Assembly (NCBI GenBank): GCA_029933125.1 | Contig: JAOZOU010000001.1 | Coordinates: 547,680-611,679, forward strand | DNA length: 64,000 bases | Direction of reading: 5' to 3' | Source of the DNA: a bacterium | Lineage (GTDB): Bacteria > Arandabacterota > Arandabacteria > Arandabacterales > Arandabacteraceae | Made by a program: the position numbers and the translations under genes | Shown: positions 1-64,000 of the stretch, piece after piece | How the letters are laid out: each line of letters opens with the position of its first letter | Position numbering within the stretch: position 1 is the stretch's first letter | Notes under the pieces: model-generated | Seen by the model: the letters and a program-made list of their open reading frames with translations, nothing else | What the model was told of the DNA's origin: nothing | Databases searched by the model: none

Positions 1-2
1 AG

Positions 3-812
3 CTCAGCCTGACAGCTTCTGATACCGCCTATAGCATATATCCTTTCACCATTGAACAGACAAGAGAGACATCGATACACTCAGTGCCACTCCTTGTTGC
101 AACAAAGATAGGCAAGCGCCTGGTTGTCACAGGAGGGTTTATCTTCTCTTTCTTTGACTCAAGACATACTACGTCAACTGATTTTGCTAGTGGCGAACTC
201 AATGATACACAGGATACCTATGACATGAGTGCTGATGGCAGAGCCTTCGCCATCGGGCTACTCACCGATTTTGATCTCATCACACTTGCTCTATTCTATA
301 GAGATGCTGTGGATCTTGATGGCTCCATGGAATGCCAGAACCGCTATGCTGGTATCTATTCTGTGAGGGATTTCACTCTGGCATCCCATAAGTCTTTGGC
401 TGTGGGGATCAGGACAAACCCTCTAAGATGGCTTGAGCTTGACGCAAGTTATTATCTCAGTCCATGGTCAAAGGCGACACTCGATGCCGAAACAATAACC
501 TCGGGTGCCCTCGAAAGATGGGCGGCAGGGATAAGATATACCGGAACACATCTCTGGAGGGCATCCAAGTATCCCCTGCTTGCTGGATACTATCGTCAAC
601 CTATGGATTGGCCTCATCAGGCGGACAGGTGCTACGAGCAAGTGTTTTCGCTTGGTACAGTCGTTCCAATTGGTCAGGACCGCGCCTCCTTGGCCCTGTC
701 AATAGAAATCGGTACCCGCGATGGCGGAGATCTCAGTCTAGAGGAACATTTCGTTGGGTTTTCTCTATCGATCTCAGCTAAAGAGGCATGGCGACGCGAA
801 ATCAAAAGGTGA
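3..812 (+). CDS. Outer-membrane beta-barrel protein, 5' end outside window
   Basis: The frame is open from the first bases of the window, so the gene begins upstream; a GTG at 84 is internal. The visible 269 residues alternate polar and hydrophobic residues in short strands and are rich in Gly, Tyr and Trp, as expected of an outer-membrane beta-barrel. The C-terminal stretch, a glycine-rich strand followed by LEEHFVGFSLSISAKEAW, resembles the last strands of FadL/PorV-type barrel proteins of FCB-type bacteria. The stop overlaps the Shine-Dalgarno of the next gene, also a predicted outer-membrane protein, so the two are probably co-transcribed. The function is not identifiable; the barrel call is inference from composition. 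Confidence 0.6.
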   Translation, partial: LSLTASDTAYSIYPFTIEQTRETSIHSVPLLVATKIGKRLVVTGGFIFSFFDSRHTTSTDFASGELNDTQDTYDMSADGRAFAIGLLTDFDLITLALFYRDAVDLDGSMECQNRYAGIYSVRDFTLASHKSLAVGIRTNPLRWLELDASYYLSPWSKATLDAETITSGALERWAAGIRYTGTHLWRASKYPLLAGYYRQPMDWPHQADRCYEQVFSLGTVVPIGQDRASLALSIEIGTRDGGDLSLEEHFVGFSLSISAKEAWRREIKR

Positions 813-826
813 AAGGGGGATATCTC

Positions 827-1318
827 ATGAAGTCCTTTGTTAGAGCATCGTTGCTCATTTCCTGCGCACTTCTCATCATGGTCGGTACTCTTGCTGCCCA
901 AGAGTATTACAAGTGGTACGGAATCGGTGGAGAGCTAAACGGCGAGAGGCGCTGGCTCGGACGAATAGGGATAAGTGAAAACTTCGGGACTGAAGTGATT
1001 TTCTCAATGGAACACATCTCCCAGGATTGTCCAGGGGGTAAGGGTGACTGTGATTACACGAGCCTGGACATAGGGCTGGGTGCAATCTATGATGTGGCAC
1101 CATTTTCAAATGTTTCTCCCTATCTTGCTGGAAGATTCATTCTTACTATGACAGGAGATGGCGATTCCGAGACATCGGGTACAATAGAAGCTGCTGGTGG
1201 GGTTGAATATCTGATCTTGAAGCGCATTGGCTTAAGAGGGGAACTTAACTTCAGTTTTCATACCGAACCAACGCAGGTTCGGACGACAACACTCATCGGT
1301 TTTCTCTTTTACTTATAG
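827..1318 (+). CDS. Small outer-membrane beta-barrel protein
   Basis: 163 residues. The ATG at 827 is chosen because a strong purine-rich ribosome binding site (AAAGGGGGA) lies about 6 bases upstream and the product then starts with a standard signal peptide (MKSFVRASLLISC, then a hydrophobic run ending LAAQ). The mature part has eight or so amphipathic strands and ends in a hydrophobic/aromatic strand (LIGFLFYL), the pattern of OmpX/OmpA-like porin-fold proteins. It follows the upstream barrel gene by 14 bases. No enzymatic motif is visible, and the specific function is unknown. Confidence 0.6.
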   Translation: MKSFVRASLLISCALLIMVGTLAAQEYYKWYGIGGELNGERRWLGRIGISENFGTEVIFSMEHISQDCPGGKGDCDYTSLDIGLGAIYDVAPFSNVSPYLAGRFILTMTGDGDSETSGTIEAAGGVEYLILKRIGLRGELNFSFHTEPTQVRTTTLIGFLFYL

Positions 1319-1408
1319 ATCGCCATATCTCACACTCAAGCATACCAGATTGGCTGCCGATAAGCTTACCTGAGGAAAGCATATTCACATCACAAACTAG
1401 GGTAAGAA

Positions 1409-3295
1409 ATGCGGCAACCTGAAAGCTGGGGAGTCAAGGAAGCAGGGAAGCAGTCTATTCTCGCGGCATCACCCATTGGGATACAGGGGAAGTTTCTCCT
1501 CCTCGTTACAGCCGTAATCGTCGCTGCTGTTCTTGGCTTCTCCTGGTTCTTCATTCACCATGAAAGAAGTGTCATAACTCAAGCTCTCCTTCAGCGTGCA
1601 CGCAGTCTTGCAACCAATCTTGCCTACAATAGCAGGCTCGGTGTTTTAGCAAGAGATACAAAGGGATTGAGTGAGCTTGCCTCAGGTGTCGCAATGGAGG
1701 AGGATGTTGTCTATGCAATGGTGATTGACAAGGATGGAACAATTATTGGACATAGTCTCTCGTCGCGAGTCGGAGAGAAGGCTGATATTCCTGAAAGCCT
1801 AACAGGTTTCGTAAATGACAGAGATCTTCCCATATCAGGTAATGAACCAAGAGAAGATCTCATCCACTTTATTACACCTGTTCAGATGGTGAAGCGAGAG
1901 CTTACAAGGGAAGACCTTCTCCTCGGTGAAACCGATATGACAGCTATCCCCAATCCCTACAACAAGCAAGAGGATGCCCAGGTTGAGGAGATCGGTCGAG
2001 CTGTTGTGGGAGTATCTTTGCAGGGCATTGAGCGCATGATGGACAGAGTCAAGGCAATAGTCGCACTTATTGCTGCAGTTATCGGTTGCGCATCCATCTT
2101 TGCGGTCTATGCAATGACTCGAGCAGTTGTCATTCCCATAAAAAACCTTGTTAAGGCAACTGAAGAGATAGCAGCCGGTGATCTCAGCCACATGGTTGTC
2201 GAGACGGGTTCCGATGAGGTCGCAGAGCTGGCGAGATCCTTCAATCGCATGGTCATCGACTTGCGAAGATCTCACGAGGAAATTGAGAACTACAGTCGCA
2301 CGCTTGAGTTAAAGGTGAAGGAAAGAACTGCAGATCTCGAGGAAGCCAACCGTACTCTCAAGGAAACCCAAGCACAGCTTATTCAGGCAAGCAAAATGGC
2401 TGCAATGGGGCAGTTTGGTGCAGGTGTTGCTCACGAGCTCAATCAACCCCTGGCTGGAATCAGCGGCTACACCGATCTGCTCTTACTCAAGCTCGAGAAG
2501 GACTCACCCGAGTGGCGATATGCCAAGAAAATTGAAGATCAATGCGTGAGGATGACCAAGATAGTAAACAATCTTAGAACATTTGCGAGACAATCTAAGT
2601 TCGAGTATGCTGAAACCGACATAAATCAACCCATCGATGACGCCCTCATGCTCCTCGGCGAGCAGTTGCGATCACACAATATCAAGGTAAGGAGGGAACT
2701 AACTCCGAGGCTTCCCAAAGTTCTAGCAGACGCAAATCAGCTCGAACAGGTCTTCCTCAATCTCATAACCAATGCCAAGGATGCGATTGAACCTAAAGGC
2801 AGTGGCGTGATCACTGTCATTTCTAGGCAGAGCACAAGTCCAGATTTCGTTGAAGCCCTTGTTGCTGACACTGGCACAGGTATGGACAGGGCAACCATCA
2901 ACGACATATTCAATCCTTTCTTCACGACCAAGGAGGTTGGAAAAGGAACAGGTCTTGGGCTTTCGATAAGTCTTGGAATCATCGAAAACCATGGCGGGCG
3001 AATTGAGGTTCATAGCGTCAAGGGCGAGGGCACAGTATTTAGAATATCCCTACCTGTAATTGGTGCGCCCAATTGCTGGGAGCTTGTTGATTGCTTGTCC
3101 ACATGTGGTTTTGAGAAAGAAAGCTGTCCAGCGTTCAAAAACAAGAAGGGCCACCTTTGCTGGGAGGAGATTGCCAAGCGCCATAGACGCAAGGGGGATC
3201 CTTTACCACCCAATTGCAGGAACTGTGAAGTCTACAAGCGTAAATCACTCGTCCCTCTTTCAGAGAGCTGGAAATTCGAGGAGGTTGCGGTCTGA
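1409..3295 (+). CDS. Membrane sensor histidine kinase with C-terminal cysteine-rich (two-CW) tail
   Basis: 628 residues. Order: short cytoplasmic N-terminus, TM helix near 28-50, extracytoplasmic sensor of about 160 residues, second TM near 213-238, HAMP linker, coiled coil, HisKA domain with phospho-acceptor H342 in VAHELNQP, and HATPase domain with N-box N455 (NLITNAKDA) and G-box near 513 (GKGTGLGLS). After the kinase core, from C556, comes an extra tail of about 57 residues with seven cysteines, beginning CWELVDC and containing a second CW and a CxxC; this matches the two-CW type of metal- or redox-binding appendage. The stop overlaps the start of the response regulator in ATGA, so the pair is translationally coupled. 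The signal is unknown. Confidence 0.9.
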   Translation: MRQPESWGVKEAGKQSILAASPIGIQGKFLLLVTAVIVAAVLGFSWFFIHHERSVITQALLQRARSLATNLAYNSRLGVLARDTKGLSELASGVAMEEDVVYAMVIDKDGTIIGHSLSSRVGEKADIPESLTGFVNDRDLPISGNEPREDLIHFITPVQMVKRELTREDLLLGETDMTAIPNPYNKQEDAQVEEIGRAVVGVSLQGIERMMDRVKAIVALIAAVIGCASIFAVYAMTRAVVIPIKNLVKATEEIAAGDLSHMVVETGSDEVAELARSFNRMVIDLRRSHEEIENYSRTLELKVKERTADLEEANRTLKETQAQLIQASKMAAMGQFGAGVAHELNQPLAGISGYTDLLLLKLEKDSPEWRYAKKIEDQCVRMTKIVNNLRTFARQSKFEYAETDINQPIDDALMLLGEQLRSHNIKVRRELTPRLPKVLADANQLEQVFLNLITNAKDAIEPKGSGVITVISRQSTSPDFVEALVADTGTGMDRATINDIFNPFFTTKEVGKGTGLGLSISLGIIENHGGRIEVHSVKGEGTVFRISLPVIGAPNCWELVDCLSTCGFEKESCPAFKNKKGHLCWEEIAKRHRRKGDPLPPNCRNCEVYKRKSLVPLSESWKFEEVAV

Positions 3296-3723
3296 TGAGT
3301 GGCAATATCCTTGTGGTTGATGACGAGCAGATAATCAGAGACTTCTTTAAGGATGTTGCACTGTCACTTGGTGGTTATGTCGATACAGCTGAAGATGGTG
3401 ACATAGCAGTCGCGAAATGCAAGCAGAGACACTATGACATTGTCTTTATGGATATGCGAATGCCTAACATGAATGGTCTGGAAGCTTGCAAGGCGATACT
3501 CAAGGTTGATCCCAAAACGAAGATAGTAATGATGAGCGGCTATGCCGAGGATCGTATGATGGATGAAGCTATCAAGTCAGGAGCCATAGCCAAACTATCA
3601 AAGCCCTTCGAGCTCAAAGCCATAGTTGAACTCATCGAGTCAACTACATCTTCAGGGGAAGAAACAGGTGGAGGCGGAGGAGGGACCGAGCCCCACAATT
3701 TCATCTGCCTCAAACTCCGGTAG
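3295..3723 (+). CDS. Single-domain response regulator (receiver)
   Basis: 142 residues, a CheY-like receiver with acidic pocket D9/D10, phospho-acceptor D53 in VFMDMRMP, and the conserved lysine in AKLSKPF near 103. There is no output domain; the last 20 residues are a Gly-rich tail. It overlaps the kinase stop by one base (ATGA), making this the cognate partner. As a stand-alone receiver it probably acts through protein contact, or in a phosphorelay with an output protein encoded elsewhere. Family assignment is secure, target unknown. Confidence 0.92.
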   Translation: MSGNILVVDDEQIIRDFFKDVALSLGGYVDTAEDGDIAVAKCKQRHYDIVFMDMRMPNMNGLEACKAILKVDPKTKIVMMSGYAEDRMMDEAIKSGAIAKLSKPFELKAIVELIESTTSSGEETGGGGGGTEPHNFICLKLR

Positions 3724-3893
3724 AGGTAGATCTCTGGGCCATGTCATAGACTTCTAAACAATCTTCGCTTAACTTCCAATTTATTTGCCTAACGTATGCT
3801 TCGAGCAGGTGCGATCAAACTATAGTTGACAGTCTTTCCAACATATGATAACCGAATTCTGTTTGTCCATCTGACACAGAGGAGGTAGAGGTA

Positions 3894-5360
3894 GTGGAGA
3901 AAACCTACTGGCCTTCGCGCATCTCTTTTGTTTTCGCAGCAATTGGTTCGGCGATAGGATTGGGTAATGTATGGAGATTCCCATATGTCTGCTATGAAAA
4001 CGGCGGTGGTGCGTTTATAATCCCCTACCTTGTTGCACTCTTTACCGCCGGTATACCTCTCATGATTCTTGAGATGGGGCTGGGACATAAAATGGAAGCA
4101 TCAGCTCCTGTTGCATTTGCTAAGACAGGAAGAGGCAGGGAATGGCTTGGCTGGTTAGCTGTAGGCGTTGGCTTCATGATCGTCTGCTATTACACGGTGA
4201 TAATGGGATGGTGTGTTAACTACTTCGGATTCTCTTTCAAACAAACCTGGGGTAGCGACACCCAATCTTTCTTCTACAATACATTTCTCCATTACTCAAA
4301 AGATCTCGGCGATATCTTTAGCCTCAATGGCCCCATACTTATCGGACTGGCAGTGTCCTGGATTCTCATCATTCTTTGTATCTGGAAAGGCGCCCAAACT
4401 GTTGGTAAAGTCGTTTATCTCACAGTTCCACTCCCATGGCTTTGTTTAGTCATCTTTGTCATTCGAGGCCTCACTTTGCCCGGAGCCGAACAGGGAATAG
4501 CCTACTATCTTACTCCAGATTTCAGCAAGCTTGCGGATGCCAAAGTATGGCTAGCGGCATATTCCCAGATTTTCTTTTCCCTCTCTGTAGGATTTGGCGT
4601 GATGATCGCCTATGCAAGTTTCCTCCCCCGAAAGTCAGACATTGTGAACAACGCATTCATAGTCTCGCTTGCCAATTGCGGAACGTCTTTTCTCGGTGGA
4701 TTTGCTGTATTCGGAACACTTGGCTACTATGCACAAAAGATGGGGGTGGAGGTGCAGGAGGTGGCAAGATCAGGTATTGGTCTGGCATTCATTACCTATC
4801 CAAGCATCATAAATCATCTTGGTAAAGCAGCACCACTTTTTGGAGCCATATTCTTCCTTATGTTGATTACTCTTGCAATCGACTCTGCTTTCTCACTTGT
4901 TGAAGCAGTAGCAGCTGGGGTTATGGACAAGTTCAATGCCAGGAGATTGCGGGTCAATTTTGGTGTAGGCATAATCGCCTTACTCATAGGTGTGATTTTC
5001 TCAACCAATGCTGGGCTCAACTGGCTCGACATTCTTGACAACTTCATGAATAAGTTTGGACTTGTCGTTGTTGGGCTGCTTGAGTGCATCGTGATCGGAT
5101 ATTTCTATGGAACAGATAAGATAAGGGATTATGTCAATAGCACTTCAGAGTTCTCAATTGGTAAATGGTGGGACGTCATGATAAAGATTGTGGCTCCTGT
5201 CGTTCTTGCCATAGCAGTAGCGATGGAAATCAAAGATAGAATACATGGTCCTTACGGAGGTTATCCGCGCTGGGCGGAATTTGCAGCTGGCTGGGCTGTG
5301 GTCATAGCACTACCCGTAATATCTCTGTTACTCATGAAGGCTAAGACCAGGAGGAGTTAG
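3894..5360 (+). CDS. Sodium-dependent amino-acid symporter, NSS/SNF family
   Basis: 488 residues with 11-12 predicted membrane helices. The N-terminal signature (SRISFVFAAIGSAIGLGNVW, then RFPY) is diagnostic of the neurotransmitter:sodium symporter fold (LeuT, MhsT, MetP) and contributes the substrate and Na+ sites. GTG start at 3894, preceded by GGAGGTAGAGG. A 40-residue single-helix protein starts 6 bases after the stop, and that arrangement is characteristic of MetP-type members that need a small subunit. Likely role: Na+-coupled uptake of a neutral amino acid at the inner membrane. The exact substrate cannot be read from sequence. Confidence 0.92.
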   Translation: MEKTYWPSRISFVFAAIGSAIGLGNVWRFPYVCYENGGGAFIIPYLVALFTAGIPLMILEMGLGHKMEASAPVAFAKTGRGREWLGWLAVGVGFMIVCYYTVIMGWCVNYFGFSFKQTWGSDTQSFFYNTFLHYSKDLGDIFSLNGPILIGLAVSWILIILCIWKGAQTVGKVVYLTVPLPWLCLVIFVIRGLTLPGAEQGIAYYLTPDFSKLADAKVWLAAYSQIFFSLSVGFGVMIAYASFLPRKSDIVNNAFIVSLANCGTSFLGGFAVFGTLGYYAQKMGVEVQEVARSGIGLAFITYPSIINHLGKAAPLFGAIFFLMLITLAIDSAFSLVEAVAAGVMDKFNARRLRVNFGVGIIALLIGVIFSTNAGLNWLDILDNFMNKFGLVVVGLLECIVIGYFYGTDKIRDYVNSTSEFSIGKWWDVMIKIVAPVVLAIAVAMEIKDRIHGPYGGYPRWAEFAAGWAVVIALPVISLLLMKAKTRRS

Positions 5361-5365
5361 TAGCT

Positions 5366-5488
5366 GTGGGAGCAATCATACTTGCAAGATTGCCAGGCTC
5401 GGCTATTGCCATGCTTGTAATTGCTGCTTCCGTGCTTTATGGAGGAATTGCTATTTGCCTTGTACTAGCAGCTAAGCGTAAGCCCTGA
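5366..5488 (+). CDS. MetS-like small subunit of NSS transporter (40 aa)
   Basis: A 40-residue ORF starting GTG at 5366. Its Shine-Dalgarno (AGGAGGAG) lies inside the last codons of the transporter gene. The product begins MGAIILARLPG, has one membrane helix (about residues 12-34, with the YGGIAI core) and ends in the basic tail AAKRKP. MetS-type small subunits of bacterial NSS transporters share this start, the W/Y-GG in the helix and the basic tail, and sit directly behind the transporter gene. The evidence is length, topology and position; sequence similarity over so short a protein is suggestive only. Confidence 0.75.
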   Translation: MGAIILARLPGSAIAMLVIAASVLYGGIAICLVLAAKRKP

Positions 5489-5512
5489 GACAAAATTTGC
5501 AGGCAGAGGTGA

Positions 5513-5542
5513 AAACGGATCCTCAAGTTTTTGAGACCGTTT
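5513..5542. terminator. Hairpin between convergent genes
   Basis: Nested inverted repeat: AAACGG (5513-5518) pairs with CCGTTT (5537-5542), and CTCAA (5522-5526) pairs with TTGAG (5531-5535) around a 4-base loop. It lies in the 80-bp gap where the symporter/MetS pair meets the leftward gene, so it may serve both strands. There is no long U-tract, so termination is likely but not certain. Confidence 0.4.
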
Positions 5543-5569
5543 CTACGGAGGAAGCAGCTGTAGGCAAGA

Positions 5570-6001
5570 TCAATCGAAGGGTGGCGGCATCCCCTTATCC
5601 TTCATCTTCTTCATTTCTTCCTCAAGTTTTGAAAGCTTTTCCTTCTTTTTCTTTTCTATTTCATCCAGACTGAGCATCTTTTCCGTCTCTTCGACCTGCC
5701 TCTGCTTGCGCCTGACGAATTCCTCGAGCTCATCCTCTATTGCTGGCTTCTCGGAAGCTCGTGGTAGATCCTCAAGCTTAAGATGGTCGCCCACCTCGGC
5801 TCTTATCTCGAAGGGATTTTCGATAACATGGAGTATCCCTTCCTCTCCAAGAGCAATGACGAGGTTTCTTGCGAAATCCACTGGAAGATCAAGAAGCTGT
5901 GCAATGTCCTCAGGGGTGGGAGGCTTATCCTTCCCGTGAGACAATACCCGGACAGCTGCAACAATCAGATGCCCATCCTCATATGATGGCTTGGCAGGCA
6001 T
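5570..6001 (-). CDS. Hypothetical protein, helix-turn-helix-like N-terminus and coiled-coil C-terminus
   Basis: 143 residues, not assigned to a named family. Residues 1-75 read as a small winged-helix-like domain (HLIVAAVRVLSHG, then TPEDIAQLLDLP), in the style of domains that recognise DNA or protein partners. From about 80 onward the protein is highly charged and dominated by Lys/Glu heptads (KKKKEKLSKLEEEMKKMKDK), a strong coiled-coil prediction. No signal peptide, so cytoplasmic. It stands alone, convergent with the transporter gene and divergent from the membrane protein at 6152. It could be a small regulator or structural adaptor; no function is claimed. Confidence 0.7.
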   Translation of the reverse strand: MPAKPSYEDGHLIVAAVRVLSHGKDKPPTPEDIAQLLDLPVDFARNLVIALGEEGILHVIENPFEIRAEVGDHLKLEDLPRASEKPAIEDELEEFVRRKQRQVEETEKMLSLDEIEKKKKEKLSKLEEEMKKMKDKGMPPPFD

Positions 6002-6151
6002 AGCTTCACCTCAAGTATGATTTCATACCATATTAGGCCGATGGCGTCAAGATTGGGCAAATCGCCAGTTAACTTAGAAATTGAATATAACATGTGAGAC
6101 ATCTACTATGGTTTAGTTAGGAAGCATAAGAACTCGCTTACGGAGCACACC

Positions 6152-6649
6152 TTGCGATCAAGGTATGGTATAGCTAGCCTAGCGCTCGCCTTCTACGCCT
6201 ATATGTTTATTCGCGAACTCGGGCACATTTCCACAAAACTGATATTTCGTTTGTCGATCGACTTGCGATTCATCTATGGCATCGTCCCATCTGTTGATGT
6301 TACAGGGTGCGCGAGCGAGCCCTTCGTTGTCGCACTTCTCATAGCATCAGGCCCAGTTGCAGCCTTGGCAGTAGGTTATATTCTCGTAACTATTCTTCGC
6401 TGGAGAATGCCACCCTCCCTCTTTGGATCGGCCCTTGGAATGCTCAGCTATTTTTGCCTGGTGCTTGACCCGATTTATTTTGCAGTGATACCAGTTCTCC
6501 ATCTGGGCGGAGAACCAGATGCTCTCATTTTAACGGGGAGGATTTCGCAGCGAGGTCTCATTGCAATTGCTCTTGGGGTCCTAACCCTCAATCTTGTGAT
6601 ACTGCGCCTCAAGCTTATTCCAATCCTTAAGGAGCACCCAGGCTCCTGA
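6152..6649 (+). CDS. Integral membrane protein resembling a degenerate M50 metalloprotease
   Basis: 165 residues with about four or five membrane helices. The start is taken as TTG at 6152 because GGAG lies 6 bases upstream and no in-frame ATG or GTG exists before it. Helix 1 contains FIRELGHISTKLIF, which looks like the HExxH helix of M50 site-2-type proteases with the first His replaced by Arg; an SGP motif and GGEPDA farther on are also M50-like. If the homology is real the zinc site is incomplete and the protein is probably inactive. Convergent with the next gene (9-base gap). Could equally be an unrelated small membrane protein. Confidence 0.5.
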   Translation: MRSRYGIASLALAFYAYMFIRELGHISTKLIFRLSIDLRFIYGIVPSVDVTGCASEPFVVALLIASGPVAALAVGYILVTILRWRMPPSLFGSALGMLSYFCLVLDPIYFAVIPVLHLGGEPDALILTGRISQRGLIAIALGVLTLNLVILRLKLIPILKEHPGS

Positions 6650-6658
6650 AGATCCTTA

Positions 6659-7327
6659 CTAACCCCTTGGCCCGATACAGGCTTTCACACAAATACCGCA
6701 AATGCGCGACCCAATATTCTCGACTTTGCGAATCCGATCCATCGTCTCGATGCACTTTGAAAGATCAAAATCCTCGAGGTTTCTACCGATGGCTCCACCT
6801 GGACAAAATTCAAGGCAGCGATAGCACGTACCGCAATCACCTTCTATCGGGGAGTCCGGCGGCAATTCGAGATTTGTAAGCACGCTCGCGAGCCTAAGGC
6901 GGGATCCATATTGAGGATGAACAAGCAAGTTGTTGCGGCCTATCCATCCAAGCCCCGCAAGTCTCGCAATCGCTTTGTGCGATAGATGACCCAGAAGGTT
7001 ATCCCAATCAATTATCTGAGACGAAGGCACAGGGAAAGCCTGCCCACCAAAGCGCGTTATGCATGCAGTAAGCCTCAATCCGATTTGATCCAACAGGAGA
7101 TTTACCTGCCGGTAGTGGTACTGATAGGTTCGGGTGGGATGATCGACTATATCTTCCACTACAGTATCACTGAGCTTATAGCCATAGCTTAAAGCGCACC
7201 TGTAGCCAGTGAGATCTATCTGACAGGGGATTGTTTCAAGATTGTCAAGAAGTGCGACACCAAAGACTGTTGCCCCCATCTCAGTGGCAATCGCTTCAAT
7301 GTCGTTTCTTACTTTGCCAAGGTCCAT
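6659..7327 (-). CDS. Short epoxyqueuosine reductase (QueG)-like 4Fe-4S protein
   Basis: 222 residues, the length of short QueG-like proteins that lack the C-terminal HEAT repeats of classical QueG (over 300). The central region (LAGLGWIGRNNLLVHPQYGS) is the family hallmark. Two ferredoxin-type clusters are visible: C165, C168, C171, C175 (CGTCYRCLEFCP) and C192, C210, C213, C217 (CGICVKAC). QueG proper uses cobalamin and two 4Fe-4S clusters to reduce epoxyqueuosine in tRNA; short homologues are mostly uncharacterised, so the tRNA role is inference. It is the last gene of the leftward lexA-headed run, 25 bases after guaB. Confidence 0.75.
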   Translation of the reverse strand: MDLGKVRNDIEAIATEMGATVFGVALLDNLETIPCQIDLTGYRCALSYGYKLSDTVVEDIVDHPTRTYQYHYRQVNLLLDQIGLRLTACITRFGGQAFPVPSSQIIDWDNLLGHLSHKAIARLAGLGWIGRNNLLVHPQYGSRLRLASVLTNLELPPDSPIEGDCGTCYRCLEFCPGGAIGRNLEDFDLSKCIETMDRIRKVENIGSRICGICVKACIGPRG

Positions 7328-7352
7328 CTCGTAGACTCCGAGAGATTGGAGT

Positions 7353-8834
<1,482 letters not shown>

Positions 8835-9584
8835 TCACTTCGCATGTGGTCCAGTGAGAGGAACGAAGCTGACAGGTGTTATCTTCTCGGTCTCTATCTT
8901 TCCCATAACTTTCTTTACACGGTAGAGGTATTGGAATCCCCGTGAGCCTACAGGTATCACCATGATCCCACCATCTTTGAGCTGCTCTATGAGAGGCTCG
9001 GGAATTTCAGTTGGTGCGCACGTAACAATAATGCGGTCAAAAGGAGAATACTCCTTCCAACCAAGATAGCCATCGCCAACCTTGACTTTCACATTCTTAT
9101 ACCCGAGTTTCTTAAGACGAGCCTCCGCCTCCTTAGCCAGTGGCTCTATAATCTCAATTGTGTAAACCTCACTGGCCAGCCCAGCAAGTATTGCAGCCTG
9201 ATAGCCTGAACCTGTTCCAACCTCCAGCACCCTATCTGTTGAACTGACATTAAGCTCCTCAGTCATCAATGCGACGATGTAAGGCTGGCTTATTGTCTGA
9301 CCATAGCCAATGGGCACTGGAGAGTCACTGTATGCATAATGCCGATACTGCTCCGGGATGAAGAGGTGGCGAGGAACCTTGAGCATTGCGTTTATCACAC
9401 ACTCATCCTTTATGCCACGGGCAATAATCTGCTTTTCAACCATTCGCTTTCTTGCCTGCTCAAAGGTCTCACCCTGCTGTGGCTGTCCGCATGATAATCC
9501 CAAGATCAAGCAAGGCAAGGAGGCAAGGAAAAGAATCAAGCTCAAGGAGCTGAGCCTGCGGTAGAACTTAACCCTAGTCAACAT
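8835..9584 (-). CDS. pcm: Protein-L-isoaspartate O-methyltransferase with N-terminal export signal
   Basis: 249 residues, against roughly 210 for the cytosolic enzyme; the extra N-terminus is a basic start (KFYRR) plus a hydrophobic helix ending LGLSC, i.e. a signal peptide or weak lipobox with C32, or a membrane anchor. The core is typical PCMT: ARGIKDECVINAM, the VPRHLF loop, GYGQTISQPYIVA, and SAM-binding motif I VLEVGTGSGYQAA. It repairs isoaspartyl damage in proteins using SAM. Where an exported form would obtain SAM is not evident. The gene overlaps the upstream phosphatase gene by 11 bases and precedes guaB by 6. Confidence 0.9.
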   Translation of the reverse strand: MLTRVKFYRRLSSLSLILFLASLPCLILGLSCGQPQQGETFEQARKRMVEKQIIARGIKDECVINAMLKVPRHLFIPEQYRHYAYSDSPVPIGYGQTISQPYIVALMTEELNVSSTDRVLEVGTGSGYQAAILAGLASEVYTIEIIEPLAKEAEARLKKLGYKNVKVKVGDGYLGWKEYSPFDRIIVTCAPTEIPEPLIEQLKDGGIMVIPVGSRGFQYLYRVKKVMGKIETEKITPVSFVPLTGPHAK

Positions 9585-10215
9585 GGCTAATCTCGCCGAC
9601 CCTGATTTCTTTGACCGCCATAAGATGGCTTATGTCATTGAAGGTCACAACCCGTCTGTTTTCCAGTCCAACATCAATAATGGTCAGAGAGCCATTCTTG
9701 ACCGTCAGACACCAGACATCGTCAACTGGAAGATTGAGAACTGTTGTCACATAAGTTGATATTACACCACCATGACAAACAACCAGAATATTGCCTGTCG
9801 GGTGCCTGCGTTCAATTGCTCCAAGAGTTGAAACCACCCGCCTCGTGAAGGCATTGAAATCCTCACCATTCGGTATCTTGATACGTGTCGGTCTGACCGC
9901 CCACCTGTCAAACATTTCACGGTATTCCCTGCGTATACGGCTCAGTGTTTTACCTTCCCAATCACCCAGGCAAATCTCCTTCAAACCATCCTCAACTTTA
10001 ATATCAAATCTCTTTCCCACTATGATACGAGCCGTCTCATATGCTCTGCGCAGCGGACTTGAATAGGCAGCATCAAAATCCAACCCCTTAAAGCGCTTGC
10101 GCAGGAGTTTGGCTTCCTTCTTCCCGTACTCGCTAAGTTGAGGATCCCTTTGTCCCTGAATTCGTCTCAGGCGATTCCATGTAGATTCCGCATGTCTAAC
10201 AAGAAACATCAGCAT
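9574..10215 (-). CDS. Histidine phosphatase family protein (phosphoglycerate mutase-like)
   Basis: 213 residues. The N-terminal LVRHAESTWN carries the catalytic RHG-type histidine; YSSPLRRAYETA supplies the second arginine, the EICLGDWEG stretch the acid/base Glu region, and VVCHGGVI the second histidine. This is the branch-1 fold that includes cofactor-dependent phosphoglycerate mutase and alpha-ribazole phosphatase (CobC). The sequence resembles the small CobC/GpmB-like phosphatases more than the larger glycolytic enzyme; the substrate is unresolved. It overlaps mrfB by 7 bases upstream and pcm by 11 bases downstream, so it is translated from the same message. Confidence 0.85.
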   Translation of the reverse strand: MLMFLVRHAESTWNRLRRIQGQRDPQLSEYGKKEAKLLRKRFKGLDFDAAYSSPLRRAYETARIIVGKRFDIKVEDGLKEICLGDWEGKTLSRIRREYREMFDRWAVRPTRIKIPNGEDFNAFTRRVVSTLGAIERRHPTGNILVVCHGGVISTYVTTVLNLPVDDVWCLTVKNGSLTIIDVGLENRRVVTFNDISHLMAVKEIRVGEISHVD

Positions 10216-10979
10216 CGTCTTCCCTCGGAAAGAATTATGAAAAGTTCAGCCATCGAAAGCACATCGACAAGATTGTGCCTTAAGACTTCGACAAGCTTGC
10301 CCGCATCCTTAGTATGCACAAACTCGTGGTAAATGCAAGGAACTTCCCAGCTGGCAACATCGCCAAAGCGGCGTCTCCCAAGAATGTACCATTCAAGCGT
10401 TACGAGGCGGCAATTCGGAAGTTCATTCTTCCATCTTCTGCGTGCATGGTGGAGCAGATCGAATTGCTGAGGTGACGCTTTCAGATCTATCTTGTGATAC
10501 TTCGCTCGCTCCCGAATGTAAGGCATATCGAATGACTTACCATTGAAGGTGATGCAATTGGTGAAGTTGTCAAGAAGATGGTCCAAGCCATTTATCAAGG
10601 CTGCTTCTTCTGAATAGTCACGTGCCAGAAGCTGCCCAACGTAAAGTGAATCACATTTCCTGTAGAGAGTCCCAGCAAGAAAAAGGGGAGTAGCCGAAAA
10701 CCCAGTTGTCTCAAGATCTAAGAAGATATAGCTCGGGGAGCTATCGTTATCGCCCAAAAGCACATTGGCTGCAGTCTCAAGATCATTAGCGCTGATATGC
10801 TTATCTACGCATCTCTCAAGAAGAGCAAAAGAGCCATGGTCGGTCTCGATCTCGCAAGAACTACCCAATTGGTCGAGGCCAACCTTTCCCTGCTTCTGCC
10901 TAGGATGGCTATCTTTGATCTTATCGAGAAGGGCAAGCCTGAGGTTCTCTATGCGCTGCCTGATCGCCTCATCAAGCAT
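10209..10979 (-). CDS. mrfB: MrfB/YprB-like DEDD exonuclease (RNase H-like fold)
   Basis: 256 residues. From about residue 85 the protein shows the RNase H-like exonuclease pattern: FLDLETTGF with the first D and E, FNGKSFDMPYI with the next D, and HNLVDVLSM with the last His/Asp. This matches B. subtilis YprB (MrfB), the exonuclease that acts with helicase MrfA in repair of mitomycin-type DNA damage. The 5' end overlaps mrfA by 8 bases, the same gene order as in Bacillus. The N-terminal 80 residues are not recognised and lack the longer C-terminal extension of the Bacillus protein. Pairing with mrfA strongly supports the assignment. Confidence 0.85.
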   Translation of the reverse strand: MLDEAIRQRIENLRLALLDKIKDSHPRQKQGKVGLDQLGSSCEIETDHGSFALLERCVDKHISANDLETAANVLLGDNDSSPSYIFLDLETTGFSATPLFLAGTLYRKCDSLYVGQLLARDYSEEAALINGLDHLLDNFTNCITFNGKSFDMPYIRERAKYHKIDLKASPQQFDLLHHARRRWKNELPNCRLVTLEWYILGRRRFGDVASWEVPCIYHEFVHTKDAGKLVEVLRHNLVDVLSMAELFIILSEGRRC

Positions 10980-13302
10980 TTCGCATGACCTTTCTCAACA
11001 TGAGCAATGCTGTCTCCTTGTTGGGAATTGGATATCCATAGCCAGGATCTGGATCTTGATGCTGGGGGGGTCTCAGCATTGGCAGACCGACGCAGGATGG
11101 ACATCCCTCGGAACACTCACATTGCTCGATGATCTGCAATGCACCCTCGAGGAGCTTGGGAAGAAGTGAGTATGCCTTCTCACAAAATCCGAGGCCACCC
11201 TTAAACCTGTCATAAAGGAAGATAGTCGATCTACCCGTATTACTTGCCTCAACAATCCCGCCCACGTCTTGCCTATCGCACATCACAAACAGCGGAAAGA
11301 TGTTTATCAGAACATTCTTAAGCCCAACAAGCCCCTCAACAGCATTCTTACCCATCTCCCTTAAGTAGGTTACAACATCCTCATCAGGGTAGAGCCACAA
11401 TGATGTTGTTTCAAGATGTTGACTGGGGAGATTAGCACTTCCGTAGCCGATGGAATCGAGTCTGTAAAATTGGATCTTCTTAAATGCTGTTGTCTTCCAT
11501 GTGACAATTGCCTCACCGTAGAACTTCCTGAAACCACGCAACATTCCCGATTTTTTCTCTGCCTTTATTCTAATAGATGAATCGAGGATAGGCTGAGTGT
11601 AATAGTCGACCTCCTTGCGCTCAACATAGGCAACTTTACCACTGAAATCGAGATCACGCACAAGATAGGTTTCCCCATTGTGGATGTATATACCTTCAGG
11701 GTAGACAAGCTCGGGTGCACTTATCGCATCCACCACCCCTATTACCTTCTCATTAGAAGTCGCATCCACAATTGTGAAAGTATCATCCGATATCGTTCGG
11801 AGATTTACCTCGGCAGCGGGGAAATCTGTTGTTGCCCAATAGGTCTTACCCTCAATCGTTTTCACCCTCTCCACCTCTTCAAGAACCGAAACGACTGGCC
11901 AGAGGAGCTCTCCGAAATGGCATTCGTCTGCAGATGAGAGGGGCAGCTCGAAAGCAGCACAACTCAAGTGTCCGGCAAGGATGTAGGGATTCGAAGGATC
12001 GATCACAGCATTCTCAGGTGTCTTGCCAAGAAGATAATCGGGGTTGCGCATAAGGTACTGATCGATTGGATCATTGTAAGCAATGAATATTACGAGGGAC
12101 TCTCCCATCTTTCTGCCGGCTCTTCCTGCCTGCTGCCATGTCGAAGCGATTGTACCTGGAAAGCCTACGATTATTGAGGCATCAAGACTGCCAACATCAA
12201 TCCCAAGTTCGAGAGCATTCGTGCTGGTTACCCCGAGGAGCTCTCCCGAGAAGAGGGCTCTCTCAATCTGACGCCTTTCCTCAGGTAAATATCCAGCTCT
12301 ATAGGCTCTTACGCGATCAACGAGATGGGGATTGCGCCTTGAAAGAGCCTCACGCACATAACGCAAGATCAGCTCAGCAACCACTCGCGCCTTGGTAAAG
12401 GTTATTGTCTGAATCCCGGATTCGATCAGGGTGACCATAAGCTCATGGGCTTCGACATTCGAGCTCCGCCTCTCCATTCTATTGCTATCAATAAATGGGG
12501 GGTTCCATAAGATGAAGATCTTGGGACCATGGGGTGATCCATCTTCTGAGATAAGCTCACACTCCTCGCCTATCAGTGCCTGTGCAAGCTCGTCTGGATT
12601 TGCAATCGTAGCCGAACAGAGGATGAAGGTTGGTTTGCTTCCGTAATGTCCAAGAATGCGCTTAAGCCTTCTGATCACATTGGCAACATTTGAGCCAAAG
12701 ATACCCCTGTAGGTGTGCATCTCATCTATGACAACATACTTGAGTTTTGTGAAAAAGCGACTCCACCTTGAGTGATAAGGGAGGATGGCTTGATGGAGCA
12801 TGTCAGAATTGGTCAAAGTCAGGTTTGCCTCACTGCGTAGCCTACGCCTCGTTTGCCGCGGTGTATCACCATCATAAGTTCCTGCTTTAACTACTCTTTC
12901 AAGGTCAGACGAGATTGAACACAAGTCACCAATCATACGAAGTTGATCCTGTGCCAGCGCTTTTGTTGGGAAAATATAGAGGGCTGTTGATGCAGAATCT
13001 TTAAGCATTGATTCAAGCACGGGAACGTTATAGCAAAGAGTCTTACCACTTGCAGTTGAAGTTACAATTGTTATGTTGCGTCCTTCTCTAACAAGATCTA
13101 TCGCTCGTGCCTGATGAAGATAAAGGCGCTCAATCCCTATGTGGCTTAGTGCCTCGCTGAGGTGATGAGAAATTGGTTCAAGGGGATCAGCAAAAACTGG
13201 CTTGCGAGGAGGGATTGTGTGAATGTGTACAATCTGCCCCCTATAACCTTGGGAGCTTTTGATGGAATGGAGAATCGAGGAGATGGAATGTGTTTTTTTC
13301 AT
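10972..13302 (-). CDS. mrfA: MrfA/YprA-family DEAD/DEAH-box DNA helicase
   Basis: 776 residues. Superfamily 2 helicase: motif I TSTASGKTLCYNVPV, Walker B DEMH, SAT motif (ILCSATIANP), then the second RecA domain with QQAGRAGRKM near 390. The C-terminal part has the DUF1998-type Zn-binding region: a MCDRQDVGG stretch, then CECSEGCPSC with the clustered cysteines MrfA needs. MrfA is a 3'-5' helicase of the nucleotide-excision-independent mitomycin repair pathway and works with the nuclease encoded by the overlapping downstream gene. It follows dinB by 12 bases. G+C changes abruptly here: 32 of 60 bases at 11881-11940 against 16 of 60 inside dinB. Confidence 0.9.
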   Translation of the reverse strand: MKKTHSISSILHSIKSSQGYRGQIVHIHTIPPRKPVFADPLEPISHHLSEALSHIGIERLYLHQARAIDLVREGRNITIVTSTASGKTLCYNVPVLESMLKDSASTALYIFPTKALAQDQLRMIGDLCSISSDLERVVKAGTYDGDTPRQTRRRLRSEANLTLTNSDMLHQAILPYHSRWSRFFTKLKYVVIDEMHTYRGIFGSNVANVIRRLKRILGHYGSKPTFILCSATIANPDELAQALIGEECELISEDGSPHGPKIFILWNPPFIDSNRMERRSSNVEAHELMVTLIESGIQTITFTKARVVAELILRYVREALSRRNPHLVDRVRAYRAGYLPEERRQIERALFSGELLGVTSTNALELGIDVGSLDASIIVGFPGTIASTWQQAGRAGRKMGESLVIFIAYNDPIDQYLMRNPDYLLGKTPENAVIDPSNPYILAGHLSCAAFELPLSSADECHFGELLWPVVSVLEEVERVKTIEGKTYWATTDFPAAEVNLRTISDDTFTIVDATSNEKVIGVVDAISAPELVYPEGIYIHNGETYLVRDLDFSGKVAYVERKEVDYYTQPILDSSIRIKAEKKSGMLRGFRKFYGEAIVTWKTTAFKKIQFYRLDSIGYGSANLPSQHLETTSLWLYPDEDVVTYLREMGKNAVEGLVGLKNVLINIFPLFVMCDRQDVGGIVEASNTGRSTIFLYDRFKGGLGFCEKAYSLLPKLLEGALQIIEQCECSEGCPSCVGLPMLRPPQHQDPDPGYGYPIPNKETALLMLRKVMRNA

Positions 13303-13314
13303 TTATCTGACGGC

Positions 13315-14475
13315 TTAGAATCTAATAGAGCCACAACGTCTTATTGAGTCTTCTCCAAATCTATTCCTTATCGAATCAATTATCTCCACAAAACTTTTTT
13401 GCCTGTTTGCCTCTGAGAAGATCGAGTCAAAATCAAATTCACTTTTCTTGACAAGCCCTTTGGCACTTACTCCGACCAATCTGATCTTCTCACCCTTGAA
13501 ATTCTCTAGAAATAATAATTTGCCAACCTTATAAATAATTTCATCAAGATCTGTCGGTAAGGCTATTTTCTTCTGACGGGTTATTGTTTTGAAATCGGAG
13601 TTTCTAATCTTAACCATTATTGTATCACAAAGGTAACCTTCCTTTCTCATTCTTCGTCCAACCTGTTCACAAAGTCTGAGAAGGGATGAAAGAATAATTC
13701 GCTTATCGGATGTATCTCTTGGAAGAGTATACTCATGTCCAATGGACTTGGGGTCAATCCCAACAAAATATGGAATAACGGGTGATTCATCTATACCATT
13801 TGCAGTCATCCAGAGATAGCTTCCATATGCTCCAAAGATTCGAATGAGCTCATCCTCTGGGATGGAGGCCAATTCTTTTACTTTCCTTATACCAAGAGAA
13901 TAGAGTTTCTCCTTGGTCTTTGGTCCAATTCCCCAGAGATCTCCTACATCTTTTTCTCCAAAAATCTTCAAAAATTCACCAGGTTTAATAAGGGTGAGAC
14001 CATCAGGCTTTTCTACATCCGAAGCCATCTTGGCTACAATTTTATTTGGTCCTATGCCAATGGAACATGTGAGTTGATACTGCTGCTTAATCCTATTTTT
14101 TATCGACTTGCCTAAATCGAGAGCCTTGTCATAATCAAGATTTAAAAATTCTAAAAATGCTTCATCAACACTGAAGGGTTCAACGAAAGATGTAAACTCC
14201 CTTAAGGTATTAAGAATCTGGATAGATGTGTAAACGTATTTCTTGGGATTGCCTTCGATAAAGATTCCTCCGGGACAAAATTTCTTTGCCTTAACCACTG
14301 GCATACCCGATTTTACACCAAACTTCCTTGCTTCATATGATGCAGTTGAAACAACGCTTCTTCCCTCGGGGTCACCACAAACAATTACTGGTTTTCCTTT
14401 AAGTCCTGGATTGGAAAGCTGCTCAATGGATGAGAAAAAGGCATCCATATCGATATGAAAGATGAGCCTTTTCAT
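13315..14475 (-). CDS. dinB: DNA polymerase IV (Y-family translesion polymerase)
   Basis: 386 residues, full length. Catalytic residues are D9 in FHIDMDAFF and D104/E105 in SVDEAFLEF; the palm (YEARKFGVKSGMP), the helix-hairpin-helix thumb (GIGPKTKEKLYSLGI) and the little-finger domain are all present. It carries out error-prone bypass of lesions. The start overlaps the lexA stop by one base, so the two are translationally coupled and dinB is expected to be LexA-controlled. The gene is markedly AT-rich (13501-13560 has 16 G/C in 60) compared with mrfA, pointing to a different origin from the genes downstream. Confidence 0.97.
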   Translation of the reverse strand: MKRLIFHIDMDAFFSSIEQLSNPGLKGKPVIVCGDPEGRSVVSTASYEARKFGVKSGMPVVKAKKFCPGGIFIEGNPKKYVYTSIQILNTLREFTSFVEPFSVDEAFLEFLNLDYDKALDLGKSIKNRIKQQYQLTCSIGIGPNKIVAKMASDVEKPDGLTLIKPGEFLKIFGEKDVGDLWGIGPKTKEKLYSLGIRKVKELASIPEDELIRIFGAYGSYLWMTANGIDESPVIPYFVGIDPKSIGHEYTLPRDTSDKRIILSSLLRLCEQVGRRMRKEGYLCDTIMVKIRNSDFKTITRQKKIALPTDLDEIIYKVGKLLFLENFKGEKIRLVGVSAKGLVKKSEFDFDSIFSEANRQKSFVEIIDSIRNRFGEDSIRRCGSIRF

Positions 14476-15080
14476 CAGTAAAACCTTCTAATAATGGCAA
14501 TTACCTTTCCAATAATTCTTACCTGGTCACTTGAATAGCTTGAAAGATCAATGGGGGAATAATCTGGATTCTCTGGCTTTAGGATTGGCTTCCCATGATT
14601 CCTGACGAACCTTTTTAGGGTTACTTCTCCATCAACCATTGCCACAACAATTTCGCCTTCGCTTGGATAAGGATCCTTTTTGACAACTGCTATGTCTCCA
14701 TCGTTTATTCCAGCATTTATCATACTATTCCCCTTTACCCTGAGAGCAAAAACGTATTTCCCTTTAGCAAGCCTCTCATCAACAACAATATTTCCCTCGA
14801 TATTCTCATCTGAGATTATTGGCTCTCCAGCAGGAATCCTTCCCAGGATTGGGACTACCCTTACCTTCTCACTTGGAAATTTCTCTTTAAGCCTAATCCC
14901 TCTCGCCTTGAATCTTTCTCTTTCTATCAAGCCCTCATCTTCAAGTTTTCGAAGGAAATATCTGACACCATTAGTAGATGAGATTCCAAAGCGCATACCT
15001 ATCTCCCTTATTGTTGGTGGTAGCCCTACGCTCTCTATTCTCTCCCTTATGAATTCGAATATTTGTCGCTTCTTGTCCAC
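14475..15080 (-). CDS. lexA: SOS repressor LexA
   Basis: 201 residues. The N-terminal winged helix (residues 1-65) includes PPTIREIGMRFGISSTNGV; the C-terminal S24 autoprotease domain has the cleavage dipeptide A84-G85 (GRIPAGEP), nucleophile S119 (GNSMINAGI) and general base K156 (TLKRF). It represses SOS genes and self-cleaves on RecA filaments. The start is GTG at 15080; no Shine-Dalgarno precedes it and the predicted -10 box ends only 6 bases upstream, so the message is probably leaderless. It heads a leftward run of eight genes (dinB, mrfA, mrfB, phosphatase, pcm, guaB, QueG-like). Confidence 0.96.
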   Translation of the reverse strand: MDKKRQIFEFIRERIESVGLPPTIREIGMRFGISSTNGVRYFLRKLEDEGLIERERFKARGIRLKEKFPSEKVRVVPILGRIPAGEPIISDENIEGNIVVDERLAKGKYVFALRVKGNSMINAGINDGDIAVVKKDPYPSEGEIVVAMVDGEVTLKRFVRNHGKPILKPENPDYSPIDLSSYSSDQVRIIGKVIAIIRRFY

Positions 15081-15086
15081 ATTCGG

Positions 15087-15115
15087 ATTTTACTACACAT
15101 TTGTGCAGTAATCAA
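15087..15115 (-). promoter_or_regulatory. lexA promoter with embedded palindrome (candidate LexA operator)
   Basis: On the minus strand: -35 TTGATT (15115-15110), 17-bp spacer, -10 TAAAAT (15092-15087), then 6 bases to the lexA GTG. The spacer is occupied by the inverted repeat TACTACACATTTGTGCAGTA (15091-15110, plus strand), i.e. TACTnCACA-N2-TGTGnAGTA, with one mismatched pair outside the centre. Its position between -35 and -10 is what LexA autoregulation requires. The motif differs from both the E. coli CTGT-N8-ACAG and the Bacillus CGAAC-N4-GTTCG boxes. Confidence 0.7.
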
Positions 15116-15238
15116 CATAAAACTTTCGAATAATTTTAGTTAGCTTATCTCTTTATTTCAGAAGAGGTTATGGTAAATCAGGAGATATGAAAGCCAGATA
15201 ACCTTTGCTTCCTTTTTCTATCTCTTATCTATGACCTG

Positions 15239-16264
15239 CTAAAGTTTGAGAGCTAATTCAGTCACTGGGATTCTATATATTCTAAACCACCTGTATATCT
15301 CTTCATTCGAAACCCGCTTGAGCTTCTTCAAACGTTTTCTCTCCTCAAGCACATGGGGGAGGGCAAGAAAAGCATCAATGTAGGCCTTCATAACTATTGC
15401 AACAAGTCTAAATGTTGAATATCTCGATGCGAATCTCCCAGCAGCTCCCTTCTTTGATATAGCAGCGTAAGCCTGAAGAAGGTAGCGGAGCAAACTGTAA
15501 AAGGGACTTAAGACAACCATTTTGAAGGGGAAATATTTCCAGACAATCCATATACGATTTCTCTCGACAAGGTAAACCTTTTGAGGCGAATACTCTCCTG
15601 TAGTTGCGGAATATTTATGATAGACAATTGCTCCTGGCACGAATAGACATCCCCAGCCAGCAAGTCTACCTCTAATCCCAATATCAGTATCATCGCCATA
15701 GGCAAAATGCGCTTCATCAAAGAGCCCGATATCGTCAAACATATCCTTGCGATATAGAGCCGCACAGCCACTAGGAAAGAAGACATCGAGCCTATCATCA
15801 TATTGCCCTCGATCAACTTCCATTCTTCCTCTTCCTCTATTGAGACCATCGGGATAGATAAGATGACCTGTTGTATCAATCACATCAGGTCTATCATAGA
15901 AGAGAGTTTTGCTTGCGAACATCCCTATGCGGGGATTGGATTCTGCTGCTTTCACAAGCTCGGCAAGCCAGGAAGGATGCGCCTCAGTATCGTTGTTGAG
16001 CAACGCTATGAACCTACCGGAGGCTATTTCTATACCCTGATTGCATGCCATGGCAAAACCATAATTGGAGGGGTTCTGTATGATTTTCTTAACCCAGGGA
16101 AAGTGCTCTTTGATGAAGGCAACCGAGCCATCCTCGCTGCCATTGTCAACCACAATGACCTCGAATTGCTTGAACTCCTGCTTCTCAAGCGAAGCAAGAC
16201 AATCCTTGAGGAGTTCTCTGCCATTGAGATTTGGAATTATTACGGATACCGCTATCTCATCCAT
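15239..16264 (-). CDS. Family 2 glycosyltransferase
   Basis: 341 residues. GT-A fold: SVIIPNLNGRELLKDCL at the N-terminus, VVDNGSEDGS nucleotide-binding region, LLNNDTEAH (DxD-type metal/sugar-nucleotide site), and the acceptor region around YGDDTDIGIRGRLAGW. It resembles rhamnosyl-/galactofuranosyl-transferase-like enzymes of O-antigen and exopolysaccharide assembly. There is no signal peptide; the C-terminal third has amphipathic or membrane-proximal helices (FYSLLRYLLQAYA). It is divergent from the metal ATPase at 16362 and ends about 160 bp upstream of lexA. Donor and acceptor are unknown. Confidence 0.88.
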   Translation of the reverse strand: MDEIAVSVIIPNLNGRELLKDCLASLEKQEFKQFEVIVVDNGSEDGSVAFIKEHFPWVKKIIQNPSNYGFAMACNQGIEIASGRFIALLNNDTEAHPSWLAELVKAAESNPRIGMFASKTLFYDRPDVIDTTGHLIYPDGLNRGRGRMEVDRGQYDDRLDVFFPSGCAALYRKDMFDDIGLFDEAHFAYGDDTDIGIRGRLAGWGCLFVPGAIVYHKYSATTGEYSPQKVYLVERNRIWIVWKYFPFKMVVLSPFYSLLRYLLQAYAAISKKGAAGRFASRYSTFRLVAIVMKAYIDAFLALPHVLEERKRLKKLKRVSNEEIYRWFRIYRIPVTELALKL

Positions 16265-16320
16265 GTAAACCTCTCAAGGCTTCGAAACAAAATGCTATAC
16301 AAGCGAAGTGCTGCCAGTAG

Positions 16321-16326
16321 TATAAT
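16321..16326 (+). promoter_or_regulatory. Candidate -10 box for the metal ATPase operon
   Basis: A perfect TATAAT 36 bp before the TTG start of the P-type ATPase, in the 97-bp divergent intergenic region. No good -35 lies 17 bp upstream (the hexamer there is TACAAG), which would fit an activator-dependent promoter of the kind that drives metal-efflux genes, but no operator palindrome was recognised. Confidence 0.4.
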
Positions 16327-16361
16327 TCAAACACCACGTTGCTAAAAGGGAGAATCGTGTC

Positions 16362-18470
16362 TTGAACCTCAAGATCAAAGTAAATGATCTCGATTGTATA
16401 GATTGTGCAAGAGCACTTGAGCATGTTGCAAGGAGCATAGATGGTGTTGAAGATGCAGAGGTCAGTTTTGCCCTTTCTACCCTCGAACTCAGGCTCAAGG
16501 AGGGAGTTGACAGGAGAGCGGTAGTAAAGTCATTAAGAAGAAAAGGCTATGAGGTCTTCCCTCTTGAGGCTTCACTCACACAAAGAGGCAAGAGGAAAAA
16601 GGGACTGATTTCAAGAAGGCGCCTCGTTCTAACAACAATATGTGGAATTCTCCTTCTGACATCAGTCGTAAGTCATTTTATAGAGCCCATCTCAGGTCTC
16701 AGGACAACCTTGTTAGTTCTAGCAACAATAGTGGCAATTCCTCTCACGCTATTTCGAGGAATAAATGCGATAAGAAGTCGCTCAATCGACATGAACGTTC
16801 TGATGAGCATTGCCATTGTTGCGGGAGCTGCGATCGGGGAATGGGCTGAAGCCGCAATGGTGGCTTTTCTCTTCTCGATTGCTGTAATGCTTGAAGCCTC
16901 CGCACTTGCTCGTACACGAAGAGCAATAGAATCGCTTATGGAACTCTCGCCAGATAAGGCTAGAGTAATGCGAAAAGGAATCCAAGAGACTGTCAATGCC
17001 GATGAGGTAAAACCGGGCGAGGTGATTGTTATTAGGCCTGGTGAGAGAATTCCACTCGAAGGCAAGGTTATAAAGGGGACAACATCTGTCGATGAATCAG
17101 CAATAACAGGTGAACCAATGCCTGTGACCAAGCAACCTGGCTCGATGGTATTCGCCGGAACTCTGAATGAGGAAGGGGCTATCGAAGTCAAGGTAACAAA
17201 AGCGAAGTCGGAAAGCACTCTTGCTCGAATAATCCACCTTGTAGAACATGTGGAAGAGAAGCGCGCAAAGATAGAAAGATTTGTCGATAGGTTTGCAAAA
17301 TTCTATACCCCTGCAGTTGTGAGCGCAGCAATCATCTATGCCATCGTTCCATATGCGATTGGTCGGGAGGGCAATTGGATCTATCGCTCCCTGGTTTTTC
17401 TAATAATCGCATGCCCTTGCTCCCTGGTGATAGCAACTCCCGTAGCAGTTGTCAGCGGTTTGGCTTCGGCAGCCAAGAAAGGAATTCTAATAAAGGGGGG
17501 TGCCTACATTGAGGAAGCAGCAAAAGTGACGACTGTTGCATTGGATAAGACAGGTACAGTCACTGAAGGAAGACCAAGAGTCACTCACATAGTTTCAACA
17601 AGCGCCCTTGATGAGAATTCACTTCTGGCTCTCGCGGCAAGTATAGAGATGGTATCAAATCATCCCCTTGCAGGCGCAATCCTGGCTGAAGCGAGAAGGC
17701 GACGCCTACACCCCAAACAGCCCCAAGATGCCAAATCGATGCCAGGTATCGGTATGTCGGCTTCAGTGGACGGGAAGCGTTACTATGTTGCCAAGCCTGA
17801 GTTTTTTACAAGATCAAGGAGATACGAAATTGGGCAAATGATTGAAGACTCCGATGGGACGCTTGTCGGAATAGGAAGTGAAAAGGAAATTCTAGGCTAT
17901 ATTTACTTTGAGGATAGGATAAGACCCGGAGCAAAGGAGACCACAGAGGGCCTGCGCTCACTCGGTATGTCCTCACTTGTTCTTTTAACCGGCGATAGCA
18001 GTGACGTTGCCCAGAAGGTTGCAAGTCACCTCGGGATTGATGAATGCTATGGGAATCTACTTCCCCACGAGAAAGTGGAGCTTATAGAGGGGTTGCGTCG
18101 CAACGGCAAAAGAGTTGCGATGGTGGGAGATGGTGTCAATGACGCCCCAGCCTTAGCGGCTTCAGATGTTGGCATTGCCATGGGGGCCGCTGGATCCGAT
18201 GCTGCTATAAATGCATCAGATGTTGCTCTTATGTCTGAGGATATCACCCGACTTCTACCCCTTTTCAGAATATCAAGGCGCGTCAGATCTATAACCATTG
18301 AGAATATCGTGATAGCGATCGGCATCAAATCACTTTTCGTCATGCTTGCTGCTGCTGGCAGTGCGACCATGTGGATGGCCGTCTTCGCAGACATGGGTGC
18401 TTCACTTATTGTGATTACCAATGCTCTCAGGCTTGTATCGGATCGGGTATCAAGGCTTGATACTCCTTAG
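16362..18470 (+). CDS. Heavy-metal translocating P1B-type ATPase (Zn/Cd/Pb-type, CadA/ZntA-like)
   Basis: 702 residues. The N-terminal HMA domain has metal-binding C12 and C15 (LDCIDCA). Then membrane helices, the actuator TGE motif (DESAITGEPMPV), the ion-channel motif C351-P-C353 (ACPCSLVIATP), phosphorylated D395 in DKTGTVTEG, HP motif (SNHPLAG) and hinge GDGVNDAPALA. The CPC channel with a single CxxC HMA domain suits either Zn2+/Cd2+ or Cu+ transport; a C-terminal helix with no Cu-type signature favours Zn/Cd. TTG start at 16362 with AGGGAG about 9 bases upstream. The next gene begins 2 bases after the stop, so it forms an operon with the ArnT-like and NagZ-like genes. Confidence 0.93.
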   Translation: MNLKIKVNDLDCIDCARALEHVARSIDGVEDAEVSFALSTLELRLKEGVDRRAVVKSLRRKGYEVFPLEASLTQRGKRKKGLISRRRLVLTTICGILLLTSVVSHFIEPISGLRTTLLVLATIVAIPLTLFRGINAIRSRSIDMNVLMSIAIVAGAAIGEWAEAAMVAFLFSIAVMLEASALARTRRAIESLMELSPDKARVMRKGIQETVNADEVKPGEVIVIRPGERIPLEGKVIKGTTSVDESAITGEPMPVTKQPGSMVFAGTLNEEGAIEVKVTKAKSESTLARIIHLVEHVEEKRAKIERFVDRFAKFYTPAVVSAAIIYAIVPYAIGREGNWIYRSLVFLIIACPCSLVIATPVAVVSGLASAAKKGILIKGGAYIEEAAKVTTVALDKTGTVTEGRPRVTHIVSTSALDENSLLALAASIEMVSNHPLAGAILAEARRRRLHPKQPQDAKSMPGIGMSASVDGKRYYVAKPEFFTRSRRYEIGQMIEDSDGTLVGIGSEKEILGYIYFEDRIRPGAKETTEGLRSLGMSSLVLLTGDSSDVAQKVASHLGIDECYGNLLPHEKVELIEGLRRNGKRVAMVGDGVNDAPALAASDVGIAMGAAGSDAAINASDVALMSEDITRLLPLFRISRRVRSITIENIVIAIGIKSLFVMLAAAGSATMWMAVFADMGASLIVITNALRLVSDRVSRLDTP

Positions 18471-18472
18471 AG

Positions 18473-19708
18473 GTGACAAACTTGAGGTGCACACCTAAGA
18501 CAATTTTGCTTGCAATAGTTGGTCTGGCAGTGGTGGTTAGGATTGTCGCTATTGTCTCAATTGACCATCCTCAGAAAGTGCCTCGCAGCCTTGCTGAAAG
18601 TGATGCACCTACTTATTATCTCCTGGCCGAGAATCTCCTTAAAGGCATAGGATATCGCTATGGCCCTGATCTTGAGCCAACTGCCAAGCGTACTCCAGGC
18701 TATCCCCTCTTCATCGCAGGCATCTTCAGAATTTTCGGAAGAAACTTCAATGCTATAAGAGGAGTTCAATGCGCACTTGAGGCAGTGACAACTTTTCTAG
18801 TGTTTGCTCTTTGCTCCTTACTATTCCGCAACAGTGTGGCTGGTCTTCTCGGTTCCCTTGCCTATGCACTCTATCCACCAGGCATTTTATCATCCACTTA
18901 TATCATGACCGAGAGTCTTTATGCTTTCCTTCTGACAGGCTTTACCGTGTGCCTCGTCATTGCCCTGCTCAGTCGGACAAAATCGCTGGCGCTTGCGGCT
19001 GGGATTATTTTCGGGCTTGCAACTCTAACCAGACCGGTCGGCCTCGTACTTCCCTGGGCACTCCTTGCAGTCGGAGTCATCATAAGACGGAACTCATGGA
19101 AACTTCTAGCAATTATGGTTCTTGGATTCCTCGTAACAATGCTGCCATGGGCTGCACGTAACCACCGCATCTACGGCAAGTGGATTATTACAAGTACACT
19201 TGTTGGAGCAAATCTTTACAAAGGGAATCATCTACCAACGCAAGGTGCTTTCTTCACGTCCACCGATAGCCTCTTTCCACCTGATCTGCGAAACAGGCTA
19301 TCTGGAAAGGATGAAGTCACCAGGGACAGCATTCTCAGGGAAGAGGCTCTTAAGACCATCATGTCGAATAAGAAACAGGTTGCTGCCTTGATGCTTAAGA
19401 AGATCGTTCGTCTCTGGTTTAACCTGGGTTATGGTAGAAAACCATCAGGGAGATCAGTTCTTCTTGCAATAGCCCATGCTCTAATGCTTGCCTTTGCAAT
19501 CTATGGATTAGAAGTCATGCCACCTGCAGGAAAATTCCTTAGCTTTGTTCCTTTGACCATTATTGTTGTCTCGACCCTCGCCTATCTTGCAGTTGCAGCT
19601 GAAGTACGTTTTGTTCTTCCTTTGGTTCCACTTGTTTTGCCATTCTCTGCGGCTGGCCTGATGAGTGCGTTAGGGATAATAGCACGGATAGGTTATGAGA
19701 CAAGATGA
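18473..19708 (+). CDS. Polytopic glycosyltransferase, ArnT/PMT (GT39/GT83-like) family
   Basis: 411 residues with about ten membrane helices. The first luminal loop has the acidic SLAESDAPTYYLLAENLLKG stretch, whose Asp/Glu pattern is the catalytic signature of the PMT/ArnT superfamily, followed by KRTPGYPLFIAG. Members transfer sugars from polyprenyl-phosphate donors to lipids or proteins on the periplasmic face. GTG at 18473 is possible, but TTG at 18482 is better placed behind AGGTGA (18471-18476). It follows the metal ATPase by 2 bases and overlaps the GH3 gene by 14, suggesting one transcript. Substrates unknown. Confidence 0.8.
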   Translation: MTNLRCTPKTILLAIVGLAVVVRIVAIVSIDHPQKVPRSLAESDAPTYYLLAENLLKGIGYRYGPDLEPTAKRTPGYPLFIAGIFRIFGRNFNAIRGVQCALEAVTTFLVFALCSLLFRNSVAGLLGSLAYALYPPGILSSTYIMTESLYAFLLTGFTVCLVIALLSRTKSLALAAGIIFGLATLTRPVGLVLPWALLAVGVIIRRNSWKLLAIMVLGFLVTMLPWAARNHRIYGKWIITSTLVGANLYKGNHLPTQGAFFTSTDSLFPPDLRNRLSGKDEVTRDSILREEALKTIMSNKKQVAALMLKKIVRLWFNLGYGRKPSGRSVLLAIAHALMLAFAIYGLEVMPPAGKFLSFVPLTIIVVSTLAYLAVAAEVRFVLPLVPLVLPFSAAGLMSALGIIARIGYETR

Positions 19709-21119
19709 AGTTAGGCTTAAGCTAGGCCAAGTTTTTGCAACACCTCTACCCGATTTCGCAAGATTTGATCTTGAGCGCTTTCCTTTCTCCAACTACATAA
19801 TCTTCAAAGATGACCTTGCCAGAACCTTTGAAGACTCACGTCGAAAGCTCTCAACTGCTAGGTCATTTTTGCAAGAGCATGGGATCGAACCCATCTTCAT
19901 GCTGGATGAAGAAGGTGGCAGAGTAAGCCAGATTGAAGCTTTCTTCACACCTGCCCCTAGCCCGTTAGCACTAAGTGAAAATGCGCCTTCAAGAATCGCC
20001 GACGTCTATGCCTACATCTCCTCCCTCCTTTCAAAACTTGGGATAGACGTCAACCTTTTCCCATGCCTCGATGTCCTCTCAGAGCCTCTCAATCCAGTCA
20101 TTGTCACACGTTCCTTTGGAAGTTCATCCGAGAAGGTAATATCGTGCACACAGCAGGCTATCCGCGCCTCGCGCAGGTTTGTTTCGTGCGTTGGTAAACA
20201 CTTCCCCGGTCACGGAATGACACGCGCAGATTCGCATCATGAGAAGCCAATAGTTGTCACACATCGTAGGGAACTCGAGAGCAAGCATCTTCCGCCATTC
20301 AAGCAAGCCATTCAGCTTGGTATCGATGGAATCATGGTGAGCCACTGCCAGTACGTAACCTTGCAGGACGACACACTTCCTGCATCCCTCTCACCAAGGG
20401 TCGTAAGAAATTTCCTGAGGGGAACTCTTGGATTCGAAGGGCTCGTTATAACCGATTCTCTCGACATGCGGGCTGTCACTTCCTCCATTGCGCCTCAGGG
20501 GCTCGGAATCTTGGGACTTGAAGCAGGTTGTGACATATTGCTCTTTACCGAATTTTCAGACCGTCTGACAACCGCGTTTGAAAGCCTCGTTGAAGCAATG
20601 CTCATGGGAAAGATTGATATCGAAAGACTTGAGCAATCGCTCGAGAGGCGGAAACGCATCCTCGAGAGGCTTAAGCTCTTAAGGAACCTTCCTGAGCCCG
20701 ATATAGATTTTGACTATATGGGAACTGTTGAGAGCATAAGCAAAAAAGCCATTAGGGTAAGTGATCCCAATCGAAGGCTTCCTGTTGGCGAGCATGAGAT
20801 AGCCCTCCTCGCCACCTCGGATACGATCCTGGGGAAAATTAGAGAAAATGTGGAAACTGTTGTCATCCCCCACGATGTCGGGGATGTCTCAGATAAAGTT
20901 CTTCTTCTGTGGATGATGGAACCCTTGCATGTCCCCCAGCTCTTTAGACACGTGGCCCATATGATTGAGCGGGCGCGTTTGTCAATTCTCGTGACAAACT
21001 ATGATGCCCTGGTAGAACACATCCCTCGCTGTGGAGTCACAGTCATAACACATGATACAAGCGCCACAGCGATTAGCCGGCTCCTAACAATTCTCTTCGG
21101 AAGGGCAGCTCACAGTTAG
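19695..21119 (+). CDS. Glycoside hydrolase family 3, beta-N-acetylhexosaminidase (NagZ-like)
   Basis: 474 residues. The TIM-barrel GH3 domain spans about 1-330: FMLDEEGGRVSQ, the NagZ hallmark GKHFPGHGMTRADSHHEKP (with the D-x-H dyad that acts as acid/base), and the nucleophile Asp in VITDSLDMRAV. NagZ removes GlcNAc from peptidoglycan fragments during recycling. There is no signal peptide, consistent with a cytosolic recycling enzyme. About 140 residues follow the catalytic domain and are not assigned; NagZ itself is about 340 residues, so this is a longer two-domain variant. It overlaps the membrane glycosyltransferase gene by 14 bases. Confidence 0.88.
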   Translation: MRQDEVRLKLGQVFATPLPDFARFDLERFPFSNYIIFKDDLARTFEDSRRKLSTARSFLQEHGIEPIFMLDEEGGRVSQIEAFFTPAPSPLALSENAPSRIADVYAYISSLLSKLGIDVNLFPCLDVLSEPLNPVIVTRSFGSSSEKVISCTQQAIRASRRFVSCVGKHFPGHGMTRADSHHEKPIVVTHRRELESKHLPPFKQAIQLGIDGIMVSHCQYVTLQDDTLPASLSPRVVRNFLRGTLGFEGLVITDSLDMRAVTSSIAPQGLGILGLEAGCDILLFTEFSDRLTTAFESLVEAMLMGKIDIERLEQSLERRKRILERLKLLRNLPEPDIDFDYMGTVESISKKAIRVSDPNRRLPVGEHEIALLATSDTILGKIRENVETVVIPHDVGDVSDKVLLLWMMEPLHVPQLFRHVAHMIERARLSILVTNYDALVEHIPRCGVTVITHDTSATAISRLLTILFGRAAHS

Positions 21120-21169
21120 TCCTTAGTTTTGGTCTCCAAGATGCGTGCCGTCCGCGTTCAAACTCAGGC

Positions 21170-22084
21170 CTAATATACTGGTGTACACCAGTGCTTATAT
21201 TTATCGACCTTACCCCTTGCTATCTCGAAGTAGAGATTTCGGAGCTTCTTGCAAATTGGCCCTATCTTCCCATCTCCCACTGGTCTGCCATCGATCTCGA
21301 TGACTGCAGCCACCTGCACGCCTGTCCCGCAGAAAAAGACCTCATCGGCTATATAGAGCTCACTGCGATCTATCTGGCGTTCAACTGTTTCAATGCCAAA
21401 CTCCTCTCTCGCAATCTCCATTATTGTCTTGCGCGTTATTCCCTCAAGGATATTCTCAAAGGGTGCGGGTGTGATAAGGACACCATCCCTGACGAGGAAA
21501 ATGTTCTCAGCGCTTCCTTCCGATACATGGCCATCCTGGGTAAGTACAATGGCCTCGTCATAACCCCTTTCGACCACTTCAGTCTTCGAAAGGGCAGAAT
21601 TTACATAGATCCCTGTTATCTTCGCTCTTGCGGGAGCAGCATTATCATCCACTCGCCGCCATGACGAAACAGCTGCTCGAGCTCCCTCTTCCTTCTCAAG
21701 ATAGCGGCCAAAAGTTACGGCAAAAATACAAAAGCCGTCCTCGAGATCATGCAACCTTACCCCGATTCCCTCTGAAGCCTTGTAAGCAACAGGTCTTATG
21801 TATGTGTCCTCCTTATAGCCTTCCTTCCTCAAAAGGTCGCACGTAATGTCGCAAAGCTTCTCGACGGAATGGTCAAGTCGTATTTTGAGAATCCGACAGG
21901 ATTGATACAATCTATGGTAGTGCTCTTGCATTCGAAACACAAAAAGCTGCTTCTCTTCATCATTCCAGTAAGCTCTTATGCCTTCGAAAGCGCCTGTTCC
22001 ATAATTGAAGGCGTGTGTCATGATGCTTATCTTTGCTTCTTCAATCGGGACGAACTTGCCACCGAAATAAGCGAATTTTGGCAT
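21170..22084 (-). CDS. ilvE: Branched-chain amino acid aminotransferase
   Basis: 304 residues from ATG 22084, chosen because AAGGAGG lies 6 bases upstream; an in-frame start nine codons earlier lacks one. It is a fold-type IV PLP enzyme: MTHAFNYGTGAFEGIRAYW at the N-terminus, RPVAYKASEGIGV, the Schiff-base Lys in ARAKITGIYVNS, and SEGSAENIFLV, EGITRKTI and the cofactor-binding VFFCGTGVQV near the C-terminus. It catalyses the last step of Leu/Ile/Val synthesis with glutamate as donor. It is the last of a leftward group, 77 bases after the archaemetzincin gene, and convergent with the GH3 gene. Confidence 0.95.
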   Translation of the reverse strand: MPKFAYFGGKFVPIEEAKISIMTHAFNYGTGAFEGIRAYWNDEEKQLFVFRMQEHYHRLYQSCRILKIRLDHSVEKLCDITCDLLRKEGYKEDTYIRPVAYKASEGIGVRLHDLEDGFCIFAVTFGRYLEKEEGARAAVSSWRRVDDNAAPARAKITGIYVNSALSKTEVVERGYDEAIVLTQDGHVSEGSAENIFLVRDGVLITPAPFENILEGITRKTIMEIAREEFGIETVERQIDRSELYIADEVFFCGTGVQVAAVIEIDGRPVGDGKIGPICKKLRNLYFEIARGKVDKYKHWCTPVY

Positions 22085-22161
22085 TGTAGCCTCCTTTTCA
22101 AACGATCTCACTCAATCCAATTGAGAATAACAAGTCGTGGAATTTTCTTCAAAAGCATCTT

Positions 22162-22692
22162 TCATCGTAGCACCTCTGACATCCTCAAACCACATTTCCG
22201 GCAGAATACGAAGGATTTGCGATCCGTATCCGCAATACTGTTGGAGAAATACATCACACAACCAGGATTGTGGCAGTGACCGAGTCCTAGGAGATGTCCG
22301 ATTTCATGGACAGCCTCCTTAAGGGCTCGCTCTTCAAGCATTGCTCTGGCGATGAGCTCACCATCGAACGAATAACCCAACCTTGCAAGTGAAATGATGC
22401 AGCAGCCGGTAGCAGGGATTGCCTCTCCGAATACAAAATTGAGACCATGCGTGTAGAGATCAACCTCAGTCACAAAGAGCATTAAGGTGTTACGATTTCT
22501 TCTCTCACAAATCCGCTCGAGAATTGCTGATGAACTGTACTGTCTCCGCTTTGCATTGTAGGCTTCCCGCGGCAATTCTTCTTGTCCGCCACGCACTACC
22601 TTGCAAGGGATCACCTCAGGCAGCTCACGCTCCAAAAACTCAAGGACTTGCTCGTCAACTTTGCCAACGCATTTAAGCTCAATCGTCAGCAT
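22162..22692 (-). CDS. amzA: Archaemetzincin-family zinc metalloprotease
   Basis: 176 residues, normal for the family. The signature is complete: H129, E130, H133, H139 (HEIGHLLGLGHC) bind catalytic Zn; C140, C145 and the C164-x-x-C167 pair form the second, structural Zn site; and the Met-turn is in CVMYFSNS. Archaemetzincins are common in archaea and sporadic in bacteria, and their physiological substrates are unknown. There is no signal peptide, so cytoplasmic. It lies 19 bases downstream of the PLP decarboxylase and 77 upstream of ilvE, on the same strand. Confidence 0.93.
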   Translation of the reverse strand: MLTIELKCVGKVDEQVLEFLERELPEVIPCKVVRGGQEELPREAYNAKRRQYSSSAILERICERRNRNTLMLFVTEVDLYTHGLNFVFGEAIPATGCCIISLARLGYSFDGELIARAMLEERALKEAVHEIGHLLGLGHCHNPGCVMYFSNSIADTDRKSFVFCRKCGLRMSEVLR

Positions 22693-22711
22693 TCCAAAGG
22701 CACCAGCAATC

Positions 22712-23953
22712 CTAGGTTTGATCCTTGAATAGATATGCTGCTGGGTGTGACTTTCTTATGACTTCCACCTTACCATCATCTATCATAATCTCAGCAGGCC
22801 AACCAAGACTCATGAAATTCACCAAGCTCATGGAATATCCGTAGGCACCTGCATTGAAAATCCCAACAATATCGCCTGGCTCCGGCTCAGGAAGAAGCAC
22901 ATCCTTACCACTCACATCTATTGGGGTGCATATGGGACCTGCAACGTTACATAACTTCGTAGCAGGCTGGTTTATCTTGTTCAGAATCTTTATAGGATGA
23001 GCAACGCGCATTAGAACAGGCCTTGAGAAGTGATTCATTCCGGAATCGGTGATGACAAAGCATTTGCCTCTTGATGTTTTCACCCTTAAGACCTTTGTGA
23101 CAAAAATGCCAGCCTCAGCCACTATATACCTTCCGACTTCAACAATCATACGGCAGCCCTCATGTTTTGCTAGCAGCAGTGACCTTGCCCCGAATGCGGC
23201 ATCACGAATTGGAGTAAGATCGAGAGGTCGCTCATCACCGTAGGGAATACCAAAACCACCACCAAAATCAACGCACCTAAGATCAAAGCCAATTTCGTCA
23301 GCCAATTTCAATGCAAGGCGAGCAACATAGTCGAAGTGGTTGGCAATGAAGTTCGCATCCAGCACCTGACTTGCGGAATAAACATGAATGCCCTCTATGC
23401 GTACATTGCTGAGCCTCAACGATCGAATCTCGTCCACAACGCCTTCCTCATCTATGCCGAACTTGCTGGGGCCACCAACCATCATCTCTGGTGATATGGG
23501 CTCCTCGAGCGTGTTTATCCTTAAAAGCGCCCCAACCGACTTACCCTCCTTGCGAGCTATCCCATCAAGCAACTCGAGTTCGTAAGGCGATTCGACAACG
23601 ATGGCGAAAATGTTCTCCCTTACTGCAAGTTTGAGTTCTTGCTCTGTCTTACCTGGTCCAACAAAGGCTATATCCCTAGGCTTGAAGCCCACACGAAATG
23701 CAGCCTCGAGCTCGCCACCTGAACTCACATCCGCACCCGCACCAAGGTCAAGTAAGAGTTTGCAAATCGTCAGATTGGGATTTGCCTTGAAGGAGTAAAA
23801 AATCTCAAAACCCTCAAGGCTTGACTTTAGCTTGGCGAAGTTTTCTCGGATCTTTTTCGCAGAATATATGTAGAAAGATGTGGGATGGAGTCTTATAACG
23901 TCAGATATGGCTATGCCATCTATTGTGAGCTCTACATTCGAAGTTTCTCTCAA
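22712..23953 (-). CDS. Fold-type III PLP-dependent decarboxylase (LysA/ornithine decarboxylase family)
   Basis: 413 residues. The N-terminal alanine-racemase-like barrel has the PLP lysine in FYSFKANPN; DVSSGGELEAA, GPGKTEQEL, the HVYSASQVLD strand, GGGFGIPYG and EVGRYIVAEAG are the successive PLP- and phosphate-binding motifs. The C-terminal beta domain has GPICTPIDV and NAGAYGYSMS. It resembles diaminopimelate decarboxylase but lacks an obvious DAP-specific context, and may be one of the specialised carboxynorspermidine/pyridoxal decarboxylase-type enzymes found in small biosynthetic cassettes. The start overlaps the stop of the DUF364 gene by 4 bases. Substrate: an amino acid, otherwise open. 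Confidence 0.85.
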   Translation of the reverse strand: MRETSNVELTIDGIAISDVIRLHPTSFYIYSAKKIRENFAKLKSSLEGFEIFYSFKANPNLTICKLLLDLGAGADVSSGGELEAAFRVGFKPRDIAFVGPGKTEQELKLAVRENIFAIVVESPYELELLDGIARKEGKSVGALLRINTLEEPISPEMMVGGPSKFGIDEEGVVDEIRSLRLSNVRIEGIHVYSASQVLDANFIANHFDYVARLALKLADEIGFDLRCVDFGGGFGIPYGDERPLDLTPIRDAAFGARSLLLAKHEGCRMIVEVGRYIVAEAGIFVTKVLRVKTSRGKCFVITDSGMNHFSRPVLMRVAHPIKILNKINQPATKLCNVAGPICTPIDVSGKDVLLPEPEPGDIVGIFNAGAYGYSMSLVNFMSLGWPAEIMIDDGKVEVIRKSHPAAYLFKDQT

Positions 23954-24768
23954 GAAGCATCTCTCCTGTGAATTTCAATTCTGGACAACCCCTGGAATAT
24001 GTAAAATGGAAAAGGCTCGGAAACAACAGTATCTATACCAATGGTTTTGCAATACTCTTCGCCAAAATTCGCCCCCGTCTCTGCGAACATGAGAATCTTC
24101 GTCCCGTATTCCTTACAAAGATCAACGATGTCACCTACAGCATCCGTCGTGAGTGTCATGCCTGTAATGACAGCAACGTCAACGTGTTTTATATAGTGAT
24201 AAGTTTTGCCACCATGCTCCACAATGACACCGTGCAATTCCTCTCCAATTAAGCCCTCGTCCAGATCTGTTGCATAGACTTCATATCCTTTCAACTTAAG
24301 CCCTTTTACAAGATTCCCGACAACTCCAACATTGATCACGCTTGGTTTTTGCTGCTTGGGTTTGATACCACAAAGTAGCCGCTGAACCTCGTCAAGCAAG
24401 ATAGCATTACGGCGGGCTGCCTTTTCGATCGAATTTCCAGTTAACTTATAGACATGTGCTGGATTCCTGGGAATCGAGCTGTAAATGGAATCCAGAATTG
24501 CTATGCTGTAACAATCACGCTCACCTATTATGTTGCGAGCATCCTTCCCGATAAGGTTCACATCGACATCAAGATCCTTATCGCAATAGCATGACCCTTG
24601 CCCGATGGTCTGGCTCACGAGAAAGGCATAGCGGAAGATACGTTCATCAGGATTAGGTTGAAAAGCGAGGTCAATCTTCCAGAGTCCTCTTATGATGAAA
24701 TCCTCAGGCTTTAAGTGCGCAGTCTTCTTCGTCGCCTGTTCTCTGAGGATATTGTAAATATCAGCCAT
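23950..24768 (-). CDS. DUF364-type protein, putative heavy-metal chelation/Rossmann-like domain
   Basis: 272 residues. The C-terminal half (about 135-265) has the DUF364 pattern: NVGVVGNLVKGLKLKG, then TDLDEG, DVAVITGMTLTTDAVGDIV, and AETGANF; SEPFPFYIF closes the domain. The N-terminal half is less conserved with a small cysteine pair (SCYC). DUF364 proteins are suspected to bind metal or to take part in metallophore- or cofactor-like pathways; no reaction is established. It sits between the hydrolase (2 bases upstream) and the PLP decarboxylase (4-base overlap), so all three are made together. Confidence 0.75.
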   Translation of the reverse strand: MADIYNILREQATKKTAHLKPEDFIIRGLWKIDLAFQPNPDERIFRYAFLVSQTIGQGSCYCDKDLDVDVNLIGKDARNIIGERDCYSIAILDSIYSSIPRNPAHVYKLTGNSIEKAARRNAILLDEVQRLLCGIKPKQQKPSVINVGVVGNLVKGLKLKGYEVYATDLDEGLIGEELHGVIVEHGGKTYHYIKHVDVAVITGMTLTTDAVGDIVDLCKEYGTKILMFAETGANFGEEYCKTIGIDTVVSEPFPFYIFQGLSRIEIHRRDAS

Positions 24769-24770
24769 TG

Positions 24771-25688
24771 CTACCCACCCCTCGGCTTGCGATTTCCAAG
24801 TGATCTTCTATGCTCTGCAAGCCAATCTTCGATGAGGCTCGCAAGCTCAGTCTCATAACCCAGATAATTATGAGGAGCACCCCGAATAACTTTTCCTGTG
24901 AAATCCTCTGTGGCTATCATCTTTGATCTTATGCTTGCAAGATAGGCTTGCGGCTCTCCAATAAAAGCTTCCTCCACACTGCCAACGAGGACAAGCGTAG
25001 GAATGTGGATCTTACTGAGAGCATGAAAATCGGATGTATCAGTTTCGGATATGTTGAAAATCTTGAGGGGCGAATCGGGTCGAAAAATGTCATAATAGGA
25101 TGCGGCGGATACTGGATAATGGAAATATTCTCGTGGCATAAGTTCACGCGCTTTCCCCTCGGAAATCATTTTTTGAGATATTGCGAGAGCTTCATCAAAC
25201 CTCTCACCAAGTGCAGCACGCTGGAGCCCAAAATCATCAGAAGGAGATAGCAAGACGGTGCCTGAAACGGGTGAATCTGGCTTCTTGGATATGTAATAGA
25301 CAACCTTGAGCGCACCATGACTATGACCCTGAAGGATAATTGAACCGATACCACGATCCTTGAGAAAATCTATCCATGCATCGATATCCAGAATGCATTC
25401 CTCAAAAATCTCATAGATAGCACCGATCTGCTTATAGGTGATGCTTCCATCGTCAATACAAAGGAAGTCAGAGATGTAGTCACGGCCTCGCGTATTGACA
25501 GTGAGAAAGGCAAAACCCAGCCTGGTAGCAACATCTGAAACGTGATCAATAAAACGGTTCTCGTAGAAATTCCCTGCAAGCCCATGGACATGGATAATGC
25601 CATGCGTTGCATTGCTGTCTGGCATCATGAGGAGTCCATGAAGCTCAAGCCCATCGCCTGTTATGACCCTTTGAAACTCCCCTTTCAT
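24771..25688 (-). CDS. Alpha/beta hydrolase
   Basis: 305 residues. GIIHVHGLAGNFYENRFIDH contains the oxyanion-hole HG; nucleophile elbow GHSHG near 130; the acid and the catalytic His (APHNYLG) are near 240-275. Proteins of this shape are often annotated as DUF1749-like or small peptidase/esterase; no lid or signal sequence is visible, so it should be cytosolic. It is the first gene of the tight three-gene set with DUF364 and the PLP decarboxylase and ends 2 bases before the DUF364 start. The reaction cannot be named, but the context suggests release or activation of a small intermediate. Confidence 0.8.
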   Translation of the reverse strand: MKGEFQRVITGDGLELHGLLMMPDSNATHGIIHVHGLAGNFYENRFIDHVSDVATRLGFAFLTVNTRGRDYISDFLCIDDGSITYKQIGAIYEIFEECILDIDAWIDFLKDRGIGSIILQGHSHGALKVVYYISKKPDSPVSGTVLLSPSDDFGLQRAALGERFDEALAISQKMISEGKARELMPREYFHYPVSAASYYDIFRPDSPLKIFNISETDTSDFHALSKIHIPTLVLVGSVEEAFIGEPQAYLASIRSKMIATEDFTGKVIRGAPHNYLGYETELASLIEDWLAEHRRSLGNRKPRGG

Positions 25689-25811
25689 GCTCCCTCCATT
25701 TGGTGTAAGTTTCCTGTGCGACAGGCGAGGCTGCCGTTACAAGACCTTGATGCGATGAGCACCAAGACGACTGCTGCATGCATGCGTTCCCCTACCTTGA
25801 CACCTGTCAGC

Positions 25812-27062
25812 TCACCCACCTCTGGCGATTGCTTCAAACCTTGCCTTTAGACGATGATTGGGCTTTGCATTAGGAAGTGCAAGCCCAGCCTTGAGAAGAT
25901 AGGCATTTATGAAAATGCGATTCTTTAGATAAACATAGGCATACTGCACACTCTTTGAGCCCCTCACTGAGTCATCAAATCGTAAGAGCACCTGCTTGCC
26001 AAGAACATGACTCCGAAGGTATTCCACTGCAGCTTCGGCTTCCTTTGCCTTTATCCCTAAGAGCCTAACCCGCTTTCCATCCTCCGTACCGATCGTCGTC
26101 GCATTTATTATGCGATTGACACGCAGAAGCTTCTCCTCCTTCGGTGGGTGAGGATTGCATGCAGCAGCCTCAAGATTCTTGATTGCAGGAACATAGGCAA
26201 GCTTTCCAAGCTGAACTGGAAGTTTCCTTTCAAGTATTTCAACATTGTGGGAACTTGCATCCTTCAGCTTCCCAATACCAAGTTTCTTCATAATCACTCT
26301 GATGAAATCCCGATTTATCTCATAGCCGATCGCGTTGCGACCAAGTTCAAGCGCAGCCTTTACCGTTGTGCCACTGCCCAGGAATGGGTCAAGTACAGTA
26401 TCACCAACGAATGTAAACATCTTTATAAGGCGCTTCGGAAGTTCCGGCGGAAACATGGCTTCGTGACCAAGCTTGCGGGCGCCTCCAAATGTCCAGTGAC
26501 CTCGGAAGTACTGCTTCCACTCAAACTTGGTAAGCTTTGATCTTTCCTTGATCTCAGGTGTGACACGCTTGGACTGCCCAAGCTTCCTGAATATGTGGAT
26601 GTATTCGTAGTCAATTTCAATGATTCCATTGGGAGGATAAGGGAAGGAACCCATCACATTCGCTCCGCCACTCGGATTCATGGTGGTTTTCTTCTGCCAG
26701 ATTATCGATCCAAGGAAGTCAAAGCCAATGGCTTCACACTGCGCAATAATCTCAGCATGGAGAGGTATGATACGATAGCGACCAAAAGTGGTCGCCCTTG
26801 CAAATTGATCACCTATGTTTATGCAAAGACGCGCACCAGGGCGAAGCACACGATAGGCTTCGGACCAGACTCGATATAGGTCCTTAAGGTATGCATGAAG
26901 ACTTTGCCCGTAGCCTATCTGGTTGGTGACACCGTAGTCCTTCAGGTGCCAGTAAGGAGGCGATGTCACAATAAGATCGATAGTCTCGTTGGCGATCTCA
27001 GGTATGGCACGACTGTCGGCAATGTATATTTTGGCTGCAGGTCTCCCCAGATTGTCCCTCAT
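25812..27062 (-). CDS. Beta-class DNA methyltransferase fused to a SNase-like C-terminal domain
   Basis: 416 residues. The N-terminal methyltransferase (about 1-250) has motif IV TSPPYWHLKDYG (S34-P-P-Y37) before motif I DPFLGSGTT (from D225), the circular order of beta-class N4-cytosine or N6-adenine methylases (M.PvuII-like). The target-recognition region lies between. From about 310 the sequence reads as a staphylococcal-nuclease-like OB fold: KRVRLLGIKAKEAE, LGKQVLLRF, AYVYL and INAYLLKAGLA. The DGDT aspartate is replaced (NATT) and the GR-x-L arginine is missing, so nuclease activity is doubtful and DNA binding more likely. No restriction nuclease gene is adjacent. Ends 123 bp before the hydrolase operon. 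Confidence 0.85.
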   Translation of the reverse strand: MRDNLGRPAAKIYIADSRAIPEIANETIDLIVTSPPYWHLKDYGVTNQIGYGQSLHAYLKDLYRVWSEAYRVLRPGARLCINIGDQFARATTFGRYRIIPLHAEIIAQCEAIGFDFLGSIIWQKKTTMNPSGGANVMGSFPYPPNGIIEIDYEYIHIFRKLGQSKRVTPEIKERSKLTKFEWKQYFRGHWTFGGARKLGHEAMFPPELPKRLIKMFTFVGDTVLDPFLGSGTTVKAALELGRNAIGYEINRDFIRVIMKKLGIGKLKDASSHNVEILERKLPVQLGKLAYVPAIKNLEAAACNPHPPKEEKLLRVNRIINATTIGTEDGKRVRLLGIKAKEAEAAVEYLRSHVLGKQVLLRFDDSVRGSKSVQYAYVYLKNRIFINAYLLKAGLALPNAKPNHRLKARFEAIARGG

Positions 27063-27175
27063 CTCAGCTCCAGGCTAACAACATGCAAACATGCAAGATA
27101 CAAAACAAGCCGCCACAAGGAATCTCTGTGACTATTCATTTTAATGCAATCAGGAGTAAGTTTCCAGTCGAGGGA

Positions 27176-27892
27176 TTACCAGGAAGCTCCTTTAACCCAC
27201 TGGATGAGGTAGTTCATACGTCCTGTCAGCAGGGAAATACGCGCCATTACAGTGTAGCCGAAGGATGCTCCGAAAGCCGCCATCAAGATCCAGATGCCGA
27301 ATCTGGCAACTCTTCCGAATGCGCCCTTATGCTCTTTTGAGAAGAAGAAGTAAACGAGAGCCGAAACAACTCCCCCAAAGACAACTAGCTGAGAGAAAAT
27401 ATTGCCAATGGTTGAAGCCGTTGTCGCACCTGGCTGATAAAGGGGAACCATTGTACTGTGAATCTGGCTTACAAAATCAGATTGAAGATAGCGTGTAAAA
27501 TTGGTTCCCGCCGCAAAACCTATGACAAATCCCATAGCCCATCGTGAGAGCCATGCGATTCTTGAAACCAATCGCGTGAGCAGAATGATACCAAATGCGA
27601 ACGGTATGATATAGATCCATTCACGAGGCTGTCCAACTGCAGCCGGCAGCACACCACCCATATGCGCTGGCCATAACCTGGCTATCATATTGGGTATCAG
27701 GGTTGTCCAGAAAGCAACCGTCATCCAGTAGGCGGCTGAAATTCCAACGAAAAGATGCTCAGCAAACTTATAGAAGGGATTATCCTTGTAGAGAAAGCTG
27801 AATATCATGAGTGTAAGCAGTGAGGCTATCCACACCCCGACTGCATGCGCAACTGGAGTTGTCAGAATTGGTTGGCTCTCAAGGATAATCAT
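27176..27892 (-). CDS. Six-helix membrane protein of the DUF6754 operon
   Basis: 238 residues with about six membrane helices (near 14-34, 44-66, 92-110, 115-133, 162-186, 196-216). Notable stretches are FAEHLFVGISAAYWMTVAFW and the conserved-looking PREWIYIIP loop and SRWAMGFVIGFAAG helix. Nothing matches a known transporter or enzyme. Its start overlaps the stop of the preceding gene by 4 bases and it is the last of four tightly packed genes, so it is likely a subunit of one inner-membrane complex. No function is claimed. Confidence 0.7.
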   Translation of the reverse strand: MIILESQPILTTPVAHAVGVWIASLLTLMIFSFLYKDNPFYKFAEHLFVGISAAYWMTVAFWTTLIPNMIARLWPAHMGGVLPAAVGQPREWIYIIPFAFGIILLTRLVSRIAWLSRWAMGFVIGFAAGTNFTRYLQSDFVSQIHSTMVPLYQPGATTASTIGNIFSQLVVFGGVVSALVYFFFSKEHKGAFGRVARFGIWILMAAFGASFGYTVMARISLLTGRMNYLIQWVKGASW

Positions 27893-28767
27893 CTGTATTT
27901 CCTCTTCCTCCTTCTCTCAAGCAGATAGGTTATGTTTCCAAGAATGATGAAAGCAACTATTACGAGGTGAGCTGTCACCTGCGGTCCCATAGTTGTGCTG
28001 GCTATGCGCGAACGCTTGGCGTATTTGGGATATTTCTTCACTAAGGCATATTCATACTCAGCCGCGCCCTGAAGCCCACCCATAAATCCCACCATCTGCT
28101 TAGGATAGTATGGATAGAGAAGGGGGGCCATGACAGCCGTCGTTCCACCTCCGACAGGTATATCCCCAGGATCGCCAGCAAACTGGATCCACTCCTTGGT
28201 TCCGGGAAAGCCTGAACCCAAACCTATGATGAGATCAAAGTCGCGCAAAGTCCGAATATCCTTCATCATAGGAAAGCTGTCGATAGGCTTGCCACTCATA
28301 TCAGTTGTGTACATGCCCTTGAAATCAGAAAGCAGCGTATTTATGAGCCCCTGGTTGCCCGCTTTGTATCCAAGATGAATCCAATCAACCCCATAGACCT
28401 TGTCAGGAAATTCCACCTTTATTATTTCGTCGATAAGCTGCTGGGACTGCCTCGATCCTGTTGGCCAGAGAGCCATGAGATAGATGCGATGGCTCTTTTC
28501 AAGAGCATGCCGCGTTACCGCATTAGCCATAGGCTGATTTTCGGGAACAGTGCTCGGCCCATAGTCGAAGCTTATGAGTATTCTCGAACCACCAGGTAGG
28601 CTTTCTATTTTGTCAAAGAGGGATTGAACTATCTCACTTGTTGGTATCGACGTCGCGTAGTGAAGAACCAATGGAATGATGACGGCTATTGCAATCAGCA
28701 AGAAGACATAACGACGATCAACTGCGCCTAAGCGTTCAATAATTGTCAGTTTCTCTTCTTCAGCCAT
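27889..28767 (-). CDS. Membrane-anchored alpha/beta-domain protein of the DUF6754 operon
   Basis: 292 residues from ATG 28767, one base after the stop of the previous gene, with AAGGA upstream. One N-terminal helix (about 19-39) and one C-terminal helix (about 262-282) flank a soluble domain of about 220 residues that reads as Rossmann-like alternation: RILISFDYGPST, RIYLMALWP, DWIHLGYKAGNQGL, DLIIGLGSGFPGTKEW and QMVGFMGGLQGAAEYE. The domain resembles that of the DUF6754 protein encoded first in the operon, so the two may pair. If the N-terminus is inside, the soluble domain is periplasmic. No catalytic motif is recognised. Confidence 0.72.
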   Translation of the reverse strand: MAEEEKLTIIERLGAVDRRYVFLLIAIAVIIPLVLHYATSIPTSEIVQSLFDKIESLPGGSRILISFDYGPSTVPENQPMANAVTRHALEKSHRIYLMALWPTGSRQSQQLIDEIIKVEFPDKVYGVDWIHLGYKAGNQGLINTLLSDFKGMYTTDMSGKPIDSFPMMKDIRTLRDFDLIIGLGSGFPGTKEWIQFAGDPGDIPVGGGTTAVMAPLLYPYYPKQMVGFMGGLQGAAEYEYALVKKYPKYAKRSRIASTTMGPQVTAHLVIVAFIILGNITYLLERRRKRKYR

Positions 28768-28768
28768 T

Positions 28769-29455
28769 TCAATCCTTACCTTCGGTTCCGAGATAAGACC
28801 TTTCAATTCCAAGAATGAGTCTCAAAGATGCGGAAACAATCCCCAAGGCGATGCCAATCATGATAGCTCTTTGCCCAGCCATGTTAGGAACAGACATTAT
28901 CCATGTGCTCAGATTTGGTATGTGCAAGAACTGCAAGGGTTTTGGCAACCAGAATGTGAGATAATAGCCGAGCGGCGTTGGTCGAAGAAGTATGACAAAG
29001 GCAGCAAGCAGAAGAATTGTTGCCTCCTTTGTCTTTGCTCTAAAGGCTCTGTATGAAGCCGACGCTACGAAAAATGCAAGCAAGGAAAACATCGTTGCCT
29101 GTAGAGGCTGGAAGGTTGCATCATAAAGATACTTGAGAAGACTTCCATCAGCCTGATAATCACCAGTCCAACCACCTGGAACTCCAATCTTGAGGAGACC
29201 AGCACCAAGCATGAGGAAGAATCCAGAGACGGTTACGATACTATACTTCCAATCCCGCCGCCGGTTCTGAATCCTTGAGAGATGGACCTTAAGCAGGTTG
29301 CCCCCACCAAGTATAAATGCGAAAACAGCAATGACATCGTAGAAAATCGAGAATTTGCTATCAAGTCCAGTGAAGGGCCAGTGCGGGATGAACATGGCAG
29401 CGATGAGGACAAGCCCAACAATGAAGGTAATTACAAGTGGTACCGTCCGCTTCAT
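28769..29455 (-). CDS. Polytopic membrane protein of the DUF6754 operon
   Basis: 228 residues with about six helices (5-25, 38-56, 74-93, 118-138, 145-162, 190-213). Between helices 3 and 4 is a Gly/Trp-rich loop (GVPGGWTGDY). It has no resemblance to a named family. It starts 13 bases after the stop of the FN3/DUF6754 gene and is followed, after one base, by the alpha/beta-domain gene. The strict order and spacing suggest a fixed complex of two polytopic and two single- or double-pass proteins. Confidence 0.7.
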   Translation of the reverse strand: MKRTVPLVITFIVGLVLIAAMFIPHWPFTGLDSKFSIFYDVIAVFAFILGGGNLLKVHLSRIQNRRRDWKYSIVTVSGFFLMLGAGLLKIGVPGGWTGDYQADGSLLKYLYDATFQPLQATMFSLLAFFVASASYRAFRAKTKEATILLLAAFVILLRPTPLGYYLTFWLPKPLQFLHIPNLSTWIMSVPNMAGQRAIMIGIALGIVSASLRLILGIERSYLGTEGKD

Positions 29456-29468
29456 CTGAGTGCCTTCC

Positions 29469-30665
29469 TCAGAAATTCATCGTGAAAAGACGACGTAACC
29501 AGTTGCTTGCTGCAAGCAGAGTCTCATTTCCTGTAGTACTGGCAAGTGTTGCCAGAGCGACTCCGGCAACGATGAATATTAGAGCTATTGCCTTGCCTGC
29601 ATCCTGGCCTTTGAGACTCCCTTGCATCTTTCGATCCTTCGAAAGATATGCACTCGCTGCAAAGAGCTCCTCACCGATGAGGGTGTAGTCACATGCCGCA
29701 ACAAAGAATGGCAGCTGTGTTGGCATTGCAGTACCTGCAACTTGAATTGCACCGATCGAGTTGCCTGTCTCTGCAAGTATGAGAGATTCTGCAAAGAAAG
29801 CCCCCAGATAGAAACAAGCTGCTGGCCGCTGCCTGACCATTATTCCATCCACTGCTGCAACATAGCCAAATTGCTCATCCGTAATGTAGTGAACAATGTC
29901 GTCATTGTAGAGATCAGGTCTGCCAGCTTCAAGATAAGCCTGTCTGACTGTCTCCCGACCTACACTCATAACGATTGAACGTGAAACTGGAACCTCAAGC
30001 TTTGTTTCATAGGTTGCAGCCTTCCTGGCAATGTGCGCAAGCAGGGTCATACCTGCAACCGTCTGGACGTTATCCATATCCTGGATACCCGGTATGAAGA
30101 GAATCGGTTTACCCATCTCGGTTGCACGTCCAACAGCCTCATCGATGGCCTCCAGCCCGGAAATTCGTCTGATATAGAGTTCCTTCCCTTTTGCGCCAAG
30201 AAAAATGAAGTAAGTTATTGCAAAGACAAGGATAAGAGCAATGACAAGCAGATTAGCACGGGTGCGATCGAACCACTGTTGTTTTGATTGCACAGGTCCT
30301 GCAATGACGGGCGCACTCGCGACGCTATCGGCTAAGGCCACTACCTGGTAATAATATGCAGTGCCATCATGCGTCCTTGAGTCAACAAAGCGGCGGGTTC
30401 CTCCTGGCACTTTGGCTACAACTTCACTGCTCTCAGGTGATCCGACGTAACGTATGATTCTGTAACCCGTGATGATTCCATTTTCACCTGTGTCGCCTGG
30501 GGAAAGCTCCCACTCGAGAGTTATGCTCCCACCCTTATCGCTCGGCGTGTCATATGCCTTCAAGGAAATCGGTGGCGGTACAGCGAGGGAATCACTTTCC
30601 TGGGCTATCGCACTTGACGCTACGAGGATAGCAGCAAGCGCAACTATCAAGGCAACCTTATGCAT
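29469..30665 (-). CDS. FN3-containing DUF6754 membrane protein
   Basis: 398 residues from ATG 30665. Order: signal peptide or anchor (ALIVALAAILVASSAIAQ), a fibronectin type III domain (about 35-130; ITLEWELSPGDTG, TGYRIIRY, YYYQVVAL), a membrane helix (about 142-160), a soluble alpha/beta domain (PILFIPGIQDMDNVQTVAG, MLLAHIARKAATYETKLEVP, AVDGIMVRQRPAACFYLGAF, AETGNSIGAIQVAGT, DYTLIGEELFAASAYL), and a C-terminal helix pair. This soluble domain is the DUF6754 type seen in several candidate phyla. It is the first of four co-directional genes. A 7-bp hairpin overlaps its Shine-Dalgarno (see finding). Role unknown. Confidence 0.78.
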   Translation of the reverse strand: MHKVALIVALAAILVASSAIAQESDSLAVPPPISLKAYDTPSDKGGSITLEWELSPGDTGENGIITGYRIIRYVGSPESSEVVAKVPGGTRRFVDSRTHDGTAYYYQVVALADSVASAPVIAGPVQSKQQWFDRTRANLLVIALILVFAITYFIFLGAKGKELYIRRISGLEAIDEAVGRATEMGKPILFIPGIQDMDNVQTVAGMTLLAHIARKAATYETKLEVPVSRSIVMSVGRETVRQAYLEAGRPDLYNDDIVHYITDEQFGYVAAVDGIMVRQRPAACFYLGAFFAESLILAETGNSIGAIQVAGTAMPTQLPFFVAACDYTLIGEELFAASAYLSKDRKMQGSLKGQDAGKAIALIFIVAGVALATLASTTGNETLLAASNWLRRLFTMNF

Positions 30666-30737
30666 CCTTATCCTTTCCAAGTAAGGATAGGCAAAGTCTA
30701 ATTGTTGTGAGAATAGTAATCATACGCTTGGCAGATC

Positions 30738-30800
30738 TGTCAAGCACAAACATCCCGCATTGCCTTTCGATTGACACTACCAGAGCAGGAGCGATAGGAT
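30738..30800. promoter_or_regulatory. Divergent promoters: DUF6754 operon (-) and rubredoxin (+)
   Basis: Minus strand: -35 TTGACA (30743-30738) with a weaker -10 (TACTAT, 19-bp spacer) reading into the DUF6754 operon. Plus strand: -35 TTGACA (30771-30776), 18-bp spacer, -10 TAGGAT (30795-30800), reading into rubredoxin. The back-to-back -35 boxes, 27 bp apart, would let one regulator affect both. Confidence 0.5.
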
Positions 30801-30837
30801 AGGTACAGTCAACTCAATCTAGCTTAAGGAGGAACCC

Positions 30838-31002
30838 ATGAAGTACAGATGCAAAGTTTGTGGCTATGTCTACGATCCCGCTGTGGGTGATCCGGATAAT
30901 AATGTGCCTGCTGGCACGAAGTTTGAAGACGTTCCTGATGATTGGGTCTGTCCGGCGTGTGGAGCTCCGAAAAGCATGTTTGAGCCTATGCAAGCGGAGT
31001 GA
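30838..31002 (+). CDS. Rubredoxin
   Basis: 54 residues starting ATG 30838 with AAGGAGGA about 5 bases upstream. It has the two knuckles that ligate a single iron: C5-x-x-C8 ([12 protein letters not shown]) and C38-x-x-C41 ([10 protein letters not shown]), plus the conserved [11 protein letters not shown]. Full-length match to small electron-transfer rubredoxins, which pass electrons to rubrerythrins, superoxide reductase or oxygen-scavenging flavoproteins. It stands alone, divergent from the DUF6754 operon and convergent with the M28-type aminopeptidase (4-base gap). Points to an anaerobic or microaerobic host (inference). Confidence 0.96.
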
Positions 31003-31006
31003 AACG

Positions 31007-33064
31007 CTAGCCCCGACGTTTCACAAACTCGACCAATCCGGCATCAGCAGAGATCTCGAAGCAAAGTCTTACAAGATCGGGATTGGTTTCTCCAATCTCG
31101 GCTGCCACAACTCTCGAAATGTCGGCGATAGAACGCTCGCCATCAGCCCAGAAGAGGGAAAGTATCCAGATGAGATCAGCCTTGGCTTCGCGCTTGCGCC
31201 ATCGATTGTAGCGGCTACGCCGTCGCCCAGTTGTTCTGCGCAAAGCATGCTCGGGATAGACAGGGCCAGGAATGAGACGCCTCACAACATGATCAGCTTG
31301 CTCCTTGATGCGATCATGAGCACGTTTGCGCATACTTGCAGATAAGGAAGCAACATCACATACCTCGGCCTCAGCCTTGACACACTTGGTATAGGCTCTC
31401 ATTTGATCGCGTATCCTGCGCTGCAGGGATTTTGATCTTGGATGCAGGCTGCCCAAACCCATGAGGACCTTCCTGCCATATTCAAGTAAGAGGCCCGCCT
31501 CAAATTCGAGACTTACCCACATCGGGGCATCGGATTGAGCAAATTCAGCCATCTTGTCAACCGCATCTCTCCGAAGTGCCTGGCCAACTATGTCAGCACA
31601 AAGCTTGAGATCATTCTCGTCAGCTCTGGCAAGCGTATAAATGACCGCAGCACCTATAAGTCCAATAGATCGGAGCATCTCGGGAGATACCTTGTCAGGC
31701 GTGTCAGCACTGGTATGGTAGAAAAGATCTGGCCACTGGATAAGCATAGCGGTCGGCACTCCAACAAGGGGATCCGAAAGGACATAATGGTCACTACCTC
31801 CTGAAAAACTCGTTGTCTGCATTCGTACAGAGAGCAGATCACTTGATAGCCCCGTGTCCCCCTTATGACTAAGGACCTTGCGGGCTGCATGCTCTATGAG
31901 GTAGTGGATGAATCCACCTGAAGCCATAGGTGGAGCTTCAATGCAAAGAGTCGAGCCAGTTACATCCTGGCGTTGGCCAACCATATCCAGATTAAGCCCT
32001 GTCACGAGACGCTGCCTGGCAGAATGCTCGCGCGAAAGGTACGCGAAGGTTCCTGTTATTTCAGGTACCAGAAGAAATCTTATCCCGAAGCGCGGTTGGG
32101 GAAGAATCTGTCTCTCAATGAGATTGGAAAGGACCTTGTGGATCTCGAGAAGAGCAGCAACCCCAGAGGCGTTATCATCTGCTGAAGGTTTGGGGTGGCA
32201 CAGATGTGCAATCACCAGAACCTCTCTATCCTCTCGGCCCGCTATGAGTGAGGTTACAACCTCAAGTGTGCCAGGATAGGTTTCGCTCTCCACCAGTGCC
32301 CAAGCCTTAACGGGTCGCCTTTGGCTGCGAAGGTGGTTCGCAAGCCTATCGCCGTCCTCAGGTGTAAGCACAAATCCGAAAAGTTCATTCTCATCCCACC
32401 AGAAGGAATTGTACTGGCGCGCACCATATACACCTGAGCCAAATCTCACACCCGGCAGGTGCCTTTGCTTATAGAGAATGATACCACTTACGCCTGCGCT
32501 AGCCGCTGCCTCATACACATGACTTGCCCTCCAAGCATCACATAAAGCGATCTTCCCCCTCGCTCTTTTGAAATCCTTCTCAGTTCGTCCATCCCCACCA
32601 TCGATTACCTCGGCTGCGATCCCATGCGGCGGCGTCGCCTTGCTCCTTTGAATCACCGAAATGGCACAGTCATTAAAATCGGCTAGCTTTGCTGCAAGCT
32701 CGGGTGGCGAGATAATCTTGAGAACAGCTTGTTTTATGGACCATTCATCAAAGGAAGGGAAGTGCCAGAAACTTGCACCACGTTCAGCAGGATAGTGGAT
32801 AAGACGAGCATCTCCACTATCCTCGAGAAGATGGTCTATGCAATACTCAGCAGCACGGCGGTAGCCAGGGCTAGCTTGGATGCGATGGAAACGCGAAAGG
32901 GCAAGGACGTGATCGTAAGCTCTCTCGGCTGAAATCTCTGACGAAAGTGTGTGCAAGAGCTCAGTAAACATTGAATCCTCGATGTGCGCGGCTTGCTGGT
33001 ATGGTATCAAGTCAGTCCTCAAAGGGTCAATGAATAGTTTTTGGTAATGCAATCTCTCGCTCAT
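31007..33064 (-). CDS. M28-type aminopeptidase with PA-like insert and C-terminal winged helix (DUF4910 family)
   Basis: 685 residues. The metallopeptidase core (about 270-480) shows the M28 metal ligands in order: H in VIAHLCHPKP, bridging D in SADDNASG, E in VPEITGTFAY, D in LNLDMVGQ, and H in FYHTSADTPDKV. A protease-associated-like insert (about 160-225, around DAWRASHVYEAAASAGVSGI) precedes it. After an alpha-helical stretch the last 80 residues form a winged helix (ADLIWILSLFW), as in DUF4910 proteins. No signal peptide, so a cytosolic peptidase. Convergent with rubredoxin and divergent from the dockerin protein. Confidence 0.85.
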   Translation of the reverse strand: MSERLHYQKLFIDPLRTDLIPYQQAAHIEDSMFTELLHTLSSEISAERAYDHVLALSRFHRIQASPGYRRAAEYCIDHLLEDSGDARLIHYPAERGASFWHFPSFDEWSIKQAVLKIISPPELAAKLADFNDCAISVIQRSKATPPHGIAAEVIDGGDGRTEKDFKRARGKIALCDAWRASHVYEAAASAGVSGIILYKQRHLPGVRFGSGVYGARQYNSFWWDENELFGFVLTPEDGDRLANHLRSQRRPVKAWALVESETYPGTLEVVTSLIAGREDREVLVIAHLCHPKPSADDNASGVAALLEIHKVLSNLIERQILPQPRFGIRFLLVPEITGTFAYLSREHSARQRLVTGLNLDMVGQRQDVTGSTLCIEAPPMASGGFIHYLIEHAARKVLSHKGDTGLSSDLLSVRMQTTSFSGGSDHYVLSDPLVGVPTAMLIQWPDLFYHTSADTPDKVSPEMLRSIGLIGAAVIYTLARADENDLKLCADIVGQALRRDAVDKMAEFAQSDAPMWVSLEFEAGLLLEYGRKVLMGLGSLHPRSKSLQRRIRDQMRAYTKCVKAEAEVCDVASLSASMRKRAHDRIKEQADHVVRRLIPGPVYPEHALRRTTGRRRSRYNRWRKREAKADLIWILSLFWADGERSIADISRVVAAEIGETNPDLVRLCFEISADAGLVEFVKRRG

Positions 33065-33160
33065 CTTACCCTACTTCCCTTTGAGTCCCCGACCTCTAAC
33101 GAGGAATTGGCAAAAGCGCTCCACTGCTACCAATCAGTTACTACTTCACTAGCGGATTGC

Positions 33161-33191
33161 TTGACAATAGGGGATAAGTTGTGATATCCTT
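33161..33191 (+). promoter_or_regulatory. Promoter of the dockerin protein gene
   Basis: A consensus -35 TTGACA (33161-33166) embedded in GCTTGACAAT, the same decamer as at the promoter of the 59520-63575 gene. The -10 is less clear (TGATATCC at 33182-33189, spacing 15-17). About 110 nt of leader precede the ATG at 33301, with GGAGGT as the ribosome binding site. Confidence 0.55.
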
Positions 33192-33300
33192 TAACGTAGA
33201 AATTGGCTTTTAGAGAGAGCAAGAAGTGTAAGACCGGCGGAAGGGGGTGTAGATAAGAGGGTCAACTAAGTGTAGTGTGAATCAAATGGAGGTAAACGAG

Positions 33301-33885
33301 ATGAGGAATTCGGTTTTGGCAATTGGCTTGATAGCGATACTTCTGGTCGCCGGGACAGCTTTCGCTGGTATTCCATCAGCAAGCACTTCCACTGTCGAAA
33401 GAGAGGGTCAAGGGACGCCAGAGTGCAATCCCGATGTGGCTGTGATTTGTCCGGCCAGTGACATGGGACAGGTCTATGTGACAGTGACTGTAAGGAATGT
33501 TTATGGTGATCCACTTGCTGACAAGGTTGTGAACTGCTATCCCAGTGTTGTCTCTGGAGGTTTTTGCTTCTGCCCCGGCGAAGATTCAAAACAAGATACA
33601 ACTGACTCCAATGGACAGGTGTTCTTCACGTTCTCGGACTTCGGCGGTTGCGGCGACCTCGAATTCGGTGCAGACTGCGAGGGTGTTGTCTTTAACCCTT
33701 CGGCGACAATATATATCGCCAGTCCCGACAACAATGGTGACTGCACTGTTGGACTGCCCGATTTCATTAGTTTCGCAGGTGTCTACCAGACAGCTGATGC
33801 CTGCAGTGACTTTAATTGCGATGGAACCGTTGGAATAAGTGACTTCATAATTTTCGCGGGTCACTATAACCACACTTGTCCTTAG
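33301..33885 (+). CDS. Exported protein with Ig-like domain and dockerin module
   Basis: 194 residues from ATG 33301, preceded by GGAGGT. Signal peptide (MRNSVLAIGLIAILLVAGTA) ending near AFA-G. Residues about 45-140 form an Ig-like or CnaB-like fold (VYVTVTVRNVYGDPLADKVV, with TDSNGQVFFTFSD and several cysteines). Residues 142-194 are a type I dockerin with two calcium loops, DNNGDCTVGLPDFISF and DFNCDGTVGISDFIIF, separated by a linker. Dockerins bind cohesins; two proteins in this window carry cohesin-like domains (51315 and 59520 genes), so they are candidate partners. A strong hairpin terminator follows. Confidence 0.85.
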   Translation: MRNSVLAIGLIAILLVAGTAFAGIPSASTSTVEREGQGTPECNPDVAVICPASDMGQVYVTVTVRNVYGDPLADKVVNCYPSVVSGGFCFCPGEDSKQDTTDSNGQVFFTFSDFGGCGDLEFGADCEGVVFNPSATIYIASPDNNGDCTVGLPDFISFAGVYQTADACSDFNCDGTVGISDFIIFAGHYNHTCP

Positions 33886-33913
33886 GCTGCCATAGTTTTA
33901 AGTGAAACCCTTG

Positions 33914-33938
33914 AAGGCGGGTAGAGTCTACCCGCCTT
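33914..33938 (+). terminator. Rho-independent-type terminator hairpin
   Basis: A 25-bp perfect inverted repeat with a single central base (AAGGCGGGTAGA-G-TCTACCCGCCTT), 29 bp after the dockerin gene stop, followed by GTGTCTTTTCCCC. The G+C-rich stem and partial T-run make it a convincing terminator. Confidence 0.8.
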
Positions 33939-33988
33939 GTGTCTTTTCCCCTGTTCAGTCCGAGCCCACCTTTGAGTGGTATCTGTTG

Positions 33989-34777
33989 CTATAGCGGGAG
34001 ATTGAGGAGCTCCTTCATCAGCTTCGCATTGCGGGCAGCCTGCCCGGCGTGGCAATTATTGAAGAAGACAAACGTTTTCTTCGCCCTTGCTGCCATCCTC
34101 CTTATCTTCTCAACCCATTCCTTGAGCTCATCTTTGGTGTAGAGATAATCATAGCGGTCTCCGCCTCCACCCCACCAATTCTTTGCATTACGCCCATGAA
34201 GGCGCACATAACCAATGTCAGTGGTGACTTCCGCAATCGGAGGGACAAGCCCCTTAAGGCGTGGTTCATCAACAGCGCAGTAACCTATTCCCATTGATCT
34301 TAGATTCTCAAAAAGATCAGGAGTTATCCACTCACTATTGCGGAACTCAACGAAGAGAGGGAAGTCCTGAAATTTCTCCTTCAAGAACTCAAGATGTTCG
34401 ATGTTCTCGCGTGTCCGCTTGAATCCCCAGGGAAACTGAGCGATTATTCCACCAAACTTACCCGCATCTATGATCGGCTGAATCGCATCCTTGAACTGAC
34501 GATAGAGTGCACCGTCTTTGGATTGATTGTGTGTCATCTCCTGGTTTGCCTTGATGACAAACTCAAAATCAGATGGTGTCTTTTCCTCCATGCGCCTGAG
34601 CACAGCTGGATGAGGGATGCGATAATAGGTTGAATTGACCTCAACCCCACGAAAGTGTTTGGTGTACTCTTTGAGCATATCACCCTTGCGAATGCCACGT
34701 GGATAGAAACTTCCCACCCAATCATCGAAGCTGTAGCCAGATGTGCCAACTATGATTCCTCGAGCCTCATCCGCCAT
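33989..34777 (-). CDS. DUF72 family protein
   Basis: 262 residues from ATG 34777 (MADEARGIIVGTSGYSF), preferred over an upstream start because the DUF72 fold begins at IIVGTSGYSFDDW. Other family marks are YYRIPHP, the FEFVIKANQEMTH strand, AQFPWGF, FVEFRNSEW, YVRLHGRN and the C-terminal FVFFNNCHAGQAARNA. DUF72 proteins have a TIM-barrel-like fold related to UVDE/AP-endonuclease-type enzymes; their substrate is unknown. The start lies 28 bases inside the preceding membrane-protein gene. No signal peptide. Confidence 0.88.
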   Translation of the reverse strand: MADEARGIIVGTSGYSFDDWVGSFYPRGIRKGDMLKEYTKHFRGVEVNSTYYRIPHPAVLRRMEEKTPSDFEFVIKANQEMTHNQSKDGALYRQFKDAIQPIIDAGKFGGIIAQFPWGFKRTRENIEHLEFLKEKFQDFPLFVEFRNSEWITPDLFENLRSMGIGYCAVDEPRLKGLVPPIAEVTTDIGYVRLHGRNAKNWWGGGGDRYDYLYTKDELKEWVEKIRRMAARAKKTFVFFNNCHAGQAARNAKLMKELLNLPL

Positions 34778-35187
34778 CGCAAGACCTCGACACCCAGTGT
34801 GACCCCAAGACCAACCGCAATCCCAAGTGAGAAACCCCATGTGAAACCGCTTGAGAGCGAGCCATACAGGCTATCGGGGATGTTCGCCCCAATTGCAAAA
34901 CCGTAGATTATGAATCCACCAAACCCGCAGAGAAGGGCAGGCAAGGCTGCTCCAGCCACAATGCGCAAGGAAGCTCTATTTCTTCTTGTCATCCAGAGAG
35001 CACTCAAGATTCCTATGGTAATAAGTGTGGCAAAGATGAGGAAGCGTGCCATACTGCCTCTTTCGCTTTCAACAAAAATACCCCAGAAGACCGTGCTTGC
35101 AAGGATGACGATCATAGCATCTCGTCTGCGAACAGCGGTTGCTGCTGATGCGATCAGCGAATAAGCCAGACCGTAGGTCACGAACAT
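34750..35187 (-). CDS. Small membrane protein
   Basis: 145 residues as drawn from ATG 35187, with about four helices (SLIASAATAV, MIVILASTVFWGIF, FLIFATLITIGILSALW, and a Gly-rich C-terminal pair). The same frame is open and coding-like upstream (ending GRLSVAEQHAFAM) back to a CTG at 35328, with AGGAGG at 35343-35338, nine bases before it. The true product is probably about 192 residues starting at that rare CTG. The 3' end overlaps the DUF72 gene by 28 bases. No family recognised. Confidence 0.6.
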   Translation of the reverse strand: MFVTYGLAYSLIASAATAVRRRDAMIVILASTVFWGIFVESERGSMARFLIFATLITIGILSALWMTRRNRASLRIVAGAALPALLCGFGGFIIYGFAIGANIPDSLYGSLSSGFTWGFSLGIAVGLGVTLGVEVLRWRMRLEES

Positions 35188-35407
35188 AGCAAAGGCATGT
35201 TGCTCAGCAACCGATAGCCTGCCGAAGATGAGAAAATGACGCAGCAGCCAGCCAATGGCAATAGTCGAAAGGATGCCACAAACAGTAGGAAGGCTAACTG
35301 CGAGCTCTTTGGGTACGTTGCGCGCCAGGGCCTAACCCCTCCTCGTAGATTTCTCAATATTATAATCCCACTCGGGTTGCTTAGAGTCAAGTTGTTAGAG
35401 GATTGCC

Positions 35408-36700
35408 TTAAAGCCCGGTCGTTTCCTTCCAACCGATTCTCACATAGTTTAGATGCTGAGTAAGATAGTAGGAGATAGCCTCACTGCTATAGAGGATGGC
35501 TGGGTTTCCTCCCGTGAAAGCCCAATCACTTTCACCTTTTACGACAACGGCACCAAGCACCCAAACTGTACCCGTCATTTTGAAATCACCCTCAATGTAG
35601 ACAAGCCCTCGCCAGACAAAATTGCCGGCAGATTTGAATGAGCCTGTGATGTAGAGAAGCCCTGAGCCATCACCGTTATTCCACATGACCTGGGGACCGC
35701 CTGCATTGTCCACGTAGGTAATCCCATCCTGCGGATCTGCAACACCAACATCCGTGTAGTCTGCATTGGCGAGGATTTGAGCCAGATCGTCATCACTAAT
35801 GCCGAGAGTCTGCGCAAGGGTGAGAAACTGGTTACTTGAGGATGTATCTTCAGGCGAAGGATAGCCAGCCAGATCTGTACTACCACGCTTATCTATGATA
35901 TCACCTGTTGTCATGACACCAACAAGACATCCCGCACCAAGGTCATTTGTCCTGCCTGAACACAGCTCCCAAGCCATACATCCTGGAAGTGAAGTATAGG
36001 TGGGTGTGTCAATCCTGTGATTGTGTCCACAAACTGTCACATTACCCCTTACATCAACACCCCTGTCGCAGAGAAGTCCAGCTCGAGCGTTCACATTGAG
36101 GGGGAAGCGCGTTGCCTCCACAACAATCCGACGTTGAGCTGTGCCAGCATGACCTGTTACGGTGATAACTTCAACTGGACTTCCCGATGTAAAATTCTCA
36201 GGTGGATAGCGTGACCCATCGTACAGAACTATCTCACCAGGCTCTCTCACGCCATCATCGTCGAGATCGCGCCATTTGTGCTCAATCGTTATCGCCTGGC
36301 TAGCATCATCAGGCGAGCTGTATTCAAGCCACGAGCCAGCAGCCTGGATTGTAGGTGTGTAGGTTTCACCTGATGGAGCAGTTGGCACTTCATCTGGTGC
36401 GCAAAGGAAAATCTTGACACGCCAACCGGGATCATAAGGCAAACTATCGTCATAGATAGCTGCATTGAAGGTCCCACCGTTTACTGTGATTGATGTGGGA
36501 TTAGAAAGCTCCATTCGATATAGGGCCTCTTCAACGCCAGCCTCGGCCACATAGAGCGCCTGAGCATATTGGGTCTGGTGCTTCGAGATGTTCACTTCGG
36601 TCCTGCTGAGAAAAGCCAGTGTTGTCCCTATTGCAAAGAGCGCAACTATGGTAAGGATTGCAAGTACAAGCCCTGCGCCACGCTCGCTATTTTCGATCAT
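35408..36700 (-). CDS. PilX-like pseudopilin-associated protein
   Basis: 430 residues from ATG 36700, preferred because AGAGGT precedes it and the protein then starts MIENSERGAGLVLAILTIVA. It has the PilX N-terminus: a short basic leader and Gly-rich hydrophobic helix followed by a YAQALYVAEAGVEEALYRME helix. The body is beta-rich and unrecognised; near the C-terminus (LLYITGSFKSAG and KMTGTVWVLGAVVVKG) it resembles the polymer-forming or bactofilin-like repeats that often end PilX-type proteins. Last gene of the pseudopilin operon, 13 bases after the PilW-like gene. Probably exported through the type IV pilus/type II secretion machinery. Confidence 0.8.
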   Translation of the reverse strand: MIENSERGAGLVLAILTIVALFAIGTTLAFLSRTEVNISKHQTQYAQALYVAEAGVEEALYRMELSNPTSITVNGGTFNAAIYDDSLPYDPGWRVKIFLCAPDEVPTAPSGETYTPTIQAAGSWLEYSSPDDASQAITIEHKWRDLDDDGVREPGEIVLYDGSRYPPENFTSGSPVEVITVTGHAGTAQRRIVVEATRFPLNVNARAGLLCDRGVDVRGNVTVCGHNHRIDTPTYTSLPGCMAWELCSGRTNDLGAGCLVGVMTTGDIIDKRGSTDLAGYPSPEDTSSSNQFLTLAQTLGISDDDLAQILANADYTDVGVADPQDGITYVDNAGGPQVMWNNGDGSGLLYITGSFKSAGNFVWRGLVYIEGDFKMTGTVWVLGAVVVKGESDWAFTGGNPAILYSSEAISYYLTQHLNYVRIGWKETTGL

Positions 36701-36713
36701 GGTCTTTACCTCT

Positions 36714-39653
36714 CTAGTCGTTGAAGAAGACAACAACATGCCCCTGACTCAATGAAGTCCTTGTCCCAACAGCAATATCAGGGCGGTAGTCTTTGTTGAA
36801 ATCGTTTATCGTCAGCGTGATCGCCTCACCGATATTTGGGCTCACCCAGGCATTACCGCTCGATGGCAGATATCCGTAGCATTGATATACAAGAAGATTC
36901 CCTGAGTAAGTCCCGGCTTGCTTGATCCCAACTGCAAGATCGGGATAGACATCACTGTCGAACCTATCAACACCCATACAGAGAACTTCCCCGTTGAGGT
37001 GCAGCGTGTCTGATGGTTCATATTCGCCAAATCCGTTCAAGACGCCGAAGGTGCCATCACCATTTCCAAGCCACAGCTCAACCATGCCCGTGCCCTCACC
37101 TGTCTTAGTTCCCACAAGGATATCTAGATCACCGTCTGTGTCTTCGAGCATATCGGTTACAATCAGACAGTTGACCTCACCAGCCGCATCGATTTCTCCA
37201 TGGTAAGCGAACTTCCCATTTGGGGAACCGCGGTCACGGAATATCTCAATCTTGCCTGTATTCACGCCTGAGATAGTTCCAAGGATAACGTCATCCGCCG
37301 GGCTATTGCAGACATCACCGACACCGAGATCTCTTACTGAATTGAGCACCGGTCCACCAATATCATCATAGATATCATCCGAAGTGTGGCTGAAATTGCC
37401 TGAACCGTCATTAAACCAGACTTCAAGTTTGCCTTGAGGATAAAGGTACTCGGTCCCAATCAATGCATCAGGATCACCATCATCATCAACATCAGAAAGT
37501 TTTATCGCGAGAATATCTGCGAGTGTACTTGCTACAAAGAAACTGCTCGGAGATGTTGGGAGCTTACCCTTGTGACTTCCATGGGTCTGGGTAAGCCAAA
37601 CAAGTACCCGCCCTGTGGCACTCGTAAGTCCTGTTACGACATCATTGACACCATCACCATCAACATCAGCAGCGTCTATTGAATAGATATCCTCAGCGGG
37701 GGTACGGCTATAGGTTGGTTCCTGCTCAAAAATTGCTGAGTTCGGAGTACTCGAGTTGCGCCAGTTGTTGAACCATACATTGAGGTTGCTTACGCCGCTA
37801 ACGTACTTCGTGCCCAGGATTATCTCTGGCTCGTTTTTGTTGTCCTCGTGGAGATCGGCTGATGTTATGCACAGAGCACGCTGGGTCTCGCCAAGGGTTA
37901 TCACTGTGAAGCTAAGATCGGTCGCAAGTTTGTCACCAAAATTGACTGTCACAGTTGATTCGGCCTGTACAACAACACCCGTAACGTGGTTTATCGTCGT
38001 GGATTCATAGCCACCGAGATCCTCCTCAGTCACATCATATGTGCCCGGTGCGACTGTGAAACTGTAAAGCCCGTCAGCATCAGTGAGAGTGCTGTCACCT
38101 GTATTCAGTCTGAGAACAACACTTGCAATCCCCGATTCGCCTGGATCAAGAATTCCATCTTCGTCGCTATCAAGGAAGACCTTGCCAGCTATTGTCCCAG
38201 TTGATCTTACAGGCAAAAGGCCGAAGTTGACATGAACTGTATCGCCTTCACCACTTAGAGTCCTGTCAACAGTCGTCGGACCAACAGCTGCATAGCTCGG
38301 AGGCACAACGAGGGTTATTGAATAGGTCGAGACGGGAACGAGGAACATGTATGAACCATCCCACGAGGTTGTATCCCTATCACCAGTGTTGAGATAGATT
38401 TCAACGTCGGAAACACCATCTCCAGTAGGTATCGGGTCTTCCCCAGGAACCTCTTCATAAAGGAGGACACGACCCAAAATCAATCCGTAGCCACCTATGG
38501 CTTTGTCTCCAAAATTTACGCGGGTGGCTGCACCTTTCACGGCTGTAACTACAACTGCATTCGGTGTTGTTGAAGTGTAACCTACTGGATCGACCTCCGT
38601 CACGGTATAGGTACCTGGGTCAACCCTGAATGCATAGCCTCCCGCAGCATCTGTCGTTCTCTGAGCGCCGGTGTTGAGCCTCACTGTGACACCCGAGAGG
38701 CCACTTTCGGCGAAGCCCTGAACGCCATCCGAATTAAGATCATTGAAGACAAGGCCGACGATATAGGCTGAACGCAACGGCGTATTTCTTACGGTAACTT
38801 CTGAACTTATGAGGGTTTCCCTGTAGCCTTCGTTTCTGCTCACCCTCGGATCGGTCGCCCTTGCACTGCCAATAGCATTGATACCTATTCTTTTGATAAG
38901 GGGAAGCGTCCCGGCAGGTATGGGGGTAAGAGTCGCTATTTCAGATTGCTGCAGAATGCCGTCACCTGAAACGTCGCCCCAGAGAACATCAGGTGTTGAT
39001 GCATCACCGTCATCATCATACCAGTAGGTGAAAAGCGGCATGGGGTAGCTGCCGTCATCGTAAGGATCAGGCCCTCTCACGAGAGCTATTTGCTGGCTTT
39101 CTCCTCCGTTGGACGAGCCATTGTAACCATAGACCTGTCTTATAAGTGCATAATCGTAGGGGTTGCGCGTTTGCTCAATGGCATCATCACCGTTGTCTCC
39201 GTCATCGATCACGCCATCGTTGTTGGAGTCCAGGGTTAGCCTTATCGTTTCAGCCCCCGTTGTGTAGGTACGCGTTGGGGCATAATGAACTGCGCCTGAG
39301 GGCGGCACTGTGGCTGGAGATGCATCGATATCGATAGCGGTTGGATAGCCGGGGCTACTGCTATTATCAGGATTTGGCTCAATGTTGGCATTGAAAATCA
39401 ACTCGTAAGGAGATGCATAAACAATACTTAGCTGCCCATTGCCGACGTCAACCCCATAGCCGACCGACCGCAAATCACGCGTAAGATAATCCACTGCAAC
39501 CCTTGCATTCTGCTGTGCCTGAGCATCGATGGAGGCAATGCGGGATGCGCGACGGCTACTGTTAAGCACATAGAACAGGGCTATCGCTATGATTCCAGCA
39601 ACAACGAGTACGATAAGTGTCTCAATCAGGGTGAAACCTTTGTTTCTACCCAT
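36714..39653 (-). CDS. PilW-like pseudopilin fused to three CnaB/SdrD-like repeats and an FG-GAP-like region
   Basis: 979 residues. The N-terminus is a class III prepilin signal, MGRNKGFTLIETLIV, with cleavage after G6 and the E5 of mature pilins. Residues to about 290 form a PilW-like pilin body. Then three CnaB/SdrD-like repeats start near 295, 388 and 484, each beginning GxVFxDxxxDG or similar, containing TDAxGxYxFxVxPGTYxVTE and ending VNFGDK. From about 575 to the end are FG-GAP/VCBS-type repeats (DVDGDGVNDVVTG, DVDDDGDPDALIG, DTDGDLDILVG), expected to fold as a propeller. Such large modular appendages on a minor pilin are unusual. Probably displayed at a pilus tip or the cell surface. 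Confidence 0.82.
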   Translation of the reverse strand: MGRNKGFTLIETLIVLVVAGIIAIALFYVLNSSRRASRIASIDAQAQQNARVAVDYLTRDLRSVGYGVDVGNGQLSIVYASPYELIFNANIEPNPDNSSSPGYPTAIDIDASPATVPPSGAVHYAPTRTYTTGAETIRLTLDSNNDGVIDDGDNGDDAIEQTRNPYDYALIRQVYGYNGSSNGGESQQIALVRGPDPYDDGSYPMPLFTYWYDDDGDASTPDVLWGDVSGDGILQQSEIATLTPIPAGTLPLIKRIGINAIGSARATDPRVSRNEGYRETLISSEVTVRNTPLRSAYIVGLVFNDLNSDGVQGFAESGLSGVTVRLNTGAQRTTDAAGGYAFRVDPGTYTVTEVDPVGYTSTTPNAVVVTAVKGAATRVNFGDKAIGGYGLILGRVLLYEEVPGEDPIPTGDGVSDVEIYLNTGDRDTTSWDGSYMFLVPVSTYSITLVVPPSYAAVGPTTVDRTLSGEGDTVHVNFGLLPVRSTGTIAGKVFLDSDEDGILDPGESGIASVVLRLNTGDSTLTDADGLYSFTVAPGTYDVTEEDLGGYESTTINHVTGVVVQAESTVTVNFGDKLATDLSFTVITLGETQRALCITSADLHEDNKNEPEIILGTKYVSGVSNLNVWFNNWRNSSTPNSAIFEQEPTYSRTPAEDIYSIDAADVDGDGVNDVVTGLTSATGRVLVWLTQTHGSHKGKLPTSPSSFFVASTLADILAIKLSDVDDDGDPDALIGTEYLYPQGKLEVWFNDGSGNFSHTSDDIYDDIGGPVLNSVRDLGVGDVCNSPADDVILGTISGVNTGKIEIFRDRGSPNGKFAYHGEIDAAGEVNCLIVTDMLEDTDGDLDILVGTKTGEGTGMVELWLGNGDGTFGVLNGFGEYEPSDTLHLNGEVLCMGVDRFDSDVYPDLAVGIKQAGTYSGNLLVYQCYGYLPSSGNAWVSPNIGEAITLTINDFNKDYRPDIAVGTRTSLSQGHVVVFFND

Positions 39654-39675
39654 ATTCCACCTCTCAAGTCTATTG

Positions 39676-40053
39676 TCAGCCTCTGCGATGTGAAACCAAT
39701 CTCACCTCACGAGTGGTTGTTCCATGTGGATAGGTAACCCAGACTTCAATCCGCTTCATCCCAGCTATGGGCGTGTCATTTGTCACCGACCAGTAGCGAT
39801 TGAAACTTGATTTCACAGGATTACCGGGATCAGCATGAGTCCCTTCAGCAAGATCACTATCGGTTGAACGAGCATTGAGCAGGATCTCCATCTTTGCCTG
39901 AGCAAGGTCTGTAGCAATTGTTCTCTGTTTACTTTCGTTTATGTGCTGGGTGCCAACGGGAAAGAGACCTGCAAGTCCCATGAAAGCGATAGCTATGATT
40001 ACGCAGACAACCAGCAATTCGACCAGAGTCAATCCTCTTTGATCACCTAACAT
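39676..40053 (-). CDS. PilV-like pseudopilin
   Basis: 125 residues. Prepilin leader MLGDQRGLTLVELLVV (cleaved after R-G, Glu at mature position 5) and a single hydrophobic helix, then a small pilin body (KQRTIATDLAQAKMEILLNA) typical of PilV/type II minor pseudopilins that join the pilus-tip complex. It lies 22 bases upstream of the PilW-like gene and 172 after the FimT/GspH-like gene. Family call is from the N-terminal signature; the body is too short to discriminate PilV from GspI. Confidence 0.82.
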   Translation of the reverse strand: MLGDQRGLTLVELLVVCVIIAIAFMGLAGLFPVGTQHINESKQRTIATDLAQAKMEILLNARSTDSDLAEGTHADPGNPVKSSFNRYWSVTNDTPIAGMKRIEVWVTYPHGTTTREVRLVSHRRG

Positions 40054-40225
40054 CGCTCATTCTCCCTGTGCGTTCTCCTTGCCCATTTTCATTGCTCATC
40101 CTGCCTCCTCACCCTCCATGGCTTTTCCTGCTTGCTCACTTCCCTTGCTCGTCCTCCGCCTCCCTAGCTATCCATTCTTGAACTCCTGGCTTTTTTGCTC
40201 TGTTTTGTTCCCTCGCCCTTGAGGC

Positions 40226-40738
40226 TCAGTCTTCTTCATAGGCAAAGATGTCTGAAACATAAATGAGACCTGTCGGTGCGTTGACGATTATCCTCTCAGC
40301 TCGGTTGTTGCTGTTGACGATGACAACATCGCCACTTTCATCCGCTGATCCCGTTGCAGAGAAAACCACGTCGTCCTCGTCAAAATTGATATCGGCAAAA
40401 CTTAGACCACCAGGGAGATTGTATGGCCCTGCCTGAGTCTCACCAGCATCGCATACGCCATCACCATCAGCATCTTCGAAAAGCAAATAGGTCCCATCGT
40501 CTTCATTGAAGACTACAACCACGGGCAATGCCGTTGCGACGGCTCGTTGGCGAGCTAGCTTTAGGGTGCCAGCCACGCCTTCGGAAGCTTGAACGAGCGT
40601 TACTGAACTTGTGTGACGCCTAACACCGGGAAGTGTAGCTGCAAGAATGAGCGCCATTATCATTACAACAACCATCAACTCAATAACGGAGAATCCACCT
40701 TGCCTGTTTTGTCCTGTGATGGCTGTCTTGCTTCTCAT
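40226..40738 (-). CDS. GspH/FimT-type pseudopilin
   Basis: 170 residues from ATG 40738, chosen for GGAGG five bases upstream. The leader ends QGGFSVIELMVVVMIMALI (cleavage after G, mature Glu5), followed by the GspH hallmark helix (SEGVAGTLKLARQRAVATAL) and a beta-rich body. It is the first gene of a four-gene pseudopilin operon in the order FimT/GspH, PilV, PilW-like, PilX-like, the usual minor-pilin order. Upstream is a 380-bp non-coding region with a possible structured leader. Confidence 0.85.
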   Translation of the reverse strand: MRSKTAITGQNRQGGFSVIELMVVVMIMALILAATLPGVRRHTSSVTLVQASEGVAGTLKLARQRAVATALPVVVVFNEDDGTYLLFEDADGDGVCDAGETQAGPYNLPGGLSFADINFDEDDVVFSATGSADESGDVVIVNSNNRAERIIVNAPTGLIYVSDIFAYEED

Positions 40739-41120
40739 TTCAGCCTCCAATCGCGTACAATACTAAAACCCGAAATCCAGAATGTGCACAGACCGTGCCA
40801 ATAGCTTTATCGACAGGTTGCCCTGGTGACCTTAACTCATTAAACGAAAGGGGGTTAGATCAGGACTGAATTTGCTTGATAAGCGATTGCTGAGGTGAAG
40901 GTGCAAAATGCAATGTGGCAATGCAGGAAGCACGGAATTTTCAGGGGCTCGGGGGCTTATATGGGAGCGAGATTTTCTTCCGTGGAGAGCGAGACGGCAA
41001 TTTCTCCTTTCACTCCTGAGGTGGCAACGAGGCGCAAGGGTGGTGCTTTGCCAACCGAGAAGAAACCTGGATTTCCCTTCTCAGAATATCGAGGTTCTAC
41101 GCCACAAGCCTAAAGGCGCG
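40739..41120 (-). other. Non-coding region upstream of the pseudopilin operon
   Basis: No convincing gene. On the minus strand, within 100 bases of the GspH start, are two small hairpins: CAGG-GCAA-CCTG with a GNRA loop (plus coordinates 40814-40825) and a GCAC/GTGC stem (about 40785-40798). The layout (GNRA hairpin, AAAGC, second stem) recalls a cyclic-di-GMP-I leader but the consensus is not met. The rest, 40860-41120, shows no feature I can name. Confidence 0.3.
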
Positions 41121-41420
41121 CTACCCAAGCTTAGATTGAACTGCTGATTTCTTACCGTCAATTGTCAAAGGCTTGTCTCTGCGATCGTCGATCTTAACAG
41201 ATGTGAGAACTCTGACCGCTCCCTGCTCAAAGCATGCTTCATGAACTTTCCTAACAACTTCAAGGATTGCTGCCACATCCCCCTCAACATTCGTGCTCAT
41301 TGAAGAGAGCTCATACTTCAATCCGCTCTCCTTGACTATCTTGACAGCTTGGGCAACGTAGTTGCTTATACTCGGGCTTGGAGTCCCAACCGGCACAACG
41401 CTTATCTCAGCAACAGCCAT
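41121..41420 (-). CDS. MTH1187/YqgV-type thiamine-binding-fold protein
   Basis: 99 residues, the family's normal size. It begins MAVAEISVVPVGTPSPSISN and has YELSSMSTNVEGD and a VRVLTSVKIDDRRDK strand, which together define the MTH1187/YkoF-like ferredoxin-fold dimer family; several members bind thiamine or related ligands. No membrane or signal region. It stands alone between the nitroreductase (152-bp gap) and the pilin leader region, all on the same strand. Function in this host unknown. Confidence 0.88.
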   Translation of the reverse strand: MAVAEISVVPVGTPSPSISNYVAQAVKIVKESGLKYELSSMSTNVEGDVAAILEVVRKVHEACFEQGAVRVLTSVKIDDRRDKPLTIDGKKSAVQSKLG

Positions 41421-41573
41421 GGTGACCTCCTTTCACATTTGGCTTCGTATCCCTAAACTTCCACGTTTTTTATTCGATGTTATCTCATATCTTCGAATTT
41501 ACCTTTCTTACATATTTCGTTGCTCACGGCCCATCGTTGCAATCCATCGCAGCGATGCTTCGCGGTCCGGGTT

Positions 41574-42068
41574 TCAGAACTTCTCCCAGTGAAGTACATC
41601 TGAAAGAGCGCGCTTACCATGAGGCTTTGGCTGCTGAGCAGGATAGCCAAGGGCAATCAGAGCAACAAGCTTGTGGTCCTTGGGCACTCCCAAGAGCTCA
41701 GCAATGGGCTCGCCATAGGCTTTGCCATAGCCGGCAACCCAGCATGTGCCAAGTCCAAGTGCATGGGCAGCGACAAGCATGTTCTCAGTTGCTGCTGAAC
41801 AATCCTCAAGATAATGTTTCACATCTTTTGAAAAGACGACTATGCAGGCACCAGCCTGAGCAATGAACTTACCATAGTCGGTGAGATCGGCGATACACTT
41901 TCGGGTCGCTTCCTCGGTCACAACAATAAACTCCCATGGCTGAATGTTGTTTGCTGAGGGTGCCAACCGACCACAGTCAACGATCGTCCCAATCAGTTCC
42001 TTAGGAACTGGCTTGGGTTCATAGACCCTTACGCTACGCCTCCCTTTCAAAGCTTCAATTGCGTCCAA
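41574..42068 (-). CDS. Nitroreductase-family flavoprotein
   Basis: 164 residues, a short member of the FMN-dependent nitroreductase family. The N-terminal RRSVRVYEPKPVP contacts FMN phosphate; LAPSANNIQPWEF, AATENMLVAAHALGLGTCWV and VALIALGYP are the other family motifs. It reduces nitro compounds or quinone-like substrates with NAD(P)H; physiological substrate unknown. Cytosolic. Its promoter should lie in the 408-bp divergent region shared with the AT-rich methyltransferase gene. Confidence 0.92.
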   Translation of the reverse strand: MDAIEALKGRRSVRVYEPKPVPKELIGTIVDCGRLAPSANNIQPWEFIVVTEEATRKCIADLTDYGKFIAQAGACIVVFSKDVKHYLEDCSAATENMLVAAHALGLGTCWVAGYGKAYGEPIAELLGVPKDHKLVALIALGYPAQQPKPHGKRALSDVLHWEKF

Positions 42069-42476
42069 GCGGATCCACCTCCTCTCAAGTCTTGAGTCAG
42101 TGCGTCTTCAGTCCTGACAACATGCATTGTATGCCAGGATGTGTGGCTGTCATATACGATCAAGCACGTGCACTATAGATAATAGAAAGCCTGATCCAAA
42201 ACTCAAGTCAAATGGGTTCTTCCGAAATAGCAACCCCTGAGGGAAAGGGATATTCAAAAACTCCTGTGTCATGCTGATAGTGAATCAACTGGAAATTATG
42301 CTTTTGTCCCAAGAAGGGACTTCAACAATATGAACCCACTTGCGAATCTTATGAAAGCAGGTGTAGGATGAGCGAAAGGGGAAAAAGATCTCAACCGGAG
42401 GCAAGTACATCCGAACAATTCGGGTATGAATGGGTTATAAGCCATTACATTAAAAAGATACATTGGGGGTAGAGAG
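42069..42476. other. Divergent intergenic region at the edge of an AT-rich island
   Basis: 408 bp between the nitroreductase and the methyltransferase. I find no gene; the only open frames overlap nonsense. GGGGGTAGAGAG at 42466-42476 is the ribosome binding site of the methyltransferase. G+C falls across this stretch, marking the left edge of the AT-rich segment that runs to about 44090. Confidence 0.4.
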
Positions 42477-43052
42477 ATGAAGAGTCTTAAAGCAAAAATG
42501 TTTAACAAAAAGGCATCCGACCCGAGAAATAAACCCAATCAGATTATAGAAGCTATAGGACTAAAATCTGGTCAGGTTATCGCTGATATAGGATCAGGTG
42601 GTGGTTATTTTACATTACGGTTTGCTGAAATAGTGGGTGAAGAGGGAAAAGCTTACGCAGTAGATACAGATGAAAAACTTTTAGAATTCGTGAACAATAA
42701 TGCTAAGCAGAAAGGACTAAATAATATAATTACGGTGTTAGCCAAAGATAAATTGGAGCTACCGAAAGAAAGTTTGGATTTTGTGTTTATGCGCAATGTG
42801 GCACATCACATATCAAACCGTGTTAGTTACTTTAAGGATCTGAAGAGATTTCTGAAGCCTTATGGCAAAGTGGTCATAATAGAGTATAGGAAAGGCAAAC
42901 CGTTTACATTCCGTGGAATGTTTGGACATTATGTATCCAGGGAAGCTATTGTTCAAGAAATGGAGGAAGCAGAGTATGTTTTGGAAAAAGAATTTGATTT
43001 TTTACCAGAACAACATTTTGTGATCTATTTGAATAAACAAAAAGAGGCGTAG
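42477..43052 (+). CDS. Class I SAM-dependent methyltransferase (UbiE/methyltransferase 11-like)
   Basis: 191 residues. Motif I is VIADIGSGGGYFTLRFAE, followed by AVDTDEKLLEFV (acidic loop), and FVFMRNVAHHISNR is the motif IV-like region; KPYGKVVIIEY is post-IV. It acts on a small molecule or lipid, not on DNA, since no target-recognition domain exists. G+C is far lower than the neighbours (19 of 60 bases at 42721-42780), indicating recent acquisition together with the downstream PD-(D/E)xK gene. Substrate unknown. Confidence 0.85.
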   Translation: MKSLKAKMFNKKASDPRNKPNQIIEAIGLKSGQVIADIGSGGGYFTLRFAEIVGEEGKAYAVDTDEKLLEFVNNNAKQKGLNNIITVLAKDKLELPKESLDFVFMRNVAHHISNRVSYFKDLKRFLKPYGKVVIIEYRKGKPFTFRGMFGHYVSREAIVQEMEEAEYVLEKEFDFLPEQHFVIYLNKQKEA

Positions 43053-43229
43053 ATGGTATGAGCATAAATCTGGCAACCGCGTATATCAAGCGGGTATCTA
43101 GCTTCGTGCCTCCGGCACTTCGCCCAAATCCTCACTGCGCTTGGACTTCGAATTCCCCTAGACGTCATTGGACATTACTGGGCTTATGGTTTTCCGTACG
43201 ATCACAGGCTAAAGCAATGGACGATAGTC

Positions 43230-44087
43230 ATGAACGCATTTGATTACATTTTGTCTAAGCAACTCCAGTGGGCACATCGCAACAACATAACAATTGTTAG
43301 GAGCAGCGGTAGCACTGGTCGCCAGGTCTATACTCAAAAGCTAGATGACAACCTCTTCGAGCCTCTGCTACCTGATGTTCGAAGTGATTTTATTCAAGGT
43401 GATGGCAGAGAATTAGCCGGAAATCCCTGTAAAATGCAAGCAGTTCACTCTTCATCCGTATTGAGTGTAAATATTTTCCAATACTGGAAAAGGATAGACC
43501 AAATCCCTGCTATAGCTGCCGCATGTGGATTTTGCAATAGAAGTAATAACGCCTCCCAAGATATCAATTTCGAGGTTAAGTTCCCAATAACTAGCGAATT
43601 CCAGTATAGCCCGAACATTGATGTTGTCATTAGAAACTCACCGAAATTCAGGTACAGAGTTTTTGCAATAGAATGTAAGTTCTCGGAAGCGTATTCCTCA
43701 CGAAAGGCTTCCGGGATTGACCCCAGATATATTGAGTTAAAGAATTTGTGGGCTGATATACCAAATCTATACAAGTTCGCAAGAACAATAAGTCCTGTTG
43801 ATCGTAAATTTGACCATCTAAGTCCGGCTCAATTACTAAAGCACATCTTAGGACTGAAAGAAAAGTTTGGTAGGAATAAGTTCCGACTTCTCTATCTCTG
43901 GTACGATACGATAGGACTGGAGAGTGCAAAGCATCGTCGAGAAATAAAGGAGTTTGTTGAAATAACAAAGGCAGACGGCATCTATTTTCATGCTATGAGT
44001 TACCAGGAATTGATTATTAAGTTGTCAAACAACTATAGGGACATACATAGAGACTACATAGATTATATCACCGAACGATATCTATGA
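43230..44087 (+). CDS. PD-(D/E)xK nuclease-like protein
   Basis: 285 residues. The motif D131 (PNIDVVIRN) ... E148-C-K150 (VFAIECKFSE), on consecutive strands, is the PD-(D/E)xK active-site layout of restriction and repair nucleases; HSSSVLSVNIFQYW (about 71-84) is a second conserved-looking block. Families of this type are often solitary restriction-like ORFs. There is no cognate DNA methyltransferase next to it; the adjacent methyltransferase is small-molecule type. Start ATG 43230; the same frame stays open back to 43068 without a start codon, so a longer, frameshifted ancestor is possible. AT-rich like its neighbour. Confidence 0.65.
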   Translation: MNAFDYILSKQLQWAHRNNITIVRSSGSTGRQVYTQKLDDNLFEPLLPDVRSDFIQGDGRELAGNPCKMQAVHSSSVLSVNIFQYWKRIDQIPAIAAACGFCNRSNNASQDINFEVKFPITSEFQYSPNIDVVIRNSPKFRYRVFAIECKFSEAYSSRKASGIDPRYIELKNLWADIPNLYKFARTISPVDRKFDHLSPAQLLKHILGLKEKFGRNKFRLLYLWYDTIGLESAKHRREIKEFVEITKADGIYFHAMSYQELIIKLSNNYRDIHRDYIDYITERYL

Positions 44088-44330
44088 TATTCTGTAACTC
44101 GAAAATGATGTGCGAGAGACGCCCACTGGCCGGCTAAATCTCCCTTGATAAGGAATTCTCACCACAGGAAACTGGGCTTATGTTGGCATCTTATGCAGGG
44201 CAAGAGTGTCACAGGCTTCATTGGCAATCCGAAACAGCAAGAGTGGAAAAATAAGGGCCTTATTTTAGCTGTTTTCCGCTTGTACGGACAAGCTGGGATG
44301 GCACTTCAAACGAGCTTGGAACAGCAATCA

Positions 44331-44362
44331 ATGAGGGGAGGCAATGGCCTGCCTCCCCTCAT
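44331..44362 (-). terminator. Long perfect hairpin downstream of the lamin-tail gene
   Basis: A 13-bp perfect stem (ATGAGGGGAGGCA pairing with TGCCTCCCCTCAT) around a 6-base loop (ATGGCC), 25 bp after the lamin-tail protein stop. No T-tract follows on the minus strand, so it may end transcription inefficiently or protect the 3' end. Confidence 0.65.
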
Positions 44363-44386
44363 CCCTGATATCGGATCGACACGCCA

Positions 44387-45793
44387 CTATCGAAACAGAG
44401 CCTTTATCGTTCCCCAGGTTGAATTGGTAAGGCCACTGGAGGTGGCATTGGCTGAATTGGGACTAAACGCATCCTCGAGCCCGACCTCGGATGGTAGGGT
44501 CCAATCACCCACGCAATCAGGGTATCTTATCATCGCCTCATCGGAGCTTCCCTCAGTCCCATAGGAATGAACATCAACAACACTACCATCACTTTTGAGC
44601 AGCGTCACGGTGTCACCTGAGTTTGTAAGTCCGAGCGAACCTGTTGAGGCAACAAACACCTTACCTTCAAAACCCGTTGGCTCACCACCACCAAAAACGG
44701 TTACATATTCACCCGGAACAACAACGATTGCCGTGTCACCAAAGACATGACGCACTCCTGAGGCATCACGAAGCATCCATCCTGAGATATCAACAGGCTC
44801 AGAGCCACAGTTCACGATTTCGACAAACTCATCATCGCTAGCGTCACGCACACCATCTCTGTTGGCATCGCCACCCAGATCAGCAGGCGGATCAGCAAGA
44901 ATCTCATTTATGCGCACACTAATATTTGCATCTCTCACCTTGTAACCCATCCAGGGTGAAATTGTCGATGATGCCACATCAAGAAGCGAGACTCGATAGT
45001 GTACGGTATCGCCAGCGCTACACGGCAGGATCGTATAGGCCCAAGTTCCAAGATGATTATCCCCTGAGACAAGCTCCATCTCAGGCTCCTCACCATCCTC
45101 AAGGTTTATGTCGTAGGCTAAGAGCACTTGGGTTATGCCTGTGGCATCACCTCCGTCAACGCTTATGCGTGTGCTATCAGTCGATGTAGGGTACAGTGGA
45201 TCGCGATGGATCGCAAAAATGTGTGGAGGTGGATCACCAAGATTGGAGAGGCCTGGCGTTGGATCAAGACCGTTGCCACCCGTCGGATCAAAATGGTCGA
45301 AAACCTCCCAGGTGCCATATCTATCTGGATTCCGACCTATTGATGCATCGTAGCCCACGTCGGAGGCTTCGTAGACGAGGGAATCAACAGTGAGAGTATC
45401 TTCTCCTGCAACTCTCACAAGATAGACAATGTCACCACTATTGTTGAGACTCAAACCGATCACGCCCGCAGAATTAGCTTTCTGCCAGGCAACAGCATCA
45501 TCCCCGTAGATCGCAAGGTAATCCCCAGGATCGAGCACACCTCCAAAGCCATAAACAGGCAATCTGCCACCTCCGTTGAGGAGCATGTAATCGCTGAGAT
45601 CGAGTGAGAGATCACCTGTGTTAACGATTTCCACCCATTCGTCATCACGAATGTCAAATTGGAGGTCACCATTCCAATCACTGCTCGGCGCTGGAAGCAC
45701 CTCGTTGATCCTGATGGAGGCTTCAATGGGGGAAACGCATAGTGTGGAGGTTACCAGGAGGCTACCCAAACAAAGAAGCAAAGCGTACCGCAT
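44387..45793 (-). CDS. Exported protein with two lamin-tail domains
   Basis: 468 residues from ATG 45793, preferred because GGGGAGG lies at the proper distance (an in-frame GTG six bases earlier is too close). Signal peptide (MRYALLLCLGSLLVTSTLC). Two lamin-tail domains are recognisable, near 24-150 (INEVLPAPSSDWNGD, DEWVEIVNTGDLSLDLSDY) and near 290-440 (INEILADPPADLGGDANRDG, DEFVEIVNCGSEPVDISGW, LGLTNSGDTVTLL), with an Ig-like domain between. It ends WGTIKALFR, a tail resembling that of the lipoprotein at 58586 (YSELKAMFR). Surface or extracellular; no catalytic residues seen. Confidence 0.8.
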   Translation of the reverse strand: MRYALLLCLGSLLVTSTLCVSPIEASIRINEVLPAPSSDWNGDLQFDIRDDEWVEIVNTGDLSLDLSDYMLLNGGGRLPVYGFGGVLDPGDYLAIYGDDAVAWQKANSAGVIGLSLNNSGDIVYLVRVAGEDTLTVDSLVYEASDVGYDASIGRNPDRYGTWEVFDHFDPTGGNGLDPTPGLSNLGDPPPHIFAIHRDPLYPTSTDSTRISVDGGDATGITQVLLAYDINLEDGEEPEMELVSGDNHLGTWAYTILPCSAGDTVHYRVSLLDVASSTISPWMGYKVRDANISVRINEILADPPADLGGDANRDGVRDASDDEFVEIVNCGSEPVDISGWMLRDASGVRHVFGDTAIVVVPGEYVTVFGGGEPTGFEGKVFVASTGSLGLTNSGDTVTLLKSDGSVVDVHSYGTEGSSDEAMIRYPDCVGDWTLPSEVGLEDAFSPNSANATSSGLTNSTWGTIKALFR

Positions 45794-45893
45794 TTCCACA
45801 ACCTCCCCTCACATGCTTTGCTGAGTAGCCCCAACTGTCTGAACTCTTTAACTAAACCGTCTCACCACCTCCTTTCTATAACCTTCAAGATCA

Positions 45894-45923
45894 AGTTTAC
45901 CCCATCCAAACCCTTCGTGTCAA
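45894..45923 (-). promoter_or_regulatory. Promoter of the lamin-tail gene
   Basis: Minus strand -35 TTGACA (45923-45918), 18-bp spacer, -10 TAAACT (45899-45894). The leader is about 95 nt to the ATG at 45793. Confidence 0.5.
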
Positions 45924-46034
45924 TCCGGAATTACTCCTTCGTGGGGAATGGGTGGGGTTAGAAACGCCAGCCAAGATCAAGCGAACAATCATCAGCCTTG
46001 ACAACTTCACGCCATTCGTACTAGATGGCAGTGA

Positions 46035-46463
46035 TCAGACACGGCTAGGACGGAAGAATTTTCATCCCACCTTGACTCAGTTGAACAAGTGCTCAGAAGT
46101 GGCGGACTCTACCTACTTGACTGGTGTGTTCACTTTGAGCCACCCTGGCATGCGGGAACCACATCATGGGAGATTGAGCGGGGAGGCATCCGGATCAAGA
46201 CCACTGTCTTATGGGGCTCACTTGATCAGGTTGAGCAGACCTTCCGGGAGACAATAAGACTCGATGTGGATGACCACGGAAGAAGATTTCTTCTGGAAGA
46301 GACTCAGATCAAGAAAGCCATCTATCCTCAGGAGTTCCTCGCGACCGTGAGAAGTTCAAAACACTTTGAGTTCATAGACTGGTGGAACAACTGGGACCTG
46401 AGTGAACCATTGGATCAAGCCCAAACCATAACTCGCCCCATCACCCTCCTCCGCCACACCTAG
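46035..46463 (+). pseudogene. 5'-truncated class I methyltransferase remnant
   Basis: The frame reads SSHLDSVEQVLRSGGLYLLDW, then TTSWEIERGGIRIKTTVLWG, VEQTFRETIRLDVDDHG, KKAIYPQEFLA and FEFIDWWNNWDLSEPL, i.e. the C-terminal half of a methyltransferase-11-type enzyme. The SAM-binding N-terminal half is missing: an in-frame TGA lies at 46032-46034 and the sequence upstream in any frame does not match. It is therefore a broken gene. A GTG at 46089 could start a 124-residue fragment, but this would lack SAM-binding residues. Confidence 0.7.
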
Positions 46464-46931
46464 GCAACGCCTCCCAGCTACTAAGAAGCAGTCGTAGCAA
46501 ATCAAGGTAATAGCCGGAACGAGGGGTGCTCCTTGGCAATTCACATCTGAGGGCCTGACCTAGCAACACAATGTCCTGAGGACGGGCTCAACCAATCGTT
46601 CGCAGGCTGATCAATCCTATTATCAACCCCGTTTGGTCACCATCTCCCCACCCATTCCCCACCTCACATGGATGAATCCTTGAATCGGCACTCCGTCTAT
46701 GCTACAATAGAGCAAGACTGAGGAGCTTGCTGGGGGCTCGGGAAGAGACTCCGCTGGCGCATGGCGATGGATGCGCCAGAAGACGAGCACAAGCAAACCA
46801 GACCTCAACGACCCCACGGAGCCTGCCTTTCCAGACCCACCAAAAAGGTCGTGCCCAGTCCGTTGCTTGAGATATCTGCTTGAGATTTCGTAGATAAGGT
46901 ACATCACAACCATTAAAGGAGGGGGATTTCG
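46464..46931 (+). other. Promoter and long structured leader of the M6 protease gene
   Basis: After the methyltransferase remnant, 46464-46670 shows nothing recognisable. A good promoter follows: -35 TTGAAT (46680-46685), 17-bp spacer, extended -10 TGCTACAAT (46700-46708). The leader of about 215 nt contains a perfect 9-bp hairpin (CTGGCGCAT at 46754-46762 with ATGCGCCAG at 46771-46779). AGGAGGGGG precedes the ATG at 46932. Confidence 0.55.
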
Positions 46932-49094
46932 ATGAAAGCAGCTCTAACACTTAGTCTTGCGTTCACACTCCTTGGCTGTATCGCCGCTTTGTCGGTGGCG
47001 ATGCCTCTCTCCCCCTATGCCGTCGACAAGGCGGGTGGCTTCCCTACACTTTCGCGAGCCGTATTGGCTCCACCCCCTGATTGGATAGATAAGCCGCTCT
47101 CCATTCCTACGACGGGACACATCGGAAACTACCAGATTCTCATCATCGTGATCGAGTTCACCGATCAGGCCAGCACTTACACAGCGGCTTCTTTTGACAG
47201 CATGGCTTTTGGTCCATGGCCAACGGGTAGCATGAACGCCTACTACACAGAAGTCTCCTATGGGAATCTGACGCTATCGGGTGAGGTATGGGGATGGTAC
47301 ACCGCCAGCCAGAATCGTGCTTACTATGGTAATGGACAAAAGGGTTGGGGTGCATACCCGCAAAACGCAGCCAAACTTGTCGAAGAGGCTGTTGATGCCG
47401 CTGAGGCTGCTGGCTGTGATTTCTCGAAATTCGACAACGATGGCGACGGGGTTGCCGAATCGATAATCATCGTTCATTCGGGTGAAGGATCCGAGACAAG
47501 CTTAGATCCCGATGACATTCAGAGCCATGAGAGCTCGCTTACCAATATGGGGGGCACTGCGCGCACCTACGATGGTGTTACAATCGATACCTATGTCTGC
47601 TGTCCCGAATTGCAATCCTCATCGCCGGTGGCACACATAAACATCGGTGTCTTCTGCCATGAGTATGGACACATCCTGGGACTGCCCGATCTCTATGATG
47701 TCGGCAGATGGTGTACAAGCTACAGCAGCTGGGGCATTGGTGTCTTTGGGCTAATGGCTTTTGGTGGCTGGGGTGGTGATGTGCAGACACCATCGAGACC
47801 AACACATATGTGCGCCTGGTCAAAGATCAAACTCGGATGGCTGTCTCCCACAATCCTGTCCGACGTCTCTCAATCCGTTACTTTGAACCGAGTCGAAGAG
47901 TATCCGCATGTTCTCAAACTCGGAATGAACTCACGAGCATCTCAATACTTTCTCATCTCCTTCCGCGACTCGGCTTACGGCTTCGACAATAAACTTCCCA
48001 AGAGGGGACTTCTGATCTATCACATCGACGATGACTCCTGGAGTCAGAACGATTGCGAAAATGGGGGGACCTGCACGTCCGGCGGTTTCCACTATATGGT
48101 GGCAGTCGAGCAACCCGATGCTAACTTCGATCTCGACTGCGGCACAGCATCCAATTATGGCGACAGGGGTGATATGTACCCCTATGCTGGCATTGCAGCT
48201 TTTGATGGCACAACCACGCCGAACTCGTACACCTACGAAGGCACCTCCTCTGGAGTCTCAGTAAGCGGAATCACTTTCAGTGGATCTACACAGATGAGCA
48301 TGTCGATAACGAGCGGGAAGATTTACCCGGAGATTCGCTATGATGACGGCGCCTACAACATCTGCTATCGCTATGGAGTCAATGATGCAGGGTTTGCCCT
48401 GAAGATTACTCCACCAAAATACCCTGCGCTCATACGTGGATTGCTCATCATGAGCTGCGATTATTACAATACAACTTTCCAGTGTCGCATCTGGGATGGT
48501 GCGGGAAGTGGCGGCACCCCAGGCAGCCCGCTCTCACCAGTCCACACCGTAACCGGAGCACCACCGCTCGCCTGGACATATGAGGATTTCACAGCCGATA
48601 GCATAGTTGTCTCGTCAGGTGACTTCTGGGCTGTCTATATCGAATACAATAACTCCCAGCTGGCAACGGATAACGATTCACCATGGTCCGGACGCACGAT
48701 GACCTACTATGCCGGCAACTTTAGCCCTGATAATGGTGCGTACGGTAACTATATGATTCGAGCAGTGGTGGACACACTCTTCTGCGCCGGCATACCGCTG
48801 GCTGAACATCCACGGGTTGCGGTCACAGCCACTCCCAATCCATTTGCTGAGCAAATCCTTATCTCTTTCTCGCTCAGTAGCACCTCGAAACTCTCCGTCG
48901 CTATCTATGACGTAACGGGAAGACTGGTAAAGGAACTGACTGACAGGCAATTCAACGCTGGCAACCACTCGGTGGTTTGGGATGGCAGGGATGCTCAAGG
49001 CAATAAGGCTTCATCAGGAATCTATTTCTGCAGACTAAAGGCTGGCAAAACCTGCCACAACCAAAAGATAACGCTCCTGCGGGGTCGGAGCTAA
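46932..49094 (+). CDS. M6-family (immune inhibitor A-like) secreted metalloprotease with C-terminal sorting domain
   Basis: 720 residues. Hydrophobic signal (MKAALTLSLAFTLLGC, hydrophobic to SVA-MP), so either signal peptidase I cleavage or lipidation at the LLGC lipobox. Catalytic Zn motif HEYGHILGLPDLYD with H243 near a WGIGVFGLMAFGGWG Met-turn, as in M6 peptidases. The FDNDGDGVAESIIIVHSG loop is another M6 hallmark. A jelly-roll-like region follows (about 470-620), then the C-terminal FlgD-Ig/Por-type sorting domain (ATPNPF, LSVAIYDVTGRLVKEL, SGIYFCRLKAG). The last residues GRS and the stop come from a dispersed repeat (49081-49104) rather than the usual ending. Confidence 0.9.
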   Translation: MKAALTLSLAFTLLGCIAALSVAMPLSPYAVDKAGGFPTLSRAVLAPPPDWIDKPLSIPTTGHIGNYQILIIVIEFTDQASTYTAASFDSMAFGPWPTGSMNAYYTEVSYGNLTLSGEVWGWYTASQNRAYYGNGQKGWGAYPQNAAKLVEEAVDAAEAAGCDFSKFDNDGDGVAESIIIVHSGEGSETSLDPDDIQSHESSLTNMGGTARTYDGVTIDTYVCCPELQSSSPVAHINIGVFCHEYGHILGLPDLYDVGRWCTSYSSWGIGVFGLMAFGGWGGDVQTPSRPTHMCAWSKIKLGWLSPTILSDVSQSVTLNRVEEYPHVLKLGMNSRASQYFLISFRDSAYGFDNKLPKRGLLIYHIDDDSWSQNDCENGGTCTSGGFHYMVAVEQPDANFDLDCGTASNYGDRGDMYPYAGIAAFDGTTTPNSYTYEGTSSGVSVSGITFSGSTQMSMSITSGKIYPEIRYDDGAYNICYRYGVNDAGFALKITPPKYPALIRGLLIMSCDYYNTTFQCRIWDGAGSGGTPGSPLSPVHTVTGAPPLAWTYEDFTADSIVVSSGDFWAVYIEYNNSQLATDNDSPWSGRTMTYYAGNFSPDNGAYGNYMIRAVVDTLFCAGIPLAEHPRVAVTATPNPFAEQILISFSLSSTSKLSVAIYDVTGRLVKELTDRQFNAGNHSVVWDGRDAQGNKASSGIYFCRLKAGKTCHNQKITLLRGRS

Positions 49095-49104
49095 AAACGT
49101 GCAA
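49081..49104 (+). repeat. Dispersed 24-bp repeat, copy A (gene 3' end)
   Basis: GGGGTCGGAGCTAAAAACG then TGCAA. Reads in the same direction as the M6 protease gene and supplies its last three codons and TAA stop (GGT CGG AGC TAA). Confidence 0.75.
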
Positions 49105-49212
49105 GTGAGGTTCATGCATGGAGCCTGACCCTGGGCTAATCCAGCTCCCGGTGATGCTCGTCCGGGATACAGGATGTTGTCCCCACGGTCAGCCAGTGGT
49201 TTGTCAAAGGCG

Positions 49213-49242
49213 TTGAGAAGCCAGCGGCGACTGATCTATAAT
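49213..49242 (+). promoter_or_regulatory. Promoter of the sulfatase-like gene
   Basis: -35 TTGAGA (49213-49218), 18-bp spacer, perfect -10 TATAAT (49237-49242). Transcription would begin about 49249, at the ATG itself (49250), so the message appears leaderless. Confidence 0.6.
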
Positions 49243-49249
49243 CGGGGTG

Positions 49250-51106
49250 ATGAGGAGGATAGACAGCAGCCGCCAATCGACTTTTCATCCACGTGCTCCT
49301 CGCCTGATTGTACTCGGTTTGCTCTGCGCTCTGCTTGCATGTGGAGTATTTCATAATCGGCTCAATGTTGTCATCATAGGAGTTGATACCTTAAGAGCTG
49401 ACCACCTCGGCTGCTACGGCTACCACCGCAAGACTAGCCCCAACATTGACCAACTCGCTGCAGATGGTGTCCTCTTTGAGAACTGCATAGCCCCATCCCC
49501 CTGGACGCTTCCCTCATTTGCAACAGTCTTTACATCACTCTATCCCAGCCAGCATGGTGCAAGAGGTTCACATAAGGCTCTTGGCACAGGATTCCCCACA
49601 CTCGCTGAAATTCTAAAATCCCAAGGCTATCTGACAGGCGCAATCGTAAACGCTCCCTACCTTAAACGCTCATTCAAAGTGGATAGAGGCTTCGATACCT
49701 ATGATATGCCTCCACGCCGAGGTAGAAATGCGAGTGGCACAACCAGCCACGCGCTTGCGTGGATCGATAGCCTGCCCGACAAACCCTTCCTCCTTTTTGT
49801 CCACTATTTCGATCCCCACCTTCCTTATGCACCACCTGCTCCCTACGACACACTTTTTGATCCTGGCTATCATGGAAAGATTGGATCTCGGTTTCAACCC
49901 AAGGCTCTCCCTAGGGTAAGACTGCAGGATATCCGCAAGCTATTAACATACACCGATCAAGACTGGCGACACATCGAAGCCCTCTACGATGGTGAAGTTG
50001 CTTTCACTGACAGGGCAATTGGCGATCTTCTGTCCGGCCTTAAGGAAAGAGGTCTCCTCGATAACACTCTAATTGTCTTTCTGAGTGACCATGGGGAGGA
50101 GTTTCTGGAGCATGGTGGCTTCGAACATGGACATAGTCTATATGGAGAGCTTCTCCATGTACCGTTAATTTTCGTTCTCAAGGGACGCATTCCTCGAGGG
50201 CTCAGGCTTAGGCAACAGGTACGCTTGCTCGATATCCTGCCAACCATTCTTGAACTCAGCGGAGTCGATTGCGATGCTCATACCGAGGGCGTTAGCCTTG
50301 TCCCACTCATCGAAGGTAAGAATAGAAAAGCCAGAGGTGAAACCCTGCTTCCTCCGCATCTCGCATTCTCTGAATCCATTCTCTATGGTCCTGAGAAGAA
50401 GAGCATCACGGCTTGGCCCTGGAAGGTGATCTACGATACCAAGACACATGAGTGGATGCATTTCGATCTTGAGAATGACCCTGATGAGCAAGAACCCCTC
50501 GAAAAACCATCTCCAATCATCACAGCCTTGGAGCGGACTCTCAAGAAGACAATGGTTAACATCGCAGATACATGGTTTGTCGAGATCCAGGGAGATTCTG
50601 CAACAAGTTTTGATCTTGAGATCAAGAGCGAGGTGGTCCGTGGATCTGGCACATTTTCATTCCTGGAGCTAATCAACGAAAAGGGCGAGGTGCTGCCCAT
50701 CCAAAGCCTTGAAAATGCCGATGTGAAGCCAAAGAGGATAACGATCAGAGAGCTCCGAGCTCAGCATCTCCTTAAAATCGCCCTGCGAAGAAGTCGAGCC
50801 GATGCACCTATGAGCTTTGAAGTCCGACTCAATGGCTTGCCCTCCATTGACAGAACCTACATAGGTAAGGATCTTACACATCCCACCGAGATGCCCTTTG
50901 TTTTGAGAGACCCGACTTATAAAAGAACAAAAGCGGGGGAGGTGGAGGATTCTTGCAGCATCTCCCCAATTGGGGAGCCGTCCATGAGACCAGCTGCGCC
51001 CTATGTGCTTGTCTATCTCGCAAAAAGTTCCTTCCAGCAGCATCCAAGCATCGAGCTCGACGAGGAAACAAAACGTGAGCTCCGCTCCCTCGGCTACCTC
51101 CAATAG
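49250..51106 (+). CDS. Sulfatase/alkaline phosphatase-superfamily lipoprotein
   Basis: 618 residues. The N-terminus is a lipoprotein-type signal (VLGLLCALLAC, Cys31). Sulfatase-superfamily marks: NVVIIGVDTLRADHLGCYGY (metal-binding D), IAPSPWTLPSFATVFTSLYP, FVHYFDPHLPY, FLSDHGEEFLEHGG (D/H metal site) and HGHSLYGELLHVPLIF. The nucleophile position has Thr in WTLPS instead of the C/S-x-P-x-R of true sulfatases, which suggests a phospho- or phosphoethanolamine-transferase-like activity using Thr. About 200 C-terminal residues are unassigned. Probably anchored in the periplasm. No operon partner. Confidence 0.82.
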   Translation: MRRIDSSRQSTFHPRAPRLIVLGLLCALLACGVFHNRLNVVIIGVDTLRADHLGCYGYHRKTSPNIDQLAADGVLFENCIAPSPWTLPSFATVFTSLYPSQHGARGSHKALGTGFPTLAEILKSQGYLTGAIVNAPYLKRSFKVDRGFDTYDMPPRRGRNASGTTSHALAWIDSLPDKPFLLFVHYFDPHLPYAPPAPYDTLFDPGYHGKIGSRFQPKALPRVRLQDIRKLLTYTDQDWRHIEALYDGEVAFTDRAIGDLLSGLKERGLLDNTLIVFLSDHGEEFLEHGGFEHGHSLYGELLHVPLIFVLKGRIPRGLRLRQQVRLLDILPTILELSGVDCDAHTEGVSLVPLIEGKNRKARGETLLPPHLAFSESILYGPEKKSITAWPWKVIYDTKTHEWMHFDLENDPDEQEPLEKPSPIITALERTLKKTMVNIADTWFVEIQGDSATSFDLEIKSEVVRGSGTFSFLELINEKGEVLPIQSLENADVKPKRITIRELRAQHLLKIALRRSRADAPMSFEVRLNGLPSIDRTYIGKDLTHPTEMPFVLRDPTYKRTKAGEVEDSCSISPIGEPSMRPAAPYVLVYLAKSSFQQHPSIELDEETKRELRSLGYLQ

Positions 51107-51229
51107 GTGGAGCGGGCCTGAGAACTCCTGGAAAACCCGTCTGGGAATAGCAACGATCAGGCAGTCCGGCCAATCGTCCGCATTGGATCCTTGTCCTAGC
51201 GGCTAAGGTGTTCAGCTAGATTGTATAGA

Positions 51230-51259
51230 GAGGAGGGCGGAGAGGTTTCCACCCTCCTC
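51230..51259. terminator. Hairpin between convergent genes
   Basis: GAGGAGGG (51230-51237) pairs with CCCTCCTC (51252-51259), with extra G-C pairs inside. It lies between the sulfatase-like gene and the leftward gene ending at 51315, and could terminate either. Confidence 0.55.
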
Positions 51260-51314
51260 ATTCCGATAGCAGGTCTTACCTGAAGCGATCCCTAAGTTCC
51301 CTCCCTGCCTTCAC

Positions 51315-54300
51315 CTATGGCAACAAAACTACCCTGTGCGTCCTAGTGTAACTACCAATGCTTACGCGGACGAAGTATATCCCGGGAGGAGAGATCCTAC
51401 CGTTTTCATCACGCGTATCCCAGGCGATCAAAGACTGACCCTGTTCAAAGAATCTGCCATCAGCGATATTCCTGACCAATCGACCACTCACGTCAAACAC
51501 CTTCACGGTGACTGCATCCAAGTGCTCCAGACTCAGGGCGATGTGCACATCGGACCGTGCAGGATTGGTGAGTACCGTTGATCCTGTCTCGACCTGCTGC
51601 CTATCGACATCAACCGAGGCACTTTCGATACTGAATATGCCCTCAACCCCAGTCAGGTTTACGGCACCCTCATCCGCCTCCAAATCAGTTGGTGTCAGGC
51701 TACAGGACCAGACGGTCGGGTCTGAACTGACTACGTAAGAGATGCTCAAGATTTCACCAGAGCCGCTGATAGGATCTATCCCAGCCATTGCTATGCGGGT
51801 CTCACCAGGCATCTTGTTAGCAGCTATCATCCATCCACTTGCCAGCCCCGTGGCATTGACATCCTGCACGCTGAGGAGCCGTTCATCATGTCGTATGGTG
51901 AGCTGGAGCGAACTGATGCCCTGTGTAGTTTCAAGATAAACAGGTATGTTCACCATCTCACCCTCTGCGCCGGCTGCCTCTCCCGCTCGAATGACTGCAG
52001 CGACTGTTGGACTATAAACCGGACCTCCACCGGGCCGCCAATTGCCGCTCACGTCGCCCATGAGCACACCGACAAAATCTTGGTCGGTCATGCTTGTAGC
52101 AACAGGGCAATAATCGACTGAATCGCAATAGAAAACCCACTCGCCACAGTGTGCCCCGTCTATCCCCACAACGTACTTCAATATGCATGACGCATCATAG
52201 GCTGTTATTGAACCGTTACCGCTGACATCAGCCGCAACTTGCTGGGGATAGACTAGAGTGGGCGGGCACCACGAGCCATCTGGTAACTGCATTGGATATA
52301 TTGGGCAATCCATGAGTTTCTCGCGATTGACGGTGTAGCGCAGCACCATCGAAGCATCCATCGCGCTGACCCCAAGCAGCTCACCTGGTGCCTTCTCTGG
52401 TGTGACGGTGTAACAGCTGTCAACACAGACTTCCAACTCGTAAGTCCCGGATGAATCAGTTTCGACCACCTGGCTGTCAGCCCCAGACAATATCATCTTC
52501 ACCTCAGGGATAGGAGGATTTACGTTACCCACGACTGGGCATCCATAGTAGCGAACAGTCCCCGTGATCGTTTCCACGGGCAAACAGTACTCGCCATCGC
52601 CAGTTATGGTGACACATGGGTCTCCTTCATTGAACATCAATTCCAATGTGAGATCACTACAGCCCGGGCATGGAGCGCTGTCCGCAATCGCAAAAGTGAA
52701 TACCACCAGCCGTCCTGATCCAGCTAACTCGCTCACCCCCGCCATTGACACCTTACTTCGGCCAGGTGATAGCTCGTTCCAGGCAAATGACCACCCTATG
52801 GTTTCCACAAGACATCCAGATATCTCAAACCCTGTCGCGACCAATACCGCAGGATCATAGTTCATTATGGCCTCTGCGGAGAATACCCCTCTGCCAGTAA
52901 CATCCGAGATCTCTACAGGTACTCTCACGACACCATAAGTATCGGTTGTGACCTCACCAACCCAGGCACTTATACACGAGCAGCCACTTACCTCGTCAAA
53001 GTCGTAGGAGATAATCGGTAAGTCGCAAACGAGCTTGCAGGTGTCTCTTACAACATCGCTAGGGGTAATCCCCTCAACTACCTGAACCGCAAGTTCAACA
53101 GAATCCCTGGGTGCCATTGCGGGCAAGTCACCGAGATTCCATGTCACCGTATGTGTTACGCTGTCATAGACGCCACCCCGTGAAGCCGATCGGAACAGTG
53201 TCAATGGCGAAAGTATGTCTGTTAGTACAATGTTATGCACATCGAAGTTATTGTTGAGGTTGTCATATGCGATAATGTAGCTGAACCTTGCACCTGAGTA
53301 GACACACGTGTCTGGCGGAACTCGGCGCAACTCCAGAGTCAGCGGGTTTACCCTCGCATACGAGATGCAAATACCAGCCGGATTGGTTATGTGGTCATCT
53401 GGATCTGGGTAGATATAGACGCAGTTGAGGCTGGAATCGAAGACACGGAGATCGTCCGCGCCATTATACTGGGAGCCAGTCGTAACATACAGCAATCCTG
53501 TCAGGGGGTCCACAGCAAGCCCCATGGCCCCACCCTCAGAGGACAAGGAGACGTACGAAGTTGCGCTGCTAGACATCTCGTATTTTGCTAGTCTGTAATC
53601 ATCTGCGAAGGAGCCACCGGTGTAGAGGAGCATGTTGTCCTCGTCATAGGCAACACCAACAGCATGTGTACTCGCCGTGGTGCATGTTCCCACCTCAGCC
53701 CATGTGTTGGTGTCATAGTAGTGGACTACGGGGCTCCAATTCGTCACGAAAAGCCAATCACTCCTTTCGTCAAGAGCAATACCCCAGGCCCCGCTTCCAC
53801 CGAGAGTGGTCAAGTTCACTGTGGTAATTAGTGCAAAAGTATCGGCATCATAGACATATAGGCGGTCAGTTCCACGGTCAACCGTGTAAACTCTCCTCTT
53901 GTGTTGATCTACAACAATGCCTGCTAAGTCCGAAGCTCCGCTAGCAGTAATGGTGGTGACGTTTGATAGATCCCGGGCACGGAAAACCTCGACATTGTTT
54001 GAGTTCTCGTAGGTCACAAAAATCAGGGCATCCTCCGTATCGCCGTCCCCATTAGGATCATTGTAGATGCTCATGTCACTAGCGCCGTACCCATGATGCA
54101 CTACGTGGTAGGTACCTTGGTAGTACAAAGGATACCCACCCGCAGGAACTGAACAGGCTACAATGGGATTGGGGTTACCGTGGTGATCACCTACAAGGAA
54201 GAGCGACCTCGTTGACCCATCCAAGAGTGATTGCTGGATACCGGCATAAACCAACTGAGAAAGGCAAATCATGAAAGCCGCAAGGAGAACAATAGCCAGG

Positions 54301-54326
54301 CCAAAAGATCCGAACTTGATACGCAT
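51315..54326 (-). CDS. Giant exported protein: YVTN-like propeller, DUF11, cohesin, dockerin, cohesin, sorting domain
   Basis: 1003 residues from ATG 54326 (AGGGAGGAAGGAAC upstream). Signal peptide (MRIKFGSFGLAIVLLAAF). Residues about 30-350 are repeats like LSNVTTITASGASDLAGIVV and TGGSFADDYRLAKYE, a YVTN/SMP-30-type beta propeller. About 355-450 is a DUF11 domain (FSYIIAYDNLNNNFDVHN). Cohesin-like domain 1 is near 452-585 (VRVPVEISDVTGRGVFS), then a CnaB-like insert, a dockerin with two loops (VSAMDASMVLRY, DVSGNGSITAYDASCIL) near 650-780, cohesin-like domain 2 near 800-930, and a sorting domain (VTVKVFDVSGRLVRNI, PPGIYFVRV). The C-terminal half is paralogous to that of the 59520 gene. Surface-exposed scaffold or adhesin is likely. 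Confidence 0.85.
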   Translation of the reverse strand: MRIKFGSFGLAIVLLAAFMICLSQLVYAGIQQSLLDGSTRSLFLVGDHHGNPNPIVACSVPAGGYPLYYQGTYHVVHHGYGASDMSIYNDPNGDGDTEDALIFVTYENSNNVEVFRARDLSNVTTITASGASDLAGIVVDQHKRRVYTVDRGTDRLYVYDADTFALITTVNLTTLGGSGAWGIALDERSDWLFVTNWSPVVHYYDTNTWAEVGTCTTASTHAVGVAYDEDNMLLYTGGSFADDYRLAKYEMSSSATSYVSLSSEGGAMGLAVDPLTGLLYVTTGSQYNGADDLRVFDSSLNCVYIYPDPDDHITNPAGICISYARVNPLTLELRRVPPDTCVYSGARFSYIIAYDNLNNNFDVHNIVLTDILSPLTLFRSASRGGVYDSVTHTVTWNLGDLPAMAPRDSVELAVQVVEGITPSDVVRDTCKLVCDLPIISYDFDEVSGCSCISAWVGEVTTDTYGVVRVPVEISDVTGRGVFSAEAIMNYDPAVLVATGFEISGCLVETIGWSFAWNELSPGRSKVSMAGVSELAGSGRLVVFTFAIADSAPCPGCSDLTLELMFNEGDPCVTITGDGEYCLPVETITGTVRYYGCPVVGNVNPPIPEVKMILSGADSQVVETDSSGTYELEVCVDSCYTVTPEKAPGELLGVSAMDASMVLRYTVNREKLMDCPIYPMQLPDGSWCPPTLVYPQQVAADVSGNGSITAYDASCILKYVVGIDGAHCGEWVFYCDSVDYCPVATSMTDQDFVGVLMGDVSGNWRPGGGPVYSPTVAAVIRAGEAAGAEGEMVNIPVYLETTQGISSLQLTIRHDERLLSVQDVNATGLASGWMIAANKMPGETRIAMAGIDPISGSGEILSISYVVSSDPTVWSCSLTPTDLEADEGAVNLTGVEGIFSIESASVDVDRQQVETGSTVLTNPARSDVHIALSLEHLDAVTVKVFDVSGRLVRNIADGRFFEQGQSLIAWDTRDENGRISPPGIYFVRVSIGSYTRTHRVVLLP

Positions 54327-54524
54327 GTTCCTTCCTCCCTTCAGGTATAGAGTCACAAGAGACCTCCGGGTGGGAGGCACAAGTTGGGGAAGCGTTACTA
54401 TTGAGTAACGCATGATGAATGGAATCCGCAGTCGACCACCCCCCTTTGCTGGACGCCCCTGGACGCTTTGATCCGCCTTTAGCTATCGCAGCCGAGCAGC
54501 CTGCAGCTCTGGCGCTTAACCGCC

Positions 54525-54554
54525 ATTTTAGCACAAATTTCCGTATTTTGTCAA
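54525..54554 (-). promoter_or_regulatory. Promoter of the 51315-54326 gene
   Basis: Minus strand -35 TTGACA (54554-54549), 18-bp spacer, -10 TAAAAT (54530-54525). The surrounding AAGCTTGACAA and TGTGCTAAAATG match the promoter of the paralogous 59520 gene. About 190 nt of leader separate it from the ATG. Confidence 0.75.
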
Positions 54555-54994
54555 GCTTTTGGAAATACTATATAATGTAACGGCACCTAGGCTGAAAGCG
54601 GGCAAATCCAGCACATCAGTTGCAAACATAGGAAAAACTATCCATCACACCCCAGGCGTGGTCGAGAATTGCAGAAAAAAGGAAATTTCGAAGGATATCG
54701 AGTCATGGCAAATCTGGCAGGGTTAACCGTCAGATTTGAATACCGTTCTTGCAGCATTGGCATCAGGGATCCACAAAGACTATTTTTTTCCTTCAAAAAC
54801 GATCCAGGGAGAGAATGTCGGAAGCACAGGAGATAGCTGCTGGTGACTTGCTCACTGAGCTGAACCATACGCTCAGGGGTGACTAAAGACCACTTGGGGG
54901 AAAATAACGGGGCCGAGCTATGAAACTCCGAAAACGGTCGAGCACTTGAGAGGATCCGTCTCTCGCCCAACGTATCCCTTCACCCATTGTGAAC
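54555..54994. other. Intergenic, no gene recognised
   Basis: 440 bp between the promoter at 54525 and the lipoprotein pseudogene. Open frames are short and lack start signals or composition support. The phrase CTCAGGGGTGACT at 54869-54881 recurs in similar form (CTCCGGGGTGACT) at 55732-55744 and may be repeat debris. Confidence 0.3.
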
Positions 54995-55661
54995 TTAGCC
55001 AAACATAGCCTTAAGCTCGCTACCAAGTGAATGGCACACCCATAGCCCGTTGACGAGCCGATCCCATTGCCCCCTCTGGAAAGATGAGCATCTCGCTTGT
55101 TTTGACCATCTACCAGGTCGGCTCATCAGTAGCCTTGGACATGCCAATACTGAAGTCGAGACAGCCTTGGTTGATCAAAAACTCAACTGGCTCACCTTGC
55201 TGAGGACCTATGTCAACCCTTATGGTTGGTCGCATTCGCACTCTGACGACAGTGCTATCCATTTTCAGAAGAGTGCCGGCGAATACGATTTCATAATCGA
55301 ACTGAATCTCCCTTGCCTCAGGAGAGCTGAAGCGATTGACCACCGTGCTAACGTCCTCAACCTTATCCCACCATGGCTCATCTGGCGGCAGATGACATCC
55401 CCCGGCAACCCCCGGCAGCGAGATTAACCTGTATTTCTCACCCAGGCAAGAAGCGTACGCATCTATCTCGCTAGAGCTCGTGACATAAGTCTCAAGGAGA
55501 CGGCTCGCTCGGCTTTGAGGAGATATCTGACAAAACATGGTCTTAAGCTTGCTAAGCCTGATTCTTATCGCTTCACTTCCCATTTCAGAGTTAACAGCAG
55601 GGGTCAGCACTGTTGTAAGGAAATGCCTCAATGGGGTCGGAGCTAAAAAACTGCAAATCAC
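54995..55661 (-). pseudogene. Decayed copy of the NTF2-like lipoprotein family
   Basis: A readable frame of 183 residues (55661 to 55110) contains LLETYVTSSSEIDAYASCLG and a PPDEPWWDKVEDVSTVV block that match the intact gene at 58586. After DEPTW the frame stops at TAG where the paralogue has DDWIMVETSEE; the following codons still read MVKTSE. Farther on, a second frameshift is needed before GSELKAMFG and TAA at 54995, the equivalent of YSELKAMFR. The N-terminal part lacks a signal peptide and instead reads LSKLKTMF, which looks like the end of another copy. Two disabling changes make this a pseudogene, perhaps a fusion of two. Confidence 0.7.
55631..55654 (+). repeat. Dispersed repeat, copy B
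   Basis: ATGGGGTCGGAGCTAAAAAA, then CTGC. A slightly diverged copy, in tandem with copy C 12 bp away. It overlaps the 5' end of the pseudogene on the other strand. Confidence 0.7.
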
Positions 55662-55666
55662 CCAAA

Positions 55667-55692
55667 ATGGGGTCGGAGCTAAAAACGTGCAC
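55667..55692 (+). repeat. Dispersed repeat, copy C
   Basis: ATGGGGTCGGAGCTAAAAAC, then GTGCAC; the full 24-bp core. No plus-strand gene ends here, so this copy is not attached to a live 3' end; it may mark a deleted gene. Confidence 0.75.
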
Positions 55693-55947
55693 GTGCTAAT
55701 TTGTACCCGATCTAGACTCCAGCCGAAGTCGCTCCGGGGTGACTCTAACCATTGAACATGTGTCCTGTTTCTGCTATTTGGTTATCAGGTTCGAAGGCAC
55801 AGCGGAGCGGCTAGCACAGATGTCAGACCAGGAATCAAAAAGGTCAGCCGCAAGTGCTGCAACCTCACCACAAGCCTAAGCATACGGGGGTAATAATGTA
55901 TGGCATGCATGTTCCCGACTTTGAGGTTCAATTGAGGAGGTGAGAAA

Positions 55948-56394
55948 ATGCTACTCAAAGCGTTATGCTATGGTCTGGCAATCTGCTTCTCGATCACTGC
56001 AGCCGTAGCTGCTCCAGCTGATCTCGAGAAGAAGAAGATCAGGGCCGGCGATGAGATCAACACCATCGACATTGGCTACTATGGGCTCGGGGTTAGCTTA
56101 CGGTTTGACGATTCAGTGAAAGATCGCATTGTGGTTGAATATCCGCCAGAAATCGATGGGACACATTTCAAGGTTACTTTTGAGGAGCGACAAGACACGC
56201 TCACGATTCTCGTGCTACCAGAGGGATTCAAGCCTTCAGCCCGTGACGATACAAGAGGGATTCTGGTTAACTTTCTCAAATTGCTTGTCGATTTCCTCGA
56301 GACGGAGGAATCGGAACCATCTGGACCGCGCCATTTCACGGTCATATTGCCAGTACGTTTTGAGGATCACGTAAACACCCGGCCTGTTCTTTAG
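55948..56394 (+). CDS. Small exported protein of unknown function
   Basis: 148 residues, ATG 55948 behind a strong GAGGAGGTGAG. Signal peptide (MLLKALCYGLAICFSITAAV, cleavage near AVA-AP). The mature part is mostly beta-strand with alternating hydrophobics (DRIVVEYPPEIDGTHFKVTF, DTLTILVLPEGF) and ends at a strand FTVILPVRF, like the start of a beta-helix or DUF4097-type domain that has been cut short. No family is recognised. It lies 116 bp from the convergent radical SAM gene, in a repeat-rich area, so loss of its original 3' end is plausible. Confidence 0.65.
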   Translation: MLLKALCYGLAICFSITAAVAAPADLEKKKIRAGDEINTIDIGYYGLGVSLRFDDSVKDRIVVEYPPEIDGTHFKVTFEERQDTLTILVLPEGFKPSARDDTRGILVNFLKLLVDFLETEESEPSGPRHFTVILPVRFEDHVNTRPVL

Positions 56395-56472
56395 GTGCCC
56401 CTGGTGCACGGAAGGCGCTTGATCACTGACAGCGATTGAGATATGAATGGCACATGCATGGCGAGCGGCTCC

Positions 56473-56525
56473 AGCAAATATCATGCCAGAGCCTTCAATG
56501 TGCACGTTTTTAGCTCCGACCCCAT
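56473..56525 (-). repeat. Dispersed repeat, copy D (gene 3' end, extended)
   Basis: GTGCACGTTTTTAGCTCCGA-CCCCAT is the reverse complement of the core at 56500-56525. Beyond the core, 56473-56499 (AGCAAATATCATGCCAGAGC...) matches copy E, so the unit here spans at least 52 bp. It supplies the C-terminal GRS and TAA stop of the radical SAM gene. Confidence 0.8.
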
Positions 56526-57388
56526 TGGTGGGGTGCGAGATCCTTGACTCCTAGGTAGTAGCCACAATTACTGCCTATTCTGTTCTCCTCGAGTTCACCT
56601 ATGCTTACGATGACATCAAACCCAGCAGAAGTGAGATCATCCACAAGCGGTTTTACTGATTTGGGATCATAGGGATCAAGGGCAGAAACGAGCTCGTTTT
56701 CCTGTGCCTTCATGGTGGGATTTACGGGAGTAATCTTTATGGCAAACTTGGCTGGATCAAAGTGGGTTGAAATGACGCTGGCATCTATTTCGAAGCCCTC
56801 CGCAGCAGCAAAATTCAAGCTGACCTTCCTATCACCTTCCTCGAAGAATCGCTCACCGTATTGGCTTATCTCCGCCAGAGACCACTTGCGCACAGGCATC
56901 AAAAGATCCCGCTTGCTGGGATCGGTAGTGTGGACGGAAAACTGCAACTGAAATTTTCCTCTCGAGTAGTATTGACGCTTGATTGATCGCAAACGCTCGA
57001 AAAAACCTTCGCAACCCCGAGGAGCAACCGTCGATATCGCAGGCATTAAACCTGGCGCCCCGTAGCACTGAGGCAACCTCTCCAGAACATCCAGGACATG
57101 TCTGTTGAACGCTGGTTCACCCATTCGGGCGAACTGTATCTTGAGCTTGGGGATGGGCACCTTGCGATCTGGAAAGTATCTTGTGATCAGATAGTCGATC
57201 TGGGCAATCATTTCATCTGGTGTTAGGTTGCCACGATAAGCCCTGCCAGCGTCACACATTTGACACTCAACAGGGCAGCCAAATGATGTACTTATGATTA
57301 GCACCCACTTCACATACTTGGGAATAGGTGGCTGAACTGACTCCACAAACTCTACAGTTAGGTCAGTCGAGTCTCTCATAACTGCCAC
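56510..57388 (-). CDS. Radical SAM protein (RlmN/Cfr-like fold)
   Basis: 292 residues. The 4Fe-4S motif is CPVECQMCDAG (C-x3-C-x2-C). Further marks are KIQFARMGEPAFN (GEP, SAM contact), ISTVAPRGCEGFF, LQFSVHTTDPSKRDLLMPV and KISLNF-like strands; this pattern is seen in the RlmN/Cfr group, although the C-terminal catalytic Cys of RlmN is not obvious. The last residues (QWGRS) and stop lie in repeat copy D. GTG at 57388 or ATG at 57379 are the possible starts. The neighbouring upstream gene, 30 bases away, encodes a flavoprotein that could supply electrons for the cluster. Confidence 0.82.
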   Translation of the reverse strand: MAVMRDSTDLTVEFVESVQPPIPKYVKWVLIISTSFGCPVECQMCDAGRAYRGNLTPDEMIAQIDYLITRYFPDRKVPIPKLKIQFARMGEPAFNRHVLDVLERLPQCYGAPGLMPAISTVAPRGCEGFFERLRSIKRQYYSRGKFQLQFSVHTTDPSKRDLLMPVRKWSLAEISQYGERFFEEGDRKVSLNFAAAEGFEIDASVISTHFDPAKFAIKITPVNPTMKAQENELVSALDPYDPKSVKPLVDDLTSAGFDVIVSIGELEENRIGSNCGYYLGVKDLAPHQWGRS

Positions 57389-57418
57389 ATAAACTTTCGC
57401 TAGTTTTCATTGCCTTGC

Positions 57419-58318
57419 TCATGTATTACCTTCATCTTCCAAATACCTCGCAACATTTTCAGCAGCCATTAGTCCGTCGCCAACCGCAATGCCAACTTGA
57501 CCTGTACTTCCCCTCTTCACATCACCTGCGAAAAACACTCCATGCCTAACTGCGTCGTTCTCATTGATGGCGGCACCACCCAGAAGTTCGAGATTGGCTT
57601 CTCGCCCGATAGCGATGAGTGCGTAGTCACAAGCAACTGAATTGGTTTCGGTTCCACCGTGCGCCTTCCGAGTAGTCTCGATAACCAGTTTGGTGTTGCG
57701 AACCTCGAACCGTGCAACTTTCCGATTCGGATAGAGATAGATATTATCCCTTTGTCCTACCCTGCTGACAAGCAGATCGAGGGCGCGCGGCTTCGCATTC
57801 CTAAAAATAAGACAAACGCTCCCGGCCTGTGACGCAACGCTCAGGGCATAGTCAAAAGCAGCATCACCACCTCCAATAACACTAACCGTAGCTGAGCACG
57901 TGAGTCGCGGTAGATCTCTCACCTCATAGAAGATCCTTCGTCCTCTGAGCTGTCGCTCCCCGCTTACACCGAGCATCTTGGGAAGAGTACCTGTGGCAAC
58001 TACGACACTTCGAGCCTTAAGAATCCCGATATCCGTAAGGATGGATAGATGGCGTTCGTGCATGATCAGTTGCTTCGCTTCCTTCATTATCACATTTATT
58101 CCCATGCTCGCAACTTGTTGAGAAAACAACCGGACAAGCTCTTGACCGGATATCCCATCTGGAAATCCCGGATAATTCTCGACTAGGTTGGCGTTGAGTG
58201 CCAAACCGCCGATTCCTCTCCGCTCAACCACTAACGGTTCAAATCCGAACCTCTTGAGTTGGATAGCAGCTGTGAGCCCCGCTGGCCCGGCTCCAATTAT
58301 CACGACGTCATGTATCAT
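57419..58318 (-). CDS. Thioredoxin reductase-like NAD(P)/FAD oxidoreductase lacking the redox CxxC
   Basis: 299 residues. Two dinucleotide-binding domains: FAD motif IIGAGPAGLTAAIQL at the N-terminus and NAD(P) motif VIGGGDAAFDYALSVA in the middle, with VVATGTLPK and FFAGDVKRGSTGQVGIAVGDG completing the FAD fold. Between them, where TrxR carries CxxC, the sequence has no cysteine pair. Such CxxC-less enzymes act as ferredoxin/flavodoxin-NAD(P) reductases or other NAD(P)H oxidoreductases. Adjacent to the radical SAM gene, so electron donation to it is plausible inference. Confidence 0.88.
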   Translation of the reverse strand: MIHDVVIIGAGPAGLTAAIQLKRFGFEPLVVERRGIGGLALNANLVENYPGFPDGISGQELVRLFSQQVASMGINVIMKEAKQLIMHERHLSILTDIGILKARSVVVATGTLPKMLGVSGERQLRGRRIFYEVRDLPRLTCSATVSVIGGGDAAFDYALSVASQAGSVCLIFRNAKPRALDLLVSRVGQRDNIYLYPNRKVARFEVRNTKLVIETTRKAHGGTETNSVACDYALIAIGREANLELLGGAAINENDAVRHGVFFAGDVKRGSTGQVGIAVGDGLMAAENVARYLEDEGNT

Positions 58319-58518
58319 TGCTTCAATCAGTATGCTAACTCACCGAATACGCCTCAATCCTTCGAGTGAATGTGGCAAACCGAAAGACTTGGCTGAATCC
58401 GCTCAAAAGCCTCGGTCGGGTAAGATTATCCGCGAAATGTACAGGTCGTGTCGAGGCTAATTTTAGTCTGACCGCCTTGAAGGTGCCATCATATCAGCAG
58501 AGCCGGTAGCAAAGGATT

Positions 58519-58570
58519 AGCAAATCTCATGCCAGAGCCTGCATTGTGCACGTTTTTAGCTCCGACCCCA
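58519..58570 (-). repeat. Dispersed repeat, copy E (gene 3' end, extended)
   Basis: The core at 58546-58570 (GTGCACGTTTTTAGCTCCGA, then CCCCA) follows the 58586 gene stop by 16 bases, in the same orientation. Shares the 27-bp flank (AGCAAATCTCATGCCAGAGC...) with copy D. Confidence 0.8.
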
Positions 58571-58585
58571 GGGAGCTGCCATGTT

Positions 58586-59224
58586 TTACCTGAACATGGC
58601 CTTGAGCTCGCTGTATGTGAAAGATCCACCGGCAGCTTGACCGGGTCTGGGCACTGGAGCTTCTAACCCCACGCGTTCCTCGCTTGTCTCAACCATGATC
58701 CAGTCGTCTAATGAAGCTGCTGTGCTTGCGAAGCGAAAGTCGAGATAGCTCTGTTTGATCAGGATGTATATGGGCTCAGTCTGGCCACTTTGGATCCGAA
58801 TTGCCATGTCAGGGCGAATCCGCATCTTCACGATCATGCTGTCTGCCTTAGAAAGGGTATCAGTGGACTGGATCACATAATCGAACTGCTCCCACGAGAC
58901 ACGCTCGTCTCCAAAGAGGTTTGTCATCGCGGCCACATCCTTTTCCTTATCCCACCAGGGCTGAGATGGCGGCAGCCCAAGCGAATCCGCAACATCAGCA
59001 AGAAAAATGAATCTATAGCTCTCGCCAAGGCAGGAAGAATAAGCATCGATGTCCTCAGCCAGGCAGCTTGCCACGTATACCTCGAGCACCTCTTGAGCAG
59101 AGTGGTATGAGGGCGAATTCCCATCTTCAACCTCACATGTCTTTTTCCCACACGAACAAACCATAATAAGGGAACAAAACACCAGAAGCCCGAAAACCCT
59201 GGCATCACGGCTGATTCGTCTCAT
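58586..59224 (-). CDS. NTF2-like lipoprotein with a conserved C-terminal tail
   Basis: 212 residues from ATG 59224, chosen for AAGGAGG six bases upstream and the lipoprotein signal (FGLLVFCSLIMVCSC, lipid Cys25). The mature region (about 45-180) is an alpha+beta domain with LEVYVASCLAEDIDAYSSCL, PPSQPWWDKEKDVAAMTNLF, YVIQSTDTLSKADSMIVKM and DFRFASTAASLDDWIMVE, which reads like a SnoaL/NTF2-type cone. It ends SFTYSELKAMFR. A decayed paralogue lies at 54995-55661. No catalytic residues are evident; probably a ligand-binding or protein-contact module held at the membrane. Confidence 0.75.
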   Translation of the reverse strand: MRRISRDARVFGLLVFCSLIMVCSCGKKTCEVEDGNSPSYHSAQEVLEVYVASCLAEDIDAYSSCLGESYRFIFLADVADSLGLPPSQPWWDKEKDVAAMTNLFGDERVSWEQFDYVIQSTDTLSKADSMIVKMRIRPDMAIRIQSGQTEPIYILIKQSYLDFRFASTAASLDDWIMVETSEERVGLEAPVPRPGQAAGGSFTYSELKAMFR

Positions 59225-59235
59225 AACAAACCTCC

Positions 59236-59254
59236 TTGGGGCGGAGCTATAAAA
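59236..59254 (+). repeat. Degenerate repeat, copy F
   Basis: TTGGGGCGGAGCTATAAAAG resembles the core with at least two changes (TCGG to CGG and TAAAA to TATAAAA). It lies 12 bp before the 58586 gene start, in the opposite orientation. Confidence 0.4.
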
Positions 59255-59519
59255 GTTAGCGCGCATTTAGCATTTCTGGCCCACAGCTCTTGATAGAACT
59301 CACAAAGCATGTCTGCCTAGCTCATGCCCCTCTTATAGGATTAGTGTACCCGTCACCACCTTGAGATGTCAAGTCGGACCGATGGCAGGATGGAAGCGCA
59401 AGAAGCTCTGCTGGGAGACTTCCCGATGGTGCAATCAACCCCAGCGAAATGGCATACTTAAACCGTAACGCTAAGTCCCCCAGATCCTACAAGATGCAGA
59501 TCCTAAACTCCGAGCCCAG

Positions 59520-62500
59520 CTACCTAGTGATGATAACCTTGCTGTTGGCTATATGACTTCCTGCTTCCAACCTCACGAAATACACGCCAGTTGGAAGAGG
59601 ATTTCCCCTTTCATCCGTAGCATCCCAGAGTATGGCATAACTGTTCGGTGTCTTAATTTCATCCACCAAACCTCGTACCAGCCTGCCCCGCACATCATGT
59701 ATCGTTAGCCTCACATGGCTCAGTTCACCCACATCAAACCTTAAGAGCGCCATGCCGCTAACCGGATTGGGTTCAACCGGATACAACGCAAAGGCCACTG
59801 GAACCGTAGGCTTTGTACCCGCCGATTCCAATAGCAGCTTGCCATCTTGCGCAACTAGGTAGTCCACATATTCATCCGCCCGCGCTTGCCTTATCCTGAA
59901 TGCAGTCGAACTTACCCCAGGATCTTCAGCCACCCGGTATGTGATCACACAGACAACACCATCCCCAACAAATCCCTGAGAACTAGCCATGGCAATGTGC
60001 ACCATACCGGGCTTCACATCATATTCCATCAGACAGCCGTCCGCTATATCACCCAACTCCACTGACTCAACTGTTACTACCCCGGCATCGTGTGCAACCT
60101 TGAAATCTAAGCCATAGAATCCATCTCCATTGTGTATGTACACAGGTACATGCACCAAATCTCCCGGCGAACCCACCACATTCTCGATCGCTATTACAGC
60201 CTCACTACCACCGCTCGCTGGCGTCGGCCCGCCCCAGTTGCCACTCACATCACCATACAGAACGGCGACAAAGTCCTGCCCATCTATGCTACCACTCAAA
60301 GGACACACCGATATGCTATCGCAGTAGAAACGCCACTCCCCGACCAGATACTCACTGACATCCATCCCGACCACATACCGCAGGATAATCGAAGCATCAA
60401 ACGACGTGATCATCCCGCTACCACTGACGTCCGCCACAACCCTCTGCGGATAAACCGTGTCGGCAGGACAGTAAGTGCTATCATACATCTCCATCGGAAC
60501 AATTGGGCAGTACTTAAGACTCTCGAGACAAACCATATATCGCATGATCAATGCTGCATCCAATGATGTAATTGCTCCACCGTCACCCTGCTTAGTCGGT
60601 GTTATTATGTAGCAGCTGTCCAGGCAAGCGTCCAATTCATAGCAGCCAGCTTCATCTGTCACCGCTGTATCCAGTGTCGCACCTTCAAGGAATACCGTCA
60701 CCCCAGGCACTGGCGGTTCAGTATTACCAAGATATGGACAGCCATAGTAATGCACACAGCCAGCTATTGTCTCCATGGGTAAGCAGTAAGCCGCTGTATC
60801 CGGCACAACGACACATGGTTCACCCTCATTCAATAGTAACCCCAGCTCCAATGGAGTACATCCACCACAAGGAGCACTTGCAGTTACATCGAACTCAAGG
60901 TTCACAAGTACCCCAGCGCCACTCAAAGCATCAGTCCCAGCTAAAGAGACCAATACCTTGCCGGGAACCGGATCGTTGTACATGAACATCCAGTCTGTCC
61001 CCTCAACCAATGTGCCATCAAGGTTCATGCCGGCAGGCTCCATTATAGCGGGGTCAAACGTAAATGTAAGATCTGCGCTCCTTACCTCTCGACCCGTCAC
61101 ATCACTAACCACTATCGGTACCGTGATATGACCATCCTCCATTGTCACCTCACCCGTAGCCGCTATCACACACGAAGCCCAATGCACTATTGTACAGCCT
61201 ATGTTGTTATGCTCGTTAAACTCCAGAACCTCATCCAACGGATCGGCGAAAACGCAGACCCTGTGGTCGAGCGTGTCAGGCATGACAAACTTGAAGCTAA
61301 CCTGCTTACACTCTCCAACCTCAAGATGTGAAATAATGCTGTCCAGCATGCTGTAGCCACCAGTATCAGGATGCCCCATGTAGAAGCTCACCAAGAGATC
61401 ATCGACAGCATAGTCCGAGCTGTCATCGCAGCATACGGTAGCAGTTATGAGGACAGTATCGCCGACATCGGCGTAGCGACGCGAACTATTCACGCTAGCA
61501 ACATAGACATCTCGAGCTCCCGAGACCACTTTTACCCAGGTTCCTGTCGGCGTTGAGCAGAGGTTTTCAGAGTCGCATACGATTAGTCCTATGTTCCAGG
61601 TGGTCTCATGCAAAGGCAATGTCAGGGTGCATACAGAATCTGTACAGTCACCAAAATCCCCATGCCCATCTAGGTCCCAGTCCCAGTAAGCCACATAGTC
61701 ACCGCATGGCTCATTGGGGTCATAGGAAGCGGTTCCATCAACCATTATCGTCTCACCAGGATAGCCTGAATAGGGTCCTCCAGGATCTGCGACGGGTGGC
61801 ATCTGAGTGCACGAGTCAGCCACAACCGTTATCCGCATAGCCTCGGTATCCCATAGCGGCGGAACGTGGTCATCCTCAACCCGGAGCGTAATTGTATACT
61901 GCATGCTATCAAAGCCGGCCGGCAGATTGTAAACAACATCGGTCACAACCGCGCCCTCAGCATCAGGATTATCCCAATCCGGTGGTCCGTCTGTCCCCCA
62001 ATCCCACTTGTAGCTGACGATGTGATAGCGTGTATCGGGTTGGTGTGAGCAGGTCCCATCTACATAGAAGGGGACACCAGAAACCACGCGTCGTGGAACA
62101 TCTCGTATGCAGGCGATCGGGCTTATGAGTGCGCCATTGAGAATGCTCACCGCCCAACCAGTGCCGCAAACCCTTGATGTGCCCCCCGGACCTGGGTACG
62201 ACCAAGAGCCGTCAGAGCTTTGATCTGTAACAAGCCATTCACAATACTCAGCCCACCAATCATGGGAACCGACAAAATGGACCGGTGGGTTGGCAAGCCA
62301 TAAGGCTTTTGCAACACCATACATGGCATATTCGTTACCGAAGTGCTGGTAATCCCAGCCCCCAGTCGCGAACCAATTTGCATTTAGGTATTCTAGGGCA
62401 CCCTGAAATCGCGAATCATCGTTGGCAACTCCACAATAGTCCAAGCAGCACAAACCTCCAGCTGTCACAGCAACGGCAACACGATAGTGGCCTGGGTAAT

Positions 62501-63575
62501 ACCTGAACCCACCACTGACATCCTGAGATTGGGCCAGCCAGTGGTCCATCAGCTCTGCCACAACCTCGGGGTCAGCTTCGATTTCCCAAATCCTGCTCGC
62601 GGCCATCAAAGCAAGTGCGGGCCACTGACTGACTGAATTATCACTACGGGGGGGGGCAGCCGAGTAGTTTGCGTGGTATCGCCAGCCCCCACGGTACACA
62701 CCATCCTCAGTTTGTCCCCAAGCAATGTAGTCGCAACAGTCAACCGCAACTTGGTAGTATGTCGAACCAGCACACGCTCCTTCAGAGACTACTGTTTCAG
62801 GTGTCCGGGTTTCGACTATTGCCATCAATGCCAACGGTGTCTCATACATAGAACAGTAATCGTCCTCCGAAGCGAAGTATACACCGAGGTTGTCACCATC
62901 CGTATCTGGATTGCCAATGTAGGTCTGCGGGCTAAGCGTCTGTGTCCTAACATGTTGAAAGAGGTACCTTAGCCCCAGCTCGACGTACTCGGCATAGATG
63001 TCCTCGTCGTGGTCGTTAGAAGGTCGGTGCCCGTGCTCCTCAAAGGCAAGCAGGGCAATAGCAGTCTCGCCAACAGGAAACCTAGTACCTTGGTACTCAC
63101 CCCAATATCCGCATGGATCCTGATGCAGATAGAGCCACCTCAGGCCATCCTCAAGTGCAGCGTTGTGCTCGTAGGTAAAACCATTATCTGCCATATCCTC
63201 TGGATTGGCACCCACGTGAATCCTGATTTGCTCTTGGTCACTCAACCCGTCATCATCTGTAACAGTAAGTGTGGCCCGTACGTCACCTGTAATGGCATAG
63301 GTGTGGGTTGCTGAGATGAACTTGACGTCCGTCACCGTCCCTGTAGCAGGTGGCGAATCATCACCAAAGTCAATTGTGTAGGTTCCGGATTCTCGGTCAC
63401 CCCAATGAACGTTGCCCCAGACAATGGTCTCGCGCCCTATCCAAGTCCAGTACTCAGGCATGCCATTGACACGAGGACCTTCATCACGCACCTGATGACC
63501 AGCACAGAATGCTGTGCTGAAGCAAGCAAGCAGAGCGAAAATAGCGAAACTTATGGAGACTCTTGATCTTCCCAT
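59520..63575 (-). CDS. Giant exported protein: PKD, alpha-toroid, PKD, CARDB, cohesin, dockerin, cohesin, sorting domain
   Basis: 1351 residues, ATG 63575 (TGGAGGTG upstream). Signal peptide then PKD-like domain (GTYTIDFGDDSPPATGTV). Residues about 130-480 contain helix pairs with GLRWLYLHQDPCGYWGEYQG, VGETAIALLAFEEHGHRPS and GYCSMYETPLALMAIVETRT-like repeats, the alpha-alpha toroid style of terpene cyclase or prenyltransferase-like exported proteins. Then PKD-like domains (YKWDWGTDGPPDWDNPDAEG), a CARDB-like domain near 695-790, cohesin-like domain near 795-925, CnaB-like plus dockerin near 930-1130, cohesin-like near 1140-1265, and a C-terminal sorting domain (VRLTIHDVRGRLVRGL, PTGVYFVRLEAG). 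The C-terminal 550 residues parallel those of the 51315 gene. Confidence 0.85.
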   Translation of the reverse strand: MGRSRVSISFAIFALLACFSTAFCAGHQVRDEGPRVNGMPEYWTWIGRETIVWGNVHWGDRESGTYTIDFGDDSPPATGTVTDVKFISATHTYAITGDVRATLTVTDDDGLSDQEQIRIHVGANPEDMADNGFTYEHNAALEDGLRWLYLHQDPCGYWGEYQGTRFPVGETAIALLAFEEHGHRPSNDHDEDIYAEYVELGLRYLFQHVRTQTLSPQTYIGNPDTDGDNLGVYFASEDDYCSMYETPLALMAIVETRTPETVVSEGACAGSTYYQVAVDCCDYIAWGQTEDGVYRGGWRYHANYSAAPPRSDNSVSQWPALALMAASRIWEIEADPEVVAELMDHWLAQSQDVSGGFRYYPGHYRVAVAVTAGGLCCLDYCGVANDDSRFQGALEYLNANWFATGGWDYQHFGNEYAMYGVAKALWLANPPVHFVGSHDWWAEYCEWLVTDQSSDGSWSYPGPGGTSRVCGTGWAVSILNGALISPIACIRDVPRRVVSGVPFYVDGTCSHQPDTRYHIVSYKWDWGTDGPPDWDNPDAEGAVVTDVVYNLPAGFDSMQYTITLRVEDDHVPPLWDTEAMRITVVADSCTQMPPVADPGGPYSGYPGETIMVDGTASYDPNEPCGDYVAYWDWDLDGHGDFGDCTDSVCTLTLPLHETTWNIGLIVCDSENLCSTPTGTWVKVVSGARDVYVASVNSSRRYADVGDTVLITATVCCDDSSDYAVDDLLVSFYMGHPDTGGYSMLDSIISHLEVGECKQVSFKFVMPDTLDHRVCVFADPLDEVLEFNEHNNIGCTIVHWASCVIAATGEVTMEDGHITVPIVVSDVTGREVRSADLTFTFDPAIMEPAGMNLDGTLVEGTDWMFMYNDPVPGKVLVSLAGTDALSGAGVLVNLEFDVTASAPCGGCTPLELGLLLNEGEPCVVVPDTAAYCLPMETIAGCVHYYGCPYLGNTEPPVPGVTVFLEGATLDTAVTDEAGCYELDACLDSCYIITPTKQGDGGAITSLDAALIMRYMVCLESLKYCPIVPMEMYDSTYCPADTVYPQRVVADVSGSGMITSFDASIILRYVVGMDVSEYLVGEWRFYCDSISVCPLSGSIDGQDFVAVLYGDVSGNWGGPTPASGGSEAVIAIENVVGSPGDLVHVPVYIHNGDGFYGLDFKVAHDAGVVTVESVELGDIADGCLMEYDVKPGMVHIAMASSQGFVGDGVVCVITYRVAEDPGVSSTAFRIRQARADEYVDYLVAQDGKLLLESAGTKPTVPVAFALYPVEPNPVSGMALLRFDVGELSHVRLTIHDVRGRLVRGLVDEIKTPNSYAILWDATDERGNPLPTGVYFVRLEAGSHIANSKVIITR

Positions 63576-63719
63576 GCTACACCTCCATTGTTATGCGAAA
63601 GAGTTGGCATCTGTTAGCCTGTTGGTGTCGCTAGTAGCTCCGCCGCGATGTGAAGCCCTTTTCCTCGGCACCCTTCGCAGCTCCTGCGAAAATTGACCCT
63701 TCTCGTAGATTTGGCACAC

Positions 63720-63748
63720 ATTTTATCAGTTTCTTCAGAGATTGTCAA
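63720..63748 (-). promoter_or_regulatory. Promoter of the 59520-63575 gene
   Basis: Minus strand -35 TTGACA (63748-63743), 17-bp spacer, -10 TAAAAT (63725-63720): a near-consensus sigma-70 promoter. It shares GCTTGACAAT with the promoter at 33161 and TGTGC/TAAAATG context with that at 54525. About 140 nt of leader precede the ATG. Confidence 0.8.
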
Positions 63749-63918
63749 GCTTTCGATCTTCCTGGTAGTGTAACAAATAGTGTGCGGAATTAGGGAGAGA
63801 GGTTGGTAGCATGGGGTATCCCCAAAAAACTAACCAGGGGTTCTGTGCCCCGGAAAGGAGAAGCTATAGTAGAAGTCAAGGGGAAAATTGGTTGATGTAG
63901 GTGGATCAGAAGGTTAAG

Positions 63919-64000
63919 ATGGATACGGAATTGCCTCTGGCAAGTGGTGCTTGCCTCAGCGATAGTTATAGGTTGGGGAAGGTCACCAGACCTCTATCTT
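63919..64000 (+). CDS. Possible start of a gene running out of the window
   Basis: ATG at 63919 (AGAAGG just upstream) opens 27 codons without a stop (MDTELPLASGACLSDSYRLG...) to the window end. Too short to assign. Upstream, 63749-63918, has GGGG-TAT-CCCC and GGGG...CCCC hairpins near 63812 and 63838 but nothing else recognisable. Confidence 0.3.
   Translation, partial: MDTELPLASGACLSDSYRLGKVTRPLS

Follow-up and report, generated by a model that had tools for sequence, protein, structure and literature searches.

A DUF6754 membrane gene cassette in Arandabacterota and its place in a larger conserved gene unit with a MutL-family ASKHA protein

The MutL/GlmL relatives are accessory proteins of B12-dependent mutases, and the ASKHA folds also include actin-like proteins. 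A different kind of described system is formed by the group II ECF transporters, for which competition among different S components for a single module has been proposed (PMC7755397). The DUF6754 family has been recorded as Pfam entry PF20539, which covers only one domain of one of the four proteins considered here (protein A) and gives no role, and the literature searched contained no mention of DUF6754 or PF20539 and nothing useful on a link between MutL and membranes.

The window, that is, the whole 64,000-nucleotide stretch of DNA analyzed here, comes from a 3.23 Mb assembly that is 97% complete, and carries four genes, A to D, with the following features:

30666-30678, minus strand: Shine-Dalgarno-like GGAAAGGATAAGG ahead of A, read straight from the sequence
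29469-30665, minus strand: gene A, 398 aa, with its ATG at 30665 following GGAAAGGATAAGG
30273-30587, minus strand: FN3 domain of A (residues 27-131), predicted to be extracytoplasmic
29526-30284, minus strand: PF20539/DUF6754 match in A, taking in both flanking transmembrane (TM) helices; modeled as TM - helix - (beta-alpha)x6 - TM
28769-29455, minus strand: gene B, 228 aa, polytopic
27889-28767, minus strand: gene C, 292 aa, ATG start
28033-28635, minus strand: Rossmann-like domain of C (residues 45-245), from the AlphaFold2 model and structure searches
27176-27892, minus strand: gene D, 238 aa, polytopic

The tight packing claimed in the original prediction is borne out, with four real open reading frames on the minus strand separated by gaps of 13 nt (A-B) and 1 nt (B-C) and by a 4-nt overlap (C-D; ATGA), in which the ATG of D shares 4 nt with the stop codon of C. 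The ATG of C was chosen by its 1-nt gap to B, the TTG at 28812 being a mechanical ORF start only. No RNA families or tRNAs were found within the window.

Scanning the GTDB genome collection with C yielded at least 566 confirmed stretches, and 80 of these, together with five further loci from the same genome and the window itself, made up the 86 loci examined. Six-frame profile searches found the order A-B-C-D in 78 of the 86, with the exceptions being mostly contig ends and one orphan A; the arrangement is far beyond chance, since the four genes are kept in one order in dozens of genomes. The cassette occurs in Eisenbacteria, Zixibacteria, Latescibacterota, WOR-3/Stahlbacteria, Marinimicrobia, Cloacimonadota, Calditrichota, Planctomycetota, and others, as well as in MAGs labeled Gemmatimonadota and Bacillota and in Candidatus Syntrophosphaera, and A and C are both present in all eight examined genomes of the GTDB phylum to which the window belongs. 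DUF6754, initially described as a family of candidate phyla, was indeed found there but is not confined to them, with 41 of 149 sampled Planctomycetota carrying A.

Clustering of neighboring genes showed that two genes, M and S, recur directly upstream of A. M is a MutL-family ASKHA protein of ~600 aa (PF13941 at 6e-129, 431 bits versus a cut-off of 27), with 63-72% identity to the reference across phyla. S has 375 aa and shows an RnfC_N-like barrel-sandwich match (33.4 versus 25.6 bits) and a weak KOW-like match. Two smaller genes accompany them, namely R, which encodes ~110 aa, and T, whose product is small, PH-like, and membrane-bound; neither matched a Pfam family above the cut-off, and S was matched only by its barrel-sandwich part. 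The full order T-R-M-S-A-B-C-D was found at one of the other loci of the source genome (L009), in another genome of the Eisenbacteria (L096), and at five Planctomycetota loci, while the order M-S-T-R-A-B-C-D is seen in Marinimicrobia, and M-S-A-B-C-D or small variants of it in Marinimicrobia, Latescibacterota, and others. Furthermore, M-S fusion proteins of ~950-1000 aa exist, which tie M to S; as judged by adjacency only, MutL was not found beside S at two WOR-3 loci (L097 and L099). Thus, the unit of four genes originally proposed is real, but these four are almost certainly the membrane half of a conserved eight-gene unit, T-R-M-S-A-B-C-D.

Co-occurrence points in the same direction. The S profile matches all 27 ABCD genomes, 26 of them at an E value of 1e-130 or better and one (G022) weakly, and S is nearly always present once per genome, with A present in 1-7 copies. 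Among 149 Planctomycetota, A was found in 41 and S in 37, both in 36, A only in five, S only in one, and neither in 107 (Fisher p 5.8e-28, kinship not being corrected for). Several of the five A-only assemblies are small or fragmented, and the single S-only genome (G101) has C. The claim of an obligate multi-gene membrane system is supported by the near-universal A-B-C-D synteny among the loci examined and by the presence of C in all 41 A-positive Planctomycetota genomes (and in G101) versus none of 20 A-negative ones. Occurrence of the genes singly, the observation named in advance as adverse to that claim, was essentially limited to the orphan A (L007), four planctomycetes with split operons, and contig ends. 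The four planctomycetes have M-S-A or S-A loci that had been considered to be truly without B, C, and D; this was rejected, since C lies elsewhere, far off in the same genomes, which indicates split operons.

The source genome contains six DUF6754 genes, five of which head a complete cassette in the A-B-C-D order (the window, L008, L009, L010, and L011), the sixth being the orphan A of L007, whose nearest relative is the A of L008. When 150 domains were placed in a tree, 144 of its leaves fell under the common ancestor of these six copies, so most copies predate the phylum; judged by their domain sequences, the six are ancient and maintained apart. Alongside them, the genome has one MutL gene, at L009, and the cassette of the window would therefore need to share it.

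The reading preferred here, tentatively and at rather less than even likelihood, is that of an ATP-driven membrane machine, perhaps for transport, with a single cytosolic MutL-S module common to all of its membrane modules. Each membrane module would be an inner-membrane complex of A, B, C, and D, and M, a presumed ATPase, would form the cytosolic module with S, aided by R and the membrane-bound T. On the cytoplasmic face, S and MutL would dock on the DUF6754 domain of A; on the periplasmic face, the domain of C would recognize a ligand or partner outside the cytoplasm, as the FN3 domain of A may also do, and the core within the membrane would consist of B and D. By turning over ATP, the common MutL-S module would then power a vectorial step across B and D—most likely one that transports or assembles an envelope component—in all of the 1-7 membrane modules of a genome. 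This scheme builds on what the genomes show directly, namely the genes, the order in which they lie, their co-occurrence, and the unequal copy numbers of A and S; we infer the physical A-B-C-D complex, ATP hydrolysis, docking, and transport, and the domain folds and topology are predicted.

With respect to the presumed ATPase, the motifs DCGSTTTK, VDIGGATTD, and GSGG are conserved in M in the alignment as read by eye, and we take these to be the motifs expected of an ASKHA nucleotide-binding protein. The MutL/GlmL relatives are known as partners of B12 mutases and not of transporters, a point against the machine reading, as is the absence of MutL beside S at L097 and L099. Because actin-like proteins are among the ASKHA folds, M could also be an actin-like scaffold and not a motor, with ABCD giving structure to, or serving as a scaffold for, the envelope or membrane domains. 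The tandem ABCD cassettes of Zixibacteria and WOR-3, in two or up to three copies, suggest hetero-oligomers and would suit such an assembly; the conservation of the MutL family, however, resembles that of nucleotide-cycling enzymes, and the scaffold is considered quite improbable.

A is a full-length member of PF20539/DUF6754 (E=1.8e-121, 404.6 bits versus a cut-off of 27, profile positions 2-254 of 257), and consists of a signal peptide, one FN3 domain, a TM helix, an alpha/beta DUF6754 domain predicted from charge bias and the signal peptide to lie inside, and a C-terminal TM helix. The AlphaFold2 model (pLDDT 93.9) shows the signal helix and the FN3 domain followed by a TM-helix-(beta-alpha)x6-TM series. 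The FN3 assignment is supported by PDB profile matches to titin and fibronectin and by a VIA Z of 14.2 to fibronectin FN3, and FN3 matches occupied both result lists of the structure searches made with the model. For the DUF6754 domain, no match to PDB sequences was obtained below E=0.24. A single FN3-like domain is present in 111 of 142 A proteins and FN3 is absent from some; this modest ectodomain diversity is an observation that does not favor the machine reading.

The external FN3 domain of A, combined with its highly conserved internal domain, would also fit a transmembrane sensor or signaling complex, in which C, together with the FN3 domain, would detect an external ligand and A would relay the signal to cytosolic S and MutL. 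The several ancient copies facing one common cytosolic MutL-S pair are compatible with such a role, as are nine WOR-3/Stahlbacteria loci at which a DUF4388 gene and two genes read as roadblock-like come after the cassette. However, the roadblock reading lacks Pfam support, FN3 is missing from some A proteins, the unit contains no kinase, cyclase, receiver, or output domain, and four membrane proteins, two of them polytopic, are more than a sensor needs. Signaling is thus regarded as a rather unlikely function of the unit.

C consists of a TM helix, a Rossmann-like (beta-alpha)x6 domain predicted from charge bias to be extracytoplasmic, and a second TM helix with a basic C-terminus inside; its AlphaFold2 model (pLDDT 96.4) shows a TM helix, a helix, six beta-alpha units, and a long TM helix. 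No Pfam or NCBIfam model matched C above its curated cut-off. The best structural matches were to MT0777 (1kjn; VIA Z 9.9), the CODH epsilon subunit (8.3), and SDRs (8.0 and lower). The PDB structure searches pointed to no specific known fold for C, returning only generic Rossmann matches. A predicted structure matching a known transporter or enzyme, which would have spoken against a novel system, was thus not obtained for C, the protein to which this comparison applies.

The original prediction had seen similar blocks in A and C. Profile-profile comparison does not support these, since hhalign with small alignments, large alignments, and domain-only profiles scored no better than column-shuffled controls. 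The two AlphaFold2 models do agree in the order of their elements: both follow one plan, TM-helix-(beta-alpha)x6-TM, flanked on either side by membrane anchors, and in each of them strand 5 ends in a G-T motif and a G..E motif occurs at strand 6/helix 6. The conserved residues lie mostly at strand ends, being GT (strand 5) and GEE (strand 6/helix 6) in A and G.T and G..GA.E.E in C. A common origin of the two domains thus rests on structure, and is suggested by the models. The residues conserved in C might just as well form an enzymatic site, which likewise does not favor the machine reading.

Indeed, the strong conservation of polar residues where strands end in both A and C would be expected if ABCD and MutL-S were a membrane-bound enzyme complex acting, for example, on a lipid, a cofactor, or an envelope polymer, with the Rossmann-like domains being catalytic or cofactor-binding and MutL an ATP-dependent activator—a role modeled on the MutL/GlmL relatives, which are thought to act in this way for B12 enzymes. 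The generic Rossmann folds matched by C include dehydrogenases, the CODH epsilon subunit, and transhydrogenase domain III, and S contributes its RnfC_N-like barrel-sandwich match. In addition, the units at L009 and L096 lie between glycine-cleavage genes (gcv) and a lipoate ligase gene (lplA). On the other hand, the fold matches are all weak (every VIA Z <10, and no Foldseek E value below 1e-3), an NAD(P)-type domain outside the cytoplasm would be unusual, and the gcv/lplA linkage is limited to those two loci, so that an enzyme complex is judged unlikely. Glycine cleavage or lipoate metabolism as the function was rejected, the link being confined to Eisenbacteria among the loci read (L009 and L096), and no consistent metabolic neighbor indicating a substrate was found, which also tells against the machine reading.

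For the proposed machine and its membrane core, B has six TM segments and, by the positive-inside rule, its N-terminus inside, and D has at least five TM segments and the conserved motifs SFLYKDNPFYKFAEH and FFSKEHKG. No significant Pfam, NCBIfam, or PDB sequence match was obtained for B, and for D there was no significant Pfam or PDB sequence match and nothing above an NCBIfam curated cut-off. Family members of B gave a weak TMD0_ABC match (best 0.0034), at the level expected of a polytopic protein; searching Pfam with every alignment member of B, C, and D gave scattered weak matches only, and no homology between B and D was found. Against the transport reading, no transporter family matched B or D in the Pfam and PDB sequence searches. 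None of B, C, D, S, or the DUF6754 domain had convincing sequence relatives in the PDB. In line with the initial view of an undescribed system, no Pfam, NCBIfam, or PDB sequence match gives a role.

Conservation of the order across at least eight phyla, with up to seven ancient copies per genome, means that the unit must serve a need of these bacteria. The link between DUF6754 and a MutL-type ASKHA protein makes scattered hypothetical proteins one testable system and gives the MutL family a possible role beyond B12 enzymes. Moreover, about a quarter of the sampled Planctomycetota carry the unit, which offers a route to genetics. It is conceivable, if doubtful at present, that ABCD and MutL-S represent an unrecognized class of ATP-powered machine found in Planctomycetota and across the FCB superphylum, with a MutL-type ASKHA ATPase taking the place of an ABC, AAA, or P-type enzyme. 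Several diversified ABCD modules would then depend on one MutL-S module, and related Rossmann-like domains would lie on opposite membrane faces.

Compared with known systems, M resembles the MutL/GlmL family (PF13941; GlmL NF040745, TIGR01319) in its PF13941 match and conserved ASKHA motifs, but stays under all NCBIfam cut-offs (230.5 against 475 bits for GlmL, 216.5 against 600 for Or-4, and 170.7 against 204 for GlmL-family), has a C-terminal extension, and accompanies a membrane system; reading of the loci by eye identified no mutase gene next to M. S shares an RnfC_N-like barrel-sandwich with RnfC/NqrA of Rnf and Na+-NQR and, like them, would be the cytosolic subunit of a membrane complex. 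Identity with these proteins was rejected (rnfC TIGR01945, 22.6 versus 245.95 bits; nqrA TIGR01936, 16.2 versus 321.05 bits), and no RnfA/E- or RnfD-like subunit was found. The likeness to group II ECF transporters would be one of working principle, by analogy, with several membrane modules per cytosolic ATP module; unlike ECF and ABC systems, A-D, M, S, and T contain no ABC ATPase, EcfT, or EcfS in Pfam scans, the presumed ATPase here being of the ASKHA type. To our knowledge, no described system has the composition T-R-M-S-A-B-C-D.

The membrane-protein cassette ABCD, in which A is the DUF6754 gene, is flanked in the window by the following genes, together with two for large secreted proteins.

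22712-25688: a lysA-like PLP decarboxylase, a DUF364-like protein, and an alpha/beta hydrolase, their genes packed together
25812-27062: DNA N4/N6-methylase, just downstream of D, with a weak SNase-like C-terminal match (E 0.0015)
30838-31002, plus strand: rubredoxin, divergent from A
31007-33064: M28/DUF4910 peptidase, adjoining the cassette, with a weak C-terminal winged-helix match
33989-34840: DUF72 gene, 3.3 kb from A
36714-39653: large secreted protein, SdrD_B/FG-GAP with an N-methylation motif
51315-54413: large secreted protein, cohesin with C-terminal sorting domains

Some of these neighbors recur at other loci: the alpha/beta hydrolase is retained near the cassette in L012-L014, two of which (L013 and L014) also keep an M28 peptidase gene there, and in L114 a DUF72 gene (5747-6529) lies immediately downstream of ABCD. 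In the WOR-3/Stahlbacteria loci L060, L071, L077, and L084-L089, a DUF4388 gene and two roadblock-like genes come after the cassette, with ExbB/ExbD-like genes also following in most of them, the roadblock-like and ExbB/ExbD-like assignments being by-eye readings.

Single proteins of ~950-1000 aa, in which MutL and domains like those of the barrel-sandwich/KOW protein S are fused, are encoded at L093:3132-6089, L094:821-3826, and L095:20-3106, in genomes that also contain separate S and ABCD. In two Eisenbacteria genomes (L009:612-12762, in the window's own genome, and L096:1113-11978), the eight-gene unit T-R-M-S-A-B-C-D has glycine cleavage genes on one side and a gene for lipoate ligase on the other; the glycine cleavage genes encode gcvT/H/P subunits in L009, and in L096 P subunits were seen.
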